The notes beneath the pieces are model-generated. The model saw nothing but the letters and a program-made list of their open reading frames with translations. It was not told the origin of the DNA and ran no database searches. Of a stretch of DNA of 64,000 nt, positions 1 to 64,000 are shown in pieces. How positions within the stretch are numbered: position 1 is the stretch's first letter; each line of letters starts with the position of its first letter. Made by a program: the position numbers and the translations under genes. Origin of the DNA: Actinophytocola xinjiangensis (GTDB lineage Bacteria; Actinomycetota; Actinomycetes; Mycobacteriales; Pseudonocardiaceae). The stretch lies in the NCBI RefSeq assembly GCF_001921215.1, contig NZ_MSIF01000006.1, forward strand, positions 186,001 to 250,000, written 5' to 3'.

Positions 1-476
1 TCGTCGGCGGCACCGGGATCCTCGTGCTGGGATTGGTCTTCGCGCTGCACAAGGAGTTCGTCGCGATCACCCTGGATCGTGAGATGGCCCGGGCACAAGG
101 ACTGCGAGTGTTCTGGCTCGACATCGTGCTCTACGTCCTGGTCACCCTCGCAGTGGTGATTTCCGTGCAGACCATCGGCAACATCCTCGTGTTGGCCCTG
201 CTCGTAACCCCTGCGGCGACCGCGCGGCTGCTCACCGACCGGCTCGCGGTGATGATGCTCCTCGCGCCGGTCATCGGCGGCCTCTCCGCGCTGGTTGGCC
301 TGTACGTGTCGTGGTCCTGGGACTTCCCCACCGGCGGCACGGTGGTACTCGTGCTCACCGTTGCCTTCCTCACCGTCTGGGTCCTCGCGCCCCGACACGG
401 GCTGCTCGCCCGTCGCCTCCGGCCAGCGCCCGGAGGACCGGTGGAGAAGGCGGACAACACCGCCATGGCCGGCTGA
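1..476 (+). CDS. Metal ABC transporter permease (anchored-repeat type), 3' part
   Basis: C-terminal part of a membrane permease of the zinc/manganese ABC-3 family; the reading frame is open to base 3 and the start lies outside the window. The visible 157 residues contain about four hydrophobic helices, an ALHKEF-x5-LD cytoplasmic segment and the T-IGNILVLALL-TPAATA segment typical of ZnuB/TroC-like permeases, and end in a polar tail. Downstream on the other strand lie zinc-independent ribosomal proteins and two wall-anchored choice-of-anchor M proteins. That neighbourhood is known for the actinobacterial 'anchored repeat' ABC transporters, so zinc or manganese uptake is the likely role. Metal specificity is inferred from context only. 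Confidence 0.85.
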   Translation, partial: VGGTGILVLGLVFALHKEFVAITLDREMARAQGLRVFWLDIVLYVLVTLAVVISVQTIGNILVLALLVTPAATARLLTDRLAVMMLLAPVIGGLSALVGLYVSWSWDFPTGGTVVLVLTVAFLTVWVLAPRHGLLARRLRPAPGGPVEKADNTAMAG

Positions 477-532
477 CCGAACCCACACGTCTGCCGGGCC
501 CCATCGTCGCGGCAGTCCGGCAGGCGTGTGGG

Positions 533-655
533 TCAGCCCTGCCGGGCCTTGAACCTCGGGTTCGCCTTGTTGATGACGTAGACCTTGCCCCGGCGACGCA
601 CGACCTGCGAGCCGGGTTTGTTCTTCAATGACTTCAACGACTTGCGCACCTTCAT
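533..655 (-). CDS. rpmJ: 50S ribosomal protein bL36, cysteine-free paralogue
   Basis: Forty residues beginning [10 protein letters not shown] and ending NPRFKARQG, matching the bL36 family. The zinc-binding Cys/His set of ordinary bL36 is absent, so this is the zinc-independent (YkgO-like) form that replaces the zinc form during zinc starvation. The ATG overlaps the stop of the upstream rpmF gene as ATGA, indicating translational coupling. It is the last gene of the cobW-like/rpmE2/rpmF/rpmJ operon, which is probably under Zur control from the motifs at 2339-2409. Confidence 0.93.
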
Positions 656-834
656 CGGCGGTCTCCCCCGATCAGCCCGCGGCGCGCGGCGTTCGCCGCG
701 GAGGCGGGCACCGTGATTCGCCGTCCGTCCACAGTGGTCACCTCGACCAACTGTGTCGCGGTGGCACTTCCGAGCCACTGCGCGCGACGGCTCCTGGTGC
801 GGCTGCGGGACTTGCGGCGTTTGGGAACGGCCAT
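652..834 (-). CDS. rpmF: 50S ribosomal protein bL32
   Basis: Sixty residues starting [20 protein letters not shown], the typical bL32 N-terminus. No cysteine is present, so the C-terminal zinc ribbon seen in zinc-binding bL32 is lacking. The start was chosen because its ATG overlaps the stop of the upstream bL31 gene (TGATG), while its own stop overlaps the rpmJ start (ATGA). The reading frame stays open far upstream, but that extension is antisense-like sequence inside the neighbouring genes. Confidence 0.92.
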
Positions 835-1100
835 CAGGCGCCACCCCCTCGGGTGCGTCGCTGGCCGTAGCGGCGGTTGAACTTCTCCACCTGTCCCGCG
901 CTGTCGAGCACGCGCTGTTTCCCGGTCCAGAACGGGTGCGAGTCGGCGGTGATGTCGACGACGATCAGCGGGTAGGTGTTCCCGTCGGACCACTTGGTGG
1001 TCACCGCCGAGGTGGCGGTGGAGCGGGTGAGGAACTCCTTGCCGGTCGCGCTGTCGCGGAACACCACCGGCCCGTAGGCGGGGTGGATTCCCGGTTTCAT
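834..1100 (-). CDS. rpmE2: 50S ribosomal protein bL31 type B
   Basis: Eighty-eight residues starting [16 protein letters not shown], the signature of type B bL31. It contains no cysteines, as expected of the zinc-independent form that frees zinc by displacing the CxxC form. Conserved HPFWTGKQ and EKFNRRYG segments are present at the C-terminal end. The ATG overlaps the stop of the CobW-like gene (ATGA). It lies in the four-gene minus-strand operon and is presumably induced by zinc shortage. Confidence 0.94.
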
Positions 1101-2317
1101 GCACTGTCCTTTCGATCGGTGACAGGTTCGGCGCGCCATTCCCCGAAGGGGTCGGGGTAGTGACGCCACGCGGACTCGCCCTCGGCGAGTTCGGCGTCGG
1201 TGAGCAGCGCGGCACGCAGCGCCGCGGTGATGTCGTCCGGATCGGCCTCGTAGGACAGGATCGCCAGTTCCTGGACGCGATCACCGAACCTCGGATGCCA
1301 GTCCAGCGCCGCCTTGGCCCTGCGCTGAGCGTCGACCTGATCCCAGGCCTCGTCGTCGGCGGTGGCGAGCCAGCCACCCGCGTGACCGACCCGTAGCCCG
1401 CCGCCCGCGGACTCCAGCCACAGCGCCACATCCGGCTGGCTCGCGAGCCAGGCCCGACCCCTGGTGTGCACGACTCCCTCCAGCAGGGCGTCGATCGCCT
1501 CGTACAGGCGGCCGGGGTGGAACGGGCGGCGGTCGGTGAACAGGGTGAGGGCCACTCCGTGTCGGAGCTCGAGCGGTGGGTCGCCGCGCAGCAGCGGTGC
1601 GTGTGCGTCCTCCACCACACCCCGGCGCGCCGAGGCGGGGATGCGCGACAGCAGGCCGAGCAGTTCGTCTCCCGTGCCGAGCGGAGCGCGAGGCACACCC
1701 GGCACGAGACGATCGAGCACGGCGGCCAGCCGCGCGCCGGCCCAGCCGTAGTCGGCCCGGCCGGTGACCAGGACGGCGTCGGCGAACGCGACCTGCGCGA
1801 TGGCGACCTGAGCGAGCGTGCGGTCGTCGTCGGGGATGACGTCCAGACCACGGTCAGCCAGTTCCTCCATGCACGCCTCGCCGGTCGCGTCGGCGAGCCA
1901 GGTGCCCTCGTCGAGTACGGCAAGCACCGCCTCGATGTCCAGGACGTCAGTGACGGCAACCTCCCCGACCGCGACCGTGCCGAGTGCCCAGCACACCGAC
2001 TCGGGTTCCACCGCCGGGTCCAGGAGCAGCACGATCCGCCGTGTCCCCGGCCGCCCGGCGAGCCGCACGAGCAGCGGGAGCACGTCCTCGCGCAGTGTGC
2101 AGGACACACACCCGTGATCCAGCTCCAGGATCTCCGTCGACTCCTCCGAGGTCGTGCGCACCCGCCTGCGCACAGTGCCCTCACCGAGCCCGCGCAGGTC
2201 GTGATGCACCACCACGCCTCCGGGACCGGCGCGCAGCAACCGGTCACCGACCAACTCGGTCGCTCGCCGGTCCAGACCCGGCACCACCACAAGACGGACG
2301 CGCTCGCCGTCACTCAC
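1097..2317 (-). CDS. CobW/COG0523-family protein lacking a recognisable P-loop
   Basis: 406 residues. The family normally consists of G3E GTPases that act as metal chaperones. The [11 protein letters not shown] segment (near residue 90) corresponds to the metal-binding CxCC motif, but here it reads C-V-S-C. A CobW C-terminal domain follows, with [15 protein letters not shown] at about 285-300. The N-terminus ([14 protein letters not shown]) has no GxxGxGKT Walker A, so GTP hydrolysis by the usual mechanism is doubtful. The context, first gene of an operon with zinc-free ribosomal proteins and divergent from a second set, supports a role in zinc-starvation adaptation. The exact function is unknown. 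Confidence 0.8.
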
Positions 2318-2338
2318 TACGATCTACTCCCCGCAATC

Positions 2339-2357
2339 GACAACGGTTGTCGTTTTC
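2339..2357 (-). promoter_or_regulatory. Candidate Zur operator A
   Basis: Read on the minus strand the site is GAAAACGACAACCGTTGTC. It matches the site at 6996-7014 at 17 of 19 positions. It lies about 20 bases upstream of the CobW-like start, in the 106-base region between the two ribosomal-protein operons. Assignment to Zur is inferred from gene content and from the G-AAC...GTT-C dyad, not from a search. Confidence 0.5.
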
Positions 2358-2390
2358 TGTACGACACAGTACAGTCTCCCGGGTCTAGTT

Positions 2391-2409
2391 GAAAACCAAT
2401 CTCATTAAC
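2391..2409 (+). promoter_or_regulatory. Candidate Zur operator B
   Basis: Plus-strand GAAAACCAATCTCATTAAC, preceded by TT as in the 6996-7014 site. It shares 13 of 19 positions with that site, concentrated in GAAAAC at one end and TTAAC at the other. It ends 14 bases before the rpmB start, a position suited to repression of the plus-strand operon. Confidence 0.45.
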
Positions 2410-2423
2410 CGGGAGTCGATCGT

Positions 2424-2660
2424 ATGTCGGCCGTGTGCCAGGTGACGGGACGCAAACCGTCGTTCGGCAAACAGGTCTCGCGTTCCCACCGGCGCACCTC
2501 GCGCCGTTGGAACCCGAACCTGCAGTACAAGCGTTACTGGTTGCCCAGCGAGAACCGGTGGGTCCGACTGCGACTCTCCGTCAAGGGCATGAAGACCATC
2601 GACAAGCGCGGCATCGAGTCCGTGACTGCCGAGATTCGGGCACGGGGAGAACAGATCTGA
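2424..2660 (+). CDS. rpmB: 50S ribosomal protein bL28
   Basis: 78 residues starting [19 protein letters not shown], with the [10 protein letters not shown] motif of bL28. There is one cysteine (C5) but no paired CxxC motifs, so this is a zinc-independent type. It is the first gene of the plus-strand operon rpmB-rpmG-rpsN-rpsR. Its TGA stop overlaps the following ATG (TGATG). Likely expressed when zinc is low, from the divergent promoter region upstream. Confidence 0.94.
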
Positions 2661-2823
2661 TGGCCGCAACGACATCCGCCCGATCATCAAGATGCGGTCG
2701 ACAGCCGGGACCGGCTACACCTACGTCACCCGCAAGAACCGCCGCAACGACCCGGACAGGCTCGTGCTGCGCAAGTTCGACCCGATAGCACGCAGGCACG
2801 TCGAGTTCCGGGAGGATCGGTAG
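2660..2823 (+). pseudogene. rpmG: 50S ribosomal protein bL33 with apparent one-base deletion
   Basis: From 2665 to the TAG at 2821-2823 the sequence encodes a complete cysteine-free bL33 body: [17 protein letters not shown], then [10 protein letters not shown] and [15 protein letters not shown]. The ATG that overlaps the rpmB stop (TGATG, like the neighbouring junctions) is in another frame: ATGGCC is followed directly by GCAACGAC, one C short of ATG-GCC-CGC-AAC-GAC. In the body frame no ATG, GTG or TTG lies between the upstream in-frame stop and the body; only a CTG is available, and the first internal ATG (2692) would remove about ten residues. This is either a real frameshift or a sequencing error. 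Confidence 0.75.
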
Positions 2824-3128
2824 TGGCGAAGACATCGAAGATCGCCAAGAACGACCAGCGCAAGGAGATCGTGGCCCGATACGCGCAGCGGCGCGCGGAG
2901 CTCAAGGAGATCATCCGCTCGCCGAAGTCCACCGAGGAGCAGCGGGCCGCCGCCGGCGTGGAGCTGCGGCGCCAGCCCCGTGACGCCAGCGCCACGCGCA
3001 TCCGCAACCGTGATGCCGTTGACGGCCGCCCACGCGCCTACAACCGCGCGTTCGGCCTGTCACGCATTCGGCTCCGCGAGATGGCCCACCGCGGCGAGCT
3101 GCCCGGCGTCAACAAGTCGAGCTGGTGA
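2823..3128 (+). CDS. rpsN: 30S ribosomal protein uS14, zinc-independent long form
   Basis: 101 residues, the usual length of the long cysteine-free uS14; the short zinc form has about 61 residues and two CxxC pairs. It begins [14 protein letters not shown] and contains the conserved [15 protein letters not shown] and [19 protein letters not shown] segments near the end. The GTG start overlaps the rpmG stop (TAGTG). Third gene of the operon. Confidence 0.95.
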
Positions 3129-3373
3129 GGACCGTGCCGAAACCACAGCGCGGCGCGCCACGCCGCAAGCAGAACATGCTCCTACGTGAGGGCATCACCA
3201 CAGTGGACTGGAAGGACACCGCGCTGCTGCGGAAGTTCATCTCCGACCGCGGCAAGATCCGCGCCCGCCGCGTCACGGGGCTCACGCCCCAGCAGCAGAA
3301 GCAGGTCGCGACCGCCATCAAGAACGCGCGGGAGATGGCGCTGCTCCCCTATCCCGGCCGCGCCCGGAGCTGA
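3125..3373 (+). CDS. rpsR: 30S ribosomal protein bS18
   Basis: 82 residues with [16 protein letters not shown] followed by the bS18 core [12 protein letters not shown]-like segment, [17 protein letters not shown] and [13 protein letters not shown]. The GTG at 3125 overlaps the rpsN stop (GTGA). A second in-frame GTG at 3134 gives the more typical N-terminus MPKPQRG, and the true start may be there. Last gene of the zinc-independent ribosomal protein operon. Confidence 0.94.
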
Positions 3374-3443
3374 GCTGCCTGCCGGTCCCGTCGATTCTCG
3401 TCACCGCTGCGGTCAGCGACGGCCGGTGACGAGCATCGACGGG

Positions 3444-3875
3444 TCAGCGCGTGGACAGTCGGCTCATCGAGGACGTACCCGCGGATTCTCCGGCGTCGAG
3501 CAACGCAACCACGCCCTCAATGTCCTTCTCGGGCCTACCGGCGTCGTGTCCGTGTGACTCGGCCGAGGTGTGGAAGTCACGCCGCACCGCCCTTCCAGGA
3601 ACACCCGGGCACGGGGATCGACGGAGCCGGGGAGGTCCGACCGGGGGCAGGCCAGCCGACTGTCCCGCAGCGTAGTTCCGCCGCCGCCTTGACCAAGCGT
3701 TCCAGCCGGGAGTGCCCTGCCAGGAAGGTCTGTCTCCCGGTGAGCGAGACGAGCCCGCCGCCCGCGCCGGTACCCGCGTCGAGCACCTGGCGCCCTCGGC
3801 GATGCCGGGGGCCGCGTAGTCACGGTTGCTCCGCAGGTACACGGCGAGCGCGGCGAAGTCGTGGACCGGGATCAC
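3444..3875 (-). pseudogene. Decayed SAM-dependent methyltransferase remnant
   Basis: The roughly 500 bases between rpsR and the wall-protein genes hold no intact gene, but the minus strand carries protein-like pieces in different frames. These are VHDFAALAVYLRSNRDYAAPGIAEGA, then in the next frame a class I methyltransferase motif I-like VLDAGTGAGGGLVSL, an ERLVKAAAELR helix, and back in the first frame EKDIEGVVALLDAGES at the end. The order and spacing fit one methyltransferase gene broken by several frameshifts. Recognition is by eye, so the family call is tentative. Confidence 0.35.
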
Positions 3876-5503
3876 GCCGACCGGCCACGGCGGCGGACCA
3901 GCACCATCAGTGCGGCTCCCCCGGCGAGCAGCAGCACGCCGCTCGGCACGAGGTAGCCGAGGGCGCCCGCGCCGGTGTAGGCGAGGTCGTCGTTGTTGCC
4001 CTGGGGACCGGGGTCGTCGTCATCGCCGGTCGGCGCGGGCGCGGACGGGGTGGAGGTGTCGGTGTTTCCGCCGCCACCACCGGTGCACGTGCCCCCGAGG
4101 GCACCCGACGCGTTCACGTCGCCGACGGCGAACGTGTAGGTGTCGGTGTCGGTCTGCGTCTCACCGGAGGTGAGAGTGGCGGTCACGGTGAAGGTGAGAC
4201 GGTAGATGCCCTCAGCCGCGAACCCCCAGTTGGCATGGGCGTGCGTACCGAGCGGGACCTCGAGCGTGTCGGGGAGCCCGTCGGCGACGTTGAAGACGAT
4301 CACCGGGCTCAGCTCGGTGAGGAACACGGCGACATGGCCCGGACCGACCACTTCGGTCAGTCGCCAGGTGACGTTCCCGTCGACGGTGGAGGCGTTCAGT
4401 TCCTCGGTGTTCCACCCGGCCCACACGACCCCTGGGACCTGCGTCTGCGGAATCAGCCACACCGGATCGCCTGGTGTGCCGAGGAACGCGTAGTCGGGGT
4501 TGTCGGGCACGGTGTTCTTCGCGCCGGGGACCACGTGCAGCACGACCTTGTCCGGGTCGCGCCACACGACCTTGTCCGGGCCCGCGGTGCCGTCCTTGAC
4601 CTGGGTGGTGAGCGTGCCGTCGAGCACGCGTGGCGCGACGGCGTCGACGTGCCCGTCGTCGAGCACCACGCAGTCCCGCGCCGGGGTGCTCGTGGTGGTG
4701 GTCGGGTCACCGGCTGTGGTGGTGGTCGTTGTGGCCGTGGTGGTTGTGGTGGTCGTGGTCGTTGTGGTCGTGGTGGTGGTGGGCGGTTCAGAGCCCTCAC
4801 CGGGTTCGACGGTCGTGGGGTCGAGGTCGCCGATCGCGAACGTGTAGGTCTCGGTGTCGGACAGCGGCCTCCCGGTGACTGAGGTCGCGGTGACGGTGAA
4901 CCGCATCCGGTACACACCCTGCGCGTCGAATGTCCAGTTCGCGTGGGCATGCGTACCGAGGGTGAGGTCATAGCTCTGTGGCAGCGGCTGGTGGGTGTCG
5001 AACACCCGGGGCAGCGGCTCACCGAACGAGCCGTTCTGGAAGATCGTCATGGCGCCGGGAGCGGCCGAGCCCTGTTCATCACCGCCGATCGCTTCCAGGG
5101 TCCAGCGCACCGAGGACGGATCCACCTGGGCGGCGGTCAGCTCCTCGGTGTTCCAGCCAGCCCAGACGACGCCCTCCACCTGCTGCTGCGGAATGATCCA
5201 CAGGTCCGCGCCCGAATCGCCGAGGAAGGCGTACGCGGGATCGTCGGGCACCTGGATGACCGACTCGGGTTTGACGTGCGTGACCACCGTGTCCGGCTCC
5301 CGGTACACGGCCGCGTCCGGCTGGCTGCCGTCCTTGTACTTCACCTGTAACGCACCGTCGACGATGCGTGGCGCGACCGCGTCCACGTGGCCGTTGTCGA
5401 CGACCACCCTGTCCTGTGCGGTCGCGGGCACGACGACGGCCAGCGGTAACGCGACGGCGGCGGCGAGCACACCGAGAGCGGCGACACCGCGGGTCGCCCT
5501 CAT
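3872..5503 (-). CDS. Wall-anchored protein with two choice-of-anchor M domains
   Basis: 543 residues. An N-terminal signal peptide (MRATRGVAALGVLAAAVALP) is followed by two similar domains of about 190 residues, each with a GHVDAVAPR start, a W-G-W-NTEEL segment in the middle and a LGTHAHANW segment near the end. A Thr-rich linker (about 245-270) separates them. A C-terminal LAYTGAG motif, a hydrophobic helix and RRRGRSA form a sortase-type wall anchor. The actinobacterial surface-repeat family is known to travel with zinc/manganese-type ABC transporters; the repeated His-x-His in each domain could bind metal (inference). Its ATG overlaps the stop of the upstream paralogue (ATGA), so the two are co-translated. 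Confidence 0.85.
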   Translation of the reverse strand: MRATRGVAALGVLAAAVALPLAVVVPATAQDRVVVDNGHVDAVAPRIVDGALQVKYKDGSQPDAAVYREPDTVVTHVKPESVIQVPDDPAYAFLGDSGADLWIIPQQQVEGVVWAGWNTEELTAAQVDPSSVRWTLEAIGGDEQGSAAPGAMTIFQNGSFGEPLPRVFDTHQPLPQSYDLTLGTHAHANWTFDAQGVYRMRFTVTATSVTGRPLSDTETYTFAIGDLDPTTVEPGEGSEPPTTTTTTTTTTTTTTTATTTTTTAGDPTTTTSTPARDCVVLDDGHVDAVAPRVLDGTLTTQVKDGTAGPDKVVWRDPDKVVLHVVPGAKNTVPDNPDYAFLGTPGDPVWLIPQTQVPGVVWAGWNTEELNASTVDGNVTWRLTEVVGPGHVAVFLTELSPVIVFNVADGLPDTLEVPLGTHAHANWGFAAEGIYRLTFTVTATLTSGETQTDTDTYTFAVGDVNASGALGGTCTGGGGGNTDTSTPSAPAPTGDDDDPGPQGNNDDLAYTGAGALGYLVPSGVLLLAGGAALMVLVRRRGRSA

Positions 5504-6942
5504 CGGATGCCCGCCTTCCTGCGCCGGCCGACGAACAGGACACCGCCGCCGAGCACGAGAAGCGCGACGCCCCCCGCGGCGAGCGGCAGCACGCCGGTGG
5601 CACCGGTGTAGGCGAGGTCGCCGTCACCACCGCCGCTGTTTCCACCGCCGTTCTCGCCGCCGTTCTCGCCGCCGGAGTCGTCACCGCCCCCGGGTGATCC
5701 CCCACCCCGGGCAGCGGAGTCCACCGCGAACGTGTAGACCTCCGTGTCGGCGACCGTCTGGCCGTTCGCCAGCTTCGCGGTCGCGTCGAAGGTCAGCCGG
5801 TAGGTGCCCTTCTTCGCGAAGCCCCAGTTGGCGTGCGCATGGGTACCCAACGGGACCGAGTGGGTGTCGGGCAGCCCGTCGGTGCTGTTGAAGATCACCG
5901 TGCTGTCGCCGAAGGACCCGGTGGTGAAGATACCGAACGCGCCCGGTCCGTCCACCTTGGTCAGCCGCCACGTGACCGCACCGCTGACCTGTGCGGCGCT
6001 CAGTGCCTCGGTGGACCAACCCGTCCAGAGGACACCCGGCTGCTGTTGCTGGGGCAAGAGGTAGATCTCATCACCCTCGTCGCCGAGGAACGCGAGAGCC
6101 GGGTCGTCAGGCAGGGTCGTCCTGATGTCCGCCTTTGACTGGAACAGCACGTCGCGGGGTTCCCGCCACCGGACCTGACCGCCGGACCGGCCGACCGTGG
6201 TGCCGTCCTTGACCTGGATCTGCAGCTTCCCGTCCACTACTCGAGGTGCCACCGCGTCCACGTGTCCCTCGGTCAGCACGACCCGGCCCGGAGTGGTCGG
6301 CTGCGCCTGCGCCGTGAGCGGTGCCGCGAGCAGCGGCTCGGCGGCCCGCCGCCCGACGGGCGGCGCCACGAACTCCTCCGGCTCCTCCGGCATCTCCGGC
6401 GTGGTCATCTCCGGCGGATCGGTCATGCCATCGCGCACGGCGACCGTGTAGTGCTCCTTGGTCGTCACCGGCTCACCGGTTAGCAGATGCCCCTCGACCA
6501 TGACGGCCAGCGTGTACCGGCCGGGCGCGGGGAAGGTCCACGTGGTCGCGCCCCGCGCCCTCGCGGGCAGACGCACCGGCTCGGCCTCGACCTCGGCGGG
6601 ACCGTCCACCGCGCGCATCCGCAACGTCACGGCGTCACCGAACACGGTGCCCGCGTCGACGCCCGTGGTGTCCCAGCCGACCTCGACCCCGTCCTCGCGC
6701 ACCTCGGTGGTGTAGACCAGCGCCGCGGGGTCGTGTTCCTCACCGTGCATGTTGTCGGCGCGCAGGTCGATTGTGGTGCCGTCGACAGAGATCGCCGCGA
6801 CGTCGACCCGCTCGGCGTCGAGGGGATGCTCGAGCGGAGCCGGCGCCGCGGCGCCCTGAGCGGCGGCGACCGGAGCCGTCGCCGCCAGCATCACCACCGC
6901 GGCGACGGACGCCGCGACACGGACCGATGTGGTCAGGTTCAA
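5500..6942 (-). CDS. Wall-anchored choice-of-anchor M domain protein
   Basis: About 480 residues. The signal peptide NLTTSVRVAASVAAVVML precedes an N-terminal beta domain in which the repeat is degenerate (TWTFPAPGRYTLAV). A complete choice-of-anchor M domain follows (GHVDAVAPRVVDGKL to LGTHAHANWGFAKKG), then a Gly/Asn-rich spacer and the anchor LAYTGATG plus hydrophobic helix plus RRRKAGIR. The TTG at 6942 was chosen because GAGGGG lies six bases upstream; a GTG at 6966 without a good ribosome site is the alternative. It is the first gene of a two-gene operon and probably displays a metal-binding or scaffold domain at the cell wall. The candidate Zur site at 6996-7014 lies just upstream. Confidence 0.83.
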   Translation of the reverse strand: MNLTTSVRVAASVAAVVMLAATAPVAAAQGAAAPAPLEHPLDAERVDVAAISVDGTTIDLRADNMHGEEHDPAALVYTTEVREDGVEVGWDTTGVDAGTVFGDAVTLRMRAVDGPAEVEAEPVRLPARARGATTWTFPAPGRYTLAVMVEGHLLTGEPVTTKEHYTVAVRDGMTDPPEMTTPEMPEEPEEFVAPPVGRRAAEPLLAAPLTAQAQPTTPGRVVLTEGHVDAVAPRVVDGKLQIQVKDGTTVGRSGGQVRWREPRDVLFQSKADIRTTLPDDPALAFLGDEGDEIYLLPQQQQPGVLWTGWSTEALSAAQVSGAVTWRLTKVDGPGAFGIFTTGSFGDSTVIFNSTDGLPDTHSVPLGTHAHANWGFAKKGTYRLTFDATAKLANGQTVADTEVYTFAVDSAARGGGSPGGGDDSGGENGGENGGGNSGGGDGDLAYTGATGVLPLAAGGVALLVLGGGVLFVGRRRKAGIR

Positions 6943-6995
6943 GACTGTCCCCTCAAGTTCACACACATTGCTGTCCCTCGACCCGTCACACCTTA

Positions 6996-7014
6996 GAGTT
7001 AACGGTTGTCGTTT
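6996..7014 (-). promoter_or_regulatory. Candidate Zur operator C
   Basis: Read on the minus strand, GAAAACGACAACCGTTAAC. It is nearly identical to site A at 2339-2357 and shares both ends with site B at 2391-2409. It sits between the divergent wall-protein gene (start 6942) and the VOC gene (start 7055). Its repetition in front of zinc-linked genes argues for one shared regulator. Confidence 0.5.
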
Positions 7015-7054
7015 TCAATAGCGATCGGGAACCACGGGAGAGAGGAATCACCCG

Positions 7055-7732
7055 ATGCGGGAACACCCGTCCGAGCCGGTACTCGACCATGTCGTCCTCG
7101 CCGCGCGCCGACACGAGGACATCGACGAACAGCTCGCCGAGCTGGGACTCACGGCGGGCAGCGGCCGCGTCATCCCTGGCGCCGGGCTGTCGAACGTGGT
7201 GGTGGCCATCGGGTCACAGCTGCTGGAGATCCACTATCCCGACGGCAGCCCGGTCGCCGAGGGCGCGCCACCCTACGCCAGCCTGCAGCGGAAGGCTCTG
7301 GCGGCGAATCCGGGCACCACGCTGGCCCCAGTGGCTTGGGTGGTCCGTTACGGGACCGAGGACGCGCTGCGCGCGGCGAGCGAACGGGCCGGCTACCCGG
7401 TGGTTGCTGTACCAGCTGAACCGCCCAACAACGCGCCCTACCTGATGGGGGCGTTCGGGGCCGCGTTCGACCGGCCATGGCTGCCGATGTTCATCCACTG
7501 GACGAACGCGCCACACATGCCCCCGACGTTGGCCGACGACCACGGCAGGAAACCGAACGCGGGGTGGCTCGGACTGGACGTGTCCGCACCGGACGACGCG
7601 ATCCTCGGCTGGTGCGGCGGAGAACCGGCCGGCGTCCGGGTCGAATCCGGGAACGCCGGCCCGCTTCGGGTGTGGCTGCACCGCGATGGTGCGGAACCGA
7701 AGGCGATCGGCCTGCCACCGACGATCCGGTGA
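7055..7732 (+). CDS. VOC-superfamily (glyoxalase-like) protein
   Basis: 225 residues. The start PVLDHVVLAARRHEDIDEQL and GAGLSNVVVAIGSQLLEIHYPD fit a glyoxalase-like domain (Glyoxalase_3 type). A second half-domain includes PWLPMFIHWTNAP and the C-terminal LRVWLHRDG strand. Members of the VOC fold bind a divalent metal with His/Glu; H12, E78-region and H148-region residues are candidates by position only. No signal peptide, so cytoplasmic. Substrate unknown. The promoter region is shared with the wall-protein operon and contains candidate Zur site C, so it may belong to the zinc-limitation response. Confidence 0.7.
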   Translation: MREHPSEPVLDHVVLAARRHEDIDEQLAELGLTAGSGRVIPGAGLSNVVVAIGSQLLEIHYPDGSPVAEGAPPYASLQRKALAANPGTTLAPVAWVVRYGTEDALRAASERAGYPVVAVPAEPPNNAPYLMGAFGAAFDRPWLPMFIHWTNAPHMPPTLADDHGRKPNAGWLGLDVSAPDDAILGWCGGEPAGVRVESGNAGPLRVWLHRDGAEPKAIGLPPTIR

Positions 7733-7765
7733 CCCGGCGGCGCCGGTGAGGGACCGTGGCGATCG

Positions 7766-7850
7766 TCAGTGGTCGTCGTAGTGGCCGTCGTAGTGGCCGT
7801 CGTGCGCGGCGTGCCGGTGACCGTCGTGGACGTGGTCGACGCTCGGCACG
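7766..7850 (-). pseudogene. Truncated histidine-rich C-terminal tail
   Basis: In one minus-strand frame ending at TGA 7768-7766 the sequence reads SVDHVHDGHRHAAHDGHYDG followed by HYDDH. It resembles the tail of small His-rich actinobacterial proteins often (mis)named zinc transporter permeases. The expected CGHE-type N-terminal half is missing; the frame runs into the CcdA-like fragment on the other strand. A 15-base direct repeat in the DNA gives the doubled HYDGHYD. Probably a deletion remnant of a zinc-linked gene. Confidence 0.4.
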
Positions 7851-8075
7851 ATCTACGGCCTCGCAGGCGTGTGCGCCGGCCCGCTCCTCGGCGCCGTCCT
7901 CAACTCGCCGCTCGGCGGCAACGCACTCCACGGCGGCATCGTGCTGCTCGTCCTCGCGGCGGGAACAGCGCTCCCGCTGTTCCCTCTCGCATTCCTGTGG
8001 GCTCACCTGCCGGTCGTACGACGTCTCGAGCAATTGTCCACATTTGTGGATCAGGTTGTGTCGGATGAGTGTTAG
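7833..8075 (+). pseudogene. CcdA/DsbD-type membrane protein fragment
   Basis: The plus-strand frame reads TLGTIYGLAGVCAGPLLGAV, then a GGNALHGGIVLLV helix and a LPLFPLAFLWAHL helix. This is the middle of a cytochrome c biogenesis/thiol-disulfide CcdA protein. Both ends are absent: the upstream part gives way to the His-rich tail on the other strand, and the product would stop after EQLSTFVDQVVSDEC. No start with a ribosome site precedes it. Treated as a gene fragment. Confidence 0.45.
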
Positions 8076-8104
8076 GCGGGCTCGATGAGCTTGAACGCAG
8101 TTCG

Positions 8105-9418
8105 TCAAGCCGAGCGGGCGGCAAGGCTGTTCCAGTACCCGGCGCTGATGAGGGTGACCCTGGTGAGAGGGCCGGACCCGTCAGGGCTGAGGACCTGTGA
8201 CGGGGTGAGCTCCTTGGGGCCGGTGGTGCCGATGCCGAGCATACCGTCGAAGTTGGCGCCCCAGCTCAGCATGGTGCCGACCGCCGTTCGGGCAAGCGTG
8301 AACTGGTTGCCGGCGGCAACCGCAGTGATGCCAGTGAGCGGCTGGGCGCCACAGTCCGTCGCACCAACCGCACAGACCGGGCCAGGAAGATGGCGGTCGT
8401 TGGTGGTGCCGTCGCCGAGTTCCCCGTTGCCGTTGAACCCCCACATCAGTGGAATGCCGTTGGCACGCACCGCGATGACGTGGGAACCGGTGTGTGCCGC
8501 AGCGATCGATGTGACACCGGTGAGCGGGTTGGCCGCGCAGTCGGTCGCGCCGGGGGCGCAGACCGGGCCTGGGATGGGTCGCCCAGTCGTGGTGCCGTCG
8601 CCCAGCTGTCCGCTGCCGTTGAACCCCCAGGAGAGCACGGTCCCGTTCGACCGAAGTGCCAGGCTGAACGACGCGCCGGCGGCCACGGCAACGACATCCG
8701 TCACAGCGACCCGGACCGGGGTTTTCTGGACCCACGCACCACTTCCGTCGCCCAGCTCGCCGGAGCCGTTGTCGCCCCAGCTCACGACCGAACCGTTGGC
8801 GAGCACCGCGAGGCTGTGCAGGGGCCCCGCACCGATCGCGCGCACACCTCGCAGCGGGTTGGCCGCACAGTCGGTCGCGCCAACGGCACACACCGGAGCC
8901 GGGATGGCCCGGTGCGTGCTGGTGCTGGTGCCGTCACCCAGCTGTCCGAAACTGTTGCTTCCCCAGGACAGCACCGTCCCGTTGGCCAGCAACGCCAGGG
9001 CGTGCCGTTCACCCCCGGCGAGCGCCTTGACTCCGGTCAGCGGGTTCGCGACGCAGTCGGTCGCGCCGACCGCACACACCCGCACGGGTACGTAACGGGT
9101 GGTCGTGGTGCCGTCGCCCAGTGCGCCTCGTTCATTGGAGCCCCAGGCAGCGACCGTGCCGTCGGACAGCAGGGCGAAGCTGGAGGACCGCGCGCTGACC
9201 AACGCTTTGACTCCGGTCAGCGGGTTGGCGGTGCAGTCAGTGGCCCCGACCGCGCAGGTCCGAGACGGTAGCGAACGGTTGACCCAGGTGTTGTCCCCGG
9301 CTTGGCCGGCCAGGTTGCGACCCCAACCGAAGGTCTCCGAGCCGACCGCGTTCGCCGGCACCGCCAGCACCACCATGGCCACCGCCGAGGCGACGGCGAT
9401 TCCCAACATCCTGCGCAC
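8105..9418 (-). CDS. Secreted RCC1-repeat (seven-bladed propeller) protein
   Basis: 437 residues. The GTG at 9418 was chosen for its AGGGGA ribosome site six bases upstream and the signal peptide it exposes (RRMLGIAVASAVAMVVLAVPANA). The remainder is a string of RCC1-type repeats of about 55-60 residues. Seven copies of the GxLGDGTT-like element are visible (the first reads GQAGDN, the last GMLGIGTT), each followed by CAVGATDC-type loops and a SLALxxNG strand. Seven repeats would close one beta-propeller. Paired cysteines in each CAxGATDC loop suggest disulfides outside the cell. Role unknown; RCC1-like propellers usually bind proteins or sugars. It faces the hydrolase gene at 9666 across a shared promoter region. 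Confidence 0.85.
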   Translation of the reverse strand: MRRMLGIAVASAVAMVVLAVPANAVGSETFGWGRNLAGQAGDNTWVNRSLPSRTCAVGATDCTANPLTGVKALVSARSSSFALLSDGTVAAWGSNERGALGDGTTTTRYVPVRVCAVGATDCVANPLTGVKALAGGERHALALLANGTVLSWGSNSFGQLGDGTSTSTHRAIPAPVCAVGATDCAANPLRGVRAIGAGPLHSLAVLANGSVVSWGDNGSGELGDGSGAWVQKTPVRVAVTDVVAVAAGASFSLALRSNGTVLSWGFNGSGQLGDGTTTGRPIPGPVCAPGATDCAANPLTGVTSIAAAHTGSHVIAVRANGIPLMWGFNGNGELGDGTTNDRHLPGPVCAVGATDCGAQPLTGITAVAAGNQFTLARTAVGTMLSWGANFDGMLGIGTTGPKELTPSQVLSPDGSGPLTRVTLISAGYWNSLAARSA

Positions 9419-9665
9419 GTGGAGTCCCCTGTGTACATGTGACAGCGGACCCCGCACAGAATTGTACGGGAGCGGGTCACGTCCGGGGCAGAAGGGGCTG
9501 CTGCTCGACGCAGCCACACCCGGCAGGACTTGCTGACCACATCCCCCGTGAGAGCTACACCAGTTGTCCGTTTTGAGGGGACGTGCCGGGCCCCCGGTCC
9601 TCGTTAGCTTCTGCGCCGTCGAGGGGCGAACGGACGCCCTGCGGAACAACGGAAGGCGAGCAATC

Positions 9666-11219
9666 ATGGGCAGGACAAATGGTGCGGGGGCACTGGCGCT
9701 GCGCCGGGTCGCCATGGCGGTGGCGGCCTCGGCGCTGGTCGCCGGGGTGACCGCGTGCGATGCCGCCTACGAGGAGGAGAACGCGGCGGCGAACGGGACC
9801 GCCACGAAGTCCGCGCTGGCCTGGGGTGACTGCCCGCCCACGGCACCGGGTGTGACCAGGGACCCGCGGCTGACCTGTACGGCGGTCGAGGTGCCGCTGA
9901 ACCACACGGACCCGGACGGTAGGAAGATCGACGTGGTGGTGTCCAAACTGGCCGCCACCGGCGACCGGCGCGGGGTGCTGGTGGTGAACCCCGGTGGGCC
10001 CGCCCTGCCGGGTCTCGACACTCCCGGCCAGTGGGCCGCCGAGCTTCCGGAGTCCGTCGTGGACAGCTACGACCTGGTCGGCTTCGACCCGCGCGGGGTC
10101 GGGCACAGCACGCCACAGAGTTGCGGGCTCGAGGTGACCGACCCGGCCGGGCTCTTCCCCTACCCCGCGGCCGATGGCTCGATCGACGCCAACGTCGCGG
10201 TCGCCCGGGCGACGGCCGGGCAGTGCGCCGACACGATCGGCGACGACCTGCGGTACTTCACCACCGCCAACACCGCCCGCGACCTGGACCTGATCCGCGA
10301 AGAACTTGGCGAGGAGAAGATCTCCTACTGGGGCCAGTCGTACGGCACCTACCTTGGCGCCGTGTACAGCACGCTCCACCCAGACCGGACCGACCGCATC
10401 GTGCTGGAGGGCAACGTCGACCCGGGCAACGTCTGGGCCGGGGAGGCGGCGCGCTGGAGCAAGGGCCTGGCCGACCGTTTCCCGGACGCGGCGAAGGTCG
10501 CCGCGGCCCAGGGAGTTCTCGGGAGCACCCCGGACGAGGTCGCCGACGCCTACCTCGCGCTCGCGGAACGGCTCGACCGTGAGCCCGCGCCGGTGCCGGG
10601 CACGCAGGTGTCCCTGAACGGCGCGATGCTGCGCAACGTCACCTACGCCCTGCTGCTCGACAACGAGACGCTGCCCGTGCTCGCGCAGGTCTGGAAGACC
10701 GCCACGAACATCGTCGACGGCACGCTCACCGCGGCCGACGCCGATGTCATCAAGCAGGTCTTCGCCGGGGCGCCGGCCGTGCCGGGCGTGCCCGCGGACA
10801 ACCAGGCGACCATGTTCCTCGCGCTGACATGCGGCGACGCCACGTGGTCCCACGACGTCGCCGACTATGCGGCCCGGGTCAGGCAGGATCGCGAGGAGTG
10901 GCCGCTCACCGCGGGCATGCCGAGGAACATCTGGCCGTGCGCGTTCTGGCCGGAGCCGGTCGAGGACCCGGTCACCGCGAACGACGAGGGCCCGCACAAC
11001 GTCATGGTCCTGCAGAACCATCGCGACCACGCCACCTCATGGGAGTCCGGGGTCGCGCTGCGGGAGGCGCTCGGCGACCGCGCTACGCTCGTCGGGGTCG
11101 ACAACGGCGGCCACTACGTCTTCGGCGCGGGTTCGGCGTGCGCGGACGAGGCGACCGTCGAGTTCCTGACTGGCGGCGACCTGCCCGGCGACGACATCGA
11201 GTGCACCGACGTCACGTGA
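9666..11219 (+). CDS. Lipoprotein alpha/beta hydrolase, TAP/SlpD-like peptidase
   Basis: 517 residues from the ATG at 9666 (GGAAGG upstream). A lipoprotein signal peptide ends in VAGVTAC (C31). The enzyme part matches the actinobacterial tripeptidyl-aminopeptidase-like family: VNPGGPA oxyanion region, nucleophile elbow WGQSYGTYLG (S225), a C-terminal TAP_C domain with D454 in NHRDHATSWE and H483 in DNGGHYVFG, forming a Ser-Asp-His triad. It is probably membrane-tethered outside the cell and removes N-terminal peptides. Longer upstream starts in the same frame lack a signal sequence. Confidence 0.88.
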   Translation: MGRTNGAGALALRRVAMAVAASALVAGVTACDAAYEEENAAANGTATKSALAWGDCPPTAPGVTRDPRLTCTAVEVPLNHTDPDGRKIDVVVSKLAATGDRRGVLVVNPGGPALPGLDTPGQWAAELPESVVDSYDLVGFDPRGVGHSTPQSCGLEVTDPAGLFPYPAADGSIDANVAVARATAGQCADTIGDDLRYFTTANTARDLDLIREELGEEKISYWGQSYGTYLGAVYSTLHPDRTDRIVLEGNVDPGNVWAGEAARWSKGLADRFPDAAKVAAAQGVLGSTPDEVADAYLALAERLDREPAPVPGTQVSLNGAMLRNVTYALLLDNETLPVLAQVWKTATNIVDGTLTAADADVIKQVFAGAPAVPGVPADNQATMFLALTCGDATWSHDVADYAARVRQDREEWPLTAGMPRNIWPCAFWPEPVEDPVTANDEGPHNVMVLQNHRDHATSWESGVALREALGDRATLVGVDNGGHYVFGAGSACADEATVEFLTGGDLPGDDIECTDVT

Positions 11220-11223
11220 TGAC

Positions 11224-11484
11224 ATGACGAGGCTCGCCAGGATCAGCAGGCATCCCCTCGAGGTGGCTGGCCGCCGGGGTCACAAGGGTCGGCTGGTGTC
11301 GGCCGGGCCGGTGTTCGGGCACACCGCTGACGGGCTGTTCGTCACGGAGATGTCCGGGCCCGCTGTCCTCACGGGCGGCGGATTCGGGCTGGAGGCCTCG
11401 TTGGTGCCGGCCCTCATCAGCTTCGCGTTGACGGTACCCGTACTCGTTCTGACCAGGCGACATGGTATCGCGACGCACCGCTAG
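11224..11484 (+). pseudogene. C-terminal remnant of a CPBP-type membrane protease
   Basis: 86 residues; MSGPAVLTGGGFGLEASLVP followed by a hydrophobic helix resembles the C-terminal end of CPBP (CAAX/bacteriocin-processing) intramembrane proteases. The catalytic EExxxR and HxxxN segments are not present, so only the tail survives. It starts five bases after the hydrolase stop and overlaps the start proposed for the kinase gene. Could also be a small unrelated membrane protein. Confidence 0.3.
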
Positions 11485-12679
11485 GCTGCGGGCCGTGTTC
11501 GTGACCGCGACCCGGCCGCTGCGCGTCACCGTTGACCGGTGGCGCGCACTGCCGGCGTCCGCACAGGACATCGCGCTCGCGGTCCTGCTGGCGGTGCTCG
11601 CGTTTGTACCGTTCTTCGCGGACATCGGGGCGCAGGTCAACGACGCGCCACGGCGGGAGACCGACGCCATCGCCGTGGCACTGGGGCTCATCCAGTGTCT
11701 TCCGCTCGCGGTGCGTCGCGGACAACCCGCGCTGTGTCTCGGGGTGATCGCCGCCGGTTTCGCCGTGCACCAGGCGCTCGCGTATCCGCTGACGTTCGGC
11801 AGCGTCGGGCTGTACCTCGCGATCTACGCGGTCGGCGCGCACCAGACCAGGCACCGCCGCGGACTCGCGACCGCGCTGACGCTCAGCTACCTGGGTTTCG
11901 CGGTCTTGTTGCGTGCCTGGGGATCGCCGAACGAGCCGATGGACTTCGCCACGTTCTTCATCGTGCTGGTGGTGATCTGGCTCGCGGGGACAGTGGTACG
12001 CCGGTGGCGTGACGAGGAGGCGGAGCGACGGCGGCTGTCGGCCGAGATCGCCACCGCCGGTGAGCGGGCCAGAATCGCCAGGGAGTTGCACGACGTGGTG
12101 ACCCACCACGTGACCGCGATGGTCGTGCAGTCCGACGCCACCCAGTTCCTGCTGGACAGCCGGCCGGACCGGGCGCGTGACGGCATGGCGGCGATCAGTG
12201 AGACCGGGCGGCAGGCGCTGACCGAGCTGAGGCACCTGCTCGGCGTGCTGGAAGCGACCGGCGACTCCGCACCCGCCACGCGCACCCCCGCGCTGGGTAG
12301 GGTCACCGACCTTGCCGAGCAGGCACGGCTGTCCGGCCAGCCGGTGACAGTCACCGAGCACGGCACCCCGCTGCGGCGCGCGGTGGACGTGGAGCTGGCC
12401 GCGTACCGGGTGGTGCAGGAGGCGCTGACGAACGCGGTGAAGTACGCGACCGGCAACCCGACGGCGGTCGCCCTGCATCACCACGCCGACCGCGTGGAGA
12501 TCGAGGTGACCACCAGTGGTGCCGCGGTCACAGCGACGACGGTCGTGCCGTCGGGCGGGCGCGGCTTGCACGGTCTGGGTGAACGGGTGCGGATGCTCGA
12601 CGGCGACCTCGTCGCCGGCGACCTGCCGGACGGCGGGTTCCGGGTGCACGCACGGATTCCGGGGCGGGGTGAGGGATGA
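11462..12679 (+). CDS. NarL-family sensor histidine kinase
   Basis: 405 residues. The N-terminal half has several membrane helices (about residues 35-180), with no large extracellular loop. A HisKA_3 dimerisation domain follows with ERARIARELHDVVTHH (H210 phosphoacceptor), then an HATPase_c domain ending in GGRGLHGLGERVRMLDGDLV. The stop overlaps the following response-regulator ATG (ATGA), so the two form one unit. The first start at 11462 overlaps the preceding fragment; a GTG at 11495 is a possible shorter start. Signal unknown. Confidence 0.92.
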   Translation: MVSRRTARLRAVFVTATRPLRVTVDRWRALPASAQDIALAVLLAVLAFVPFFADIGAQVNDAPRRETDAIAVALGLIQCLPLAVRRGQPALCLGVIAAGFAVHQALAYPLTFGSVGLYLAIYAVGAHQTRHRRGLATALTLSYLGFAVLLRAWGSPNEPMDFATFFIVLVVIWLAGTVVRRWRDEEAERRRLSAEIATAGERARIARELHDVVTHHVTAMVVQSDATQFLLDSRPDRARDGMAAISETGRQALTELRHLLGVLEATGDSAPATRTPALGRVTDLAEQARLSGQPVTVTEHGTPLRRAVDVELAAYRVVQEALTNAVKYATGNPTAVALHHHADRVEIEVTTSGAAVTATTVVPSGGRGLHGLGERVRMLDGDLVAGDLPDGGFRVHARIPGRGEG

Positions 12680-13359
12680 ACGACGGCCCAATCACGGTGC
12701 TGGTCTGCGAGGACCAGCCACTGGTCCGCGCGGGATACTCGACGATCTTCTCGGCACAGCCCGACATGACGGTGGTCGGTGAGGCCGAGGACGGCCGCGC
12801 CGCGGTCGAGGCCGCCAAGCGCCTGCACCCGGACGTCGCGGTGATGGACATCCGCATGCCTGTGGTGGATGGCATCGAGGCCACCCGGCAGCTGGCGGGA
12901 CCGGGTGTGACGGCGCCGGTGAAGGTCCTGGTGGTGACTACGTTCAACGTGGACGAGTACGTGTACGAGGCCCTGAAGGCCGGGGCGAGCGGGTTCCTGC
13001 TCAAGGACTCCCAGCCCGCCGAGCTGGTGCGCGGCGTCCGCACGATCGCGAAGGGCGAGTCCCTGCTGGCCCCGGCCGTGACCAGGACGTTGATCGGCCG
13101 CTACGCGGCACACCTGCGCCCCACTGCGACGGGCGGCGCCGAACGTGCGGCAGTGGAACGCACCCTCACCCCGCGCGAGCTGGAGGTTCTGCGCACGCTG
13201 GCGGCCGGCCTGTCGAACGCCGAGATCGCGGCAACCCTGTTCATCACCACGGAGACCGTGAAGACCTACGTGTCCCGCATCCTCACGAAGCTCGACCTCC
13301 GCGACCGCGTGCAGGCGGTCGTCCTCGCCTACCGCGTCGGCCTCGCCGAACCGGCCTGA
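12676..13359 (+). CDS. NarL/FixJ-family response regulator
   Basis: 227 residues. The receiver domain has the acidic pair E12/D13, D58 in VAVMDIRMP as the phosphorylation site, and the conserved T and K (VVVTTF, FLLKDSQP). The C-terminal LuxR-type helix-turn-helix reads LTPRELEVLRTLAAGLSNAE and ends ILTKLDLRDRVQAVV. It is the cognate partner of the kinase immediately upstream. Target genes cannot be told; the adjacent TAP-like hydrolase and the large protein downstream are candidates. Confidence 0.94.
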   Translation: MNDGPITVLVCEDQPLVRAGYSTIFSAQPDMTVVGEAEDGRAAVEAAKRLHPDVAVMDIRMPVVDGIEATRQLAGPGVTAPVKVLVVTTFNVDEYVYEALKAGASGFLLKDSQPAELVRGVRTIAKGESLLAPAVTRTLIGRYAAHLRPTATGGAERAAVERTLTPRELEVLRTLAAGLSNAEIAATLFITTETVKTYVSRILTKLDLRDRVQAVVLAYRVGLAEPA

Positions 13360-13573
13360 CCCGGCATGTCGCGCACGGGCTCACTGCCCGAGCAGCGGCC
13401 ACGAGACCGTTCCGGCTCCTTGGGGCGATGTTTGGACACGCCGACCGGTACTTCCCCTTGAACGTCGATACCCCTGGGCGACCGGTGACGCCGTGGTGAC
13501 GTCCTGGCCGCGGCACCGTGACGCGCGGCTGCGACCCTCGTGCCACCAGCACATCCGGGGTGATCAGCGCCGC

Positions 13574-16500
13574 ATGCCGCAACCTGTCAAGATCCGTACG
13601 TCGCGCCCGGCGAAGGCGGTGTCGCCCGCGCCGGACGTCGCGGCGCTCGCCGACGTGCGCGGCCCGCAGGGCGGTACGGCGATGGAGTCCGGTCCGGCCG
13701 CTGTGGTGGCGGCACGCGCGCGGGCGGGCAACGCGGCGGTGACGGCCGCGATGGGTGGCCTGCCGCGCGGTGCGAAGCCCGACGCGTCCGGGTGGGCCGG
13801 GCAGATGCTGCTGGCCGGGCAGAATCTGGTCGGCAACCAGGCCGTCGCGGCCCAGGCCACCGCGCCGCCGGAGCAGCGGCAGCAACCAGCGAAGCAGCGG
13901 CAGCAACCGGCGAAGCAGCAGAAGCCGAAGCCCGTGCGGAAGGCCAAGGCGCCACCCGCGCCGGCGCCCGGCAAGAAGGACACGGGTCAGGTCTCGGCAC
14001 GCGGCGACAAGGAGACGAAGGAGGAGGCGGCCGGCGCTCGGTCGCCGGGCGAGGACCCGAAGTTCCAGGCGTTGAAGAAGGACGTCGGCGCCAAGAAACG
14101 CCGCATCGGCACGAGCCACCCGCCCGCGGCGACGGAGGCGGACGCGGCGCAGGGCGCGGCGGCGGCGCCCGACGACGACCAGGAGGCCCGTGGCAAGGCG
14201 GCCCACGCCGAGGACATGGACGCCGCGCAGCCGAAGGAGTTCGACAAGGCGTCGTTCATCGCCGCGGTGGAGAAGGCGATCAAGGACCGGGCCCCGAAGA
14301 ACCTCGACGAGGCCGACAACTTCGGCGACTCGGGCAAGGCGGAGGAGGTCAAGACCGAGGTCCAGGGCAAGGTCGGCGAGGGCAAGGACGCCGCGGCCTG
14401 CGAGATCGCGGACACCACCGCCGCGACGCCGCAGCCGGCGCCGGATGCCAAGGCGGTCGTGCCGCTGGCGGCCGACAAGGTGCCGGGTAAGCCGGGTGTC
14501 CCGAACCCGAACCAGGCCGCGCCCGACGTGCTGCCACCGTCGGCGACGGACATGTCGGCGGGCCCGAAGAAGGTCAACGACCAGATGGCGGCCGCGGGCG
14601 TCACCGAGGAGCAGCTGTCGTTCACGAAGTCGAAGGAGAAGTCCTTCGACAAGGCCGTGGGCGACAAGAAGGAGATGGAGGCCCACTCGAAGGCCGCGCC
14701 CAAGCAGCTGCGTGCCGGTGAATCCCGCGAACTGAAGAAGGTCAAGGGCGCCGCCGCGCAGAACGGCACGGCGGCGATGGGCGGCATGCACGCCACCCGC
14801 GTGAACTGCGGCAGGCAGGTCACCACGGGCAAGGAGGGCACGAAGGGCCGCGACGAGGACAAACGCGCCCAGGTCACCGCGCTGCTGCAGAAAGTCTTCG
14901 ACGACACCAAGAGCGACGTCGAGAAGACCCTGGCCGACCTGGACAAGAAGGTCGACGACCAGTTCACCAAGGGGGAGAAACGGGCACGGGACCGGTTCAC
15001 CGACGAGCACACCCGCGGCATGGACGAGTACAAGGACCGCCGGTACTCGGGGCTTACCGGCAAAGCCCGGTGGGTCAAGGACCTGTTCGCGGACCTGCCG
15101 GAGGAGGCCAACCGGATCTACGAACGCGCCCGCGACAACTACCTGACCGCGATGCGCCAGGTCATATCCGACGTCGCCGACATTGTCGTCGGTGAGCTGA
15201 AGAAGGCCAAGGACCGCATCGCCAAGGGCCGCAAGGAGCTCAAGGACGCGCTCGACAGACTCCCCAAGGACCTCAAGGCCATCGGCAAGGAGGCGGCCGC
15301 CGACTTCGAGGGCCAGTTCGACTCACTGCAGGACTCGGTCAACGACAAGGGCACCCAGCTCGTCGACGCGCTGGCCACCAGGTACACGGACGCGGTCAAG
15401 GCGGTCGACGAGGAGATCGCGGCGGAGAAGGAGAAGAACAAGGGCCTGGTCTCCAAGGCCGCGGCCGCGATCGGCGGCGTCATCAACACGATCAAGGAAC
15501 TGGGCCGCCTGCTGATGGGCGTGCTCCGCAAGGCCGCCTCGGCGGTCGGCCTGATCCTGCGCGACCCGATCGGCTTCCTCGGCAGGCTCGTCTCCGGCGT
15601 CGGCGGCGGCCTGCGGCTGTTCATGAAGGACGCTGGCCGCTACCTGCAGCAGGGTGTGCTGGCCTGGCTGCTGGGCTCGGGCGTCGGCGGTGGCCTCCAA
15701 CTGCCCGCCACGTTCGACATCCTCGGCATCCTGGTGATGATCGCCGGGCTGCTGGGCCTGAACTGGCCCACGATCCGCGCTCGCCTGTCCCGCAAGGTCT
15801 CCCCGAAGACCATGGCCGCGGCGGAGACCGGCAAGGACGCCATCCCGATCGTCGTCGAGGTAAAGAAACGCGGCGTGGCGGGCATGTGGACGGACCTGAG
15901 GTCGCGGGTCGGCGACCTGAAGAAGGACCTGATCGGCAAGCTGGTCCAGTACCTGTTGCCAACGATCATCATCGCGGGGGTCACCTGGATCGTGTCGTTG
16001 TTCAACCCGGCCTCGGCGTTCATCCGCGCCTGCAAGATGATCATCGACATCGTCCGCTTCATCGTGACGCAGGCACGCCAGATCATCGAGTTCGTCAACG
16101 CGGTCCTGGACGCGGTGATCGCCATCGCCCGCGGCGCCGCGAACGTCGCGGGACTCGTCGTCCGGGCCCTCGCCCGCTCGATCCCGGTGCTGATCGGCGC
16201 ACTGGCCGCGCTCCTCGGCATCGGCGGCATCGGCGGCCGGGTCAAGCAGATCTTCCACCAGATCGCACGACCAGTGAAGCGCGCCATCGACTGGGTCATC
16301 GACAAGATCGGTGGCCTGCTGAAGAAACTGGGCGTCAAGCTCAAGCCCAAGGTCAAGCCGAAGAAGAAGCGCCCGGACAAGCCGCGCCGTCCCGCCCGGG
16401 ACCGGACACGCAGGCGGCGCCGCCGCGACGACGACCGGCGCGGGCCCAGGAAGAGGCGCCCGGACCGCCGCAGGGACCGCCGCCGCGACAAGCGCGACGC

Positions 16501-18352
16501 GCGCGACAAGAAAAAGAAGAAGCGCTCCCTGGACGCCGCGCTGCGCGAGGCCACCCGCCTGCTGAAGGACAACGAGGCGACGCCGGAGAGCATCAAGCGC
16601 AAGCTTCCCGCCATCAAACGGCGGCACAAGCTCAGGTCGATCCAGCTCAAGAAAATCGGCAAGGACTCCTACGCGATCCGGCTCTCCATCAACCCGGAGG
16701 CGCAGACCCGGCCGGAGGAGCTGTTCCCCTACGAGATCGCCAGGGCCAAGGGCGAGTTCACCATCAGCAGGCGCGAAGGCGCCTTCGAACAGCTCAGCCC
16801 GCACCACATCCCGATGGAAGGGCTCGACCGCCGGACCGGCTTCGTCATCACCATCGCGGCCATCCCCGACGAGGTGACCAAGAAGCCGGACATCGCCACG
16901 CGGTACCTCACCGCGGGCTGGGAGGGCGGCGCCAAGGACATCGCGGCGGCACGGACCGCGGTCGTCATCGGTGTCAACGGGCTCGAACACCTGGACCCGG
17001 CGAAGGGCAAGAAAGAGATCAGCACTGCCGTCGGGGACGTGAAGAAGACGCCCGAGCTCCTCCTGGCCGTGTTCGGGTTCATCTGGACACCGAGGTGGGT
17101 CAAACGCGGCACGCAGGACACGGTCCCCTTCTCCGAGGTCCGCTCGGCCTACAACGACCTCCAGGACGCGGACCTGCGGAAGTTCGCCGAGAACAACGAG
17201 AAGGGCCTGCGGGACAAGAAGGCGCTGCCGTACGGCCTCTTCCGCCAGGAGGTGCTCAACTCGTCCTACACCGACCAGGCGGTGAGCGTGCTCAAGGACA
17301 TGAACGACGCGGTGTACGTCGTGGGTCAGGACGCCGACACCGGGGTCGCGGCCAAGAACGCGATGGGTGTGCTCGCCGCGTACAAGAAGGTGCTCGACGA
17401 GATGGCAGAGGACCCGCTGCTCGTCGTCGGCGGCTACCACTTCGCCGGGTACCAGTGGGCCGGCCGGGGAGCCAAGCGCAAGGAGCAGCTGACCGTCCAG
17501 TTCAACGAGATCGACCGGGCCGCCCGGATCGCGATCAACGAGAAGTACCCGCAGATGCTCTACCCGACCGAACCCAACATGCTGATCAAGGCGTTCGAGA
17601 ACCGCGCGGGCCGCCTCCGCGGCATCTTCCAGGACACCAGGGCCAGGGCGCTGATGGCGGCACAGGGCGAGATCTACGGCATCGGCGCCGCCGAGGGCCG
17701 CTTCCTGCGCAACAAGCTGATGGAGGTCTTCGGTCCCGACTTCACGATCGTCTTCGTGCCGGAGGTGAGCACCGTGACGAGCCCGGCACCCGGCGACGTC
17801 GCGCGCCGCCTGGAACAGACCCCAGCCCACGTCCGCGCCGCACAACGGGGCAAGGAGCTCACCCCCGACGCCTCGGGCAAACCCGAGGAGACCGGCACTA
17901 TCCGCCGCGCACACAGCGCCTACGCGATGATCATGCAGTCGCAGACCATGCTCAGCGCCGTGAACCTCGCCAGGGAGTTCACCATGGCCACACCGGGACT
18001 GGCCGGGCTGACCAGGAGCGGGCAGGAGAAGTTCAGAGGCGACCTCCAGGACAAGATCTTCACCCACGTCGAGGACGTCGTGCTGCTGATGGCGGACAAG
18101 CCGAAGCTGACCGCGAGCAGCCCGGAGATCCAGGCCCAGCTGGGCAAGCTCCGCGACGCCGTCGCCACTCTCGCCGACGGACTGCCCGCGCGCGGACGGG
18201 AGGCCGCGCAGGAGGCCCTCGCCAAGGCCGACGAGTTGGCCAAGGGCATCATCAACGCCATGACGGTCGATGAGCTCAAGAGCGTCTGGCGCCCGCTGAG
18301 CAGTCTGCTGAAGACGATCGACCGCGAACGGCGCAGGCGCGAAAGAGGGTAG
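13574..18352 (+). CDS. Giant eCIS-associated/polymorphic-toxin-like protein
   Basis: About 1592 residues from ATG 13574 (a GTG at 13493 adds a non-protein-like leader). The N-terminus carries the AGNAAVTAAM and VGNQAVAAQ motifs typical of cargo linked to extracellular contractile injection systems. A Lys/Ala/Glu-rich coiled region follows (to about 650). The central block has hydrophobic helices (LVSGVGGGLRLFMKDAGRYL, LNWPTIRARL, GVTWIVSLFNPASAFIRAC, LIGALAALLGIGGIGGRV) that I recognise from large DUF4157-type proteins of eCIS loci. Then come a strongly basic Arg/Lys linker (about 925-995) and a C-terminal part of some 600 residues, the place of a variable effector domain, which I do not recognise. 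No signal peptide. A possible immunity gene starts two bases later. Confidence 0.6.
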   Translation: MPQPVKIRTSRPAKAVSPAPDVAALADVRGPQGGTAMESGPAAVVAARARAGNAAVTAAMGGLPRGAKPDASGWAGQMLLAGQNLVGNQAVAAQATAPPEQRQQPAKQRQQPAKQQKPKPVRKAKAPPAPAPGKKDTGQVSARGDKETKEEAAGARSPGEDPKFQALKKDVGAKKRRIGTSHPPAATEADAAQGAAAAPDDDQEARGKAAHAEDMDAAQPKEFDKASFIAAVEKAIKDRAPKNLDEADNFGDSGKAEEVKTEVQGKVGEGKDAAACEIADTTAATPQPAPDAKAVVPLAADKVPGKPGVPNPNQAAPDVLPPSATDMSAGPKKVNDQMAAAGVTEEQLSFTKSKEKSFDKAVGDKKEMEAHSKAAPKQLRAGESRELKKVKGAAAQNGTAAMGGMHATRVNCGRQVTTGKEGTKGRDEDKRAQVTALLQKVFDDTKSDVEKTLADLDKKVDDQFTKGEKRARDRFTDEHTRGMDEYKDRRYSGLTGKARWVKDLFADLPEEANRIYERARDNYLTAMRQVISDVADIVVGELKKAKDRIAKGRKELKDALDRLPKDLKAIGKEAAADFEGQFDSLQDSVNDKGTQLVDALATRYTDAVKAVDEEIAAEKEKNKGLVSKAAAAIGGVINTIKELGRLLMGVLRKAASAVGLILRDPIGFLGRLVSGVGGGLRLFMKDAGRYLQQGVLAWLLGSGVGGGLQLPATFDILGILVMIAGLLGLNWPTIRARLSRKVSPKTMAAAETGKDAIPIVVEVKKRGVAGMWTDLRSRVGDLKKDLIGKLVQYLLPTIIIAGVTWIVSLFNPASAFIRACKMIIDIVRFIVTQARQIIEFVNAVLDAVIAIARGAANVAGLVVRALARSIPVLIGALAALLGIGGIGGRVKQIFHQIARPVKRAIDWVIDKIGGLLKKLGVKLKPKVKPKKKRPDKPRRPARDRTRRRRRRDDDRRGPRKRRPDRRRDRRRDKRDARDKKKKKRSLDAALREATRLLKDNEATPESIKRKLPAIKRRHKLRSIQLKKIGKDSYAIRLSINPEAQTRPEELFPYEIARAKGEFTISRREGAFEQLSPHHIPMEGLDRRTGFVITIAAIPDEVTKKPDIATRYLTAGWEGGAKDIAAARTAVVIGVNGLEHLDPAKGKKEISTAVGDVKKTPELLLAVFGFIWTPRWVKRGTQDTVPFSEVRSAYNDLQDADLRKFAENNEKGLRDKKALPYGLFRQEVLNSSYTDQAVSVLKDMNDAVYVVGQDADTGVAAKNAMGVLAAYKKVLDEMAEDPLLVVGGYHFAGYQWAGRGAKRKEQLTVQFNEIDRAARIAINEKYPQMLYPTEPNMLIKAFENRAGRLRGIFQDTRARALMAAQGEIYGIGAAEGRFLRNKLMEVFGPDFTIVFVPEVSTVTSPAPGDVARRLEQTPAHVRAAQRGKELTPDASGKPEETGTIRRAHSAYAMIMQSQTMLSAVNLAREFTMATPGLAGLTRSGQEKFRGDLQDKIFTHVEDVVLLMADKPKLTASSPEIQAQLGKLRDAVATLADGLPARGREAAQEALAKADELAKGIINAMTVDELKSVWRPLSSLLKTIDRERRRRERG

Positions 18353-18354
18353 CG

Positions 18355-18978
18355 GTGAACATTGACAACCTCCGCGCGGCGGCGTCGCGGGACGACTACC
18401 CTTCGATGGCGCGCCTGGCGCGGGCGCTGTACGGGACCGGCCTCGGCCCCCGCGAGGTTCTGCGCGAGTGCTACGGCGTCGACCTCCCCGACGAGTTCTT
18501 CCTGCTGTACGAGGCCGACCCGGAACTGTTGTTCCACTTCACCAACCAGCCGGCGAAACTGGCCACGCCGCTCGACCGCGGCGGCCCGCCCGAGCCGAAC
18601 CCGATGAGCAAGAACGAACGGGACGTCGTGGCCCGCGACCCGGATCTCCTGCCGATCGTGCAGTGCGTCAACGACCGGGCCGGTTTCGGCGGCAAGTTCC
18701 TCTGCTACCGCCTCAGCGAGCTCGAGGCGGGCCGGCCGACCGTCTTCGTCGTCGAGTACTACCCGACAGCGGACAGCCCGGTCACGCGCGCCGCGGACTC
18801 ACTGCTCGCGGGCCTGCACGCGCACCACACCGCGCACCTCGCCTGGCTCGAGAAAGAAGACCGCGCCACGGCGAGCCACAGCGGCGGCGGCACGGTGACC
18901 GAGGAATCACTCACAGTAGCCCAGGAGTTCCTCGTGGAGATCGAAGACCTGCGACGGCGACTCAGCCGACCCCACTGA
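18355..18978 (+). CDS. Unknown protein, possible immunity partner of the giant protein
   Basis: 207 residues from a GTG two bases after the stop of the large gene, with AGAGGG upstream. Acidic soluble protein without signal or membrane segment. LARALYGTGLGPREVLRECY and LPDEFFLLYEADPELLFHFT resemble the start of SMI1/KNR4 (SUKH)-like proteins, but I cannot confirm the family. A helical C-terminus (EESLTVAQEFLVEIEDLRRR) closes it. Tight coupling to a polymorphic-toxin-like gene suggests an immunity or chaperone role (inference). Confidence 0.6.
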   Translation: MNIDNLRAAASRDDYPSMARLARALYGTGLGPREVLRECYGVDLPDEFFLLYEADPELLFHFTNQPAKLATPLDRGGPPEPNPMSKNERDVVARDPDLLPIVQCVNDRAGFGGKFLCYRLSELEAGRPTVFVVEYYPTADSPVTRAADSLLAGLHAHHTAHLAWLEKEDRATASHSGGGTVTEESLTVAQEFLVEIEDLRRRLSRPH

Positions 18979-19221
18979 CAGTGGTGTGGATGCCGGGAGC
19001 GGATCGACACCGCGCTACCGCCACTTCAGCTCGTGGACAAGGAGCTTGGAGCAAAGCTGCCGTGCTGAGCACCCTCGCGCGTTTCGCCTCGGCGGTACTG
19101 GACGACCTTGCCGCCGATGGCCACGGCGGAGCCGGACGGGTCGGTCGCCGTCGCGCGGTGACGCGCCAGCTTCCGATCACAGTCCTACAATCCTCGCGGC
19201 GTATGCGGGATATGGCGCTGG
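18979..19221. other. Gene-free stretch between immunity-like gene and transposase remnant
   Basis: No convincing coding region, RNA gene or repeat is visible. Together with the transposase remnant and the cellulase leader it makes a 568-base non-coding interval (18979-19546). It is probably decayed sequence at the edge of the eCIS-like cargo locus. Confidence 0.4.
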
Positions 19222-19375
19222 TCAACGTTGGACGGGATTTCGGCGAAATGTGCGGAGATTTCGCCGGTGGTCATTCCTTTCGCATACAGCGACAGCACGA
19301 TTTCGTCCACCACCGTGAGCCGCCGTTGCTTTTTCTTCACGATCCGCGGTTCGAACGTGCTCTCCAGCTCACACT
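19222..19375 (-). pseudogene. IS256-family transposase fragment
   Basis: The minus strand encodes ESTFEPRIVKKKQRRLT followed by VVDEIVLSLYAKGMTTGE and ISAHFAEI, the conserved internal segment of IS256 (mutator) transposases. Both ends are lost: the upstream frame diverges before ELESTF and the downstream frame diverges after FAEIPSN. No terminal repeats remain. It marks past transposition between the eCIS-like cargo locus and the cellulase region. Confidence 0.75.
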
Positions 19376-19486
19376 GGCCCTGCGGCCAGGTCGTACCCAG
19401 CGGGTGTCGCCCGGCTCCAGTTGAGGACCGCCCTCGCTCGGATCAATCCGACTCTTGCGGAGACGAAAGCACCGACCTAGGCTCAT

Positions 19487-19500
19487 TGGGAGCGCTCCCA
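19487..19500 (+). promoter_or_regulatory. CebR operator upstream of GH9 cellulase
   Basis: A perfect 14-base palindrome TGGGAGCGCTCCCA, identical to the established binding site of the LacI-family cello-oligosaccharide repressor CebR/CelR. It ends 46 bases before the cellulase ATG. Expected effect: repression lifted by cellobiose or cellotriose. Confidence 0.93.
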
Positions 19501-19546
19501 GAGCATCTCGCCAACCGTCACCGCAGACGGAGGAGATCCAGTCCCC

Positions 19547-22432
19547 ATGAGATCGCTGTTCCCTGCCCGGCGACGCCTTCGCGCCTCCGCCGCCCTTGCC
19601 CTGGCCGTCTTCGTGGCCACGTTCACCTCCGGTTCCGCCCAGGCCGCGAACTACGAGCGGATTCTCAACGGCACCTTCAGCGCGGGTACGGCCGAGCCGT
19701 GGTGGGCGAGCGCCGGAGTGACCAACCGACTCGTCGACGGCGAGCTGTGCGCCTCGGTCACCGGCGGCACGACGAACCCGTGGGACGCCCTGATCGGCCA
19801 GAACGGAGTGCCGTTCGAGGCCGGGCAGCAGTACACGATGTCCTTCGACGCCTACGCCACCACGCCCCAGCGCATCGCGGCCAACGCGGGTGAAGGGGTC
19901 AGCCCGTACCGGACGATCGCCCGGCACGAGGTCCAGCTGACCACGAGCAAGCAGAAGCACACCTTCACGTTCACCTCACAGCTGGACTTCCCGGATTCGG
20001 GCAACGGCCAGATCACCTTCCAGCTCGGCGGCAACACGGCGAACAACACCGTCTGCGTGGACAACATCTCCCTGGTCGGCGGCGTGATCCCGCCCGGCGG
20101 GCCCGGCGCGCCGACGAAGAAGGTCCAGGTCGACCAGGTCGCGTACGTACCGGGTCTGCCCAAGCACGCCACCCTCGTGTCCGGTGCGACCACCCCGCAG
20201 ACCTGGGTGCTGAAGAACTCCGCCGGCACGACCGTGGCCACAGGCCAGAGCACGCCGAAGGGCGTCGACGGGCTGTCCGGCGACCCGGTGCACCTGATCG
20301 ACTTCTCGTCCTACGACACGGTGGGCACTGGGTACACGCTGACCGTCGATGGGGAAACCAGTTTCCCGTTCGGCATTTCCGCCGACCCGATCAGGGAACT
20401 GCGTTACGACTCGCTGGCGTTCTTCTACCACCAGCGCAGCGGCATCGCGATCGACGCGCAGTACGTCGACGCCGCGTACGCGCGGCCTGCCGGCCACCTC
20501 AACGTCGCGCCCAACCAGGGCGACAACACCGTGTCCTGCCGGTCCGGCCTGAACTGTGGCTACACGCTGGACGTGCGCGGCGGCTGGTACGACGCGGGAG
20601 ACCACGGCAAGTACGTCGTCAACGGCGGTATCTCGGCGTGGCAGGTGCTCAACACCTACGAGCGCGCACAGCTGATCGGCGACGCCGCCGCACTGGGCGA
20701 CGGCAAGCTCGCCATCCCGGAGAAGGCCAACGGGGTGCCCGACATCCTCGACGAGGCCCGCTGGGAGGTCGAGTTCCTGCTGAAGATGCAGGCGCCGGAC
20801 GGCATGGTGCACCACAAGGTCCACGACGAGAACTGGACCGCCCTGCCCACGCTGCCCCACCAGGACAGCCAGCCCCGCCGGCTGTCCGCGACCAGCACCG
20901 CGGCGACACTGAACACGGCGGCGGTCGCGGCGCAGGCAGCCCGCATCTGGAAGACCATCGACCCGGCGTTCTCGGCCAGGGCGCTGGCCTCGGCGACGAA
21001 GGCGTACACGGCGGCGAAGGCGAACCCGAACAAGATCGCGGACCCGAACGACAGCACCGGCGGGGGCGCGTACTCCGACACCACCCTCACCGACGAGTTC
21101 TACTGGGCCGCCGCGGAACTGTACGCGACGACCAGCGAGGCCGGCTACCGCGCGGACGTGACCGGCTCGACCCTCTACAAGGGAGTGTCGATCAACGACC
21201 GGGGCTACGACTGGGGTTACACCGGTCCGCTCGGTGACATCACGCTCGCACTGGTGCCCACCGGTCTGCCCGCGGCGGACGTCGAGGCGATCAGGGCGGC
21301 GTTCGTGGCCGCCGCCGACAAGCACCTGAACCAGATGGCGTCGCAGGGTTACCCCGCGCCGTACCGGGAGCCGGACGGCACCTACGTCTGGGGCTCGAAC
21401 GGCCTGGTCGCCAACAACGCTTCGGTGCTCGCGCTCGCGCACGACTTCACCGGCGCGGCCAAGTACCGCGATGGCGTGTACGAGGCGCTGCACTACCTGT
21501 TCGGCCGCAACCCGGTGAGCTACTCCTACGTCAGCGGGTATGGCGGGCAACCGGTGCGCAACGTCCACCACCGGCACTGGGCCAACCAGCTCGACCCGAC
21601 CCTGCCCACCGCTCCTGCCGGCGCACTCTCCGGTGGCCCGAACAGCGGGTTGCAGGACCCCGTCGCGGAACGCATGCTCCAGGGCTGCAAGCCACAGAAG
21701 TGCTTCGTGGACCACATCGAGGCGTACTCGCTCAACGAGGTCACCATCAACTGGAACTCGGCGCTGGCGTGGATCGCCAACTGGGCCGCGGAGAAGTCGG
21801 CCTCGCCGGTCCCGCCCGACAGCACTCCCCCGACCACGCCGGGCACCCCGGTGGCCGCCAACGTCACCGCGACGGGCGCGACGCTGACCTGGACCGCGTC
21901 CAGCGACCAGGAGAGCGGAGTCAGCAGCTACGACGTCATCTCAGTCGAGGGCGAGACCCGGCGGGTGATCACCACCGTCGGCGGCACGTCCGCGACGCTG
22001 ACCGGGTTGGCGCCGAACACCGCGTACCGGCTCGCCGTGCAGGCCCGCAACGGGGCGGGACTCACGTCCGCGCTCTCCGGGGCGGTCTCGGTGACCACCG
22101 CACCGGACGGCCAGACGTACTGCAGGATCGTCTACCAGGCGACCGGATGGAGCACCGGACTGACCGGGAACGCCACCATCACCAACACCAGCGGTACGAA
22201 CTGGGACACGTGGACACTGCGCTTCACCTGGCCAGGCACCCAGAGGATCACCGAGGGGTGGTCGGCGACCTGGACGCAGACCGGCGCCGCGGTCACCGCG
22301 ACGCCCCTGTCGTGGAACAGCGCGGTGTCGGCCGGCGGTTCGGTGCAGGTCGGGTTCAACGCCTCGTCGTCCCCGCCGCACGCGGAGCCGACCGACTTCA
22401 CGGTCAACGGACAGCCCTGCTCGAGGGCCTGA
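19547..22432 (+). CDS. Secreted GH9 endoglucanase, CBM4/9-Ig-GH9-Fn3-CBM2
   Basis: 961 residues. Domains in order: signal peptide (1-33, ending GSAQA), a CBM4/9-type carbohydrate-binding module (about 34-180), a CelD-type N-terminal Ig-like domain (about 196-285, VDQVAYVPGLPKHATLV), the GH9 catalytic domain (about 290-745), a fibronectin type III domain (about 760-850) and a C-terminal CBM2 (about 860-961, with C-x-IVYQATGWSTG and terminal Cys). The catalytic GGWYDAGDHGKYV motif (near residue 345, the two Asp acting as base) and NEVTINWN (near 730, the acid Glu) are both intact. It hydrolyses beta-1,4-glucan in cellulose. An excellent CebR box precedes the gene and GGAGG lies before the ATG. 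Confidence 0.95.
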   Translation: MRSLFPARRRLRASAALALAVFVATFTSGSAQAANYERILNGTFSAGTAEPWWASAGVTNRLVDGELCASVTGGTTNPWDALIGQNGVPFEAGQQYTMSFDAYATTPQRIAANAGEGVSPYRTIARHEVQLTTSKQKHTFTFTSQLDFPDSGNGQITFQLGGNTANNTVCVDNISLVGGVIPPGGPGAPTKKVQVDQVAYVPGLPKHATLVSGATTPQTWVLKNSAGTTVATGQSTPKGVDGLSGDPVHLIDFSSYDTVGTGYTLTVDGETSFPFGISADPIRELRYDSLAFFYHQRSGIAIDAQYVDAAYARPAGHLNVAPNQGDNTVSCRSGLNCGYTLDVRGGWYDAGDHGKYVVNGGISAWQVLNTYERAQLIGDAAALGDGKLAIPEKANGVPDILDEARWEVEFLLKMQAPDGMVHHKVHDENWTALPTLPHQDSQPRRLSATSTAATLNTAAVAAQAARIWKTIDPAFSARALASATKAYTAAKANPNKIADPNDSTGGGAYSDTTLTDEFYWAAAELYATTSEAGYRADVTGSTLYKGVSINDRGYDWGYTGPLGDITLALVPTGLPAADVEAIRAAFVAAADKHLNQMASQGYPAPYREPDGTYVWGSNGLVANNASVLALAHDFTGAAKYRDGVYEALHYLFGRNPVSYSYVSGYGGQPVRNVHHRHWANQLDPTLPTAPAGALSGGPNSGLQDPVAERMLQGCKPQKCFVDHIEAYSLNEVTINWNSALAWIANWAAEKSASPVPPDSTPPTTPGTPVAANVTATGATLTWTASSDQESGVSSYDVISVEGETRRVITTVGGTSATLTGLAPNTAYRLAVQARNGAGLTSALSGAVSVTTAPDGQTYCRIVYQATGWSTGLTGNATITNTSGTNWDTWTLRFTWPGTQRITEGWSATWTQTGAAVTATPLSWNSAVSAGGSVQVGFNASSSPPHAEPTDFTVNGQPCSRA

Positions 22433-22459
22433 CCCCGAGGCACGCACACACGTCGAAAC

Positions 22460-22486
22460 GCCGCGATGAGTACGACTCATCGCGGC
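22460..22486. terminator. Hairpin between cellulase and esterase genes
   Basis: GCCGCGATGAGT, three bases, then its exact reverse complement: a 12-base perfect stem beginning 28 bases after the cellulase stop. There is no T-run, as is usual for high-GC actinomycete terminators. It ends 15 bases before the next ATG, so it might also influence translation or act as an operator. Confidence 0.6.
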
Positions 22487-22492
22487 GGATAG

Positions 22493-23791
<1,299 letters not shown>

Positions 23792-23899
23792 CCGGACCGG
23801 CGGGCGCCCACCGTGGGCACCGCGGTCGGCTGCCGCACAGCGGCCCCGAAACCATTTCCGGTGCAACTTCCGGAATCGCGCCTCACGGCGGGACGAATG

Positions 23900-23910
23900 C
23901 GAAACTTTCG
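23900..23910. promoter_or_regulatory. Palindrome CGAAACTTTCG upstream of alpha-glucuronidase
   Basis: A perfect odd palindrome (CGAAA-C-TTTCG) 47 bases before the GH67 start. Its shape is like operators of LacI/ROK-type repressors of xylan genes in actinomycetes, as I recall them. A related pair of arms (ATCGAAACT...AGTTTCGAT) occurs downstream of the gene at 27482-27505. Regulator not in the window. Confidence 0.4.
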
Positions 23911-23956
23911 AGACAGGTCAACGCGCTTCGACATGGCCCTGGAGGAGGAATCCGTG

Positions 23957-26900
23957 ATGGGCACAGGTGCAGGCCCCCGGCAGTGCCGTGGAATTCCCGT
24001 GTTGTTCGTGGCGTTCCTGATGCTCGTCGGGTTGCTGCCGGGGACGTCAGCGGCCGCGGCCCCGGTGCCGGAGGACCCCTACGGTGACGGCTACGACGGC
24101 TCGAGCATGTGGATGCGGTACCCACGGGTCGACGATCCGGGTTTGCTTCGTCGGTACCGGGAGGCGATCAGCACGGTCGTCGTGGAGAACGCCGGCCGGA
24201 ACAAGGCGCACCGGCACACGCCGAACCTGACCATGGCGACGGGATCGGCCGAACGGCTGGTGGAGACCACTCTTGAGGCTGCCAGGAACGAGCTGACCAG
24301 GGGTCTTGGCGGGCTGCTGGACCGCGACGTCCCGGTGTGGTCCGACCGGGGCGGTCAGGTTCCCGACGGCGCCGTGGTCGTGGGGACCCGGGACAGCTCG
24401 ACGGTCGTGCGCCGGTACGTCTCCGCGCGCGATCTGGCGTCGGTCGGTGCCGAGGGCTACCTCATCCGTTCGGTCTCACGGGGCCGGCACGAGGTCACCG
24501 TCATCGCCGCCAACACCGACGTCGGAGCGCTGTACGGGACGTTCGCCTTCCTGCGGCACCTGCAGACACAGCGGCCCATCGCGAACCTGAACATCTCCGG
24601 CTCGCCCAAGGTCGAACACCGCCACCTGAACTACTGGGAGACCGAGCGCCTCTACGCCGGCAACGACGAGTTGGGGGACGGCGGGCTGGGCGGCGAGACC
24701 GGAGCGATCTTCAACTTCGCCGCCACCGGAGCCAGCGCCCACCTGAACCTGCCGGTCATCCTCGACCGCTACATCGTGGCGGCGCGGGCGTTGGCGTCCG
24801 TGGGGATCACCGGCATCACGATCAACAACGTCAACGCCAACCCCGTCTACCTCACGCGCGCCTACATCCAGCAGGAAGCCGCGCTCGCCGACGCCCTGCG
24901 CCCCTACGGCATCAGGTTGGCGGTGTCGGCCAACTACGCGGCACCGCTGGACCAGCGGTTCGCGCCGGACACCCTGACGAGGGAGCAGTTGGACCCGACG
25001 AGCACGGAGTTCCAGGGCTGGTGGAACCGGCGCGCCCGCGAACTGCAGGCGGCCATACCGGATTTCATCGGTTTCACCGTGAAGGCCAACTCCGAAGGGC
25101 AGCCGGGACCGCAGGATCACGGCAAGGACCACGGGGACGGCGCCAACGGCCTCGCGGCGGCGGTGGCACCCCTGGGAATGACGATCTTCTGGCGAACCTT
25201 CGTCTACAACCCTGATGTGGACACCGACCGGCTGAAGAGGGCGTATCTGGAGTTCGCACCGATCGACGACGAACCTCAGCCGGACGGAACGAGGGGCCGG
25301 TTCGCGGACAACGTCTTCCTCCAGACGAAGAACGGTCCTCTGGACTTCCAGGCGAGGGAGCCGATCCACCCGATGTTCGGCCGCATGGAGAACACCAACC
25401 AGGCGATCGAGCTGCAGATCACCCAGGAGTACACCGGCCAGGGCACGATGCTCACCTACCTGGGGCCCATGTGGGAGGAGGTGCTGACGACCGACACGTA
25501 TGCCACCGACAGGCAGGGGCGGTTGCTGGACAAGCGCCGGGTGGGCAACATCGTCGACGGTTCCGCACAGGGCCACCGGGACACCGCCGTCGTCGGTGTG
25601 GCCAACCTGGGCAACGCCGACAACCTGACCGGACACCATTTCTCCCAGGCCAACCTGTTCGCCTTCGGCCGCCTGGCGTGGGACTGGACGCTGGACGCGG
25701 AGGACATCGCGACGGACTGGGTCCGGATGACGTGGAACAACCGCGACGACGTGGTCGAGACCATCGTCGCGATGATGATGGGCTCGTGGGAGGCGCTGGT
25801 GAGCTACCAGACGCCGCTGGGCATCGGGCACCAGTTCGAGTTCAGCAACCCGGCCGACCACTACGGACCCGGGCCCTCGGTGTGGTTCGGCAACGACGAC
25901 TGGAGCCCGGTCCACTACAACAAGGCGGACAGCGTCGGGCTGGGGTATGACCGGTCACCCACCGGCAGCGACCTCGCCGCGCAGTACTTCCCCACCCTGG
26001 CGGCGAAGTACGGCGACATCGACACCGTTCCGGAGAACCTGATGATGTGGTTCCACCACGTGCCGTGGGACCACCGGATGCGCAGCGGCCGGATCTTCTG
26101 GGACGAGCTGGTCCACCGCTACCAGATGGGCGTGCAGTATGTGACCGGGATGCGGCACACGTGGGACGCGCTCGAACCGTACCTCGATGCCCGGCGCTTC
26201 GCCGAGGTCAGGGCGAAGCTCGCCAAGCACGAAGCCGACGCCGCCGACTGGCGGGACACCTGCGTGAACTACTGGCAGGAGTTCAGCGGCAGGCCCGTCC
26301 CGGTGGACGGCGGTCCGCTGTCGATCACGATCGACGTGGGCGGGCGCACGTTCGGCGGGTTCGACCTGTCCGCCGCGTCCTACCCGATTCCCGTGGCCGC
26401 GGGCGCTTCGCCACACGTCACGCACGTGTCCACGGCCGACACCGCGGCCCGGTACGAGATCATCTCGCAGCCGGCCGGTGTGCCGGGGCGGGCCGTCGTG
26501 CGAGTCACCAAGAACGACTTCTTCGGTCCGCTGGTGAAGGACCACGTCTTCACCATGGTGCGCGACACGACGCTCGAGAGCCTGACGGTGAACGGCTCGG
26601 CGCTCGCGTCGTTCCGGGCGGACGTCCTCGCGTACAACGCGGTGCTGCCGGCCGATGCGGGTTCGGTCCCGGCGGTGGCGGCGGTCGCGAGCGATCCCGC
26701 CGCCACGGTCGCCGTCGAGCAGGCGAGCACACCCACCGGGCAGGCGACGGTGACTGTCACGAACGGTGAGACGTCCACTGTGTACACCGTCCGGTTCCCC
26801 ACGGCGATCACCGGAAGCGACGAGTTCACCTCGTCCGAGTTGGGAGCCCAGTGGCACTGGGTGCGCGAGGACGCCGGCAGGTGGCGTCCCGGGGACGGCG

Positions 26901-27433
26901 CGCTGACCGTCACGTCCCAGAACGGCGACCTGCAGGGCAGCGTGAACACCGCGCGGAACATCGCACTGCAGGACGTGAACGGGGACTGGACGGCGGAATC
27001 GCGGGTCGTCTTCTCCAGGCCGCTGGCCACGGACAACGAGCAGGGTGGCGTTGTCGCCTACGCCGACGACGACAACTACGTGAAGCTGGCCTGGGAGATG
27101 GGTGACGCGAAGGCGCCGGTCAACAAGCTCCGCGTGGTACTGCTACGGGAGGAGAACGGCGTGGCGACCGCCATGCAGGTCACCGGCGCGGCGGCACAGC
27201 GCCTCGTCGGCGAAGGCGGCGCCATCTGGCTCAGGCTCACGAAGACAGGGAACACCTACAAGGCCTACTACTCGAACGACGGAACCGTCTACAAGTACAT
27301 GGGCACGACGACGCTGGCCACCGAACCGACGAGCGCGGGAATGCTGTCGTTCAATCGCGCCGGAACCTCGACCGACCTCGACGCCGCCTTCGACTACTTC
27401 CGAATCGATAGCCGGGGCGAGTACATCGGATAG
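23957..27433 (+). CDS. Secreted GH67 alpha-glucuronidase with C-terminal ConA-like module
   Basis: 1158 residues from ATG 23957 (GGAGGAGG nine bases upstream; the longer frame from 23813 is not needed). A signal peptide with the LPGTSAAAAP cleavage region precedes the GH67 enzyme: N-terminal domain with GYDGSSMWMRYPRVDDPGLL, catalytic barrel with HRHLNYWETERLYAGND, GFTVKANSEGQPGPQ (catalytic-site Glu region), MWFHHVPWDHRM, and the C-terminal helical domain to about 830. After about 850 come an unusual extension, first a cadherin-like beta domain (LESLTVNGSALASF), then a concanavalin-like module of the GH43 C-terminal type (DEFTSSELGAQWHWVRED). It releases (4-O-methyl)glucuronic acid from xylan fragments. 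The family is commonly intracellular at about 680-700 residues, so the secreted, extended form is notable. Confidence 0.92.
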   Translation: MGTGAGPRQCRGIPVLFVAFLMLVGLLPGTSAAAAPVPEDPYGDGYDGSSMWMRYPRVDDPGLLRRYREAISTVVVENAGRNKAHRHTPNLTMATGSAERLVETTLEAARNELTRGLGGLLDRDVPVWSDRGGQVPDGAVVVGTRDSSTVVRRYVSARDLASVGAEGYLIRSVSRGRHEVTVIAANTDVGALYGTFAFLRHLQTQRPIANLNISGSPKVEHRHLNYWETERLYAGNDELGDGGLGGETGAIFNFAATGASAHLNLPVILDRYIVAARALASVGITGITINNVNANPVYLTRAYIQQEAALADALRPYGIRLAVSANYAAPLDQRFAPDTLTREQLDPTSTEFQGWWNRRARELQAAIPDFIGFTVKANSEGQPGPQDHGKDHGDGANGLAAAVAPLGMTIFWRTFVYNPDVDTDRLKRAYLEFAPIDDEPQPDGTRGRFADNVFLQTKNGPLDFQAREPIHPMFGRMENTNQAIELQITQEYTGQGTMLTYLGPMWEEVLTTDTYATDRQGRLLDKRRVGNIVDGSAQGHRDTAVVGVANLGNADNLTGHHFSQANLFAFGRLAWDWTLDAEDIATDWVRMTWNNRDDVVETIVAMMMGSWEALVSYQTPLGIGHQFEFSNPADHYGPGPSVWFGNDDWSPVHYNKADSVGLGYDRSPTGSDLAAQYFPTLAAKYGDIDTVPENLMMWFHHVPWDHRMRSGRIFWDELVHRYQMGVQYVTGMRHTWDALEPYLDARRFAEVRAKLAKHEADAADWRDTCVNYWQEFSGRPVPVDGGPLSITIDVGGRTFGGFDLSAASYPIPVAAGASPHVTHVSTADTAARYEIISQPAGVPGRAVVRVTKNDFFGPLVKDHVFTMVRDTTLESLTVNGSALASFRADVLAYNAVLPADAGSVPAVAAVASDPAATVAVEQASTPTGQATVTVTNGETSTVYTVRFPTAITGSDEFTSSELGAQWHWVREDAGRWRPGDGALTVTSQNGDLQGSVNTARNIALQDVNGDWTAESRVVFSRPLATDNEQGGVVAYADDDNYVKLAWEMGDAKAPVNKLRVVLLREENGVATAMQVTGAAAQRLVGEGGAIWLRLTKTGNTYKAYYSNDGTVYKYMGTTTLATEPTSAGMLSFNRAGTSTDLDAAFDYFRIDSRGEYIG

Positions 27434-28074
27434 CTCCGCCCAACCAACCGCGGGCACGAATCTGGACTACGCTGTGATCTCATCGAAACTACCGACAGTT
27501 TCGATCAGCGCGGCTGTGGTCGGGTGTCGACGAGGCGACGCAGGGTGTGTTTGTGGTGCTCGGCGACCCAGTACCGCGTGTGCCGAGCCGCTCGACGGCG
27601 TTGTGCGGCGACCGCGTCGCCGACGACCGTTCCCATACCGGCATGGTGTCGAACACCGACACGGCACGATGTTGGTCTTCGCTCATGGTTGGTCAATCCG
27701 TTCTGGTAGTGGTCGGGCGACTCATTCGGCGGGGACGGCCTCGGCGGTCTCCCCGGCGGGGGTCGTGTCCTGGTGTGCGGCCGGCGACTCCGGATCGGTC
27801 AGCAGCGCCCGTACGGCATCGGCCGGCTCCACGAGCGCGGCCGGCGTGAATCGGCTTGACGGTTCCCGCTGATCCGCCAGCGAAACGTGTGGCACCGAGC
27901 ACGCCGGGCTCGTCGGCGACCTGTTCGAGGTCACCCTCGTCAACGACGGCACCATCGGCCACGGCATTGACGCCACCGGGGCCGAGCGGTGGATGCTCGA
28001 CCCCGGTGGCATCGCCCACCGGTGTGGGTGCGCGGATCGCCGGACGGCCCGCTAGCCTTGGAGGGCTTGTGCTG
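27434..28074. other. Gene-poor stretch with coding debris
   Basis: 641 bases between the alpha-glucuronidase and the subtilase without an intact gene. On the minus strand, 27467-27696 shows protein-like pieces in shifting frames (for example RYWVAEHHKHTLRRLVDT). On the plus strand, 27894-28055 is open and reads EHAGLVGDLFEVTLVNDGTI then GHGIDATGAERWMLDPGG before a TAG; it looks like a real protein end, but has no start and I do not recognise it. Probably decayed genes. Confidence 0.4.
27482..27505. repeat. Inverted repeat after alpha-glucuronidase gene
   Basis: ATCGAAACT, six bases, AGTTTCGAT: nine-base perfect arms starting 49 bases after the GH67 stop. It could be a transcription terminator or an operator related to the CGAAACTTTCG palindrome upstream of the same gene. 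Confidence 0.4.
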
Positions 28075-31000
28075 TCAGGGGACTTGGACCGGGACGGTCA
28101 GCTCCTGGTTCTCTCCGCCGTTACCTCTGACCACCACCTCGACGTGGCCGGTGACGCCGGGCGGAAGTCGGTCGGCGTCGAGGGTGGCGGTGATCGATGT
28201 CGCCTTGCGGCCCTGCACCCCGCTGGTCTGGGACAGTTTGAGCCAGGGCGCGGAGGCGAGCAGGTCGTCGCCGGTGGAGTGCTCCAGGATCGCCTCGGTC
28301 GCGAAACCGGTACTGAGGAGCGTGCCGTCGTCGCGGATGTCGGTGCCCCGGAGCAACAGCGGCGTCCCGGCGGCGAGGCGGTGCGCCGCCAGCTCGATGC
28401 ACGATCGCGGGTCCACCCGCACCAGGTACGGCGGCGTCGCGAGAACGCCCCGCGTGGTCTTCCAGAGGGACCCCGACCCGGGTTGGTAGGCCAGGCCGAT
28501 CCCGTCGACGCCGTACATCACACACCGGTTCCGCACGGCTCCGGCATCGGCACTGCGCCACCCGGCCACTGTCAGGATGTCCGTGCCGAGTTCGCGTCGG
28601 GTGTCGGGCCCGGGGTCGAGTTCCACGAAGAACCGGTCAGTGGCCTCGTCGTATGCCAACCCGTTGATGCCACCTTCCTGTGGGATGTCGAACCTCATGG
28701 TCCGGGCCAGTTGGCCGGTGGCGGCCTTGGCACAGAGGATGCCGTTGAAGTTCATGTTGACGACGAAGCAGATCTCCTCCAGGGCGTCGACGAAGGCAAG
28801 GTCCCGCACATCCACTGTGCGGGGGTCGACGCCGAGCGAGCGCATGATCGCCTCGGTCGGGATGGTCCGCCCGGTGGCCACCCCACCGGTGGTGTATTCG
28901 GCGATCCTGTGGGTGCCGTCGAGCTTCGCGAGGGCGACCCACCAGCTGTCGTCGGCCTCCTCGATCGCCATCGAGTACATCCCGAAGGGAATGTTCACCC
29001 TGCGGGTCGCAGTGGCGGGGGCGGCCGAGTCCACCGGGTTGCGGACCGACGCCTGCCAGTCGAACTGCTCCTTGCCCTTGTTCTCGAGCTTGAAGGTGGT
29101 CGACCCGGCGCTCGCCTGGACGGTTCTCACAGTGGGCGTCGCCGAGGTCAGCGACAGGTTGGCGGTGGCGGACGTCTGGGCCGCCGTGATGCCGGCGGTC
29201 GCGGTGGCCGACCGGGTCGGGTAGCCACCGGGTTTCATCGCCGAGACGGTGTAGCGCTGCCCGGTGAAGATCTCCGCGCGGTACCGGCCGCGCGAGTCGG
29301 TGCGGTAACGCCACCGCAGCCGCCCGTGGTCGTCCACGATGTCGACCGACGCTCCCGCGATCGGCTTACGGGTCGCGGCGTCGGTGACGGTGCCCTGCAC
29401 CAGGCCCGTGTCGGGAAGATCGATCCGCATCTGCGTGTCGTTGGTCCGCCATTGCCAGTTTCCGGCGTGCGGGTCCTGGATGTAGTCGGTTGTGCAGCAG
29501 GCCATGGTGGTGGGGCTGCCGCTGCTGCCGGTCATGAAGACCACTTTGCCGCCGGTCATCGACTCGGGCACCTCAGTGTCGACGCGATCGGCACCGATGG
29601 TGATGTCGCCGCCCTCGTACAGGACGACGGCGAGGTCGATCCTCGAGGTGGTCTTGGCGACCACGAAGTTGTGGAACTCGACGGTGAACGTCCGGTGCGG
29701 CGCGCTGCCGGCCGTCGCGGTCCGCACCTCCGCACCTTCCACCAGCCACAACAGGTCATCGAGCTGAATTCTGGGAGTCGGTGCGCAGTTGTCGTCGGGC
29801 CGGATCGCATGCCAGCGCGGTTCGTCGACACAGAAGCCGAGTTCGGTAATCCCGGTGGTGTGGTTCTTCACCTCGACCTTCGTCGTGGGGTAGCCCTGAT
29901 ACCGGAACTCGAACGGAAGTGCGAGTTCGGCCGACACCGCATTGTGGGCGTCAGGGTTCGGCGTCAGTTCGACCCGGTCCGTTCCTGGTGTCCAGGTGCG
30001 CTTCTCGACGACGCAGTCGTAGCCATACGGCGTGCCGATCTGGGACATGGTTCGACCGTCGATCGCGCGCCGCGGGACCACGACCGGCCCGAGCGACACG
30101 TCCGCGTCCACCAGGTCGACGCTGCGGAAGATCTTCCGGTCGCCGCAGATGCCCGCGTCGATCGAGACCAGGTGCGTGCGCGGGGCCGGCACGTTCTTGA
30201 TCGTGTAGTTGCCGTCGAGGTCGGTGGTCGCCCCGTAGACCGAGCCGGCCACCGTCACGCTGGCGTTCGGCAGGCCGGTCCCGTTGCTCTCGTCGACGAC
30301 CCGGCCGGTGATCGTGTAGCCGGGTAACGCCACCAACGACACCGCCAGGGTGGCGGTGCCACCGGCGGTGACGGTCACGGTCTCGGTGGCCTCCTCGAAT
30401 CCGAAGGCCGTCACTGTGGCGCTGTACTCACCCGCCGGAATCTTGAGGGTGAACGCGCCGGTGTCGTCGGAACGGGACGAGCGGACGGTCGAACCCGCGG
30501 TGAGCTGGATGGTGGCGCCGGGCACAGCCGCACCGGACGTGCTCGCGACGGTGCCCGTGAGCGTGCCGAACGAACCCTGGTCCGTCTCCTCAAGCAGTGC
30601 CATCGCGTCGAGCCGGCCCTCGCCGTAGACATTGTTGTCCTCGGCGGTGCCGCCGCACTGGGCGTCCGCGGTGTCGACGGCCGTCGAGTCCAGCAACTGC
30701 CGGGTGCCCGCCACATCGCCGACCAGGGCGGGGTCTGCCGCCCAGAGCAGCGCGATCGCACCGGCGACGTGCGGCGCGGCCATCGAGGTGCCGTTGAAGA
30801 GGGCGTAGCGGCCCCCCGGCACGCTGGACCGGACGTTCACGCCCGGCGCCGAGATGTTCGGCTTGATCTCGCCGTCCTGCCCGGCGCCGCGGGAGGAGAA
30901 CGGGGCGATGGTGTTGTTCACGTCGTAGGCGCCGACCGAGTAGTTGATGGTGCGGGAGCCGGGGGAGCTGGAGGTCGCGCAGTCCGGGCCGTTGTTGCCG

Positions 31001-32064
31001 TTGGACCACACCCCGAAGATGCCCGCGTCGGCCCAGGCCTGCTGGATGTCCTCCATGAACGGGTCGTTGGACGGGACCCTCGATCCCCACGAGTTGTTGA
31101 TGATGTCGGGTCGCTTGCTCGGGTCGGGGGCGGTGCCGTCGACCTTCGTCGGTGCGAGCATCCACTGGGCCGAGGCGATCAGGTCGGTGTCGGAGCAGAT
31201 CGCGCACCCGTTCGCGGCGATCCAGGTCGCGCCAGGGGCCACACCGGTCCGGTTGGCGGCACCGTCGTCACCGACCATCGTGCCGACGGTGTGGGTGCCG
31301 TGGCCGCTGCTGTCGGTCGGGGAACCGGAAACGCCGGAGGCGTCGAACCAGTTGTAGTCGTGGCTGAACGTGCCGTCGTTGTGGTAGCCGCGGTAGGAAC
31401 TGGCCAGGGCGGGGTGGTCGAACTGCACACCCGTGTCGAGGCTGCCGATGACGATTCCGTCGCCGCGTACCCCGTAGTCCCGCCACACCTGATCGGCCCG
31501 GATGTTCTTCACTCCCCATTCGGGCTCGGCCTCGGCGTTGACGCCGACCCGGCTCTCGCTGGGTTCCGAGGAGACCGGGGCCGGGGGCTGGTACTCCTGC
31601 GGCGGGAGGATCCGGTCGACGCCCGGGTCGGCGGCCAGGGCGTGGGCCAGGCCCAGTGAGCCGTCCTCGACCCGGACCGCGTTGGTGATCCAGACGGAGG
31701 TGTACTCGACCTTCGCTTTCTTCAACCGCGCGATCGTCGCGGCCTGGCTGTCCTTCGCGGTGGCACGCAGCCGGTCCACCACCAGCGCGCCCCGGTTGTC
31801 CCAGGACCGCACATCCCGGGCGGCGGTGGTGTCCGCATCGGCGGTGAAGGTGATCCAGAAGTCCTGCGCCTCGTCGGGCGCGGCCGCGAACCTCTTGGTC
31901 AGGTCCGGTCCGATCTTGTCAGCGGCCGTTGTCCCGCTGCCCGGTTCGGCCACCGCTCCCGCGACCGGGGGCGACACCGCCACCAGCAGGGAGAGCGTCA
32001 GGCCGGCCACGGACAGCGCGGTCATGACACGCGCTGTGCGGCGCGGCGGATGGTGAGTTCTCAT
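28075..32064 (-). CDS. Large secreted S8 subtilisin-like serine protease
   Basis: 1329 residues. Signal peptide (1-37, ending PPVAGAVA), an I9-like propeptide (about 60-160), then a peptidase S8 domain with the triad D near 211 (GSLDTGVQFDHP), H near 254 (SSGHGTHTVG) and S near 427 (FNGTSMAAPHVAGA), plus the oxyanion NNSWGS region. After the protease come two carboxypeptidase-regulatory-like beta domains (about 500-680, GTLTGTVAS and YTITGRVVDESNGTGLPNAS), a middle beta region, a third such domain (GLVQGTVTDAATRKPIAGAS) and a C-terminal propeller-like part to 1329. It resembles bacillopeptidase F-type multidomain proteases. Likely degrades extracellular protein; no wall anchor is visible. Confidence 0.9.
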   Translation of the reverse strand: MRTHHPPRRTARVMTALSVAGLTLSLLVAVSPPVAGAVAEPGSGTTAADKIGPDLTKRFAAAPDEAQDFWITFTADADTTAARDVRSWDNRGALVVDRLRATAKDSQAATIARLKKAKVEYTSVWITNAVRVEDGSLGLAHALAADPGVDRILPPQEYQPPAPVSSEPSESRVGVNAEAEPEWGVKNIRADQVWRDYGVRGDGIVIGSLDTGVQFDHPALASSYRGYHNDGTFSHDYNWFDASGVSGSPTDSSGHGTHTVGTMVGDDGAANRTGVAPGATWIAANGCAICSDTDLIASAQWMLAPTKVDGTAPDPSKRPDIINNSWGSRVPSNDPFMEDIQQAWADAGIFGVWSNGNNGPDCATSSSPGSRTINYSVGAYDVNNTIAPFSSRGAGQDGEIKPNISAPGVNVRSSVPGGRYALFNGTSMAAPHVAGAIALLWAADPALVGDVAGTRQLLDSTAVDTADAQCGGTAEDNNVYGEGRLDAMALLEETDQGSFGTLTGTVASTSGAAVPGATIQLTAGSTVRSSRSDDTGAFTLKIPAGEYSATVTAFGFEEATETVTVTAGGTATLAVSLVALPGYTITGRVVDESNGTGLPNASVTVAGSVYGATTDLDGNYTIKNVPAPRTHLVSIDAGICGDRKIFRSVDLVDADVSLGPVVVPRRAIDGRTMSQIGTPYGYDCVVEKRTWTPGTDRVELTPNPDAHNAVSAELALPFEFRYQGYPTTKVEVKNHTTGITELGFCVDEPRWHAIRPDDNCAPTPRIQLDDLLWLVEGAEVRTATAGSAPHRTFTVEFHNFVVAKTTSRIDLAVVLYEGGDITIGADRVDTEVPESMTGGKVVFMTGSSGSPTTMACCTTDYIQDPHAGNWQWRTNDTQMRIDLPDTGLVQGTVTDAATRKPIAGASVDIVDDHGRLRWRYRTDSRGRYRAEIFTGQRYTVSAMKPGGYPTRSATATAGITAAQTSATANLSLTSATPTVRTVQASAGSTTFKLENKGKEQFDWQASVRNPVDSAAPATATRRVNIPFGMYSMAIEEADDSWWVALAKLDGTHRIAEYTTGGVATGRTIPTEAIMRSLGVDPRTVDVRDLAFVDALEEICFVVNMNFNGILCAKAATGQLARTMRFDIPQEGGINGLAYDEATDRFFVELDPGPDTRRELGTDILTVAGWRSADAGAVRNRCVMYGVDGIGLAYQPGSGSLWKTTRGVLATPPYLVRVDPRSCIELAAHRLAAGTPLLLRGTDIRDDGTLLSTGFATEAILEHSTGDDLLASAPWLKLSQTSGVQGRKATSITATLDADRLPPGVTGHVEVVVRGNGGENQELTVPVQVP

Positions 32065-32139
32065 GGATCCGGAGAATCCCCGAGCTCACCCGACCGGTCG
32101 AGCGGTCAGATGACCTATTAGTTATGACCTACCGGCCGG

Positions 32140-35118
32140 TCACCTGGCAGGCACCTGGCCGCCCGGCTTCTGCCCGGCCGGCGACGGCGGCCGGATCAGC
32201 CCCGCGTGCGTGGCGGCCACGACCAGGGCGGTCCGCGAGGCCACGCCCGTCTTCTGCATCGCCTTCGACAGATGTTGGCCAACGGTCCGTGGGCTGATGA
32301 ACAGGGCGACGGCGATCTCCTTGTTCGTCATCCCGCGGGCCGCGTGTTCGATCACCTGGATCTCCCGAGGCGACAGTTCGTCACCGTAACCCTGCGGGCC
32401 GCGGCGCCAGGTCCGGGCGATCTCCACGTTGTACTCACGCAGCGTGTACACCACCCGGTCGGCGTCCCAGCTCGCTCCCAGGTCCCGCAACCGCTGCTCG
32501 GTCTCGCGCAGCAGGGCGACCGCCTCCGACAGCTCGCCTGCGGCGAGCAGGCACCGACTCTGGCGTTCGGCGGCGAGCAAGGCGTCGTACGGGCGTGGCA
32601 ACTCGGCCCACTGCCGGGCCGCGTCACAGAACAGCCGGGCCGCTCCGACCGGGTCGCGGCCCTGGACGAGCAACCCTCGGCAGACGGTGAGCGCAGCTGC
32701 CGACGCCGGGATCCGGCGGCCGCGGTGCCAGTCCGCCACCGCGTCGATCAGGCGCTGGGCCTCCTGCCCTCGGCCGGCGGCGAGGAGGCTCTCCACGTGC
32801 ACGCCGAGGATGTCGGCCGACCAGTGCCAGACCGCCTTGTCGGCGACGACCGCCAGCACCGGTTCGGTGACCCGCAGGGCGTCGTCGACCCGGCGCCGGC
32901 CGAGCAGCAGCCGGGCCAGCGCGCCAGGCGCGATCGTGTGCTGCGGCATGAGGACGGCACCGGCGCCGTTGTCGACCGCGGCCCGCAGGTGCCGTTCGGC
33001 GACCGTGTGGGAGCCGGTGGCGATGGCCAGCTGGCCGGCCACCGCGTAGGCCCACATCCGCTCGTCCCGCCGGACGGCGCGGAAGGCGAGCGCGGTCGCC
33101 TCCTCGAGCAGTCCGTCCCAGTTGCCGGTGTGCCACCGCAAGCCGGCATCGACCACCTGCACGCTGAGGGCCAGTGCTGGCAGACTCGCGCCCGTGTCCG
33201 CCATGATCCGCCCGGCGTCGTCGAGCAGGTGACGGACGGCGGGACAGCGACCCCAGGCCAGGGTGGCGATGGCGTGGTCCACGATCCGGGACGCTGTCGC
33301 GGCCCGTTGCGACGGTGTCAACCCCGCTGAGGGTTCCGGCCCTGGCCAGGCCGCCTCCTCACCGAACAACAGCAACAACGTTGACCGGTGCGCGGCGGTG
33401 GCTGCCCGCTCCACCGGGCTGCCCGCCGCGGTGACCAGGTCGGTGGCCCGGGTCAGCCACCGCAGATGCCGCTCGGGCGCCCAGCCGGGCGTGAACGGGA
33501 AGGCGAGGTTGAGCATCGACCGGACCGCGAGGTCGGGGCGGTGGACTTCGAGGTCCGGTACCGACGCCTCGAACTCGGCGATCGCCTCGCGGGCCCGGCC
33601 GGCGCTCCACAGCGCCCGGCCCAGCCGCAGCCGCAACTCGCCCCGCTCCCCCGGGCCGCAGTCCACCGACCCGAGCAGCTCCCGGACCGCCGTCATCACC
33701 CGGTCGGCAAACCCCCCGAGTGCGTCCTCGCCGTAGAACCAGGCGTCACCCAGCTTGTCGACGAGCCGCAGGTGCCGGTCGATCGGGTGGTTCGCCTCCT
33801 CGACCAGTTCGAGCAGTGTGAGGAAGGCACCGCGGCCGTCGCCCGCGGCGACCGCCCGATCGGCGCTCGCCTCGCCGTAGCGGCACCAGGCCTCGATGTC
33901 GCCGGCGCCGCGGGAGTGCCTGGCCAGTTGGTCCAGGGCCTGCGGGTGATGGCGCCGCAGTGACTCCGCGGCCCGGGCGTGCCGGGTCCGCACCCCGGAC
34001 GGCGGGACCGTGTCGAGCACCGCACGGGCGGACAGCGCGTGCCGGAAACCGTAGGTGGCGACACCGGTTTCGCCGAGGATTCCGGACTTCAGCGCCGCGT
34101 CCAGGGCCAGTTCGCCTTGCTCCGGCCGCAGGGCCGCCACCTCGGCGAGGACGGTCCCGTCGGCGGGATGGGCCAGCACCGCGGCGGCCTCCAGCAGCCG
34201 CACGGCCTCCGGTGGCAGCCGGGACAGCCGTTCCCGCACCGAGTCGGCGATGGTGCGGGGAACAGTCAACTGCGACAACACCTGTCGGTTCACGGTGCCC
34301 GTGGAGAGCGGACCGGCGTCGCGGTCCCGCAGCAGCCGCACCGTCGCCTCGACGGCCAGTGGAACACCATCGGTGTGGTCGTGGATGAGAGCCGCGAGTT
34401 CCTCGGAAACCCCGTCGCCACCCAGCACGTCGTCGATCAGCCGGCGGGCCTGATCGACGTCGAGCGGGCCGGGCGCGACCCGGAGCAGGGCGTGCGACTC
34501 CGGCATGCGGGAGGTCAGCCCCCACAGCAGGGAGTCCCGGTCGACGTCCGCCGGCCGGTAGGTGACGATCAGCGAGCACTCGCTGTCCAGGTCGCTGGCC
34601 AGCAGCAGCAGCCATTCGATGGTCGCCCGGTCGGCCCACTGCGCGTTCTCGATGACGACGAGGTCAGCACCCAGCCGCGCCACCAGCTCGGTGAGCGCCC
34701 GCAACAGGCGGTGCCGGGTGGCGGCACTGTCGTCCAGCGGTTCCGGCGCCGAGGGCAGTTCACCCGCCCACTCGGGAAACAGCGGGAGCAGCGCGCCGCA
34801 GAGGTTGCTCAGGCCGAAGGACCGCAGGTCGGCGTGCCCGAGCCGGTCGCGGAGCCGACGCACCCCGTCGACAGCCGCGCCCAGCGGGAACGGCCGATCC
34901 AGCGGCGGACAGACGCCGACCACCTGGCGGCGCTCGGCGACGTCCGGATGCCCAAGCACCTCGCGCAGCAACCGTGTCTTGCCGATGCCCGGTTCGCCCT
35001 CGATCAGCACCAGCGTGGGGCCGGCCACGATGGCCTCGACCATGCGCGCCACGAGGTCGTCACGACCGGTGACGGGCCACGCCGGCGGCGACGGTTCGCG
35101 CTGCGACTGGGGCTGCAT
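32140..35118 (-). CDS. LAL-type LuxR-family ATP-binding transcriptional regulator
   Basis: 992 residues from ATG 35118 (AGAGGA seven bases upstream). An N-terminal AAA ATPase domain with Walker A EGEPGIGKT (41-48) and Walker B LVVIENAQWAD is followed by a long helical/TPR-like middle. A C-terminal LuxR helix-turn-helix reads LSPREIQVIEHAARGMTNKE and ends HLSKAMQKTGVASRT. Large ATP-binding LuxR regulators of this type activate biosynthetic or catabolic genes in response to a ligand. It is divergent from the metallophosphoesterase gene and 75 bases from the subtilase gene start, which it may control. Confidence 0.9.
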   Translation of the reverse strand: MQPQSQREPSPPAWPVTGRDDLVARMVEAIVAGPTLVLIEGEPGIGKTRLLREVLGHPDVAERRQVVGVCPPLDRPFPLGAAVDGVRRLRDRLGHADLRSFGLSNLCGALLPLFPEWAGELPSAPEPLDDSAATRHRLLRALTELVARLGADLVVIENAQWADRATIEWLLLLASDLDSECSLIVTYRPADVDRDSLLWGLTSRMPESHALLRVAPGPLDVDQARRLIDDVLGGDGVSEELAALIHDHTDGVPLAVEATVRLLRDRDAGPLSTGTVNRQVLSQLTVPRTIADSVRERLSRLPPEAVRLLEAAAVLAHPADGTVLAEVAALRPEQGELALDAALKSGILGETGVATYGFRHALSARAVLDTVPPSGVRTRHARAAESLRRHHPQALDQLARHSRGAGDIEAWCRYGEASADRAVAAGDGRGAFLTLLELVEEANHPIDRHLRLVDKLGDAWFYGEDALGGFADRVMTAVRELLGSVDCGPGERGELRLRLGRALWSAGRAREAIAEFEASVPDLEVHRPDLAVRSMLNLAFPFTPGWAPERHLRWLTRATDLVTAAGSPVERAATAAHRSTLLLLFGEEAAWPGPEPSAGLTPSQRAATASRIVDHAIATLAWGRCPAVRHLLDDAGRIMADTGASLPALALSVQVVDAGLRWHTGNWDGLLEEATALAFRAVRRDERMWAYAVAGQLAIATGSHTVAERHLRAAVDNGAGAVLMPQHTIAPGALARLLLGRRRVDDALRVTEPVLAVVADKAVWHWSADILGVHVESLLAAGRGQEAQRLIDAVADWHRGRRIPASAAALTVCRGLLVQGRDPVGAARLFCDAARQWAELPRPYDALLAAERQSRCLLAAGELSEAVALLRETEQRLRDLGASWDADRVVYTLREYNVEIARTWRRGPQGYGDELSPREIQVIEHAARGMTNKEIAVALFISPRTVGQHLSKAMQKTGVASRTALVVAATHAGLIRPPSPAGQKPGGQVPAR

Positions 35119-35435
35119 ACCGCGTCCTCTCCGACAGAATCCGCTGGTCGTCAGCCCATCAAAGCCCGTGACCGTCGTCAGCACCAGAGTCGACAGCCGT
35201 GACCGCCTGATGCGGGTGATGATCCTCACAGGAGGTGGGTGGACCTCGACGACGGCCAGCCGGACACCCCCAAACACCCGACGCGGCAAACGCTGCCAAC
35301 CCCTCGGTGGGACGTCGTGGCCGCACGATCCGGTCCGGTGCCGGCCGAGTCGGGTCCGGAGGCGACCTCGCGGCCGGGGCAAGCGGTGCGAGGGTCCGTA
35401 CGCTGGACGGTGTCGGGAAGTTCTCGGGAGTGACG
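35119..35435. other. Divergent upstream region of LAL regulator and phosphoesterase
   Basis: 317 bases without a convincing gene. It holds the promoters of both flanking genes. An AGGAGGTG at about 35230 precedes a short open frame (35239-35433, 64 codons) with no recognisable protein character; I see no clear operator. Confidence 0.35.
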
Positions 35436-36254
35436 ATGGGAAGAGTCGCCGCGGTCGGCGATGTCGGAGGGCATGCGGACCAGTTGCGTCAGGCCCTGAA
35501 CTGGCTGGGTGCCGACGGCGGGGGGCGGCTGCCTCCCGATCTCGTGGTGATCCAGGTCGGTGATCTCGTCGATCGTGGCCCGGACAGCGCGGGGGTGCTC
35601 GACATCGTGGAGAGGCTGCTGGACGAGCAGCCTCGTCAGTGGATCCAGCTCCTCGGCAACCACGAATCGCAGTACCTGCCCGGCGCGGCCGTGTTCTGGC
35701 CCGATCCCCTCGGCGAGGAGGGTGTGGCCCGGCTTCGCGGATGGTGGGCGGGCGAGCGCGTGCGAGTGGCCGCCGCCGTTCGCACAGCCGACGGTGACGA
35801 GTTGCTGGTGACCCACGCCGGGCTGACCCTCAGCGGCTGGCAGGAACTGGGCGAACCCAGGTCGGCGGTCCTGGCGGCGGAGTTGCTCAACGAGTGCCCG
35901 GAGTTGATCTGGCGCACCGGCGAACACGCGCGCGACGACGGGGCGGGTCCCCTGTGGGCGGAGTCCGGCGCGGCACTGCACGAACCCTGGATGGCCTACC
36001 GGGGCATCGTGCCGTTCGGTCAGCTCCACGGGCACTCGACCGTCGTGCGTTTCGCCGACCAACGCTGGCGCTGCACGGGCAGGGTCCGCCAGCGCGCGGC
36101 CGTCGACTGGCACGCCCGGCACGTCCGGGTGCGCGTCGGAGGACGCCTGTTCATCGGCGTCGATCCGGGGCACGGCCGAACCGGCGCCGCCCACTGGCAA
36201 CCGTTGGTCTTCGACGACGCCACTGTCCACGCCGCGACACCCAGCCCGCGCTGA
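35436..36254 (+). CDS. Metallophosphoesterase (Ser/Thr phosphatase-like)
   Basis: 272 residues. The calcineurin-like metal-binding motifs are in order: VGDVGGH (near residue 8), VGDLVDRG (about 45), LGNHE (about 78), THAGLT (about 137) and LHGHS (about 203). The arrangement fits PPP-type/Ap4A-hydrolase-like phosphoesterases that use two metal ions. The ATG at 35436 was chosen because it immediately precedes the first motif; the frame is open upstream but without protein character. Cytoplasmic; natural substrate unknown. Confidence 0.85.
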   Translation: MGRVAAVGDVGGHADQLRQALNWLGADGGGRLPPDLVVIQVGDLVDRGPDSAGVLDIVERLLDEQPRQWIQLLGNHESQYLPGAAVFWPDPLGEEGVARLRGWWAGERVRVAAAVRTADGDELLVTHAGLTLSGWQELGEPRSAVLAAELLNECPELIWRTGEHARDDGAGPLWAESGAALHEPWMAYRGIVPFGQLHGHSTVVRFADQRWRCTGRVRQRAAVDWHARHVRVRVGGRLFIGVDPGHGRTGAAHWQPLVFDDATVHAATPSPR

Positions 36255-36318
36255 ACGATCGGGTCGGGAAGGTTCGTCAAAGGTCAGCCACGTCACGGAA
36301 GCCGCCCCGACCGATCCC

Positions 36319-37737
36319 TCAGGTCGCCGCGCTGGTGAGCAGGTCGCCCGGCCCGGTCCCGCTGCCCAGTCCTGTCACGGACTTCTCCACCGCGGTGGCC
36401 GCGTCGTCGGTCAGTACCCCGGCCACGTTGTCGCGGAACTTCGTGCGTAGTTCGTCGGTGGTGAGCGGGTGGTCGGGGCCGCCTCGGTTGACGAGTACCT
36501 TCGCCGTCCACTCGCGCCCGTCGGACGTCCGCGCGGTCAGCACGCACGGGAACTGGTACGGGAAGATCGCCGTGCACTCGTCGTCGGCGACCACGTCCGC
36601 GCACGCCATCAGCCGGACGCGGGCCGGGTCGTCGAGCAGCGCCACGTCGTAGTCCGCGTACGAGGCACCCAGTCCGGCACCGCCGAGCAACCCGACGACC
36701 GCCGCGTACGGGCCGCTGAACTGTGCCTCGTACTGGGTTCGCGGCGCTTGTTTGCGTTCGGGAGGTTCGCCGACCGTGCGTACGACGGCGGCCGGTACGC
36801 CGATGGTCAGCGACACGATCCCCGCCGGGTCGACGCCCTGCTCGCGCAGTGCGCGCCCCGCGTCGACGATGGTGTGGGTGAAGTGGTTCGCCGGGTAGGG
36901 CTTGAAGAAGATGCCCGGCACGGCCCACCGCGAACCGAGCCCGTCGGTGATCTCGGCCGGGTCGAACTCGCCGCGCAGGAACGCCTCGAAGAACCCGAAC
37001 CGGCCTTCGAGCACGGTCGGCGGACCGGTGAACCCGTGCCGCACCAGCTGTGCCGCGCTCACGGCGGCGTGCGCGGCCCACCCGCAGTGCAGGCGTTTCA
37101 CCGTGCCGCCGGTGCGGTTGGCCTCCAGCAGCCCGGCGGCCATCGACGCGGACACCCCGATCGCGTGCGCGATGCCGTCGCTGTCCAGGCCGAGCAGCAT
37201 GGCCGCGGCGACCGCGCCGCCGATGGCACCGCAGATCGACGTGGCGTGCTGGCCGTGCTCGAAGAACGTGGAGTTCCCTGCCTCCCGGTCATAGCCCGCC
37301 ATACCGAGACGTACGCACACCTCCAGCCCGGCCGCGACCGCGGCGAGCAACGCGTCCCCGTCGGCGTTCGCGGCCTCGGCGGCGGCGAGCGCGGCGGGGA
37401 TCACCGACGCGCTCGGGTGCAGCACCGACGGCAGGTGCGTGTCGTCGTAGTCCAGCGAGTGCGCGAGCACCCCGTTGGCCAGGGCAGCGAGCGCCGCCGG
37501 CACCAGGTCGGCGTCCCCGATCACGTGTGCCTGCCCGGCACCGCCCTGTTCCCGCACGTACGCGAGCGCGGCGGCGCTCGTGTCGAGTCCCCGTCCGCCG
37601 AGGCACAGGCCGAGCACGTCGAGGATCCGGTCGCGCACGCTCGCGGCCACGTCGTCCGGCAGCGGCTCGCGCCGGGTGGTGTCGGCGAAGCGCGCGAGGT
37701 GGCCGCTCAGCGTCACGTCGGCAGTCAGGTCTGTCAT
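36319..37737 (-). CDS. MmgE/PrpD family protein
   Basis: 472 residues, the usual family length. Characteristic segments: RDRILDVLGLCLGGRGLDTS near the start, LANGVLAHSLDYDDTH (about 88-103, active-site region with DDTH), HPSASVIPAALAAAEA, and GQHATSICGAIGGAVAA. The family covers 2-methylcitrate dehydratase, cis-aconitate decarboxylase and related lyases that remove water or CO2 from carboxylic acids. It is the last gene of the twelve-gene catabolic operon, with ATG overlapping the preceding stop (ATGA). Substrate unknown; not part of a methylcitrate cycle cluster here. Confidence 0.9.
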   Translation of the reverse strand: MTDLTADVTLSGHLARFADTTRREPLPDDVAASVRDRILDVLGLCLGGRGLDTSAAALAYVREQGGAGQAHVIGDADLVPAALAALANGVLAHSLDYDDTHLPSVLHPSASVIPAALAAAEAANADGDALLAAVAAGLEVCVRLGMAGYDREAGNSTFFEHGQHATSICGAIGGAVAAAMLLGLDSDGIAHAIGVSASMAAGLLEANRTGGTVKRLHCGWAAHAAVSAAQLVRHGFTGPPTVLEGRFGFFEAFLRGEFDPAEITDGLGSRWAVPGIFFKPYPANHFTHTIVDAGRALREQGVDPAGIVSLTIGVPAAVVRTVGEPPERKQAPRTQYEAQFSGPYAAVVGLLGGAGLGASYADYDVALLDDPARVRLMACADVVADDECTAIFPYQFPCVLTARTSDGREWTAKVLVNRGGPDHPLTTDELRTKFRDNVAGVLTDDAATAVEKSVTGLGSGTGPGDLLTSAAT

Positions 37738-38528
37738 CGGCCCTTTCCCGTCATCACCGTGGCGAGTGCGTCGCTGAACGCCGCCGGGTCCTGTTCCGCC
37801 ACGAAGTCCGTGGCGTTCGGCAGCACGACGGCTGCCCTGTGTTCGATGGCGGCGACCGCCCGTTCGTGCATGTACCCGATCCGGTCCGCGTCACCCGCGA
37901 GCAGCAGGTCGACCGGACCTGCCTTCGCGGCCGACGCGTGCAGGTCGTGCCGCCAGATCGCCCGGTACGACGCGGCGAAGTCGGGGCCCGCGTGCAGGTA
38001 GTCCCGCACCAGTTCGGTGACCAGGTCCGGCCCGGCCCACGGGTACTCGCCCGTCACCCGGCGCCAGATCCGGTCGAGGTGCCCGCCGTCGGGCGTGCGC
38101 TCGTAGGGCGGCGCGAAGTCCGCCAGCCGCTGCGCCTTCTCCTCCGGCGTGTAGACCGGGACGCCATGCAGGACAACACCGGCGGCCCGGCCGGGATCCC
38201 GCGCCGCGGCGTGCAACGCGAACACCGCGCCCGTGGCCCGCCCGAACAACCACGGCCGGTCCGCGCCGAACGCGTCCGCCACCAGCCACGCCACCTCGGC
38301 GTACCGGTCGACGGTCCACTCGCCGTTCCCGGCCTCGGACTGCCCGTACCCCGGCGTGTCCACGGCGACCGGGACACAGAACGCGGCCAGCCGGTCGAGC
38401 ACGCGGCGGTAGCGCCACGACGACAGCGGGCTCTGGTGGAACATGACCAGCAACGGCAGGTCCGCGCCGACGGAGGCGGTGCGGTAGTGGAGAAGGCCCC
38501 ACGGGGCACGCAGGTAACCCGCGTTCAC
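37734..38528 (-). CDS. Alpha/beta-hydrolase-fold protein with altered nucleophile elbow
   Basis: 264 residues from a GTG that overlaps the stop of the ABC ATPase gene (GTGA). The fold is clear: LLVMFHQSPLSSWRYRRVLDRL (oxyanion HQSP), VDTPGYGQSE, LLAGDADRIGYMHERA and C-terminal end. At the nucleophile elbow the sequence is LFGRATGAVFALHAA, where GxSxG is expected; the Ser position is Ala. It may not be a conventional Ser hydrolase, or may use another residue. The genomic setting suggests a step in degradation of the imported compound. Confidence 0.8.
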   Translation of the reverse strand: MNAGYLRAPWGLLHYRTASVGADLPLLVMFHQSPLSSWRYRRVLDRLAAFCVPVAVDTPGYGQSEAGNGEWTVDRYAEVAWLVADAFGADRPWLFGRATGAVFALHAAARDPGRAAGVVLHGVPVYTPEEKAQRLADFAPPYERTPDGGHLDRIWRRVTGEYPWAGPDLVTELVRDYLHAGPDFAASYRAIWRHDLHASAAKAGPVDLLLAGDADRIGYMHERAVAAIEHRAAVVLPNATDFVAEQDPAAFSDALATVMTGKGR

Positions 38529-39535
38529 TCCGGTTCCCCGACGGCGATGAGGTCGTCGACCCGGTCCACCCGCAGGCACGCCACGTCGTGCCGGTCGGCG
38601 ACCCGCCGCGGGGCGACCGGTCCCGTCGAGCACTCGTCGATCTCGATCGGGCAGCGTCCGCTCAGGACGCACGCGACCGGGGCCGACGACGGGTTCGGGA
38701 TCTCACCGCGCAGCGGCACGTGCTCGCGCTTCTCCCCCACCACCGTGGACAGCGTCGCCGACAGCAACGCCCTGGTGTACGGGTGTTTCGGGTTGCCGAG
38801 CACCTCCGCTGTCGGGCCCTGCTCCACGATCTGTCCGAGATACATCACCGCGACCCGGTCGCTGATCAGCCCGACGGTGGCGAGGTCGTGCGAGATGAAG
38901 ATGTAGGAGTTGCCGTGCTCGCGTTGCAGGTCCCGCAACAGGTCGAGCACGCGCGCCCGCACCGAGACGTCCAGCGACGACGTCGGTTCGTCCAGCACCA
39001 CCAGTTCCGGCTCGGTGATGACGGCTCGCGCGATGCCGATCCGCTGCTGCTGCCCGCCGGACAGGTTGCGCGGGTACCGCTCGGCGTGCTCGGGGCTGAG
39101 CCCGACCCGTTCGAGCATCGCCATCACCTTCGTGCGGCGTTCCGCCTTCGACATCCCCGGCCGGTGGATGATCAGTGGCTCCTCGACGATGTCCCCGACC
39201 CGGATGCGCGGGTTCAGCGACTCGTACGGCTCCTGGAACACCACCTGCATGCGCGAGCGGATGCCCCGCAGCGCCGCCTTCGACAGCGACCCGAGCGCGG
39301 TCCCGTCGAACGTCACGGTGCCCGCCGACGGGGTGATCAGGCCGAGTGCGATCCGGCCCAGCGTCGACTTGCCGGATCCGCTCTCGCCGATCACGGCGAC
39401 CGTCTCGCCCGCGCCGACCGACAGCGAGACGCCGTTGACCGCGTGGACCTCCTTGCCACCACGGCGGAAGACCTGCCGGATGTCGGTCAGCTCCATGAGA
39501 CTCGGCACCGATGGTTCGCTCGCACGCTCGCTCAC
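38525..39535 (-). CDS. Oligopeptide-type ABC transporter ATP-binding protein (DppF/OppF)
   Basis: 336 residues from GTG 39535 (overlapping the upstream stop as GTGA). It has Walker A GESGSGKST, signature LSGGQQQR, Walker B LVVLDEPTSSLD, the H-loop ISHD, and the C-terminal oligopeptide-transporter extension with KHPYTRALLSA and spaced cysteines (VACVLSGRCP... HDVACL). One of two ATPases that energise the importer encoded alongside. Confidence 0.92.
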   Translation of the reverse strand: MSERASEPSVPSLMELTDIRQVFRRGGKEVHAVNGVSLSVGAGETVAVIGESGSGKSTLGRIALGLITPSAGTVTFDGTALGSLSKAALRGIRSRMQVVFQEPYESLNPRIRVGDIVEEPLIIHRPGMSKAERRTKVMAMLERVGLSPEHAERYPRNLSGGQQQRIGIARAVITEPELVVLDEPTSSLDVSVRARVLDLLRDLQREHGNSYIFISHDLATVGLISDRVAVMYLGQIVEQGPTAEVLGNPKHPYTRALLSATLSTVVGEKREHVPLRGEIPNPSSAPVACVLSGRCPIEIDECSTGPVAPRRVADRHDVACLRVDRVDDLIAVGEPE

Positions 39536-40344
39536 GCGCCCGTCACCTCCTTCGCGGCCCGCGACCACGGCGCGGGCGGCACCGCGGCCAGCAACTGCTT
39601 GGTGTACGGGTGTCGCGGGTCGCCGAACACGTCGGCGACCGCACCGGTCTCCACCACGCTCCCCGACTTCATCACGACGACCCGCTGGCAGTACTGCGCG
39701 ACCACCCCGAGGTCGTGGGTGACGAGCAGCAGCGACCGGTTGCCGGCCGAGATCTGCCCGTCGATCAGGTCGAGGATCTGGCGCTGCACGGTGACGTCCA
39801 GCGCCGTGGTCGGCTCGTCGGCGATCACCAGCGGCGGGTCGTGCAGCATCGCGAGCGCGATCACCACCCGCTGCGCCATGCCGCCGGACAGCTCGTGGGC
39901 GTACCCGCGCAGCACCCGCTCCGGCCCGCGTACCTGCACGGACTCGAGGCGCTCCAACGCGACCGCGCGCACGTCGGCCTTGCTCATCGTGCGGTGCGCG
40001 CGGATGACGTTCGCGAACTGCTTCTCGATGGACAGGATCGGGTTGAGCGAGCCGAACGGGTTCTGCGCGACGAACCCGATCCGCCTGCCGCGGATGCTCC
40101 GCAGCTGTGACCGGTTCGCCCTGATCAGGTCAACGCCGTCGAACTCGGCGCTGCCCCCGATGACCTTGCCGGTCGCGGGCAGCAGGCCGAGGATGGACCT
40201 GATGGTCACGGACTTGCCGGAGCCGGTCTCGCCGACCAGCCCGACGGCGACGCCCTGCGGCACGTCGAACGAGATGTCCTCGATGGCCCGCACCCCGCTC
40301 ACGCGGGTGCGGAACTCGGTGGTGAGTCCCGAGACGGTCAGCAT
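39532..40344 (-). CDS. Oligopeptide-type ABC transporter ATP-binding protein (DppD/OppD)
   Basis: 270 residues from ATG 40344. Walker A GETGSGKS, signature LSGGMAQR, Walker B LVIADEPTTALD and H-loop VTHD are present, with the family tag HPYTKQLLAAVP near the end. The open frame extends upstream to 40521, but that part is shadow sequence inside the permease gene. The Cys-containing C-terminal extension of many DppD proteins is absent, so the protein is on the short side. Confidence 0.92.
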   Translation of the reverse strand: MLTVSGLTTEFRTRVSGVRAIEDISFDVPQGVAVGLVGETGSGKSVTIRSILGLLPATGKVIGGSAEFDGVDLIRANRSQLRSIRGRRIGFVAQNPFGSLNPILSIEKQFANVIRAHRTMSKADVRAVALERLESVQVRGPERVLRGYAHELSGGMAQRVVIALAMLHDPPLVIADEPTTALDVTVQRQILDLIDGQISAGNRSLLLVTHDLGVVAQYCQRVVVMKSGSVVETGAVADVFGDPRHPYTKQLLAAVPPAPWSRAAKEVTGA

Positions 40345-40345
40345 G

Positions 40346-41185
40346 TCAGCTCCCCTCCACGCGTCGCTGGATGCCGTTCGCGAGGATGTTGAGGCTCGCG
40401 ATGGCGATGAAGATCGCCACGCCGGGCCAGATCGCGACCCACCACTGCCCGGTCGAGATGCCCTGCGCACCGACCTGCACCATCGACCCCCACGTCGGGT
40501 CGGGCGGCGAGACGCCGACACCGAGGAAGTTCAGCGCCGCGATCACGATCACCGCGTTGGCCGCGGTGAGCGAGCACTGCACGAGGCACACGTCGACCAC
40601 GTTGGGCATCACGTGCCGGAACACGATCCGGCGTGGCCGTGCGCCGGTGGCGATCGCGGCCTCGATGAACCGGCCGTCCCGGATGGACAGTGCCTCGCCG
40701 CGGATCAGGCGGATGAACCTCGGTCCGTTGATGATCACGATGGCGTAGACGATGTTCTGGATGTTGTTGCCGGTCAGCGACACGATGGTCACCGAAAGGA
40801 CGATCAGCGGGAACGACTGGAACGCGTCGAGCGCACGCATCAGCCGCTCGCTCCACGGGCTCTTCGTCGACAGCGGCAGCCCGATGAGCAGGCCGAGGAT
40901 CAGCGACGCGAGGGTGCCGATCAACGCGAGCGGCAGGTCGCGCTGTCCGGCCGCGATCACCCGGGAGAACACGTCGAACCCGTTGGCGTCGGTGCCGAAG
41001 ATGTGCGTGCCGGACGGCTCCTGCAGCACGCTGGCCGGGTCCGGGGTGGTCGGCCCGTACGGCAGCGGCGCGAAGAACGCGGCCAGCAGCATCAGCGCCA
41101 GCATCCCGCCGCCGACGGCGATCCCCGGGTTGGCCCGCACGAACAGCCGCAGCGACGCCCGGCGGGTGGTCAGGGTCTCACTCAT
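40346..41185 (-). CDS. Oligopeptide-type ABC transporter permease (DppC/OppC)
   Basis: 279 residues. The N-terminal helix after RLFVRANPGIAVGGGMLAL, the periplasmic segment with HIFGTDANGFDVFSRV that is diagnostic for DppC, and the EAA loop (EAAIATGARPRRIVFRHVMPN) are all present. About six membrane helices. Its ATG lies within the end of the partner permease gene (8-base overlap). Part of the five-component importer. Confidence 0.93.
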   Translation of the reverse strand: MSETLTTRRASLRLFVRANPGIAVGGGMLALMLLAAFFAPLPYGPTTPDPASVLQEPSGTHIFGTDANGFDVFSRVIAAGQRDLPLALIGTLASLILGLLIGLPLSTKSPWSERLMRALDAFQSFPLIVLSVTIVSLTGNNIQNIVYAIVIINGPRFIRLIRGEALSIRDGRFIEAAIATGARPRRIVFRHVMPNVVDVCLVQCSLTAANAVIVIAALNFLGVGVSPPDPTWGSMVQVGAQGISTGQWWVAIWPGVAIFIAIASLNILANGIQRRVEGS

Positions 41186-42233
41186 AGCTCACCCTCGGGT
41201 CCAGGGCCAGGACCACCAGGTCCAGCAGCAGGAACAGGGTCAGGGTCATCAGGCCCGCGGTGATCACGAAGCCCTGGATGACCGGCACATCCACCTTCAG
41301 CACGCCTTCAAGGGCCCACTGGCCCATGCCGCGCCAGTTGAACACCCGCTCCACAATGGATGCGCCGCCGAGCAGCGAACCGAACAGGATCGCGATGTAG
41401 GTGATGACCGTGGTGCGCGAGGCGAGGAACGCGTACCGCACGACGGTGCGTTCACGCAGCCCGCACGCCCGCGCGAACTCGACCTGCGGGGTGGTCAGCG
41501 CGGTGCCCATGCTGCCGCGCGCGGTCTTCGCGAAGTACGCGGAGTAGACGAGCCCGAGCGCGAGCACGGGCAGGGCGGCGTGGCCCAGCGCGGCACCGAA
41601 CGTGGAGAAGTCGCCGCGGAACAGGCTGCCGAAGATGAGGAACGGCGGGTGGTCGGTGCCCGCGTCGATCGGTAGCCGCCCGATCGGGGCGGGCGCCCAG
41701 CCGAGCAGGAAGAAGAACACGTAGATGCCGACGAGCGCGAGGAAGAAGTCCGGCACCGACTGCAACGCCGAGGTGACGCCGCCGAGCAGGCGGTCCGGCC
41801 AGCGGCGTGCGAAGTAGGCGCCGGTGACGCCGATCAGCAGGCCGAGCCCGACCGCGATGAGCAGCGACAGCAGGATCAACTCGATGGTGTTGGGCAGGAA
41901 CTTGCCGATGTCGGACAGCACCGGTTCGTTGGTGAAGAAGGAGGTGCCGAGGTCGCCCTGCAGGAGGTGGCTCCAGTAGGTCAGGTAGCGGTCCCACAGC
42001 GGCTGGTCGAGCCCGAGCTGGGCGTTGACGCGGGCGACCTGTTCCGGGGTGGCGAAGTCGCCGAGGATGGTGACCGCCGGGTTGCCGGGGATGAAGAACA
42101 CCAGCACGAACGAGACGCTGCCCAGCACGAACAGCGAGATCGGCACGATCGCGACCCGGACGAGCGCGTACCGCAGCGCGGGGTGCCGCTTCGCCCACGA
42201 CCGCCGTGCCTCGGGGGCCACCAGTGTCGTCAC
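41178..42233 (-). CDS. Oligopeptide-type ABC transporter permease (DppB/OppB)
   Basis: 351 residues from a GTG at 42233 overlapping the SDR stop (GTGA). The N-terminal helix PISLFVLGSVSFVLVFFIPG, the conserved LGLDQPLWDRYLTYWSHLLQ, GDLGTSFFTNEPV and the EFARACGLRERTVVRYAFL EAA-type loop identify DppB. It ends ALDPRVSYE, typical of this family. Upstream extension of the frame is shadow sequence in the SDR gene. Confidence 0.93.
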   Translation of the reverse strand: MTTLVAPEARRSWAKRHPALRYALVRVAIVPISLFVLGSVSFVLVFFIPGNPAVTILGDFATPEQVARVNAQLGLDQPLWDRYLTYWSHLLQGDLGTSFFTNEPVLSDIGKFLPNTIELILLSLLIAVGLGLLIGVTGAYFARRWPDRLLGGVTSALQSVPDFFLALVGIYVFFFLLGWAPAPIGRLPIDAGTDHPPFLIFGSLFRGDFSTFGAALGHAALPVLALGLVYSAYFAKTARGSMGTALTTPQVEFARACGLRERTVVRYAFLASRTTVITYIAILFGSLLGGASIVERVFNWRGMGQWALEGVLKVDVPVIQGFVITAGLMTLTLFLLLDLVVLALDPRVSYE

Positions 42234-42952
42234 AGCACACTCACCCCACCGTCGACCGCGACGGTCTGGCCGGTGACCATCGCCGACCCGGCCGACGCGA
42301 GCCACCGCACCGCGTCGGCGACCTCCTGCGCGTCGGCGATCCGGCCGAGCGGGATGGTGGAGAGCTTCGCGGTCATGTACTCCGCGTTGTCGAGCACGTC
42401 CTCGGTCATCGGCGAGGGCACGATGGTCGGCGCGACCGCGTTGACCCGGATGCCCGCGCCCGCCCACTCCAGCGCGAGGGTCTTCGTGAGGTGGATGATC
42501 GCGGCCTTGGTGATGCCGTACATGGCCGAGCCCGCGATCGCGACGATGCCGCCGGTCGACGCGAGGTTCACGATCGCGCCGCCGTGTGCCGCCAGCGGTG
42601 CGTACGCGGCCTGGCACATCCGGAACGTGCCGCTCAGGTTGACCTCGGCGACCGCGTGCCAGATCTCCTCCGGCATCTCCTCGGTCCTGCCGCGCGCGTT
42701 GATGCCCGCGTTGTTGACCAGGAGATCGAGGCCGCCGAACCGGTCCACGGTGGCCGCGACCGCGGCACGGCACGACGTCCGGTCGCGCAGGTCCAGCTCG
42801 ACCGCGTGCGCGGCGCCGGGGGCCGGGGCGCCGCTCAGGTCGGCCGCGACGACCGTGTAGCCGTGTGTGGCGAGGTCGGCGCAGATGACGCGGCCGATGC
42901 CGCCGGTCGCGCCGGTCACGAGCGCGACCGGCGGCCCGTCACGTTCAGCCAT
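42230..42952 (-). CDS. SDR family oxidoreductase
   Basis: 240 residues, a classical short-chain dehydrogenase: NAD(P)-binding TGATGGIGR (about 14-22), NNAGI (about 85), catalytic Ser in LASTGG and YGITKAA (Tyr-x3-Lys, about 145). The RVNAVAPT segment and C-terminal GQTVAVDGGVSVL are standard. Sits between the racemase-fold gene (8-base overlap) and the transporter genes. Likely oxidises or reduces an alcohol/ketone intermediate of the catabolic route. Confidence 0.93.
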   Translation of the reverse strand: MAERDGPPVALVTGATGGIGRVICADLATHGYTVVAADLSGAPAPGAAHAVELDLRDRTSCRAAVAATVDRFGGLDLLVNNAGINARGRTEEMPEEIWHAVAEVNLSGTFRMCQAAYAPLAAHGGAIVNLASTGGIVAIAGSAMYGITKAAIIHLTKTLALEWAGAGIRVNAVAPTIVPSPMTEDVLDNAEYMTAKLSTIPLGRIADAQEVADAVRWLASAGSAMVTGQTVAVDGGVSVL

Positions 42953-43727
42953 GGTGTGCTCCTTGTGTGGTGGTGGTCCACTCCGCGCGTGCGGAAGCCG
43001 GCAGCGGCCGGGACATCAGCGCCACGTCCGGGCTCAGTCGGTCGTCGATCCCGGCCAGCCGCAGCAGCGCCCACAGGGTCGCCAGGTTGCTGCTGATGGC
43101 GGGCGTGCCGGTCTCCGCCTCGATCGCGGCGAGCGAGTCGAGGGTGCGCCAGTTCGTGCAACTGACCACGACGGCGTCGGCGGCGGTGTCCAGGTCGGTG
43201 GCGGCGCGGTAGGACGCCGCCGGTTCGAGGCGCCCCTTGTCCAGGTTGGACAGGATGTGCAGGTCGTTGCGGGCCGCCACCCGGAAACCCGCCTCGGTCA
43301 GGTACGCGGCCGCGCCGTCCGCGACCGGCGTGACGTACGGCGTGACCACCGCGAGCGCGGACGCCGACAGCGCGTGGAGGGCCGCCACCAGCGCGCTGCT
43401 GGTGGTCACGATCGGGACGCCGTGCCGCCGGGTCAGCTCCGCGCACATGACCTGGTCGGAGTCCCGGCCCGCGAGGAAGCTGCCCGACGTGCACGCGTAG
43501 GCGATGGCGTCGACGCCGGCGCTGGCCAGTTCGGTCACCGCGCGGTCCATGCCGTCGTGCATGGCGAGCAGGCTCGCCGCCTTCTCCGCCTCCGTGGCGA
43601 CCTCCGCGACGAGCACCCGCGTCGCGAAGACCGCCACATCCCTCGGCAGGTAGGCGGCGAACTCCGGCTCGACGGTCGTGTTCGTCGACGGGACGATCAC
43701 GCCGAGCCGCGCCCTCCTGCCGTACAT
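42945..43727 (-). CDS. Asp/Glu racemase-superfamily enzyme (maleate isomerase/arylmalonate decarboxylase-like)
   Basis: 260 residues from ATG 43727. RLGVIVPSTNTTVEPEF is the typical N-terminus of maleate cis-trans isomerases and arylmalonate decarboxylases. Two cysteines occupy the catalytic positions of this two-lobed fold: C in AYACTSGSFLAG (about 88) and C in VVSCTNWRT (about 200). With both present a racemase or cis-trans isomerase activity is more likely than decarboxylation. ATG overlaps the stop of the DUF2848 gene (ATGA). Substrate unknown. Confidence 0.85.
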   Translation of the reverse strand: MYGRRARLGVIVPSTNTTVEPEFAAYLPRDVAVFATRVLVAEVATEAEKAASLLAMHDGMDRAVTELASAGVDAIAYACTSGSFLAGRDSDQVMCAELTRRHGVPIVTTSSALVAALHALSASALAVVTPYVTPVADGAAAYLTEAGFRVAARNDLHILSNLDKGRLEPAASYRAATDLDTAADAVVVSCTNWRTLDSLAAIEAETGTPAISSNLATLWALLRLAGIDDRLSPDVALMSRPLPASARAEWTTTTQGAHHG

Positions 43728-44455
43728 CAGCCCACCTCCGGCCGCAGCGGCACCCGGTAGCCCGGCTCGATCTCGTCGAGCAGGTTCACCACGTCGTAGG
43801 CGACGTCGATGCGGTCGCCCGCGTCCGGGTCCCGCAGCGTCGCCGTCCACCGGTCACCGAAGCGGATCTTCTTGGCGATGCTGGTGTACGTGCCGCAGTA
43901 GACGAGGTAGGAGTCCGGCAGCGACGTGACCCGCTCGGCGAGGATCGCCAGGATCTTCGGTGGAGCGAGGAAGACCGACGCGAGCGAGCTCTGGTACAGC
44001 TCACCGTCCACCGTGGACTCCAGCAGCAGGGTCCCCCACCGAGCCTCGATGTCGGCCCACCGCCACACCCGCGTACCGAGCGCGCTCGGACTGTACTGCT
44101 TGGACCAGATGATGCTCGTCCGCTCCAGCTCCCGGTCCGTGTGGTCGGACCCGACGCCGACGAACAGCTCGCCGTCCTGCACGACGAGCACGATCTCGGC
44201 CTCACCCGACGTGGTCGCGCTGTGCACGCCGATCGCGACGTCGGTGGTGATCGAGCTGACGGCCATCGGGTAGATCCGCGGCGCCGGGATGTCGAACGCG
44301 ATCCGCACGCCGACGTCCGCGACCTCCTCCTGGTGGGCCACCGCCGACGACGCGTCGACGGTGGCCGAGCCCAGGTTGTACACGCGCGCCGGTGTCACCG
44401 CGAGCTGGGTGTCCACTCCGGACTGTTCGGCAACGAGCAGGGAGAAGGTGGTCAC
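43727..44455 (-). CDS. DUF2848 family protein
   Basis: 242 residues from a GTG overlapping the CMD stop (GTGA). The blocks YNLGSATVDASSAVAHQEEV, PAPRIYPMAVSSIT, VGVGSDHTDRELE, SIIWSKQYSPSALG and VYCGTYTSIAKKIRFGD match DUF2848, a family that resembles fumarylacetoacetate hydrolase-like enzymes. It occurs in catabolic clusters and has no settled biochemical role. HxE (V-G-V-G-SDHTDRELE) may bind metal. Cytoplasmic. Confidence 0.85.
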   Translation of the reverse strand: MTTFSLLVAEQSGVDTQLAVTPARVYNLGSATVDASSAVAHQEEVADVGVRIAFDIPAPRIYPMAVSSITTDVAIGVHSATTSGEAEIVLVVQDGELFVGVGSDHTDRELERTSIIWSKQYSPSALGTRVWRWADIEARWGTLLLESTVDGELYQSSLASVFLAPPKILAILAERVTSLPDSYLVYCGTYTSIAKKIRFGDRWTATLRDPDAGDRIDVAYDVVNLLDEIEPGYRVPLRPEVG

Positions 44456-44835
44456 GACTCGTCGAACACCTTCTTGAGCGCGTGCGTGGCCTCCTCGATC
44501 GTGGGCATGCCACCCGGCAGCCCCGACATGAGGACCGCTTCGAGGACCTCGCGGCGGCTCGCACCGTGCTGCATGGCGCGCTTGGCCGACCAGATGATCC
44601 CGTCCGGGTCGCCCTTCACCGCGGTGGTGACGCCCACGAGCACGAGGTAGTGCGTCTTGTGGTCGAGCGCCTTGGGCTCCTCGGGAAACAGGATCTCCGC
44701 GGTCAGCTGGTCGTAGCGCCGCAGGATCTGCGGGTCGACCTCGGCCATCAGCTCGTGCACCGGCAGGAGCCTGCCGCCGCGCCGGGCCTTGGCCTGCTCG
44801 ATGATCTCCTCGGCTGTGAGCTCCGTGCTGGTCAC
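44452..44835 (-). CDS. Carboxymuconolactone decarboxylase (CMD/AhpD-like) family protein
   Basis: 127 residues, the size of a single CMD domain. LDHKTHYLVLVGVTTAVKGD, IIWSAKRAMQHGASRREVLE and a Pro-rich SGLPGGMPTI end are characteristic. The CxxC pair of AhpD-like peroxidases is absent, so a lactone decarboxylase-like or still unknown role is more likely. Starts with GTG three bases after the oxidoreductase stop. Confidence 0.88.
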   Translation of the reverse strand: MTSTELTAEEIIEQAKARRGGRLLPVHELMAEVDPQILRRYDQLTAEILFPEEPKALDHKTHYLVLVGVTTAVKGDPDGIIWSAKRAMQHGASRREVLEAVLMSGLPGGMPTIEEATHALKKVFDES

Positions 44836-44838
44836 TTC

Positions 44839-46842
44839 TCAGATCTCCCGTCCGGCGAGTTCGCCTTCCCAGATGGCGTTGAAGATGCGGCGCGGCGACA
44901 CGCAGTCGCCGATCGCCCGCACCGGTGTCTTTCCCTTGAGGTCGTGGAACAACGCGTCGTCCGCGGCGTTGCCGGTGGAGAGCACGACCGCGTCCACGTT
45001 CTCGTGCGTGGTGGTCTCCCCGGTCCAGACGTCGCTCAGCACCACCGAGTCCTCGACGATCGAGGCGACCTCGTGGTCGGTGACGAACCGGATGCCCTTG
45101 CCGCGCACACGGCGGTAGGTGGACTGGAGGTCACGGCTGGCCTCCATGTCCGGCGCGACCTGCGGCAGCCGGGTGACGATGGTGACGTCGTGGCGGCGGT
45201 CGGCCAGGTACTCGGCGGCCACGACGGGCTGCCGCGCGCCGGTGTCGTCGAAGATCATGACGCGCGGGCCGATCTCCGCCTTGCCGGACAGCACCTCGTT
45301 GACGGAGTACACGTTCCACTGGTCGGCGCCCGGCACGATCGACCCGTCACCCCACGAGGCAGGGTGCAGCGAACTCCACCCGTGCCTGAGCGGGGTGGAC
45401 CCGGTCGCGATGATCACCTCGTCGTACCCGGAGTCCAGCTCGCCGACCTCGACGCGGTGCGTCAGCTTGACGTCCACCGTGGACTCATCGAGCCGCGCGA
45501 TCAGCCAGTCGGTGATGCCCTGCCACTCGGCGTAGGTCTCCGACCGGCCGATCAGCCTCACCTGACCGCCCAGCTCGGACTCCTGCTCGAACAGGGTGAC
45601 GTGGTGCCCGCGCTGCGACGCCGTCAGCGCCGCCCGCATCCCGGCCGGTCCACCGCCGACGACAGCGACGCGCCTGGGTTCGGCCGCCTCGGTGAGCGTG
45701 CCGACGCCGAGCTGCTTCTCCCGTGCCACGGCCGGGTTGTGCACGCACGCGAGCGGCGAGTTGACGATCGACGCCATGCACCAGTTCGCGCCGACGCACG
45801 GCCGGATCGTGTTCGCCCTGCCGTCCCTGGCCTTGTTCGGCCACTCCGGGTCCGCGATCAGGGTCCGCGCCATGCCGACCATGTCCGCCTTGCCCGAGGC
45901 GAGCGCCGACTCGGCCAGCTCGGGCGTGTTCATCCGGCCGGCCACCACGACCGGCAGCTCGGGCACCGCCGCCTTGATCCGGGCGGTGTCCTCGATCTGG
46001 AACCCGGCCGGTTTCGGGGTGGCGCCGTAGATGTTCATGCGCTCGATGTAGGTGCCCTGCGTGACCGAGATGTAGTCGATCAGCCCGGTGTCGGCCAGCG
46101 CGCGGGCGATCTCGGTCCAGTCCGCGTTGGTCAGTCCGCCAGGGACGTCGCCGTCGCTGCCGTTGATCCGGACGCCGACGATCTTGTCCCGGCCGGTCTC
46201 GGCGCGGGTGCGCTCGATGATGTCCACGATCAGCCGCAGCCGGTTCTCGAAGCTGCCACCGTACTGGTCGGTCCGGTGGTTCGTCGCGGGCGACAGGAAC
46301 TGGCCGAGCAGGTACCCGTGCGCCAGGCCGTGCACCTCGACGCCGTCCAGCTCACCCTCGACCGCGTACCGCGCGGCGAGCACGTAACCCTGGATCAGCT
46401 CGTCGATCTCCTCGGTACTGAGGACGTGCGGCATCTCCCGGTACACCGTGCACGGCACCGACGACGGCGCCCACACCGGCAACCGGTTGACCGTGCCCGC
46501 CGTCTCCCGGCCGCGGTGCCACGGCTGGGCGAGCAGCAGCGTCCCGTGCTCGTGCACGGCGGCCGCCAGCTTCTTGTAGTTGGGCACCACGGCGGGGTCG
46601 AACGCGAAGATCTTCCCCTTGTACGGCTGGGTCGTCGGGTGGACGGCCATCGCCTCCATGGTGATGACGCCGACCCCGCCGCGGGCCCGCTCCGCGTAGT
46701 AGTGCACGTGCTCGTCGGAGAAGTTGTGGTCCTTCACCAGCTGCGTGCTGTGCGCGGTCATCCAGACCCGGTTCCTGGCGGTCTTCGGTCCGATCTTCTG
46801 TGGTGAGAACAGGTTCGGGTATTCGGTCACTATCGTCGTCAT
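44839..46842 (-). CDS. OYE/TMADH-like FAD-FMN iron-sulfur oxidoreductase
   Basis: 667 residues with the two-part layout of 2,4-dienoyl-CoA reductase and trimethylamine dehydrogenase: an N-terminal FMN-binding TIM barrel (1-370: NRVWMTAHST, HGLAHGYLLGQFLSP, TDQYGGSFENR) and a C-terminal FAD/NAD(P) half (from about 400: VAVVGGGPAGMRAAL, GSTP). The iron-sulfur region reads CVGANWCMASIV then CVHNP: three of the four usual Cys are present and the second position of CxxC is Ala. A [4Fe-4S] cluster would need another ligand. Probably a reductase or amine/ether-type dehydrogenase acting on the imported compound. ATG overlaps the stop of the binding-protein gene. Confidence 0.9.
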   Translation of the reverse strand: MTTIVTEYPNLFSPQKIGPKTARNRVWMTAHSTQLVKDHNFSDEHVHYYAERARGGVGVITMEAMAVHPTTQPYKGKIFAFDPAVVPNYKKLAAAVHEHGTLLLAQPWHRGRETAGTVNRLPVWAPSSVPCTVYREMPHVLSTEEIDELIQGYVLAARYAVEGELDGVEVHGLAHGYLLGQFLSPATNHRTDQYGGSFENRLRLIVDIIERTRAETGRDKIVGVRINGSDGDVPGGLTNADWTEIARALADTGLIDYISVTQGTYIERMNIYGATPKPAGFQIEDTARIKAAVPELPVVVAGRMNTPELAESALASGKADMVGMARTLIADPEWPNKARDGRANTIRPCVGANWCMASIVNSPLACVHNPAVAREKQLGVGTLTEAAEPRRVAVVGGGPAGMRAALTASQRGHHVTLFEQESELGGQVRLIGRSETYAEWQGITDWLIARLDESTVDVKLTHRVEVGELDSGYDEVIIATGSTPLRHGWSSLHPASWGDGSIVPGADQWNVYSVNEVLSGKAEIGPRVMIFDDTGARQPVVAAEYLADRRHDVTIVTRLPQVAPDMEASRDLQSTYRRVRGKGIRFVTDHEVASIVEDSVVLSDVWTGETTTHENVDAVVLSTGNAADDALFHDLKGKTPVRAIGDCVSPRRIFNAIWEGELAGREI

Positions 46843-48506
46843 CCCTGCTTCAGCGTGTGGACGAACATCTCCCCGTTGGGGGCGTGCTGGTAGTTGGTGA
46901 AGCCCTCGCGCACCGCGTGCACGAAGTCGCGGTCCACCAGGTAGATGAACGGCGGGTTGTTCACCATCTGCGCACCGGCGTCGGCCACCAGCGCGTCCCG
47001 GTCGGCGCCCGGCGACATCACGCCGATCTGCTTGGCGAGGTCGTCCAGCTCGGGGTTCTTGTAGCCGTAGGTGTTGAGCTTCGAGAACGACGAGTTGTAG
47101 AGGAAGATCGAGTAGTACGGGTCGGCGACCGCGGGCGGCTCCAGGTACAGCAGCGCCTGGAACGTGCCGTCGTGGAAGATCGTGTTGATCTCGGTGGCGC
47201 TCGCGACGGTCTGGATCTTCACGTCGATCCCGATCTCCTTGAGCTGGCTCTGCAGCAGGATCGCGATCTGCTCTGCCTCGGGTCCCGGCCGGCTCGGGGA
47301 GATGTGCAGCGTGATCGACAGGTTCCCGACGCCGGCACCACTCATCAGCTGCTTGGCCTGCGCGACGTCGTGTGCGTACTCACCGTCGGCGGCGTTGTCG
47401 ATGCCGTACGCGTGGGACAGCCCGCCGGTGGCCGGGGAGTTGAAGCCGCGGTAGACCGCGTCCACAATGGACTTCCGGTCGATGGCGAGCGAGATCGCCT
47501 TGCGCACGTCGGGCTTGCCGAGCTGCGGGTCGTTCGCGTTGAGCACCAGCGGGATCCGGTCGGCGGACGCGCAGGTCTGCACGTCGACACCTGGGGTGTC
47601 CTTCAGCTGCGCGTACTGCTCGTACTGCAGGCCGGTGCCGTAGTTGGCGTTGCCGGTGGACACCAGCTGCGCGCGGCTGGACGCGTCCGGCACCGACAGG
47701 AACACCAGCTTGGTGACGTCGCCGCGGTCGCCCTTGTAGTTCGGGTTGGCGGACAGGGTGAGACGGTCGCCGGAGACGAAGTCGGCGGGCTCCTGCGTCC
47801 ACGGGCCGAACGTCGCGGAGTGGTTGAGCAGGTACTCCTTGCCCCACGGGTCCGCGTCGGTGACGTGCTTCTTGACGTCGGCGCTGTCCAGGATGCGGAA
47901 CTGGGCCCAGGTGAGGATGGCGAGGTCCATGGCGCCCGCCGCGTCGAGGTGGATCTCGAAGGTCTTGTCGTCGACCACCTTGATCGGATCAGCCGCGTAG
48001 TTCGCGACGTCCTGCATCAGGGTGTTCGGGGTGCCGACCTCGAGCGCGATCAGCCGGTCGAAGGTCCACTTGACGTCGTTCGAGGTGAGCTTGTTGCCCG
48101 CGGCGCTCACGGCGTCCCGCAGCTTGACCGTGATGACCTTGCCGTCACCGCTGCGCTCATGGGACTCGGCGAGCTGGCCGGTCAGCTGGTCGACGTTGGC
48201 GAGCTGGTCACAGCCCTGGTTGGGCAGCTGCTCGGTATCCCAGCGGAACAGTGAGCTGGCCAGCTCGAAGCCGATGTTGCGGGAGGGATCGCCCTGGTAG
48301 TCGGCGGGGTCGAGGCTGGTGGGGAGGCCGGTCAGCGCGTAGGTGAAGGTCGGGGACGTCCCGCTGGCACCACCGCCGCCGCCTGACTCGCCCCCGCACG
48401 CGCTGACGGCCAGGGTGAGAGCGCCTGCGACGGCGACCGCCCTGGTGGCCCGCCCGACCCTCCGCGGAGCTCCGCCTGACCGTCCTAAAAGGAAGTTACG
48501 CATCAT
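46839..48506 (-). CDS. ABC transporter substrate-binding lipoprotein, family 5
   Basis: 555 residues. A lipoprotein signal peptide with LAVSAC lipobox (C37) and a Gly/Ser linker precedes an SBP_bac_5 domain (LPTSLDPADYQGDPSRN near the start, GTGLQYEQYAQLKD, AISLAIDRKSIVDAVYRGF, LQSQLKEIGIDVKIQ). It captures the substrate of the oligopeptide-type importer; this class also binds non-peptide compounds. First gene of the minus-strand operon, GAGG five bases before the ATG. A possible IclR operator lies 16 bases upstream. Confidence 0.92.
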   Translation of the reverse strand: MMRNFLLGRSGGAPRRVGRATRAVAVAGALTLAVSACGGESGGGGGASGTSPTFTYALTGLPTSLDPADYQGDPSRNIGFELASSLFRWDTEQLPNQGCDQLANVDQLTGQLAESHERSGDGKVITVKLRDAVSAAGNKLTSNDVKWTFDRLIALEVGTPNTLMQDVANYAADPIKVVDDKTFEIHLDAAGAMDLAILTWAQFRILDSADVKKHVTDADPWGKEYLLNHSATFGPWTQEPADFVSGDRLTLSANPNYKGDRGDVTKLVFLSVPDASSRAQLVSTGNANYGTGLQYEQYAQLKDTPGVDVQTCASADRIPLVLNANDPQLGKPDVRKAISLAIDRKSIVDAVYRGFNSPATGGLSHAYGIDNAADGEYAHDVAQAKQLMSGAGVGNLSITLHISPSRPGPEAEQIAILLQSQLKEIGIDVKIQTVASATEINTIFHDGTFQALLYLEPPAVADPYYSIFLYNSSFSKLNTYGYKNPELDDLAKQIGVMSPGADRDALVADAGAQMVNNPPFIYLVDRDFVHAVREGFTNYQHAPNGEMFVHTLKQG

Positions 48507-48521
48507 GGCATCCTCAAGGGT

Positions 48522-48538
48522 GTTCCGCTGAGCGGGAA
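48522..48538. promoter_or_regulatory. Candidate IclR-type operator
   Basis: GTTCCGCTGAGCGGGAA, close to the GTTCCGC-N3-GCGGAAC dyad seen for many IclR-family regulators, with one extra G in the right arm. It lies between the divergent binding-protein gene (start 48506) and the OYE gene (start 48663), with an IclR gene just downstream of the latter. Confidence 0.45.
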
Positions 48539-48662
48539 ATGATGATTAAGTTGTTCCAGATTTGACGCCCCGTTGGGGAGCACTGTCAAGCCCCCGATCC
48601 GAACGCAACAGCCCTGTAACCGTCGGCGGCGAGCCTGTTCCCGCCGACGCCAAGGAGGTGCC

Positions 48663-50630
48663 ATGACCACAGTCGGTGATCTCCACGACCCGATCCACGC
48701 GGGCAGGCTCGAACTACGCAATCGCGTCGTCATGCCTGCTCACACCACGAATTTCGCGGTCAACGGCGGGTTCTCGGCGCGGCATCTCGCCTATCACCGG
48801 GCCCGCGCGGCGGGCGGCGTCGGCCTCATCATCACGGAGGGTATGCGGGTCCACCCGACGAGCCTCGGACGCACGAACACGGTCTCGGCCGGCGACGACC
48901 GGATCATCGCGTCACTGGGCGAACTCGTGGCCACCGTGCACGGCGAGGGCGCGAAGCTCGCCGCGCAACTGCTCCACGTCGGCCGTCAGGCAGGCAGCCA
49001 CCTCGTGCTCACCGCTCCGTGGGGCGCGTCGCCGATCCCGTGGTCACCGACCGCGGCCGTGCCCCACCAGATGACCACCGCGGAGATCGCGGAGGTGGTG
49101 GACGCGTTCGCCGCGGCCGCCGTCCGCGTCGAGGCCGCCGGGGTGGACGCGGTCGAGGTCCACCTCGGCCACGGGCACCTGCCGCAGCAGTTCCTCTCCC
49201 CCGCGTCGAACCACCGAACCGACGGCTACGGCGGCAGCCTCACCGGCCGGCTGCGGTTCGCGCGCGAGGTGCTCGACGCGGTGGTCGCCGTCGTCCCCGA
49301 CCTGCCGCTGATCGTGCGGATCAGCGGCGACGAGTTCCTGCCCGGCGGCCTCGACCTCGACACGATGCTGACCGCGGTCGAGCTGCTGGTCGCCGACCAC
49401 CGGATCGACCTGCTGCACGTGAGCCACTCCGCCTACGTCGCCACCGCGAGCGTGGCAACGCAGATGGCGGACATGAGCTTCCCGCCCATGCCGTTCCGCC
49501 ACCTTCCTGGAGCGTTCAAGAAGGCGTTCCCCTCGCTTGCCGTGCTCGCCGTCGGCCGGGTGGACAACCTCGACAACGCCCGCGAGCTGATCGCGGCCGG
49601 CGACGCTGACCTGGTCGCGCTCGCCCGCCCGCACATCGCGGCGCCGGACCTGGTCGCGCGGGACGGCGAACCGGTGCGCGAGTGCATCGCCTGCAACCAG
49701 GGGTGCGCGGGCAGGCTCGAACTCGGGCTGCCGATCGGCTGCGTGGTCAACCCGGAGGCCGGGTTCGAACGCGAGTGGGCGGCACTGCGCGCGGCGGCGC
49801 GGTCCGGTCCACACCTGCGCGTGCTCGTGGTCGGCGGTGGCCCCGCCGGGCTCGAAGCCGCGTGCGCGGCCGCGTCCGTCGGCCACCGGGTGACACTCGT
49901 GGAGGCGGCACCGGAACTGGGTGGCGCGTTGCGGTTCGCGGCCCGGCTGCCGATGCGCGCCCGGTTCGGGCTGATGATCGACCAGCTGGCGGCCGCGACC
50001 CGGGACGCCGGCGTGGACATCCGGCTCGGCACGACCGCCGACGCGGCGCTGCTCGCCGACGGGTGGGACCATGTCGTGGTCGCCACCGGCGGCACCGAGC
50101 CCTCGGCGCCGGCGGAGTTTCCCGCGATCCCGTTGCGGCAGGCGGTATCCGCGCCGGAGAAGACGGGTGACCACGTCGTACTCGTCGACGAGGACGGGAC
50201 CACGACCGCGCTCGCGCTGGCCGACCGGCTGCTCACCGAGGGCAGACGGGTCACGCTGGTCACCGACCGGGCGGCACTGTCGTGGCGGGTGCCGGTGTAC
50301 TCGCGGCCCGCGCTGCTGGACCGCCTGCGGAACCGTGGGTTCAGCGCGATCGTCCTGCGCCGCGTCGAGCGGATGGCGGGCCAGGACCTGGTGTGCGCGG
50401 ACCCGATGTCCGGGCAGGAGCAGCGGATCGCGGCCGTGGACACGGTCGTGTTCGTGCGTCCCCCGGTGGCCAGGACCGACCTCGAACCGCCCGAGGGGGT
50501 GGTCGTCGGCGACGCATATACTCCCCGCACCGCGCTGGAAGCCGCGTTCGACGGCAGACTGGCCGGCCTGAGCGTGGCCCGCACCGACGCGGTGCGCGAG
50601 GCCGCGGCCCGGCTGCGCGGGCAACTGTGA
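48663..50630 (+). CDS. OYE-like NADH:flavin oxidoreductase with canonical Fe-S motif
   Basis: 655 residues from ATG 48663 behind a perfect AAGGAGGT. N-terminal FMN barrel (NRVVMPAHTT, HLGHGHLPQQFLSPASN, TDGYGGSLTGRL), then CIACNQGC and CVVNP giving a complete four-Cys iron-sulfur site near 340-360, then the FAD/NAD(P) part (VLVVGGGPAGLEAA near 395). Same family as the 44839-46842 protein but divergent in sequence. Stop overlaps a GTG (GTGA) in front of the IclR gene, so the two are co-transcribed. Likely a second reductive or dehydrogenating step of the same pathway. Confidence 0.92.
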   Translation: MTTVGDLHDPIHAGRLELRNRVVMPAHTTNFAVNGGFSARHLAYHRARAAGGVGLIITEGMRVHPTSLGRTNTVSAGDDRIIASLGELVATVHGEGAKLAAQLLHVGRQAGSHLVLTAPWGASPIPWSPTAAVPHQMTTAEIAEVVDAFAAAAVRVEAAGVDAVEVHLGHGHLPQQFLSPASNHRTDGYGGSLTGRLRFAREVLDAVVAVVPDLPLIVRISGDEFLPGGLDLDTMLTAVELLVADHRIDLLHVSHSAYVATASVATQMADMSFPPMPFRHLPGAFKKAFPSLAVLAVGRVDNLDNARELIAAGDADLVALARPHIAAPDLVARDGEPVRECIACNQGCAGRLELGLPIGCVVNPEAGFEREWAALRAAARSGPHLRVLVVGGGPAGLEAACAAASVGHRVTLVEAAPELGGALRFAARLPMRARFGLMIDQLAAATRDAGVDIRLGTTADAALLADGWDHVVVATGGTEPSAPAEFPAIPLRQAVSAPEKTGDHVVLVDEDGTTTALALADRLLTEGRRVTLVTDRAALSWRVPVYSRPALLDRLRNRGFSAIVLRRVERMAGQDLVCADPMSGQEQRIAAVDTVVFVRPPVARTDLEPPEGVVVGDAYTPRTALEAAFDGRLAGLSVARTDAVREAAARLRGQL

Positions 50631-50653
50631 ACCAGAGTCCGAAGGGGACGAGC

Positions 50654-51400
50654 ATGCAGTCGGTCGACCGGGTCACCGCCGTGCTGATGTGCTTCACCGA
50701 CGGCGAACCCGAGTTGGGCGTCACCGACGTGGCCCAGCGTCTCGCGTTGCCGAAGAGTGCCGTGCACCGGGTACTCGAGGCGCTCACCAGCTCCGGCATG
50801 ACCACCCGCTCCGGCGAGCGCGGGAAGTACCGCCTCGGCCCCCGCATCACCGAGCTGAGCCTCGCCGCGCTCGGCACCGTCGACGTCCGCTCGGTCGCGC
50901 TGCCGGTCATGGAGGAACTCCGCGACGCCACCGGCGAGACGGTGACGCTCACGTTCGCCATCGGCAACCAGCGCGTGTACGTGGCGCAGGTGGAGAGCAG
51001 GCAGGACGTACGCATGACGGTCGAGGTCGGCCGGCGGGCGCCGTTGTACGCGGGTGCTTCCGGGCGGGCGATCCTCATGACCTTCAACGAGGCGGAGCTT
51101 GACCACTACCTGTCGCTCGTGGAGCTGACCCCGCTGACCGACCGCACCCTCCACGACCGGGCGGGGCTGATCGACGTCCTGGCCGCCGACCGCACCCGCG
51201 GCTACACCGACAGCACGGGTGAACGCGACCCGTACGCCGCCGCGATCGCCGCTCCCATCATCGGGCGCAACCCCCGGGCGTTCGCCGGTCTCAGCGTCTG
51301 CGGCCCGAGGGCCCGCCTCGACGAATCAGCCCGCGTCACCATCGGCCCGATGGCCGTCGCGGCCGCGAACCGCATCTCGGACCTGCTCCGCGGCAACTGA
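50654..51400 (+). CDS. IclR-family transcriptional regulator
   Basis: 248 residues from ATG 50654 (AAGGGG seven bases upstream); a GTG at 50627 overlapping the previous stop would add nine residues. The N-terminal winged helix (SVDRVTAVLMCF, LALPKSAVHRVLEALTSSGM) and C-terminal IclR effector domain (GRRAPLYAGASGRAILM, RGYTDSTGER, AIAAPIIG) are complete. It is expected to bind the intermediate of the pathway and control the divergent twelve-gene operon and its own transcript. Divergent organisation and the dyad at 48522-48538 support this. Confidence 0.94.
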   Translation: MQSVDRVTAVLMCFTDGEPELGVTDVAQRLALPKSAVHRVLEALTSSGMTTRSGERGKYRLGPRITELSLAALGTVDVRSVALPVMEELRDATGETVTLTFAIGNQRVYVAQVESRQDVRMTVEVGRRAPLYAGASGRAILMTFNEAELDHYLSLVELTPLTDRTLHDRAGLIDVLAADRTRGYTDSTGERDPYAAAIAAPIIGRNPRAFAGLSVCGPRARLDESARVTIGPMAVAAANRISDLLRGN

Positions 51401-51521
51401 GCCCCACTGCCCAAGGCCCGTTCACGGGCGGAGCTTCTCCGGGGTTGAGGACCGCCCAGATCCGCTGCCGGACGGCGGCCCACCGCAGGCGACGGTCGAC
51501 AGCCGCGGCGACGTGGCGCTG

Positions 51522-51564
51522 GTGGTCGTCCCTTGGCCCGTTCCCACGCCCAAGGGACGACCAC
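51522..51564. terminator. Bidirectional terminator between convergent genes
   Basis: GTGGTCGTCCCTTG, a 15-base loop, then CAAGGGACGACCAC: a 14-base perfect stem between the IclR gene and the SnoaL-like gene, which converge here. Confidence 0.75.
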
Positions 51565-51584
51565 GGCGCCGGTCCCCTGACCAG

Positions 51585-52025
51585 TCACGGTTCGAGGTCG
51601 GTCACTCCGTTGCCGCTCGCCAGGTCGAACGGTACGGAGACCTGGTCGTGCGTGATCAACCAGTTCCCGTCGATCTTGCGGAAACAGTAGGTGACCCGGA
51701 CCCACATACCGTTCGTGACCGTCCCGTTCTTCAGCGTTCCGCTGAGCCGGGCGAAGCAGTGCCCGAAAGCCACGTCATCACCCACAGTGAGCGTCAGGTC
51801 GCGAACTTCATAGTTCGTAACCTGGAAGAGCGTGAACGCGGTCGCCCAGTTCTTCGACTTCGCCGCCAGCCCCACGTGCTGTAGCGGCGGTTCGATGTCG
51901 AAGGACACGACGTCCGTCGCGTAAAGCTGTTTCAGGCTCTCGAGATCCTTGGTTCGGATTCCTTCGACGATCTTGTCGACCTGCTGCCTGATCCTGACGT
52001 CGTCCACCTCGTGTTGGGTTGGCAT
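51585..52025 (-). CDS. SnoaL-like/NTF2-fold protein
   Basis: 146 residues from ATG 52025. The pattern of an N-terminal helix pair (RIRQQVDKIVEGIRTKDLES), then LYATDVVSFDIEPPLQHVG, and the strands DVAFGHCFARLSG and WVRVTYCFRKIDGNWLITHD is that of the SnoaL/DUF4440 NTF2-like fold. These small proteins are cyclases, isomerases, or of unknown activity. It stands alone between the IclR gene and an eCIS-like cargo gene. Function unknown. Confidence 0.8.
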   Translation of the reverse strand: MPTQHEVDDVRIRQQVDKIVEGIRTKDLESLKQLYATDVVSFDIEPPLQHVGLAAKSKNWATAFTLFQVTNYEVRDLTLTVGDDVAFGHCFARLSGTLKNGTVTNGMWVRVTYCFRKIDGNWLITHDQVSVPFDLASGNGVTDLEP

Positions 52026-52364
52026 CGCTTCCCGTCCTCCAGTCGAACCTCGATCGTGGCTTCTCGCCCGTACGACGACACAGGCCCTCGGTATGTCACC
52101 CTCCGGGCTGACATTCCCAAGCGGCGAGGTACTCCTCGTGCGTCCAGTTCTCCGCCCGGGCCCGTTCGTCCGCCTGACGGCGACGCCGACCCTAGCCACG
52201 TCTGGCCTGTGGCGCGTCGATCAGGTGCCGCAGGCTCGACGTGCTGTGCTCGTGGGCCTCGCGAGGCAACGGATGTGCCCTCAGGTTTGCCCGGACACAC
52301 CTTCCCCAGCCGGGCGGGAATCCATCAGGCTGGTCCTGTCGGCGGGCCCGCGGAGGTGGGTGAC
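52026..52364. other. Divergent upstream region without gene
   Basis: 339 bases that contain the promoters of the SnoaL-like gene and the cargo-like gene. The cargo frame stays open through it, but the translated sequence is Arg/Pro-rich and not protein-like. No motif recognised. Confidence 0.4.
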
Positions 52365-54170
52365 GTGATTCATGGGCGGGCGAGTGGTTCCCAGGGGCGG
52401 CCGAGTGCGGTGGACCGCCACACCGCGCGACCCACCGCAGTGCCTCCGGCGCAGGCCAGGCTGCTCGCTCTCCAGCGCACGGCGGGCAACGCGGTGGTGG
52501 CGAGGATGGTCACGGACACCGCACCGGGGCGGGGCCTGGCGCAGCAGCGCTTCACGACCTTCGAGAACCGCCTGCGCCCGCTGCTCGCCTCGCGCGTTGC
52601 CGCGCGCGGGGACGTCGATCCGTTGGTCTCCGCCCTGATCGCGGACACCGCCCCCGCCGTCCGCGCCACCCTGCTCGACCGGGCCAGGAAGCTGATCGAC
52701 CAGTCCGAGGGCTACTCCGACGCGGCCGTCAACGCCGCACTCGCGGCGGTCGACCGGCACGATCCGGAGCGGTCGGCACGAGCCGTCCCGGGTGCGAAGT
52801 ACCTGTCGCCCAGTGTGGTGACGGACGAGGTGGGCGCGGGCCACATCAACCGCGACACGCAGGACACCGTGATCGTGGAGGGCGAGTACTACGTGCCCGT
52901 CTACGTCGCCGTGATGGACGAGGCTCTCGGATCCACCCCGAAATTCAAGGACGTCCGCCAGGACGAGCACGGGATCGTACAGATCCACACCGGAGGGACA
53001 CGATCCGACGATTCGGTGATGTGGTTCAGCTTCGGTCAGGCTCTCCGGCAGCTCAAGTGGATGGCGAAGTACCAGAAGCAGAAAGAGTCGGCCCAACCGC
53101 TCATTCGGTCCTTCCTGGCACCCCAGGTTGTCGTCAACAAGATCTCGGGCGGCATGATCACCGAGCGAGACGCCGGTGGAAGCACGGCGGACATCAACGT
53201 CGACAAGCGCTTCGCCCCCAACCAGATCGGCGTCCGGAACCCTCGCTCCCTGGAGCAACTGCGACAGAGCGCGCTTCCCGGATCATTACGCACGTACACC
53301 GATCTCATCGGACCTGCTCCGCGCGCCTGGGGCGACGCCCGTCCCGCGGACGAGCTCCGAGCGAGGGAAGGCGTTCCGATCGAGCGAATGGTCGACTACC
53401 CGATCTTCGCCGACGGCGGCGGCTTCACCGACTACAGGCACCTCACGAAGATCGCGACCGAGCTCGAAGCAATTCTGGACGCGCACGCGAGCACACCCAG
53501 GAACCAGAAGAACGACACCGTCGAGACGTTCTTCACCAGACATGCACCCGCGCGGTTCATCGCGATGGGCGAGGAGCCAGGAGCGCACGGCATCGCGGTG
53601 CACGAGTTCGTCCAGCAGGTCGTGATGCCCTGGCGCGACAGGGTGATCGGCGACCTGAGCATCACCGACAGCTACCAGCAACTCGTCCAGAGCGAGCTGC
53701 CGGAGCAACCCCAGACCGTCGAGGTCGCCGGGGAAAGGCAGGTGCTCAGGGGCGAGCGTCGATCCGAGGCGGCGGCACTCCACGAGGATCAGTGGCGGCA
53801 CATGTGGGCACGGGCGCACATGATCAGGGCACTCAAAGGTTTTCAGGTGTCCTCGGCGGAGTTCGCGGAAGCCGGGAAGGCCCCGGAAGGCCCGAGGGTT
53901 CTCGGTGAGGTCCAGAAGTTTCAGAAGACCGTCCTCGGCGACTATCGCCACCGCATCGGCGATCGGAACACCCTGATCAAGGAGAATCCTCGGTACGCCC
54001 GGATCGCGGGTGACCTCAGGACCAGATTGCTCGCCGTCCTGCCGAACCAGCCCGGAGGCTCACCCCTGCGTGCCGTCCTCACCGGGCTCGCTCGCGTCTC
54101 GTTGGCCGTCGGCGGAACCGCCCTGGCGAAGGTGCGCGACCGGATGCGGGCCACCCGACGCTGGAAGTGA
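52365..54170 (+). CDS. Second eCIS-cargo-like protein, effector domain unknown
   Basis: 601 residues from GTG 52365 (GGAGG seven bases upstream). The N-terminus has the tag ARLLALQRTAGNAVVARMV (about 27-45), the LQRxAGNAAV motif shared by cargo proteins of extracellular contractile injection systems and by the giant protein at 13574. The remainder (YYVPVYVAVMDEALG, VQIHTGGTRSDDSVMWFSFG, FADGGGFTDYRHLTKIATEL) is a globular domain I do not recognise, ending in a basic tail. No signal peptide, in keeping with injection rather than general secretion. An Imm1-type gene lies downstream on the other strand. Confidence 0.65.
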   Translation: MIHGRASGSQGRPSAVDRHTARPTAVPPAQARLLALQRTAGNAVVARMVTDTAPGRGLAQQRFTTFENRLRPLLASRVAARGDVDPLVSALIADTAPAVRATLLDRARKLIDQSEGYSDAAVNAALAAVDRHDPERSARAVPGAKYLSPSVVTDEVGAGHINRDTQDTVIVEGEYYVPVYVAVMDEALGSTPKFKDVRQDEHGIVQIHTGGTRSDDSVMWFSFGQALRQLKWMAKYQKQKESAQPLIRSFLAPQVVVNKISGGMITERDAGGSTADINVDKRFAPNQIGVRNPRSLEQLRQSALPGSLRTYTDLIGPAPRAWGDARPADELRAREGVPIERMVDYPIFADGGGFTDYRHLTKIATELEAILDAHASTPRNQKNDTVETFFTRHAPARFIAMGEEPGAHGIAVHEFVQQVVMPWRDRVIGDLSITDSYQQLVQSELPEQPQTVEVAGERQVLRGERRSEAAALHEDQWRHMWARAHMIRALKGFQVSSAEFAEAGKAPEGPRVLGEVQKFQKTVLGDYRHRIGDRNTLIKENPRYARIAGDLRTRLLAVLPNQPGGSPLRAVLTGLARVSLAVGGTALAKVRDRMRATRRWK

Positions 54171-54294
54171 ACGTGGCCATGGCCGCGTCCGCGGCGCAGA
54201 GGTCGGGTTTCGTCGAGGTGGCGGCGTGCGGGAGGACTACTGCCAGTAGCACAAAGGCCACCTCCAGCGGACTGGTCGCACGAAAGATGGAGGG

Positions 54295-54690
54295 CTAGTC
54301 CAAAATGAACCGGACGTTATCGGTTATCGGTGAGCCAGTTTCTACAAATCGCTCTACACAAACCTTGGCCACCCCCGAAGAAATCAACCATTCTGAAGGA
54401 ACTTCACTCCAGGACCCGAAATGATCGAAAACGAGCCCCTCGGGACCCGAGAATTCGCCGACAGAGTGATATGAGCTTCCCGACACATCAGTCCATCCCA
54501 AATGCACGCGCACACCATCCGTCGAATACGACAGTGATTCACCACTTGCGACCACAACATCTACCGTCGGGCATCCTCTTGCTGATCGCAAACCCTTTGC
54601 GAGTTCGATCGCATGAAACACATCGCCGACGACTTCACCCACGATATGGATTTCACTTTCGGAATATGGGTTATAGTAGCTGATATTCAT
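54295..54690 (-). CDS. Imm1-family immunity protein
   Basis: 131 residues starting MNISYYNPYSESEIHIVGEV. The later segments TDVSGSSYHSVGEFSG, HFGSWSEVPSEWLISSGVAK and VERFVETGSPITDNVRF match the Imm1 family, which protects against polymorphic toxins, often deaminases. Base composition differs strongly from the neighbours: sampled 60-base lines give about 45-55% G+C against about 70% around them, a sign of recent acquisition. The gene converges on the cargo-like gene at 52365; whether that product is its target is not shown. Confidence 0.8.
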   Translation of the reverse strand: MNISYYNPYSESEIHIVGEVVGDVFHAIELAKGLRSARGCPTVDVVVASGESLSYSTDGVRVHLGWTDVSGSSYHSVGEFSGPEGLVFDHFGSWSEVPSEWLISSGVAKVCVERFVETGSPITDNVRFILD

Positions 54691-54754
54691 CCTGTACAAC
54701 CAGGCCTTGTGGCATGTGGTGCGCCCACGACAGGCGTTCTCGTTTCGGCGACGA

Positions 54755-55900
54755 TCATAGCTGCCCGACGCGCCAGTCCTGGCCGTCGGTGGGGCCGAGG
54801 AGCCGGCCCAGCTCGGTGCGGAGCGCGCGCAGTGCGTCGTCACCGATGGTGGTGAGGTGGTGGGTTGCGACCCCGGCCGGTGGGCGCAGCAACGTCCACA
54901 GTGGGTTGGCCACCCCGCCGCGCAGCAGTTTGGTGCGCAGGCCGCCGATGCCGAGGTGCAGGCCGCGCAGGCCGTGCTCGATGGCGTACTTCAGTGGTTC
55001 GTAGACCAGAACATGGAAGTAGTCCGAGCCATCGGCGATCGCCGCGTAGTCGAGACCGACCGCGCGGACATACAGCCGCTCGCCCCAGACGCAGCCCAGT
55101 GACACCGCGACCGGCTCACCGCCGGGGTCGACGGACACGAACGTCGGCATGGGTACTCCGGTCTCGGCCATCCACCCGCACCGGGCCAGGAAGCGTTCCA
55201 GCGCCGGGATCTCCGCTGGTTCGCCATGGTGCCGCTGGACCTGCATGATCAGCGACGCGGTGCGTGGCGGCGCCTCCCGAACGTCCACCGTCTCCAGCTT
55301 CCCAGCGACGGCCCGCAGATCCCGGCGCACGACCGAGCGCCGGGAGCCGGGGAGCGCGGCCAGCCAGGCGTCGAACCCGTTCGCCGGCACCGGCACGACG
55401 ACCTCGACATCGGCGAACACCGGCTGCCAGGTCGGCAGACCGCCGAGCAGCAGGGCGGCCTCACCGGCGTCAAGATAGCTGATCGCGGCGGGGTGGTCGG
55501 CGGTCGCCCGGTCGATCGTCCTGGCCAACTCGCCCACCGCCGCGTCCCGGGCGGCACCGTGGAGTCGCGGATCGACCAGCAGCCCGTTGCCGTACCCCGC
55601 GATCGAACCCACCAGGTACTGCGGCCGCCACAGAGCCGGATCCGTGCCCGTGCCCTCCGCGAACCTTGCCAGGTCGTACCGGCTGTTCGCGGGCGCGGCC
55701 GCGAACGCGTACACCGGCGCCGCCGCCGCCCCGTCGCGGGTGCTGACCAGCCGACCGCGTCCGAGCCCGGCACGTTCCAGACCGGCCAGCCACGGCCAGC
55801 TCACGTAGAAGCTGGTGCCCGCCGCCATCTCGTTCCACCGAGTGCGATCCAGCTCCGCCGTCGGCATACCGGCGCGCGTGGCCGAGGTGCCGTCACTCAC
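54755..55900 (-). CDS. FemAB/BioF2-like GNAT-fold acyltransferase
   Basis: 381 residues from GTG 55900, overlapping the MFS stop (GTGA). RRSVVRRDLRAV, AVSLGCVWGERLYVRAVGLD and VLVYEPLKYAIEHGLRGLHL match the acetyltransferase-like/FemAB-like proteins with duplicated GNAT folds that transfer amino acids (from aminoacyl-tRNA) or acyl groups to an amine. Last gene of the cluster. A second homologue is at 58935. With a synthetase-like gene in the same operon, aminoacyl transfer in biosynthesis is plausible, but this is inference. Confidence 0.75.
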   Translation of the reverse strand: MSDGTSATRAGMPTAELDRTRWNEMAAGTSFYVSWPWLAGLERAGLGRGRLVSTRDGAAAAPVYAFAAAPANSRYDLARFAEGTGTDPALWRPQYLVGSIAGYGNGLLVDPRLHGAARDAAVGELARTIDRATADHPAAISYLDAGEAALLLGGLPTWQPVFADVEVVVPVPANGFDAWLAALPGSRRSVVRRDLRAVAGKLETVDVREAPPRTASLIMQVQRHHGEPAEIPALERFLARCGWMAETGVPMPTFVSVDPGGEPVAVSLGCVWGERLYVRAVGLDYAAIADGSDYFHVLVYEPLKYAIEHGLRGLHLGIGGLRTKLLRGGVANPLWTLLRPPAGVATHHLTTIGDDALRALRTELGRLLGPTDGQDWRVGQL

Positions 55901-57126
55901 GACGCCACCCGCGTGTCGAACGCCCGCCGCACGGCGACGCTCACCGGCACCAGCATCAGGTACCAGACAGCGACCCCGACGAGGGCGACCCCGCTCGCGT
56001 CGTGATCGAAAGCGGTCGACAACGCCAGGACGGCGACGCCGGAGAGTACCGCGGCGACGATCGAGGCGCTGGTCTGGATTCTCGGCAGCGACTCAGCCGG
56101 GATCGCGGTCTGGGCCAGCACCTGGGTCGAGACGTTCGCACCGATGACGCTGCCGCCCATCGCGCCGACCGCCACGATCAGCAGGACGATGTCGGTGGTG
56201 AACGCCAAGCCGACCAAGCCGACCGCGATCACCACCAGCATCGCGGGTATCAGAGCGGTTCTGGCGTAACGGCTGATCAGGGCGCCGGCCAGGATGGCGA
56301 CCACCGGATAGGCCATCTCGGTCGCGGCGTACTCGCGTAGTCCCTCGTGCAGTCGACTGTAGATGATCAGCGGTATCGCCACGTTCAGCACGTTCATCGC
56401 GATGAACCCGGAGGGCATCAGCAGGACGAGCCCGAACTCCCGCAACCTAGGCCGGACCCGGGCCGCCGCCGGTTCCGCCGCAGCCGCTGCCGGTTGCGTG
56501 TCGGCCCGGTTCGTGTCCGTTCTGGACAACAACGCCATGAGCAGGACGCCCTGCACCAGGAACGTGCCGGCGTCCAGCAGGAACAGCGTCCAGGCCGGTG
56601 CGCTGCCCTGAATGACGAGCCCGAAGGCACCCAGCACCGCACCCGACTGTGTGCTGGTCTGCAGCAGCGCGTTGCCCCGGCCGAGTTTCCCCGTGCTGAG
56701 CAGCTTGGGCAGTGCGCTCAGCACAGCGATCCACAGCACCTGGGTGAGCAGCCCCAGTGCCGCGGACGAGGCGAACAGGATGATCAACGGCCCTTGCGTC
56801 CCGGCGGTGATCGCCATCATCCCCGCGATCACCGCCTGGAGGAACGCGGTGCCGGCGGTCACCCCACGCAGCGACCAGGTGCCCAGCCGCGACGTGATCA
56901 GCGGCAGGAACACCACCACCGGCAGGAAGTTGAGCACCACGGCCGCCCCGACCGGCAGGGGCGACTCCGTCCGCTCGTACAGGTAGGTGAGCAACGCCAG
57001 CATGTTGAGCACCGCACCGGCCGACGACACCCCCATACCCACGCCCAACGCGATCCACAGCCGCCGGTCGGAGTCAGCCTCGCGGCGGACCGGGCTACTC
57101 GCCGTAGAGCTGCTTGAGGCGTTCAC
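55897..57126 (-). CDS. MFS transporter, probable exporter
   Basis: 409 residues with about twelve hydrophobic segments, first at RLWIALGVGMGVSSAGAVLN. The overall pattern fits an MFS drug/proton antiporter: VFLPLITSRLGTWSLRGVT after helix 2 and an Ala/Pro-rich central loop (about 195-220). The start overlaps the end of the preceding gene by 32 bases. Within a biosynthetic operon it most likely exports the product. Confidence 0.9.
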   Translation of the reverse strand: MNASSSSTASSPVRREADSDRRLWIALGVGMGVSSAGAVLNMLALLTYLYERTESPLPVGAAVVLNFLPVVVFLPLITSRLGTWSLRGVTAGTAFLQAVIAGMMAITAGTQGPLIILFASSAALGLLTQVLWIAVLSALPKLLSTGKLGRGNALLQTSTQSGAVLGAFGLVIQGSAPAWTLFLLDAGTFLVQGVLLMALLSRTDTNRADTQPAAAAAEPAAARVRPRLREFGLVLLMPSGFIAMNVLNVAIPLIIYSRLHEGLREYAATEMAYPVVAILAGALISRYARTALIPAMLVVIAVGLVGLAFTTDIVLLIVAVGAMGGSVIGANVSTQVLAQTAIPAESLPRIQTSASIVAAVLSGVAVLALSTAFDHDASGVALVGVAVWYLMLVPVSVAVRRAFDTRVAS

Positions 57127-57607
57127 TGAGTTGTTCCTCCATCAGTGATTCCGGCACCGCGGGTTCGGTAAACAGCGAGTCCTGGTCGGGATCGGGTTGT
57201 CCGACCAAGTGCTCGAAGGTCACGACAAGCCGGGCACGGTCGCAGTCCGGCACGACACCCATCGCGGGCACGACCGTGCCGGCCACCACGAGCAGTGGGG
57301 GCAGCGGGTCCGACCCCGTACCGGCCAGGACGACACACACCGCGGCTGCCGATGCCTCGCCCTCCAACAGCTCGCGCAGGTCATCAGCGGTGGACGTGTC
57401 CAGGGAGATCGTGGCCACCCGCAGTCGAGTGCCGTCCAGGTCGACCTCGCGGCACACCTGGCCGATCTCGTCGGCCACGTCGGTCCCGAACCCGGTCAGC
57501 GCCGCGACCGTGCCCTGGTCGAACAAGCCCCCGAACACCGGGTGCTCGGCACCCGCGGCGGCGATGTCCTTCAACTGATCCGTCATCACGACATAGACAC
57601 TGATCAC
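57095..57607 (-). CDS. Unknown 170-residue protein of the biosynthetic operon
   Basis: 170 residues, no signal or membrane segment. MISVYVVMTDQLKDIAAAG, VADEIGQVCREVDLDGTRLR and LLVVAGTVVPAMGV are visible; the C-terminus is acidic (SLMEEQLSERLKQLYGE). I do not recognise a family. GTG overlaps the synthetase-like stop (GTGA) and its 3' end runs 32 bases into the MFS gene. Conserved position in the operon suggests a product-specific role. Confidence 0.6.
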   Translation of the reverse strand: MISVYVVMTDQLKDIAAAGAEHPVFGGLFDQGTVAALTGFGTDVADEIGQVCREVDLDGTRLRVATISLDTSTADDLRELLEGEASAAAVCVVLAGTGSDPLPPLLVVAGTVVPAMGVVPDCDRARLVVTFEHLVGQPDPDQDSLFTEPAVPESLMEEQLSERLKQLYGE

Positions 57608-58938
57608 GTAGAACTGTCCTCTCCCGTCCGCGGCGCCCCTGGCCGCGCCTTGGCGATCTCCTGGCCGAACAGGACGCCCGCACCGATCTCGTCATCGCCG
57701 CGCAACGTCATGAGAAGTCGTTCCATGCCGATCGCCCCGCCACCCATCGGTGGCATGCCGATTCGCGCACTGCCCATCAGCGACTCGTTGAGCACGGTCT
57801 CGCCGAGTCCACAGTCGAGCCGGTGCCGGCGCCGGACCGTGTAGCGTTCGCGTAGTTCCCGCTCCACGGTCAGGTTCTCGTACACATGCGCCACCTCCAT
57901 GCCGCCCGGCAGGTACAGCTCCGCGCGCAGGGCGTAGTTGGGGTTCGCCGGATCCAGCCGGTAGCTGTAGGCCAGATCCGCCGGGAAATGAGTGACCCAC
58001 GTTGGTTCATCCAGCGCTGGCAACACATGGTCGTCGAAGAGCGTGTCCAGCCAGTTGCGCCGCCAGGTCGTCGCCTGACCGGACAGCTCGACCGTCAGGC
58101 CGCACGACCGGATCCGTGCGGCGAGCCCGGCGGCGGTCGCGCAGTCCGGCGCGTCCAGGTCGATACCGGTCACCTGCTTGGTCAGATCCGCGTATCGCGC
58201 GCGAGCACACGGCCTGTCCGGGTTGATCACGGTCGGTCGGGGCCCGAACGCCGAGTGTCGCCGGACCAGATGACGGATCAGATCGTCCGCGAGTTCACGA
58301 GCTTCCTGGAAGTCCATGAACCTGCGGTAGAACTCGAGCGACTGGAACTCCGTGAGGTGCGTGCTGTCGTCGGCGTCGTCGCGCACGTTGGTGGAGATCT
58401 CGTACACCGCCTCGATGCCGGCGGTGAGATACCTCTTCAGGTACTCCTCGGGATCGGTTCGTAAGTAGAAACTCGTGCCCCGCATCGGCTGGGTGACGGC
58501 CTGGTGGAAGAAGCTGATCTCCGGCGCGGCCTGCAGCATCGGGGTCTTGACCTCGACGAAGTCACGACCGTCGAGGAACAGCCGAATCTCGCGGAACATC
58601 GCGGCGTTGTGCACAATGGCCTCAAGGCACCCCGGCCAGATGATCGCCTCGGCCTCGGGCAACTCGGTCGCGGTGGTTGGCGGCTGTTCCGGCGCGCGCA
58701 GCACTTTGGTCCGCTGCGCGACCAGCAGGTCTCCCGTCCAATCCCCGGTGACCTCGACCCAGGCGTGATCCGGCGCGTTGGCTCCGGTGACCGGGATGAC
58801 CCGCGGGCCGTCGGCGAGCAGCGTCTGGTCGACTCCGCCGCACAGCCGGCCGGTCACGGTCACTTCGTGCAGCCGCTGGTCGATGGCGGCGATCTCGTCG
58901 ACGGTCATGACGATTACAGCGGACGCGTCCAGCGTCAT
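57604..58938 (-). CDS. Class II aminoacyl-tRNA synthetase-like protein (LysRS-type)
   Basis: 444 residues. An N-terminal OB-like region (about 22-85: EVTVTGRLCGGV to AQRTKVLRAP) is followed by a class II core: motif 1 FLDGRDFVEVKTPML (121-135), YLRTDPEEYLKRYLTAGIEA, motif 2 VYEISTNVRDDADDSTHLTE (178-197) and motif 3 GGGAIGMERLL near 400. The layout is LysRS/EpmA-like. Motif 2 has VRDD where FRNE is usual, and motif 3 has MER for xDR, so activity is probably specialised. Possibilities: making an aminoacyl adenylate for biosynthesis, or a resistant synthetase for self-protection. ATG overlaps the FemAB-like stop. Confidence 0.8.
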   Translation of the reverse strand: MTLDASAVIVMTVDEIAAIDQRLHEVTVTGRLCGGVDQTLLADGPRVIPVTGANAPDHAWVEVTGDWTGDLLVAQRTKVLRAPEQPPTTATELPEAEAIIWPGCLEAIVHNAAMFREIRLFLDGRDFVEVKTPMLQAAPEISFFHQAVTQPMRGTSFYLRTDPEEYLKRYLTAGIEAVYEISTNVRDDADDSTHLTEFQSLEFYRRFMDFQEARELADDLIRHLVRRHSAFGPRPTVINPDRPCARARYADLTKQVTGIDLDAPDCATAAGLAARIRSCGLTVELSGQATTWRRNWLDTLFDDHVLPALDEPTWVTHFPADLAYSYRLDPANPNYALRAELYLPGGMEVAHVYENLTVERELRERYTVRRRHRLDCGLGETVLNESLMGSARIGMPPMGGGAIGMERLLMTLRGDDEIGAGVLFGQEIAKARPGAPRTGEDSST

Positions 58939-60152
58939 CGGTCCCCCCGGGTGTTGCGGACTGACATTTCCACCAACTCGCGATCCTTGTCGTTCTGGGA
59001 AAGGATTCCCGGCATCGGTGGAGCCAGATGCCCACGGTGCCAGCGGATTGCCAGGTCGCGGAAATGGGTGAGCTTGCGAGTACTCAGATCCTTGGCATGC
59101 GCGAGCAGCGCCGCGCCGAACGGCGAGGCGGGGTCGGCCGACAATGCACCGAGCGCATAGCGCAGCGTGGCGCCACGGAACAACTTCGCCTGGTGGGCGC
59201 CGCCGCCGTAGTCGACGCGGCGGTGGCGCCCGGTGACGGCCAGCGCCACCACCTCGTCGTACACCAGTGGCAGGTAGTCGACCTGGGGGTGGTCGCTACC
59301 GAAGCACTTGGGGAACAGGGTGTCTCCCCAGACGAGTACGGCGAGCGCACTGCGCAGCGTGGCGCCCTCGGACACGGTGAGGAGCAGCCGGGCGACACCG
59401 CCGGTGCCGGTCGCGAGCGTCCGGTACAGGCCCAGCGGCGGCGACGAGTCACCGTGCCGGCGCGCGTGTTCGGCGAACAGGCGCACCACCTGGTCGGTTT
59501 CCCGGTCGTCACAGGGCTCGTCGACCGGCCGGACCCGAACGGTGTAGCCGTTCCGTTGCCACTGCGCGTACCGCTGCCGGATCGACCGCCTCGAACCGCC
59601 GAGTTCCGCGTAGTACTCCGCGGCGGACGCCCATTCGACGTCCAGCACGCACTGCGCGCCGAGCACGAGCGGCTCCGCGCCCGCAGACCGCAACGCGCGC
59701 AGCCATTCGTCGTCCTCGCCGTCGAACAGGTAGTGGGACATGACCAGTCCAGCGCCCTGATGTCGTGCATGCCGGATCAGTTCGACCGCCAGCCCGTCGA
59801 GGGCGGCCCCCTCCGGGGCGAACGCGCCGCCACGGTAGCCGTAGGGGCTGACGGTGGTCGCGACCGGTCCCCACCGCTCCCCCACCGTGCCGATCCGTCC
59901 GGGCCACGAGGAGCCGAGGAACGCCCGCTCCAGGTGACCGGTCAGGATCTGCCGCGGGCTGTGGTAGTAGTGGTCCGGGTCGGCGTCCGTCCAGACCGGA
60001 ACACCCGCGCCGTCGGCGCTGATCAGGTGCGCGCGATCGGCGAACCCGGCCGCCGAGTACCACTCCCGGGTCTGGAACGGGGTGCGTGCGAACCGACCCC
60101 AGCCGGTCTTGTCGGTGAACAGTTCCGGCAGGGCCACGCCGGCCTCGGTCAT
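58935..60152 (-). CDS. Second FemAB/BioF2-like GNAT-fold acyltransferase
   Basis: 405 residues from ATG 60152 (overlapping the phosphoesterase stop, ATGA); upstream extension of the frame is shadow sequence. TPFQTREWYSAAGF, GGSRRSIRQRYAQWQRNGYT, VLVWGDTLFPKCFGSDHP and DYGGGAHQAKLFRG are the landmarks of the BioF2/FemAB-like family; the last block parallels the GIGGLRTKLLRG segment of the 54755 protein. The protein probably transfers an aminoacyl or acyl group to the small-molecule scaffold. No membrane segment. Confidence 0.75.
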   Translation of the reverse strand: MTEAGVALPELFTDKTGWGRFARTPFQTREWYSAAGFADRAHLISADGAGVPVWTDADPDHYYHSPRQILTGHLERAFLGSSWPGRIGTVGERWGPVATTVSPYGYRGGAFAPEGAALDGLAVELIRHARHQGAGLVMSHYLFDGEDDEWLRALRSAGAEPLVLGAQCVLDVEWASAAEYYAELGGSRRSIRQRYAQWQRNGYTVRVRPVDEPCDDRETDQVVRLFAEHARRHGDSSPPLGLYRTLATGTGGVARLLLTVSEGATLRSALAVLVWGDTLFPKCFGSDHPQVDYLPLVYDEVVALAVTGRHRRVDYGGGAHQAKLFRGATLRYALGALSADPASPFGAALLAHAKDLSTRKLTHFRDLAIRWHRGHLAPPMPGILSQNDKDRELVEMSVRNTRGDR

Positions 60153-61543
60153 GCGGGCACCTCGTCGTGCCGCATGAGGTTCTGGCCGCTCAGGCCCGGA
60201 TCCTCGGCCAGTCCGAGGAGATCGAGAAGCGTCGGTGTCACATCCAGAATGGACGCTCGTCGTCGGACACCGGGACGCACCTGCCCGCCCCGCAGGATGT
60301 AGAGGCCGTCCCGCGCGTGATTGGCCTCGTCCAGTCCGGTGTCGTTGGTCGAGACCCAGGTGCTGTGGTGCCCGACGCTGCCGATGCTGCGCCACTGCTC
60401 GGAGTCGAAGAAGACGAGCAGATCCGGGGGAATGCCGCGAACACGACGGTACAGGTCCGCCGGGGTGCACACCCGGTTGTGCAGCACCCGGCCGTCGCCG
60501 AGGGCCACCGTGGTCAGCAGGTCGTCGATCTGGGCTCCGAGCTTGGCGATCTCGGCGGGCTCCACGATGCCGTTCGGCTCGCGCCCCTTGACGTTGAAGA
60601 ACACCCTGGCGTAGTAACCGCCCTCCGCCCACGCCCGGGTGGCCGTCCAGTCCACCATGGTCGGTTCCAGCGGTCCCGGCTTCGACGGCTCCTCGCGCAG
60701 GACCAGCAGACCCGCCTCGCGCAGCAGCTCGTTGACACAGAGGCCGCCGTGCATCGCCTTGGCCCCGTGGTCGGACGCGACCAGCACCGAGGTGTCCGAA
60801 CCCACCAGGTCCAGCAGCGAACCGACCTCGGTGTCCAGATACCGGTAGTAGTCCCGGATGGCCGAACCGTGCGGTGAGGACGGATCGTGTCGCGGGTGCG
60901 TGGGGTCGTGGTGGCTCCAGAAGGAGTGGTGCATCCGGTCGGCGCCGATCTCGTGCACCATCGCGAAATCCCAGTCCCGCGACCCGAGCAGGTGGCGCAT
61001 GAGCCGGAACCGCTTGCCGGTCATCCGGTGCGCCGTCTCGCGCACGCTCTCCAGCGGGGTGTTGCGGTACTCCGGGACGTCGAACTCGTACTCCCCCACC
61101 ACCCGCTCGACCTCCGCCGCCAACTCCGGTGGCCAGGCGTAGCCGTTCGCGTCCAACGCGCCCTCGAACCCGCAGACCAGCGCACCCTCGATGTGGGGCG
61201 GTGGCGAGGTCTGTGGCACACCGAGCACAATGGACGGACGACCGGCGGCCGTCATCCGGTCCCACAACCGTGGATAGCGCACGGCGGTGGACGTGGCTCG
61301 AATCAGATCGCCGTACCGGAAGCTGCGCCGGTTACGGAACCCGTACACCCCGAGCTCTCCCGGGTCTCGACCGGTCAGCATGCTGGTCCAGGCCGGAACG
61401 GTGATCGGCGGCAGGGTGCTCTCCAGCGCTCCGCTCATCCCGGACGCGGCCAGCCCGGCCAGCCGAGGCATCAGGTCGGCCCCTTCGGGCTCGAGAAGTT
61501 CGGCGCCGAGGCAGTCCAGGCCGATCAGCAGCACCCGGCTCAT
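60149..61543 (-). CDS. Alkaline-phosphatase-superfamily phosphoesterase (type I phosphodiesterase-like)
   Basis: 464 residues, no signal peptide. MSRVLLIGLDCLGAELLEPE carries the first metal-site Asp; TVPAWTSMLTG holds the Thr nucleophile region; HEIGADRMHHSFW and SVLVASDHGAKAMHGG supply further metal-binding His/Asp. The type I phosphodiesterase/nucleotide pyrophosphatase group hydrolyses phosphate mono- or diesters. It is paralogous to the gene at 62589. In this operon it may act on a phosphorylated or nucleotidyl intermediate. ATG overlaps the next gene's partner by ATGA at both ends. Confidence 0.85.
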   Translation of the reverse strand: MSRVLLIGLDCLGAELLEPEGADLMPRLAGLAASGMSGALESTLPPITVPAWTSMLTGRDPGELGVYGFRNRRSFRYGDLIRATSTAVRYPRLWDRMTAAGRPSIVLGVPQTSPPPHIEGALVCGFEGALDANGYAWPPELAAEVERVVGEYEFDVPEYRNTPLESVRETAHRMTGKRFRLMRHLLGSRDWDFAMVHEIGADRMHHSFWSHHDPTHPRHDPSSPHGSAIRDYYRYLDTEVGSLLDLVGSDTSVLVASDHGAKAMHGGLCVNELLREAGLLVLREEPSKPGPLEPTMVDWTATRAWAEGGYYARVFFNVKGREPNGIVEPAEIAKLGAQIDDLLTTVALGDGRVLHNRVCTPADLYRRVRGIPPDLLVFFDSEQWRSIGSVGHHSTWVSTNDTGLDEANHARDGLYILRGGQVRPGVRRRASILDVTPTLLDLLGLAEDPGLSGQNLMRHDEVPA

Positions 61544-62592
61544 CGGCCCGACCGATCACCAGCCGGAGCGGACACCTTCTCCACCAGTAGGTACGAGTAA
61601 CTGCCCTGATGGAAGTTCCGCACCGGACGGTACCCGGCCTGCTCGGTGAGCGCGATGAGCTCGTCCCAGCTCAGCGGGAACAGGTCGTCCTCGAGCATGG
61701 AGAAGTAGAACTCCCGCATGGCCTCGTCCGGAAAACCGCTGCGCGCGAACGTGTGGCCGAGGCAGAGCAGCCCGCCGGGCCGCAGCGCCGTCCACAGTTC
61801 GGCCAGCCGTGCCTGCTTGTCCCGGATGAAGTGGAAGGATCCGTTGAACAGCACGCCGTCGATCGACTCCGGGGCCAGCTCAGGCAGCGGCAGGTTGATG
61901 TCGTGCACCTCGGCCCGCAGTTCGGTGCCGGCCGGATAGTCCAGTTCCCTGGTCATCTCGACGAAGTCGGCGGACTTGTCCAGCGCCACGATCGAACACC
62001 GGCCGCCGCACGCCTCCGCGATCCGCTGCGCGCCGTATCCCGGTCCACAGGCGAGATCCAGGAAACGGTTGCCCCTGGCGACCAGCTCCTCGACGCACAG
62101 TCCGCGGCCGAACTCGTAGAGCGGACTGGTCATGGTCAGCCGCCATTCCTCCGCCAGGCTCTTGTCGAACCGGGCGAACTGGTGCGGCTTGCGGAGAAAC
62201 TCCAGATCGCGGCCGAGGAACTCGATGTTCGTGGTGCGGATCGCCTCCGCGTAGTCGTCCCCGTACCAACCCTCGATGTGCTGGATCTGCGGCACGTACC
62301 GACCGTCGTCGTCCAGCGATCGACCGGCCCGCGCGCCGTTCGTCTGGTAACGCGGCCCGCCGTCGACCGTGACCTCCCGCAGGAGCTCCTGACTGGCCAG
62401 TAATCGCAGCAGACAGACGAGCTGGTCCCGCTTCTCCGGCAGGAACTCCATGTGTCCGATCATGTCGTCCACACCGCGCGGCTCGGCCAGGTAGGTCAGC
62501 AGCCCGGAACTGTCCGCGACCTCGCGAACGGCGTGGCTGAAGATGCGCGACGACTCGATCGCCGCGTCGTACATGCCCTGTTCTGTCCTCAT
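61540..62592 (-). CDS. SAM-dependent methyltransferase with N-terminal helical domain
   Basis: 350 residues. An N-terminal helical/winged-helix part (1-110: FSHAVREVADSSGLLTYLAE, KRDQLVCLLRLLASQELLRE) resembles the dimerisation domain of small-molecule O-methyltransferases. The catalytic Rossmann part has motif I NRFLDLACGPGYGAQRIAEA (about 175-194), a VALDKSADFVEMTREL segment and LRPGGLLCLGHTF. Likely methylates an oxygen, nitrogen or carbon on the cluster's product. Coupled to its neighbours by 4-base overlaps. Confidence 0.88.
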   Translation of the reverse strand: MRTEQGMYDAAIESSRIFSHAVREVADSSGLLTYLAEPRGVDDMIGHMEFLPEKRDQLVCLLRLLASQELLREVTVDGGPRYQTNGARAGRSLDDDGRYVPQIQHIEGWYGDDYAEAIRTTNIEFLGRDLEFLRKPHQFARFDKSLAEEWRLTMTSPLYEFGRGLCVEELVARGNRFLDLACGPGYGAQRIAEACGGRCSIVALDKSADFVEMTRELDYPAGTELRAEVHDINLPLPELAPESIDGVLFNGSFHFIRDKQARLAELWTALRPGGLLCLGHTFARSGFPDEAMREFYFSMLEDDLFPLSWDELIALTEQAGYRPVRNFHQGSYSYLLVEKVSAPAGDRSGR

Positions 62593-64000
62593 CGTTGCTC
62601 CCTCAGCACGCCCAGTGCGTGCAGGTTGAGTGGCCGGCCATCAGCGTCACGTGGGGCGCGTACACCGAGCAGTTGCGCGAAGGTCGGCGCCAGGTCGACC
62701 ATCGCGACGGGAAGCTGGCCGACCGAGCCGGGTTCGAGACTAGGGTGGCGCAGCAGCGCGAGCGTGCGGGCGGATGGTGATGCCGGATGGAACGAGCCGT
62801 GGCCGCTGGTGAGTTCGACTCCCGGTTCCGTCAGCACGAAGTACGGCTCGCGTCCCGCTCGCAGCCGGGTCGCGGGCTCGTATCCGCGCGCCATGCTGAA
62901 GAACAGGTCGGGAGCGTGCTCACCGCTCTGGCCGTAGGTGGCCATCTCGTCGGCGTCGAGCACACCGGTGACCACCGGCTGCCCGGTCCTCGGATCCACG
63001 AGGCCACGAAGCCCGGCGGTGATCTCCTCGACCAGTCCGCCCACCTCGTCCTCGTGGACGATGCCTCCCGACCACCAGCTCTCCCGGTTGAGCACCACGA
63101 GGCCGGGAAAGAGCGCGTAGGCCCGAGACTTGGACCAGTCGATGTGCACCGAATCGTCGTGCTCGTGGGCGACCAGCCAACCCTGTTCCCGGAAGAAGTC
63201 GTTGACGTGGAACATGGTGTGCACCAGGTCGTGGCCGTGGTCGCTGACCAACGCCACCCCGTCGTCGGCCTCGACGCAGTCCAGCACCGTTCCGACCAGC
63301 CGGTCCATCAGCCGGTAGGTCTCCCGCAGGAACCCGAGATAGCGATCCCGATCCCGGTCGGCCAGTGGGTGGCTGTCGTCCAGGCAGGACCCGGCGATGT
63401 GGTGGGCGTACTCGACGACGTGCCAGTGCACGAAGAACCCGTCCCAGGGGTTGCCGGCGAGGTGTCGGATCGTCCGTTCGAGCCACGCCGTGTGCGCGTC
63501 GTACACCTCGAGTTGGGTCTCGATGTCGAGAAGGCCGTTCATGTAGTCGAAGGTGCCGGTCCACTCACACGGCGGACCCGCGGCATCGACGAGTTCGGAA
63601 GCCAGTTCGGACGGCGTCGTGAAGCCGTCGACGCGGTGCCCTTCTGTACGGTAGATCCGCATGATCCGATTTGTCAGGTCGAGCTCCAACAGCTTGACCC
63701 GGAACATGAACGCGCCCTGGTGGCCTTCCTCGCGGATCCAGTCGGACCACTGCCCGACGGCCAGGTCGGCGACCGCCCCGTCGTCGGACTTCCGTCTGCG
63801 GATCAGCAACCGTGCGCCGTCCGAGGACGGATAGGCCAAGGCATGCAACAGTTCCCGACGCTGTTGCCCACTCGGTTGCACCGGCAGCGTCGACTCGAAC
63901 TCCGGGATACAGCCGGCCGGCAGGTCGGACCAGCCGAGCGGTTTTCGCGCGTGCACGGTGATGTGGCCGTTCGCGCCGTTGGAGTCGATACGGTAATGCT
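62589..64000 (-). CDS. Alkaline-phosphatase-superfamily phosphoesterase, C-terminal part
   Basis: The frame is open to the window edge (HYRIDSNGANGHITVHARKP continues upstream of the GTG at 63956), so the N-terminus and the first metal/nucleophile motif lie outside. The visible 470 residues contain FFVHWHVVEYAHHIAG, GVALVSDHGHDLVHTMFHVN and VELTSGHGSFHPAS, the metal-binding His/Asp of the family. The second phosphoesterase in this operon. Substrate unknown. Its stop overlaps the methyltransferase ATG (ATGA). Confidence 0.85.
   Translation of the reverse strand, partial: HYRIDSNGANGHITVHARKPLGWSDLPAGCIPEFESTLPVQPSGQQRRELLHALAYPSSDGARLLIRRRKSDDGAVADLAVGQWSDWIREEGHQGAFMFRVKLLELDLTNRIMRIYRTEGHRVDGFTTPSELASELVDAAGPPCEWTGTFDYMNGLLDIETQLEVYDAHTAWLERTIRHLAGNPWDGFFVHWHVVEYAHHIAGSCLDDSHPLADRDRDRYLGFLRETYRLMDRLVGTVLDCVEADDGVALVSDHGHDLVHTMFHVNDFFREQGWLVAHEHDDSVHIDWSKSRAYALFPGLVVLNRESWWSGGIVHEDEVGGLVEEITAGLRGLVDPRTGQPVVTGVLDADEMATYGQSGEHAPDLFFSMARGYEPATRLRAGREPYFVLTEPGVELTSGHGSFHPASPSARTLALLRHPSLEPGSVGQLPVAMVDLAPTFAQLLGVRAPRDADGRPLNLHALGVLREQR

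Follow-up and report, generated by a model that had tools for sequence, protein, structure and literature searches.

A compact operon of Actinophytocola xinjiangensis pairing a divergent LysRS-type synthetase with Fem-type transferases: a candidate aminoacylation pathway

What could be made by an operon that encodes a class II synthetase homologue, GNAT transferases and phosphodiesterase-like enzymes, and none of the usual core enzymes of specialised metabolism? The question is raised by the minus strand of positions 54755-64000 in a window of 64,000 nt from Actinophytocola xinjiangensis (NZ_MSIF01000006.1, 186,001-250,000; assembly GCF_001921215.1), the window being the whole stretch of DNA analysed and the source of all coordinates given here. 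The reading that we favour, with a probability of about 0.55, is that of a self-contained operon of specialised metabolism, next to a SARP/AfsR-type regulator in divergent orientation, in which a small aminoacylation pathway would operate as in the VlmL/VlmA system with a synthetase of probably non-lysine specificity. The product would probably be an amino-acid-bearing small molecule.

The locus contains eight ORFs in one orientation, and all seven junctions between them overlap, six by 4 bp (62592/62589, 61543/61540, 60152/60149, 58938/58935, 57607/57604 and 55900/55897) and the one between genes 6 and 7 by 32 bp (57126/57095). The initial annotation took the overlap at every junction to mean a single transcript and, judged by the layout, the eight genes would indeed form one transcription unit. 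The start of gene 4 was placed at the ATG at 60152, which makes it shorter than the mechanical ORF. Gene 1 crosses the end of the window and starts, in the genome sequence, either with GTG at 64508 (639 aa) or with ATG at 64535 (648 aa). The next gene upstream, an ORF at 64570-67533 that faces the operon, is divergent, so that no gene is missing from the eight; the predicted BTAD, NB-ARC and TPR domains of its product make it a SARP/AfsR-type regulator. The Pfam and NCBIfam match lists of the encoded proteins contain no core domain of PKS, NRPS, terpene or RiPP pathways, just as had been claimed.

Genes 1 (P0001; 62589..64000 and on to 64508 past the window) and 3 (P0003; 60149..61543, 464 aa) code for phosphodiesterase-like proteins of the alkaline-phosphatase superfamily, that of gene 1 being of type I, and both match the Pfam family Phosphodiest (PF01663) over the cut-off (E 2.3e-29 and 1.5e-38, respectively). 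In an alignment of six proteins, the metal-binding Asp/His set and the Thr nucleophile are kept in both, with one Asp-to-Glu change in gene 1; we presume that these positions have the roles assigned to them in NPP enzymes. A PDB sequence search with P0003 gave no match. Gene 2 (P0002; 61540..62592, 350 aa), a predicted SAM-dependent methyltransferase, matches Methyltransf_25 (E 4.3e-13) in Pfam and has a Dimerisation-domain match below the cut-off, and gene 7 (P0007; 55897..57126, 409 aa) encodes a putative MFS transporter with an MFS_1 match (E 1.7e-12) and ten hydrophobic segments. Gene 6 (P0006; 57095..57607, 170 aa) codes for an orphan protein: its best Pfam match has an E value of 0.28, nothing convincing was found in Pfam or NCBIfam, and the search for relatives in 246 genomes of the class returned the protein itself and one partial, weak match (E 7.1e-4). 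The single-sequence AlphaFold2 model of P0006 was too poor for use (mean pLDDT 41.0). Pfam thus agrees with the early assignment of two alkaline-phosphatase-superfamily enzymes, a methyltransferase, an MFS gene and a 170-residue protein, the last being without a family.

Gene 5 (P0005; 57604..58938, 444 aa) encodes a class II synthetase, a divergent member of the LysRS/EpmA family, with a tRNA-synt_2 match (PF00152) of E 1.1e-34. Its best NCBIfam score is to genX, 166.8 bits, which lies under the TIGR00462 cut-off of 286.9, and its LysX score is 103.3 versus a cut-off of 742. At the position of Glu428 of E. coli LysRS, a residue that binds lysine according to PMC8251883, gene 5 has Asn355, and Glu is present there in 36/36 LysRS/EpmA-type rows of our alignment. 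The ATP-site arginines of motifs 2 and 3 are kept (R186 and R407), as they are in all 36 rows, and the motif 2 Glu is replaced by Asp, which makes adenylation by gene 5 uncertain. Gene 5 also has Ala (Ala402) at a position that is Ala in the four EpmA rows and Gly in the 32 others. No anticodon-domain match up to E 1 was found in Pfam, and a LysRS-type N-terminal domain went undetected in hhalign comparison with LysRS N-parts (probability 0.8% with one query sequence, a result that a very divergent domain could also give). In the tree, gene 5 falls outside the 100/99 clade of the four EpmA rows, its placement being unsure on a terminal branch of 4.84. The initial description of the enzyme as LysRS-like therefore stands for the fold and, given the Asn at the Glu428 position, probably fails for the specificity. 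The host genome carries a class I LysRS and, besides gene 5, no class II LysRS was found in it. Since the host enzyme found is of class I, we rejected the idea that gene 5 is a duplicate of it.

Gene 8 (P0008; 54755..55900, 381 aa) encodes a FemAB-like GNAT transferase that matches Acetyltransf_6 (E 4.1e-7) and FemAB_like (E 6.8e-7; score 29.2 versus 27) over the Pfam cut-offs. Gene 4 (P0004; 58935..60152, 405 aa), a probable MprF/Fem-type GNAT transferase, has a sole Pfam match, LPG_synthase_C (E 9.1e-4), whose score of 18.8 is below the cut-off of 27.5. The two proteins are similar to each other (25%, E 5e-7 for this single comparison), and a K-x-x-R-G motif with a conserved lysine (K323 in gene 4 and K324 in gene 8) is common to 4/4 aligned proteins. 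A PDB search with profile A1 was empty, leaving the motif lysine unmatched to FemX Lys305; PDB sequence searches with P0004 and P0008 gave no match either, and the single-sequence AlphaFold2 model of P0004 was too poor (mean pLDDT 30.9). Neither protein has a predicted membrane segment. Two FemAB-like transferases had been proposed at the outset: by its family matches gene 8 is firmly, and gene 4 weakly, placed in GNAT families that include aminoacyl-tRNA-dependent ligases. Acyl-CoA is the donor for many GNAT proteins, so the use of tRNA by genes 4 and 8 is hypothetical.

The sequence beyond 64000, to which the initial annotation had pointed as a check, brought the regulator but extended the operon by no additional biosynthetic gene. 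By Pfam, the flanking genes code for oxidoreductases, a solute-binding protein, an IclR regulator, a methyltransferase and an FMO-like flavoprotein; the latter lies about 2 kb past the far end of the regulator (L006:6690-8576), with other genes between, and is not counted in the operon. Neither tRNA genes nor Rfam families at gathering score were found in loci L005 and L006, hence no dedicated tRNA, T-box or riboswitch there. The GC3 of the operon genes is 0.83-0.90 versus a flanking median of 0.917 (27 mechanically called genes), a gap too weak to argue for recent transfer by codon use, as the flanking genes themselves fall to 0.844. TTA codons occur once each in gene 2, gene 5 and the regulator, with 4 in 15,312 codons of the flanks, counts too few to be taken as a signal. 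The co-occurrence check proposed with the initial annotation gave no second genome with the eight-gene set among the genomes searched, an outcome that does not support the proposal and is no fair refutation of it either, and no cluster with this gene set was found among the best matches listed from the open-licence PubMed Central literature. Relatives of genes 1, 3, 4 and 8 are found in other biosynthetic-looking loci. Those of gene 3 at 44-46% occur in three genomes within a different locus of this kind, and blastp at 1e-3 gave no synthetase or transferase match at the G542, G1103 and G1124 loci. Phosphodiesterase relatives are also scattered across haloarchaeal plasmids, and the family is therefore no mark of biosynthesis.

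The same genes can be read in other ways. A scaffold-forming enzyme is missing from the operon in Pfam and NCBIfam, and the Pfam-tested flanking genes offer no obvious partner; the operon might then merely decorate or release a scaffold made elsewhere in the genome, which we consider unlikely for an operon that is compact and self-complete, with a transport gene and an adjoining regulator. It is also improbable, in our view, that the operon modifies the cell envelope. In that case the synthetase and the MprF-like transferase would aminoacylate a lipid of the membrane or a precursor of the wall, headgroups of phospholipids or polymers would be the substrates of the phosphodiesterase-like enzymes, and the MFS protein would be a flippase. 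The only Pfam match of gene 4 and the FemAB-like match of gene 8 would fit such a role, as would the lysylation of lipids in actinomycetes by MprF-like proteins fused to paralogous LysRS, described in PMC2922099. However, genes 4 and 8 lack predicted membrane segments, the lysine-binding position of gene 5 is altered, none of the other genomes searched has the set, and specialised metabolism accounts better for a regulator of SARP type together with a stand-alone MFS gene.

A further possibility, that gene 5 is an inhibitor-insensitive LysRS shielding the host from the operon product or another lysyl-adenylate mimic, seems very remote to us. Spare synthetases of clusters are known as resistance genes, for example AcmD, which also charges tRNA (PMC12945691), and a class II enzyme beside the class I host LysRS would differ in drug sensitivity. 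Yet the Asn at a position occupied by Glu in 36/36 rows, the undetected N-domain and the very long branch are not what one would expect of gene 5 if its task were to charge tRNA(Lys).

In the specialised-metabolite pathway that we prefer, gene 5 would adenylate an amino acid, probably not ordinary lysine, and hand it to tRNA or, as EpmA does, straight to an acceptor. Genes 4 and/or 8 would put the aminoacyl group onto a small acceptor from primary metabolism, perhaps phosphorylated or nucleotide-linked. The methyltransferase of gene 2 may cap a group, genes 1 and 3 may strip phosphate or nucleotide, and the MFS protein of gene 7 would send the product out of the cell, possibly under control of the divergent regulator. 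A more tentative proposal, for which the odds are against us, is that gene 5 represents a third class II LysRS-family branch, which activates an amino acid other than lysine, perhaps a non-proteinogenic one, and forms with two Fem-type ligases a complete NRPS-free route to aminoacylated, phosphate-derived metabolites of a new class. If true, a LysRS-type catalytic core would have been re-tooled, by a swap of its lysine anchor, into the dedicated activating enzyme of a small NRPS-free pathway, and the VlmL/VlmA logic would reach another synthetase family. Such a compact system could serve studies of tRNA- or adenylate-dependent acylation and provide genome mining with a handle on clusters without classical core enzymes.

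Dedicated class II synthetase paralogues that work for an MprF/Fem-type ligase are already established: PMC2922099 and PMC9379638 describe VlmL/VlmA of valanimycin as a dedicated seryl-tRNA synthetase and an MprF/Fem-type GNAT transferase. As there, the operon combines a class II synthetase paralogue and a GNAT ligase in one cluster for an aminoacyl step, here a proposed one, without NRPS, and the weak match of gene 4 is to PF09924, the Pfam family used elsewhere for finding VlmA (PMC9379638/PMC2922099). Unlike VlmL, which is a SerRS, the operon synthetase is of LysRS/EpmA type with an altered pocket, and unlike the valanimycin cluster the operon has two transferases, two phosphodiesterase-like enzymes and an orphan protein and lacks azoxy-type genes, no flavin monooxygenase match of the VlmH/VlmR N-hydroxylase type being found among the eight products in Pfam or NCBIfam. 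Gene 5 resembles EpmA/GenX, the EF-P beta-lysine ligase, in its best NCBIfam score and the EpmA-type Ala, and differs from it in the sub-cut-off value of that score, Asn355 in place of Glu, about 90 more N-terminal residues, a position outside the EpmA clade and another gene context. LysX, in which an MprF-like protein and a LysRS paralogue are fused (PMC2922099), likewise joins a LysRS-type enzyme to an MprF-type GNAT domain; the operon instead codes for separate soluble proteins, has a changed lysine pocket in its synthetase, and includes a second transferase and other enzymes besides. According to PMC12945691, small molecules are acylated in an aminoacyl-tRNA-dependent way by enzymes that are synthetase-like or have a GNAT fold, namely AcmD/AcmF of ascamycin, PacB, DhpH-C, DhpK and Orf11. 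The operon set differs from the acm genes covered by the comparison, and, while AcmF is AlaRS-like and without most ATP-binding residues, gene 5 retains its ATP-site arginines.

The eight ORFs that fill positions 54755-64000 of the minus strand overlap at all seven of their junctions, as the initial annotation had claimed. The operon is complete and adjoins a SARP-type regulator, because the sequence past position 64000, where that annotation had suggested looking, gives the start of gene 1 (GTG at 64508, 639 aa, or ATG at 64535) and then a divergent ORF with BTAD, NB-ARC and TPR domains, transcribed away from the operon (64570-67533, outside the window; L006:570-3533). The top NCBIfam model for this ORF is the SARP regulator AfsR, at 562 bits, which is under that model's cut-off of 1430; the ORF contains one TTA codon. 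The window itself lies at G000:C56:186001-250000 of the 9.5-Mb, 72-contig host genome. Among the flanking genes tested against Pfam, those on one side are FMN oxidoreductases, a solute-binding protein and an IclR regulator, and those on the other a methyltransferase, an FMO-like flavoprotein and a TPR protein. A small low-GC ORF directly downstream (54295-54690, GC 0.50; Imm1 match insignificant, E 0.14) was left out of the operon. The 719-aa ORF at 52011-54170, flanked by the operon and a SnoaL-like ORF, and the 1619-aa ORF at 13493-18352 are without Pfam match at 1e-5, and plant-polysaccharide genes, by Pfam a GH9 cellulase with CBM2 and a GH67 enzyme, occupy 19547-27433.

What makes the operon notable is its apparently re-tooled and rare synthetase, P0005, the product of gene 5. 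Its description as LysRS-like holds as far as the tRNA-synt_2 domain (Pfam/NCBIfam) is concerned, and Arg186, Arg407, E164, H194, E202, Y204 and E348 are common to it and to all 36 rows of its alignment (4 EpmA and 32 LysRS-type). According to the accessible text of PMC8251883, E. coli LysRS binds lysine through Glu428 and the ATP gamma-phosphate through Arg480; the Glu428 position is Glu in 36/36 rows and Asn355 in P0005, which makes ordinary lysine improbable. P0005 probably forms adenylates, with a substrate that is probably other than ordinary lysine. The motif 2 Glu is Asp188 in P0005 (Glu in 35 rows, Asp in one), A402 is shared with all four EpmA rows, the remaining 32 having Gly, and the segment following motif 1 differs from the almost invariant LysRS sequence. 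Ahead of the motif 1 Glu, P0005 has 128 residues; three EpmA rows have 34-36, the E. coli EpmA row has 63 (27 of them extra), and the LysRS-type rows have 186-460. With a single query sequence, no relation of this part of P0005 to LysRS N-domains was detectable (hhalign probability 0.8%). In the tree P0005 groups with neither the EpmA clade (100/99) nor the LysRS rows, a placement that is unsure because its terminal branch is 4.84.

Gene 5 as a copy of the host lysyl-tRNA synthetase is ruled out, since the host enzyme found is of class I (G000:C40:292-1332; L049:274-1941). It scores over the lysS_arch equivalog cut-off (296.6 vs 147.55 bits) and matches PF01921 at E 5.9e-100, a model also matched in 13 of 14 control genomes. 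No class II LysRS besides gene 5 was found in the host genome, where a search with P0005 at E up to 1e-5 returned only P0005. In the genome samples, P0005 matched only itself among 394 class genomes (1e-40) and 6 genus genomes (1e-35), and a contig scan with six of its exact octapeptides, which detects close relatives only, gave 26 stretches and one 26% relative. The gene 4 product matched itself alone in 297 family genomes (1e-10), and itself plus a 27% relative (genome G648) in 396 phylum genomes (1e-8). Among 246 class genomes the gene 1 product found only itself (1e-50) and that of gene 3 two genomes (1e-25); the latter was matched in 3 of 121 genomes of the genus of G542, with G542 counted (1e-40). 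The proposed co-occurrence search gave no second genome with the eight-gene set in the family, class, phylum and genus samples, which overlap and are smaller than the groups they were drawn from.

Of the two supposed FemAB-like transferases, gene 8 matches Acetyltransf_6/FemAB_like (Pfam/NCBIfam), and gene 4 has only a sub-threshold Pfam match to LPG_synthase_C, though the two proteins can be aligned at 25% identity (E 5e-7 in this one comparison alone). At E <= 0.1, 3/4 members of an alignment of genes 4 and 8 with two outside relatives show matches to each of these three models; for gene 4 the sole match is LPG_synthase_C. A Lys-x-x-Arg-Gly motif is invariant in the four (K323 in P0004, K324 in P0008). 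Its lysine could not be linked to Lys305 or Lys329, thought to be used by FemX and DhpH-C, respectively (PMC12945691, accessible text), because a PDB profile search with the aligned transferases gave no match. The gene 4 relative in G648 adjoins two PALP enzymes, an MFS transporter, a TP_methylase and a Ham1-like protein; a gene 8 relative on a Streptomyces plasmid (36.6% over 44% of the protein) neighbours radical SAM, AMP-binding, ACP, ketosynthase and ATP-grasp genes.

Pfam/NCBIfam matches back the two phosphoesterases (Phosphodiest, genes 1 and 3), the SAM methyltransferase (gene 2) and the MFS protein (gene 7), and the 170-residue product of gene 6 is by sequence an orphan, for which 246 class genomes gave, besides the protein itself, a single partial match at 7.1e-4, and plasmids gave none. 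In an alignment with four relatives, the positions that we take to be metal ligands and nucleophile are kept in genes 1 and 3, save one Asp-to-Glu in gene 1. Relatives of gene 1 (30-34%) on Mesorhizobium plasmids occur with BTAD regulator, aminotransferase, transketolase and radical SAM genes. Those of gene 3 (44-46%) share a locus with more such phosphoesterases in three same-class genomes (G542:C25, G1124:C1, G1103:C10; L056-L058, L065-L068), in which no match to the synthetase or transferases was found. In G542 Pfam identifies DegT aminotransferase, carrier, AMP-binding, radical SAM, B12 radical SAM, luciferase-like and PhyH proteins there. This conserved locus, for which we know of no product, combines several phosphodiesterase-like enzymes with a carrier protein, two radical SAM proteins, a DegT aminotransferase and luciferase-like oxidoreductases. 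Haloarchaeal plasmids, too, commonly carry weaker relatives of genes 1 and 3, which counts against a special tie to biosynthesis.

The observation made in the initial annotation is thus confirmed, and its interpretation is partly supported and sharpened. The best-supported reading is a pathway in which gene 5 would carry out activation, gene 4 and/or gene 8 transfer, gene 2 methylation, genes 1 and 3 phosphate-ester cleavage and gene 7 export. Such a pathway would share its working logic with VlmL/VlmA, where an MprF/Fem-type ligase is served by a dedicated class II synthetase, as far as the accessible parts of PMC2922099 and PMC9379638 describe it. The operon is nevertheless no azoxy cluster, because the N-hydroxylase of such clusters is absent from it. 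TunH of tunicaminyluracil clusters presumably belongs to the same superfamily as the gene 1 and gene 3 phosphoesterases. Its annotation as a nucleotide pyrophosphatase in the accessible text of PMC6965331 offers a precedent, by annotation, for hydrolases of this kind in nucleoside pathways.
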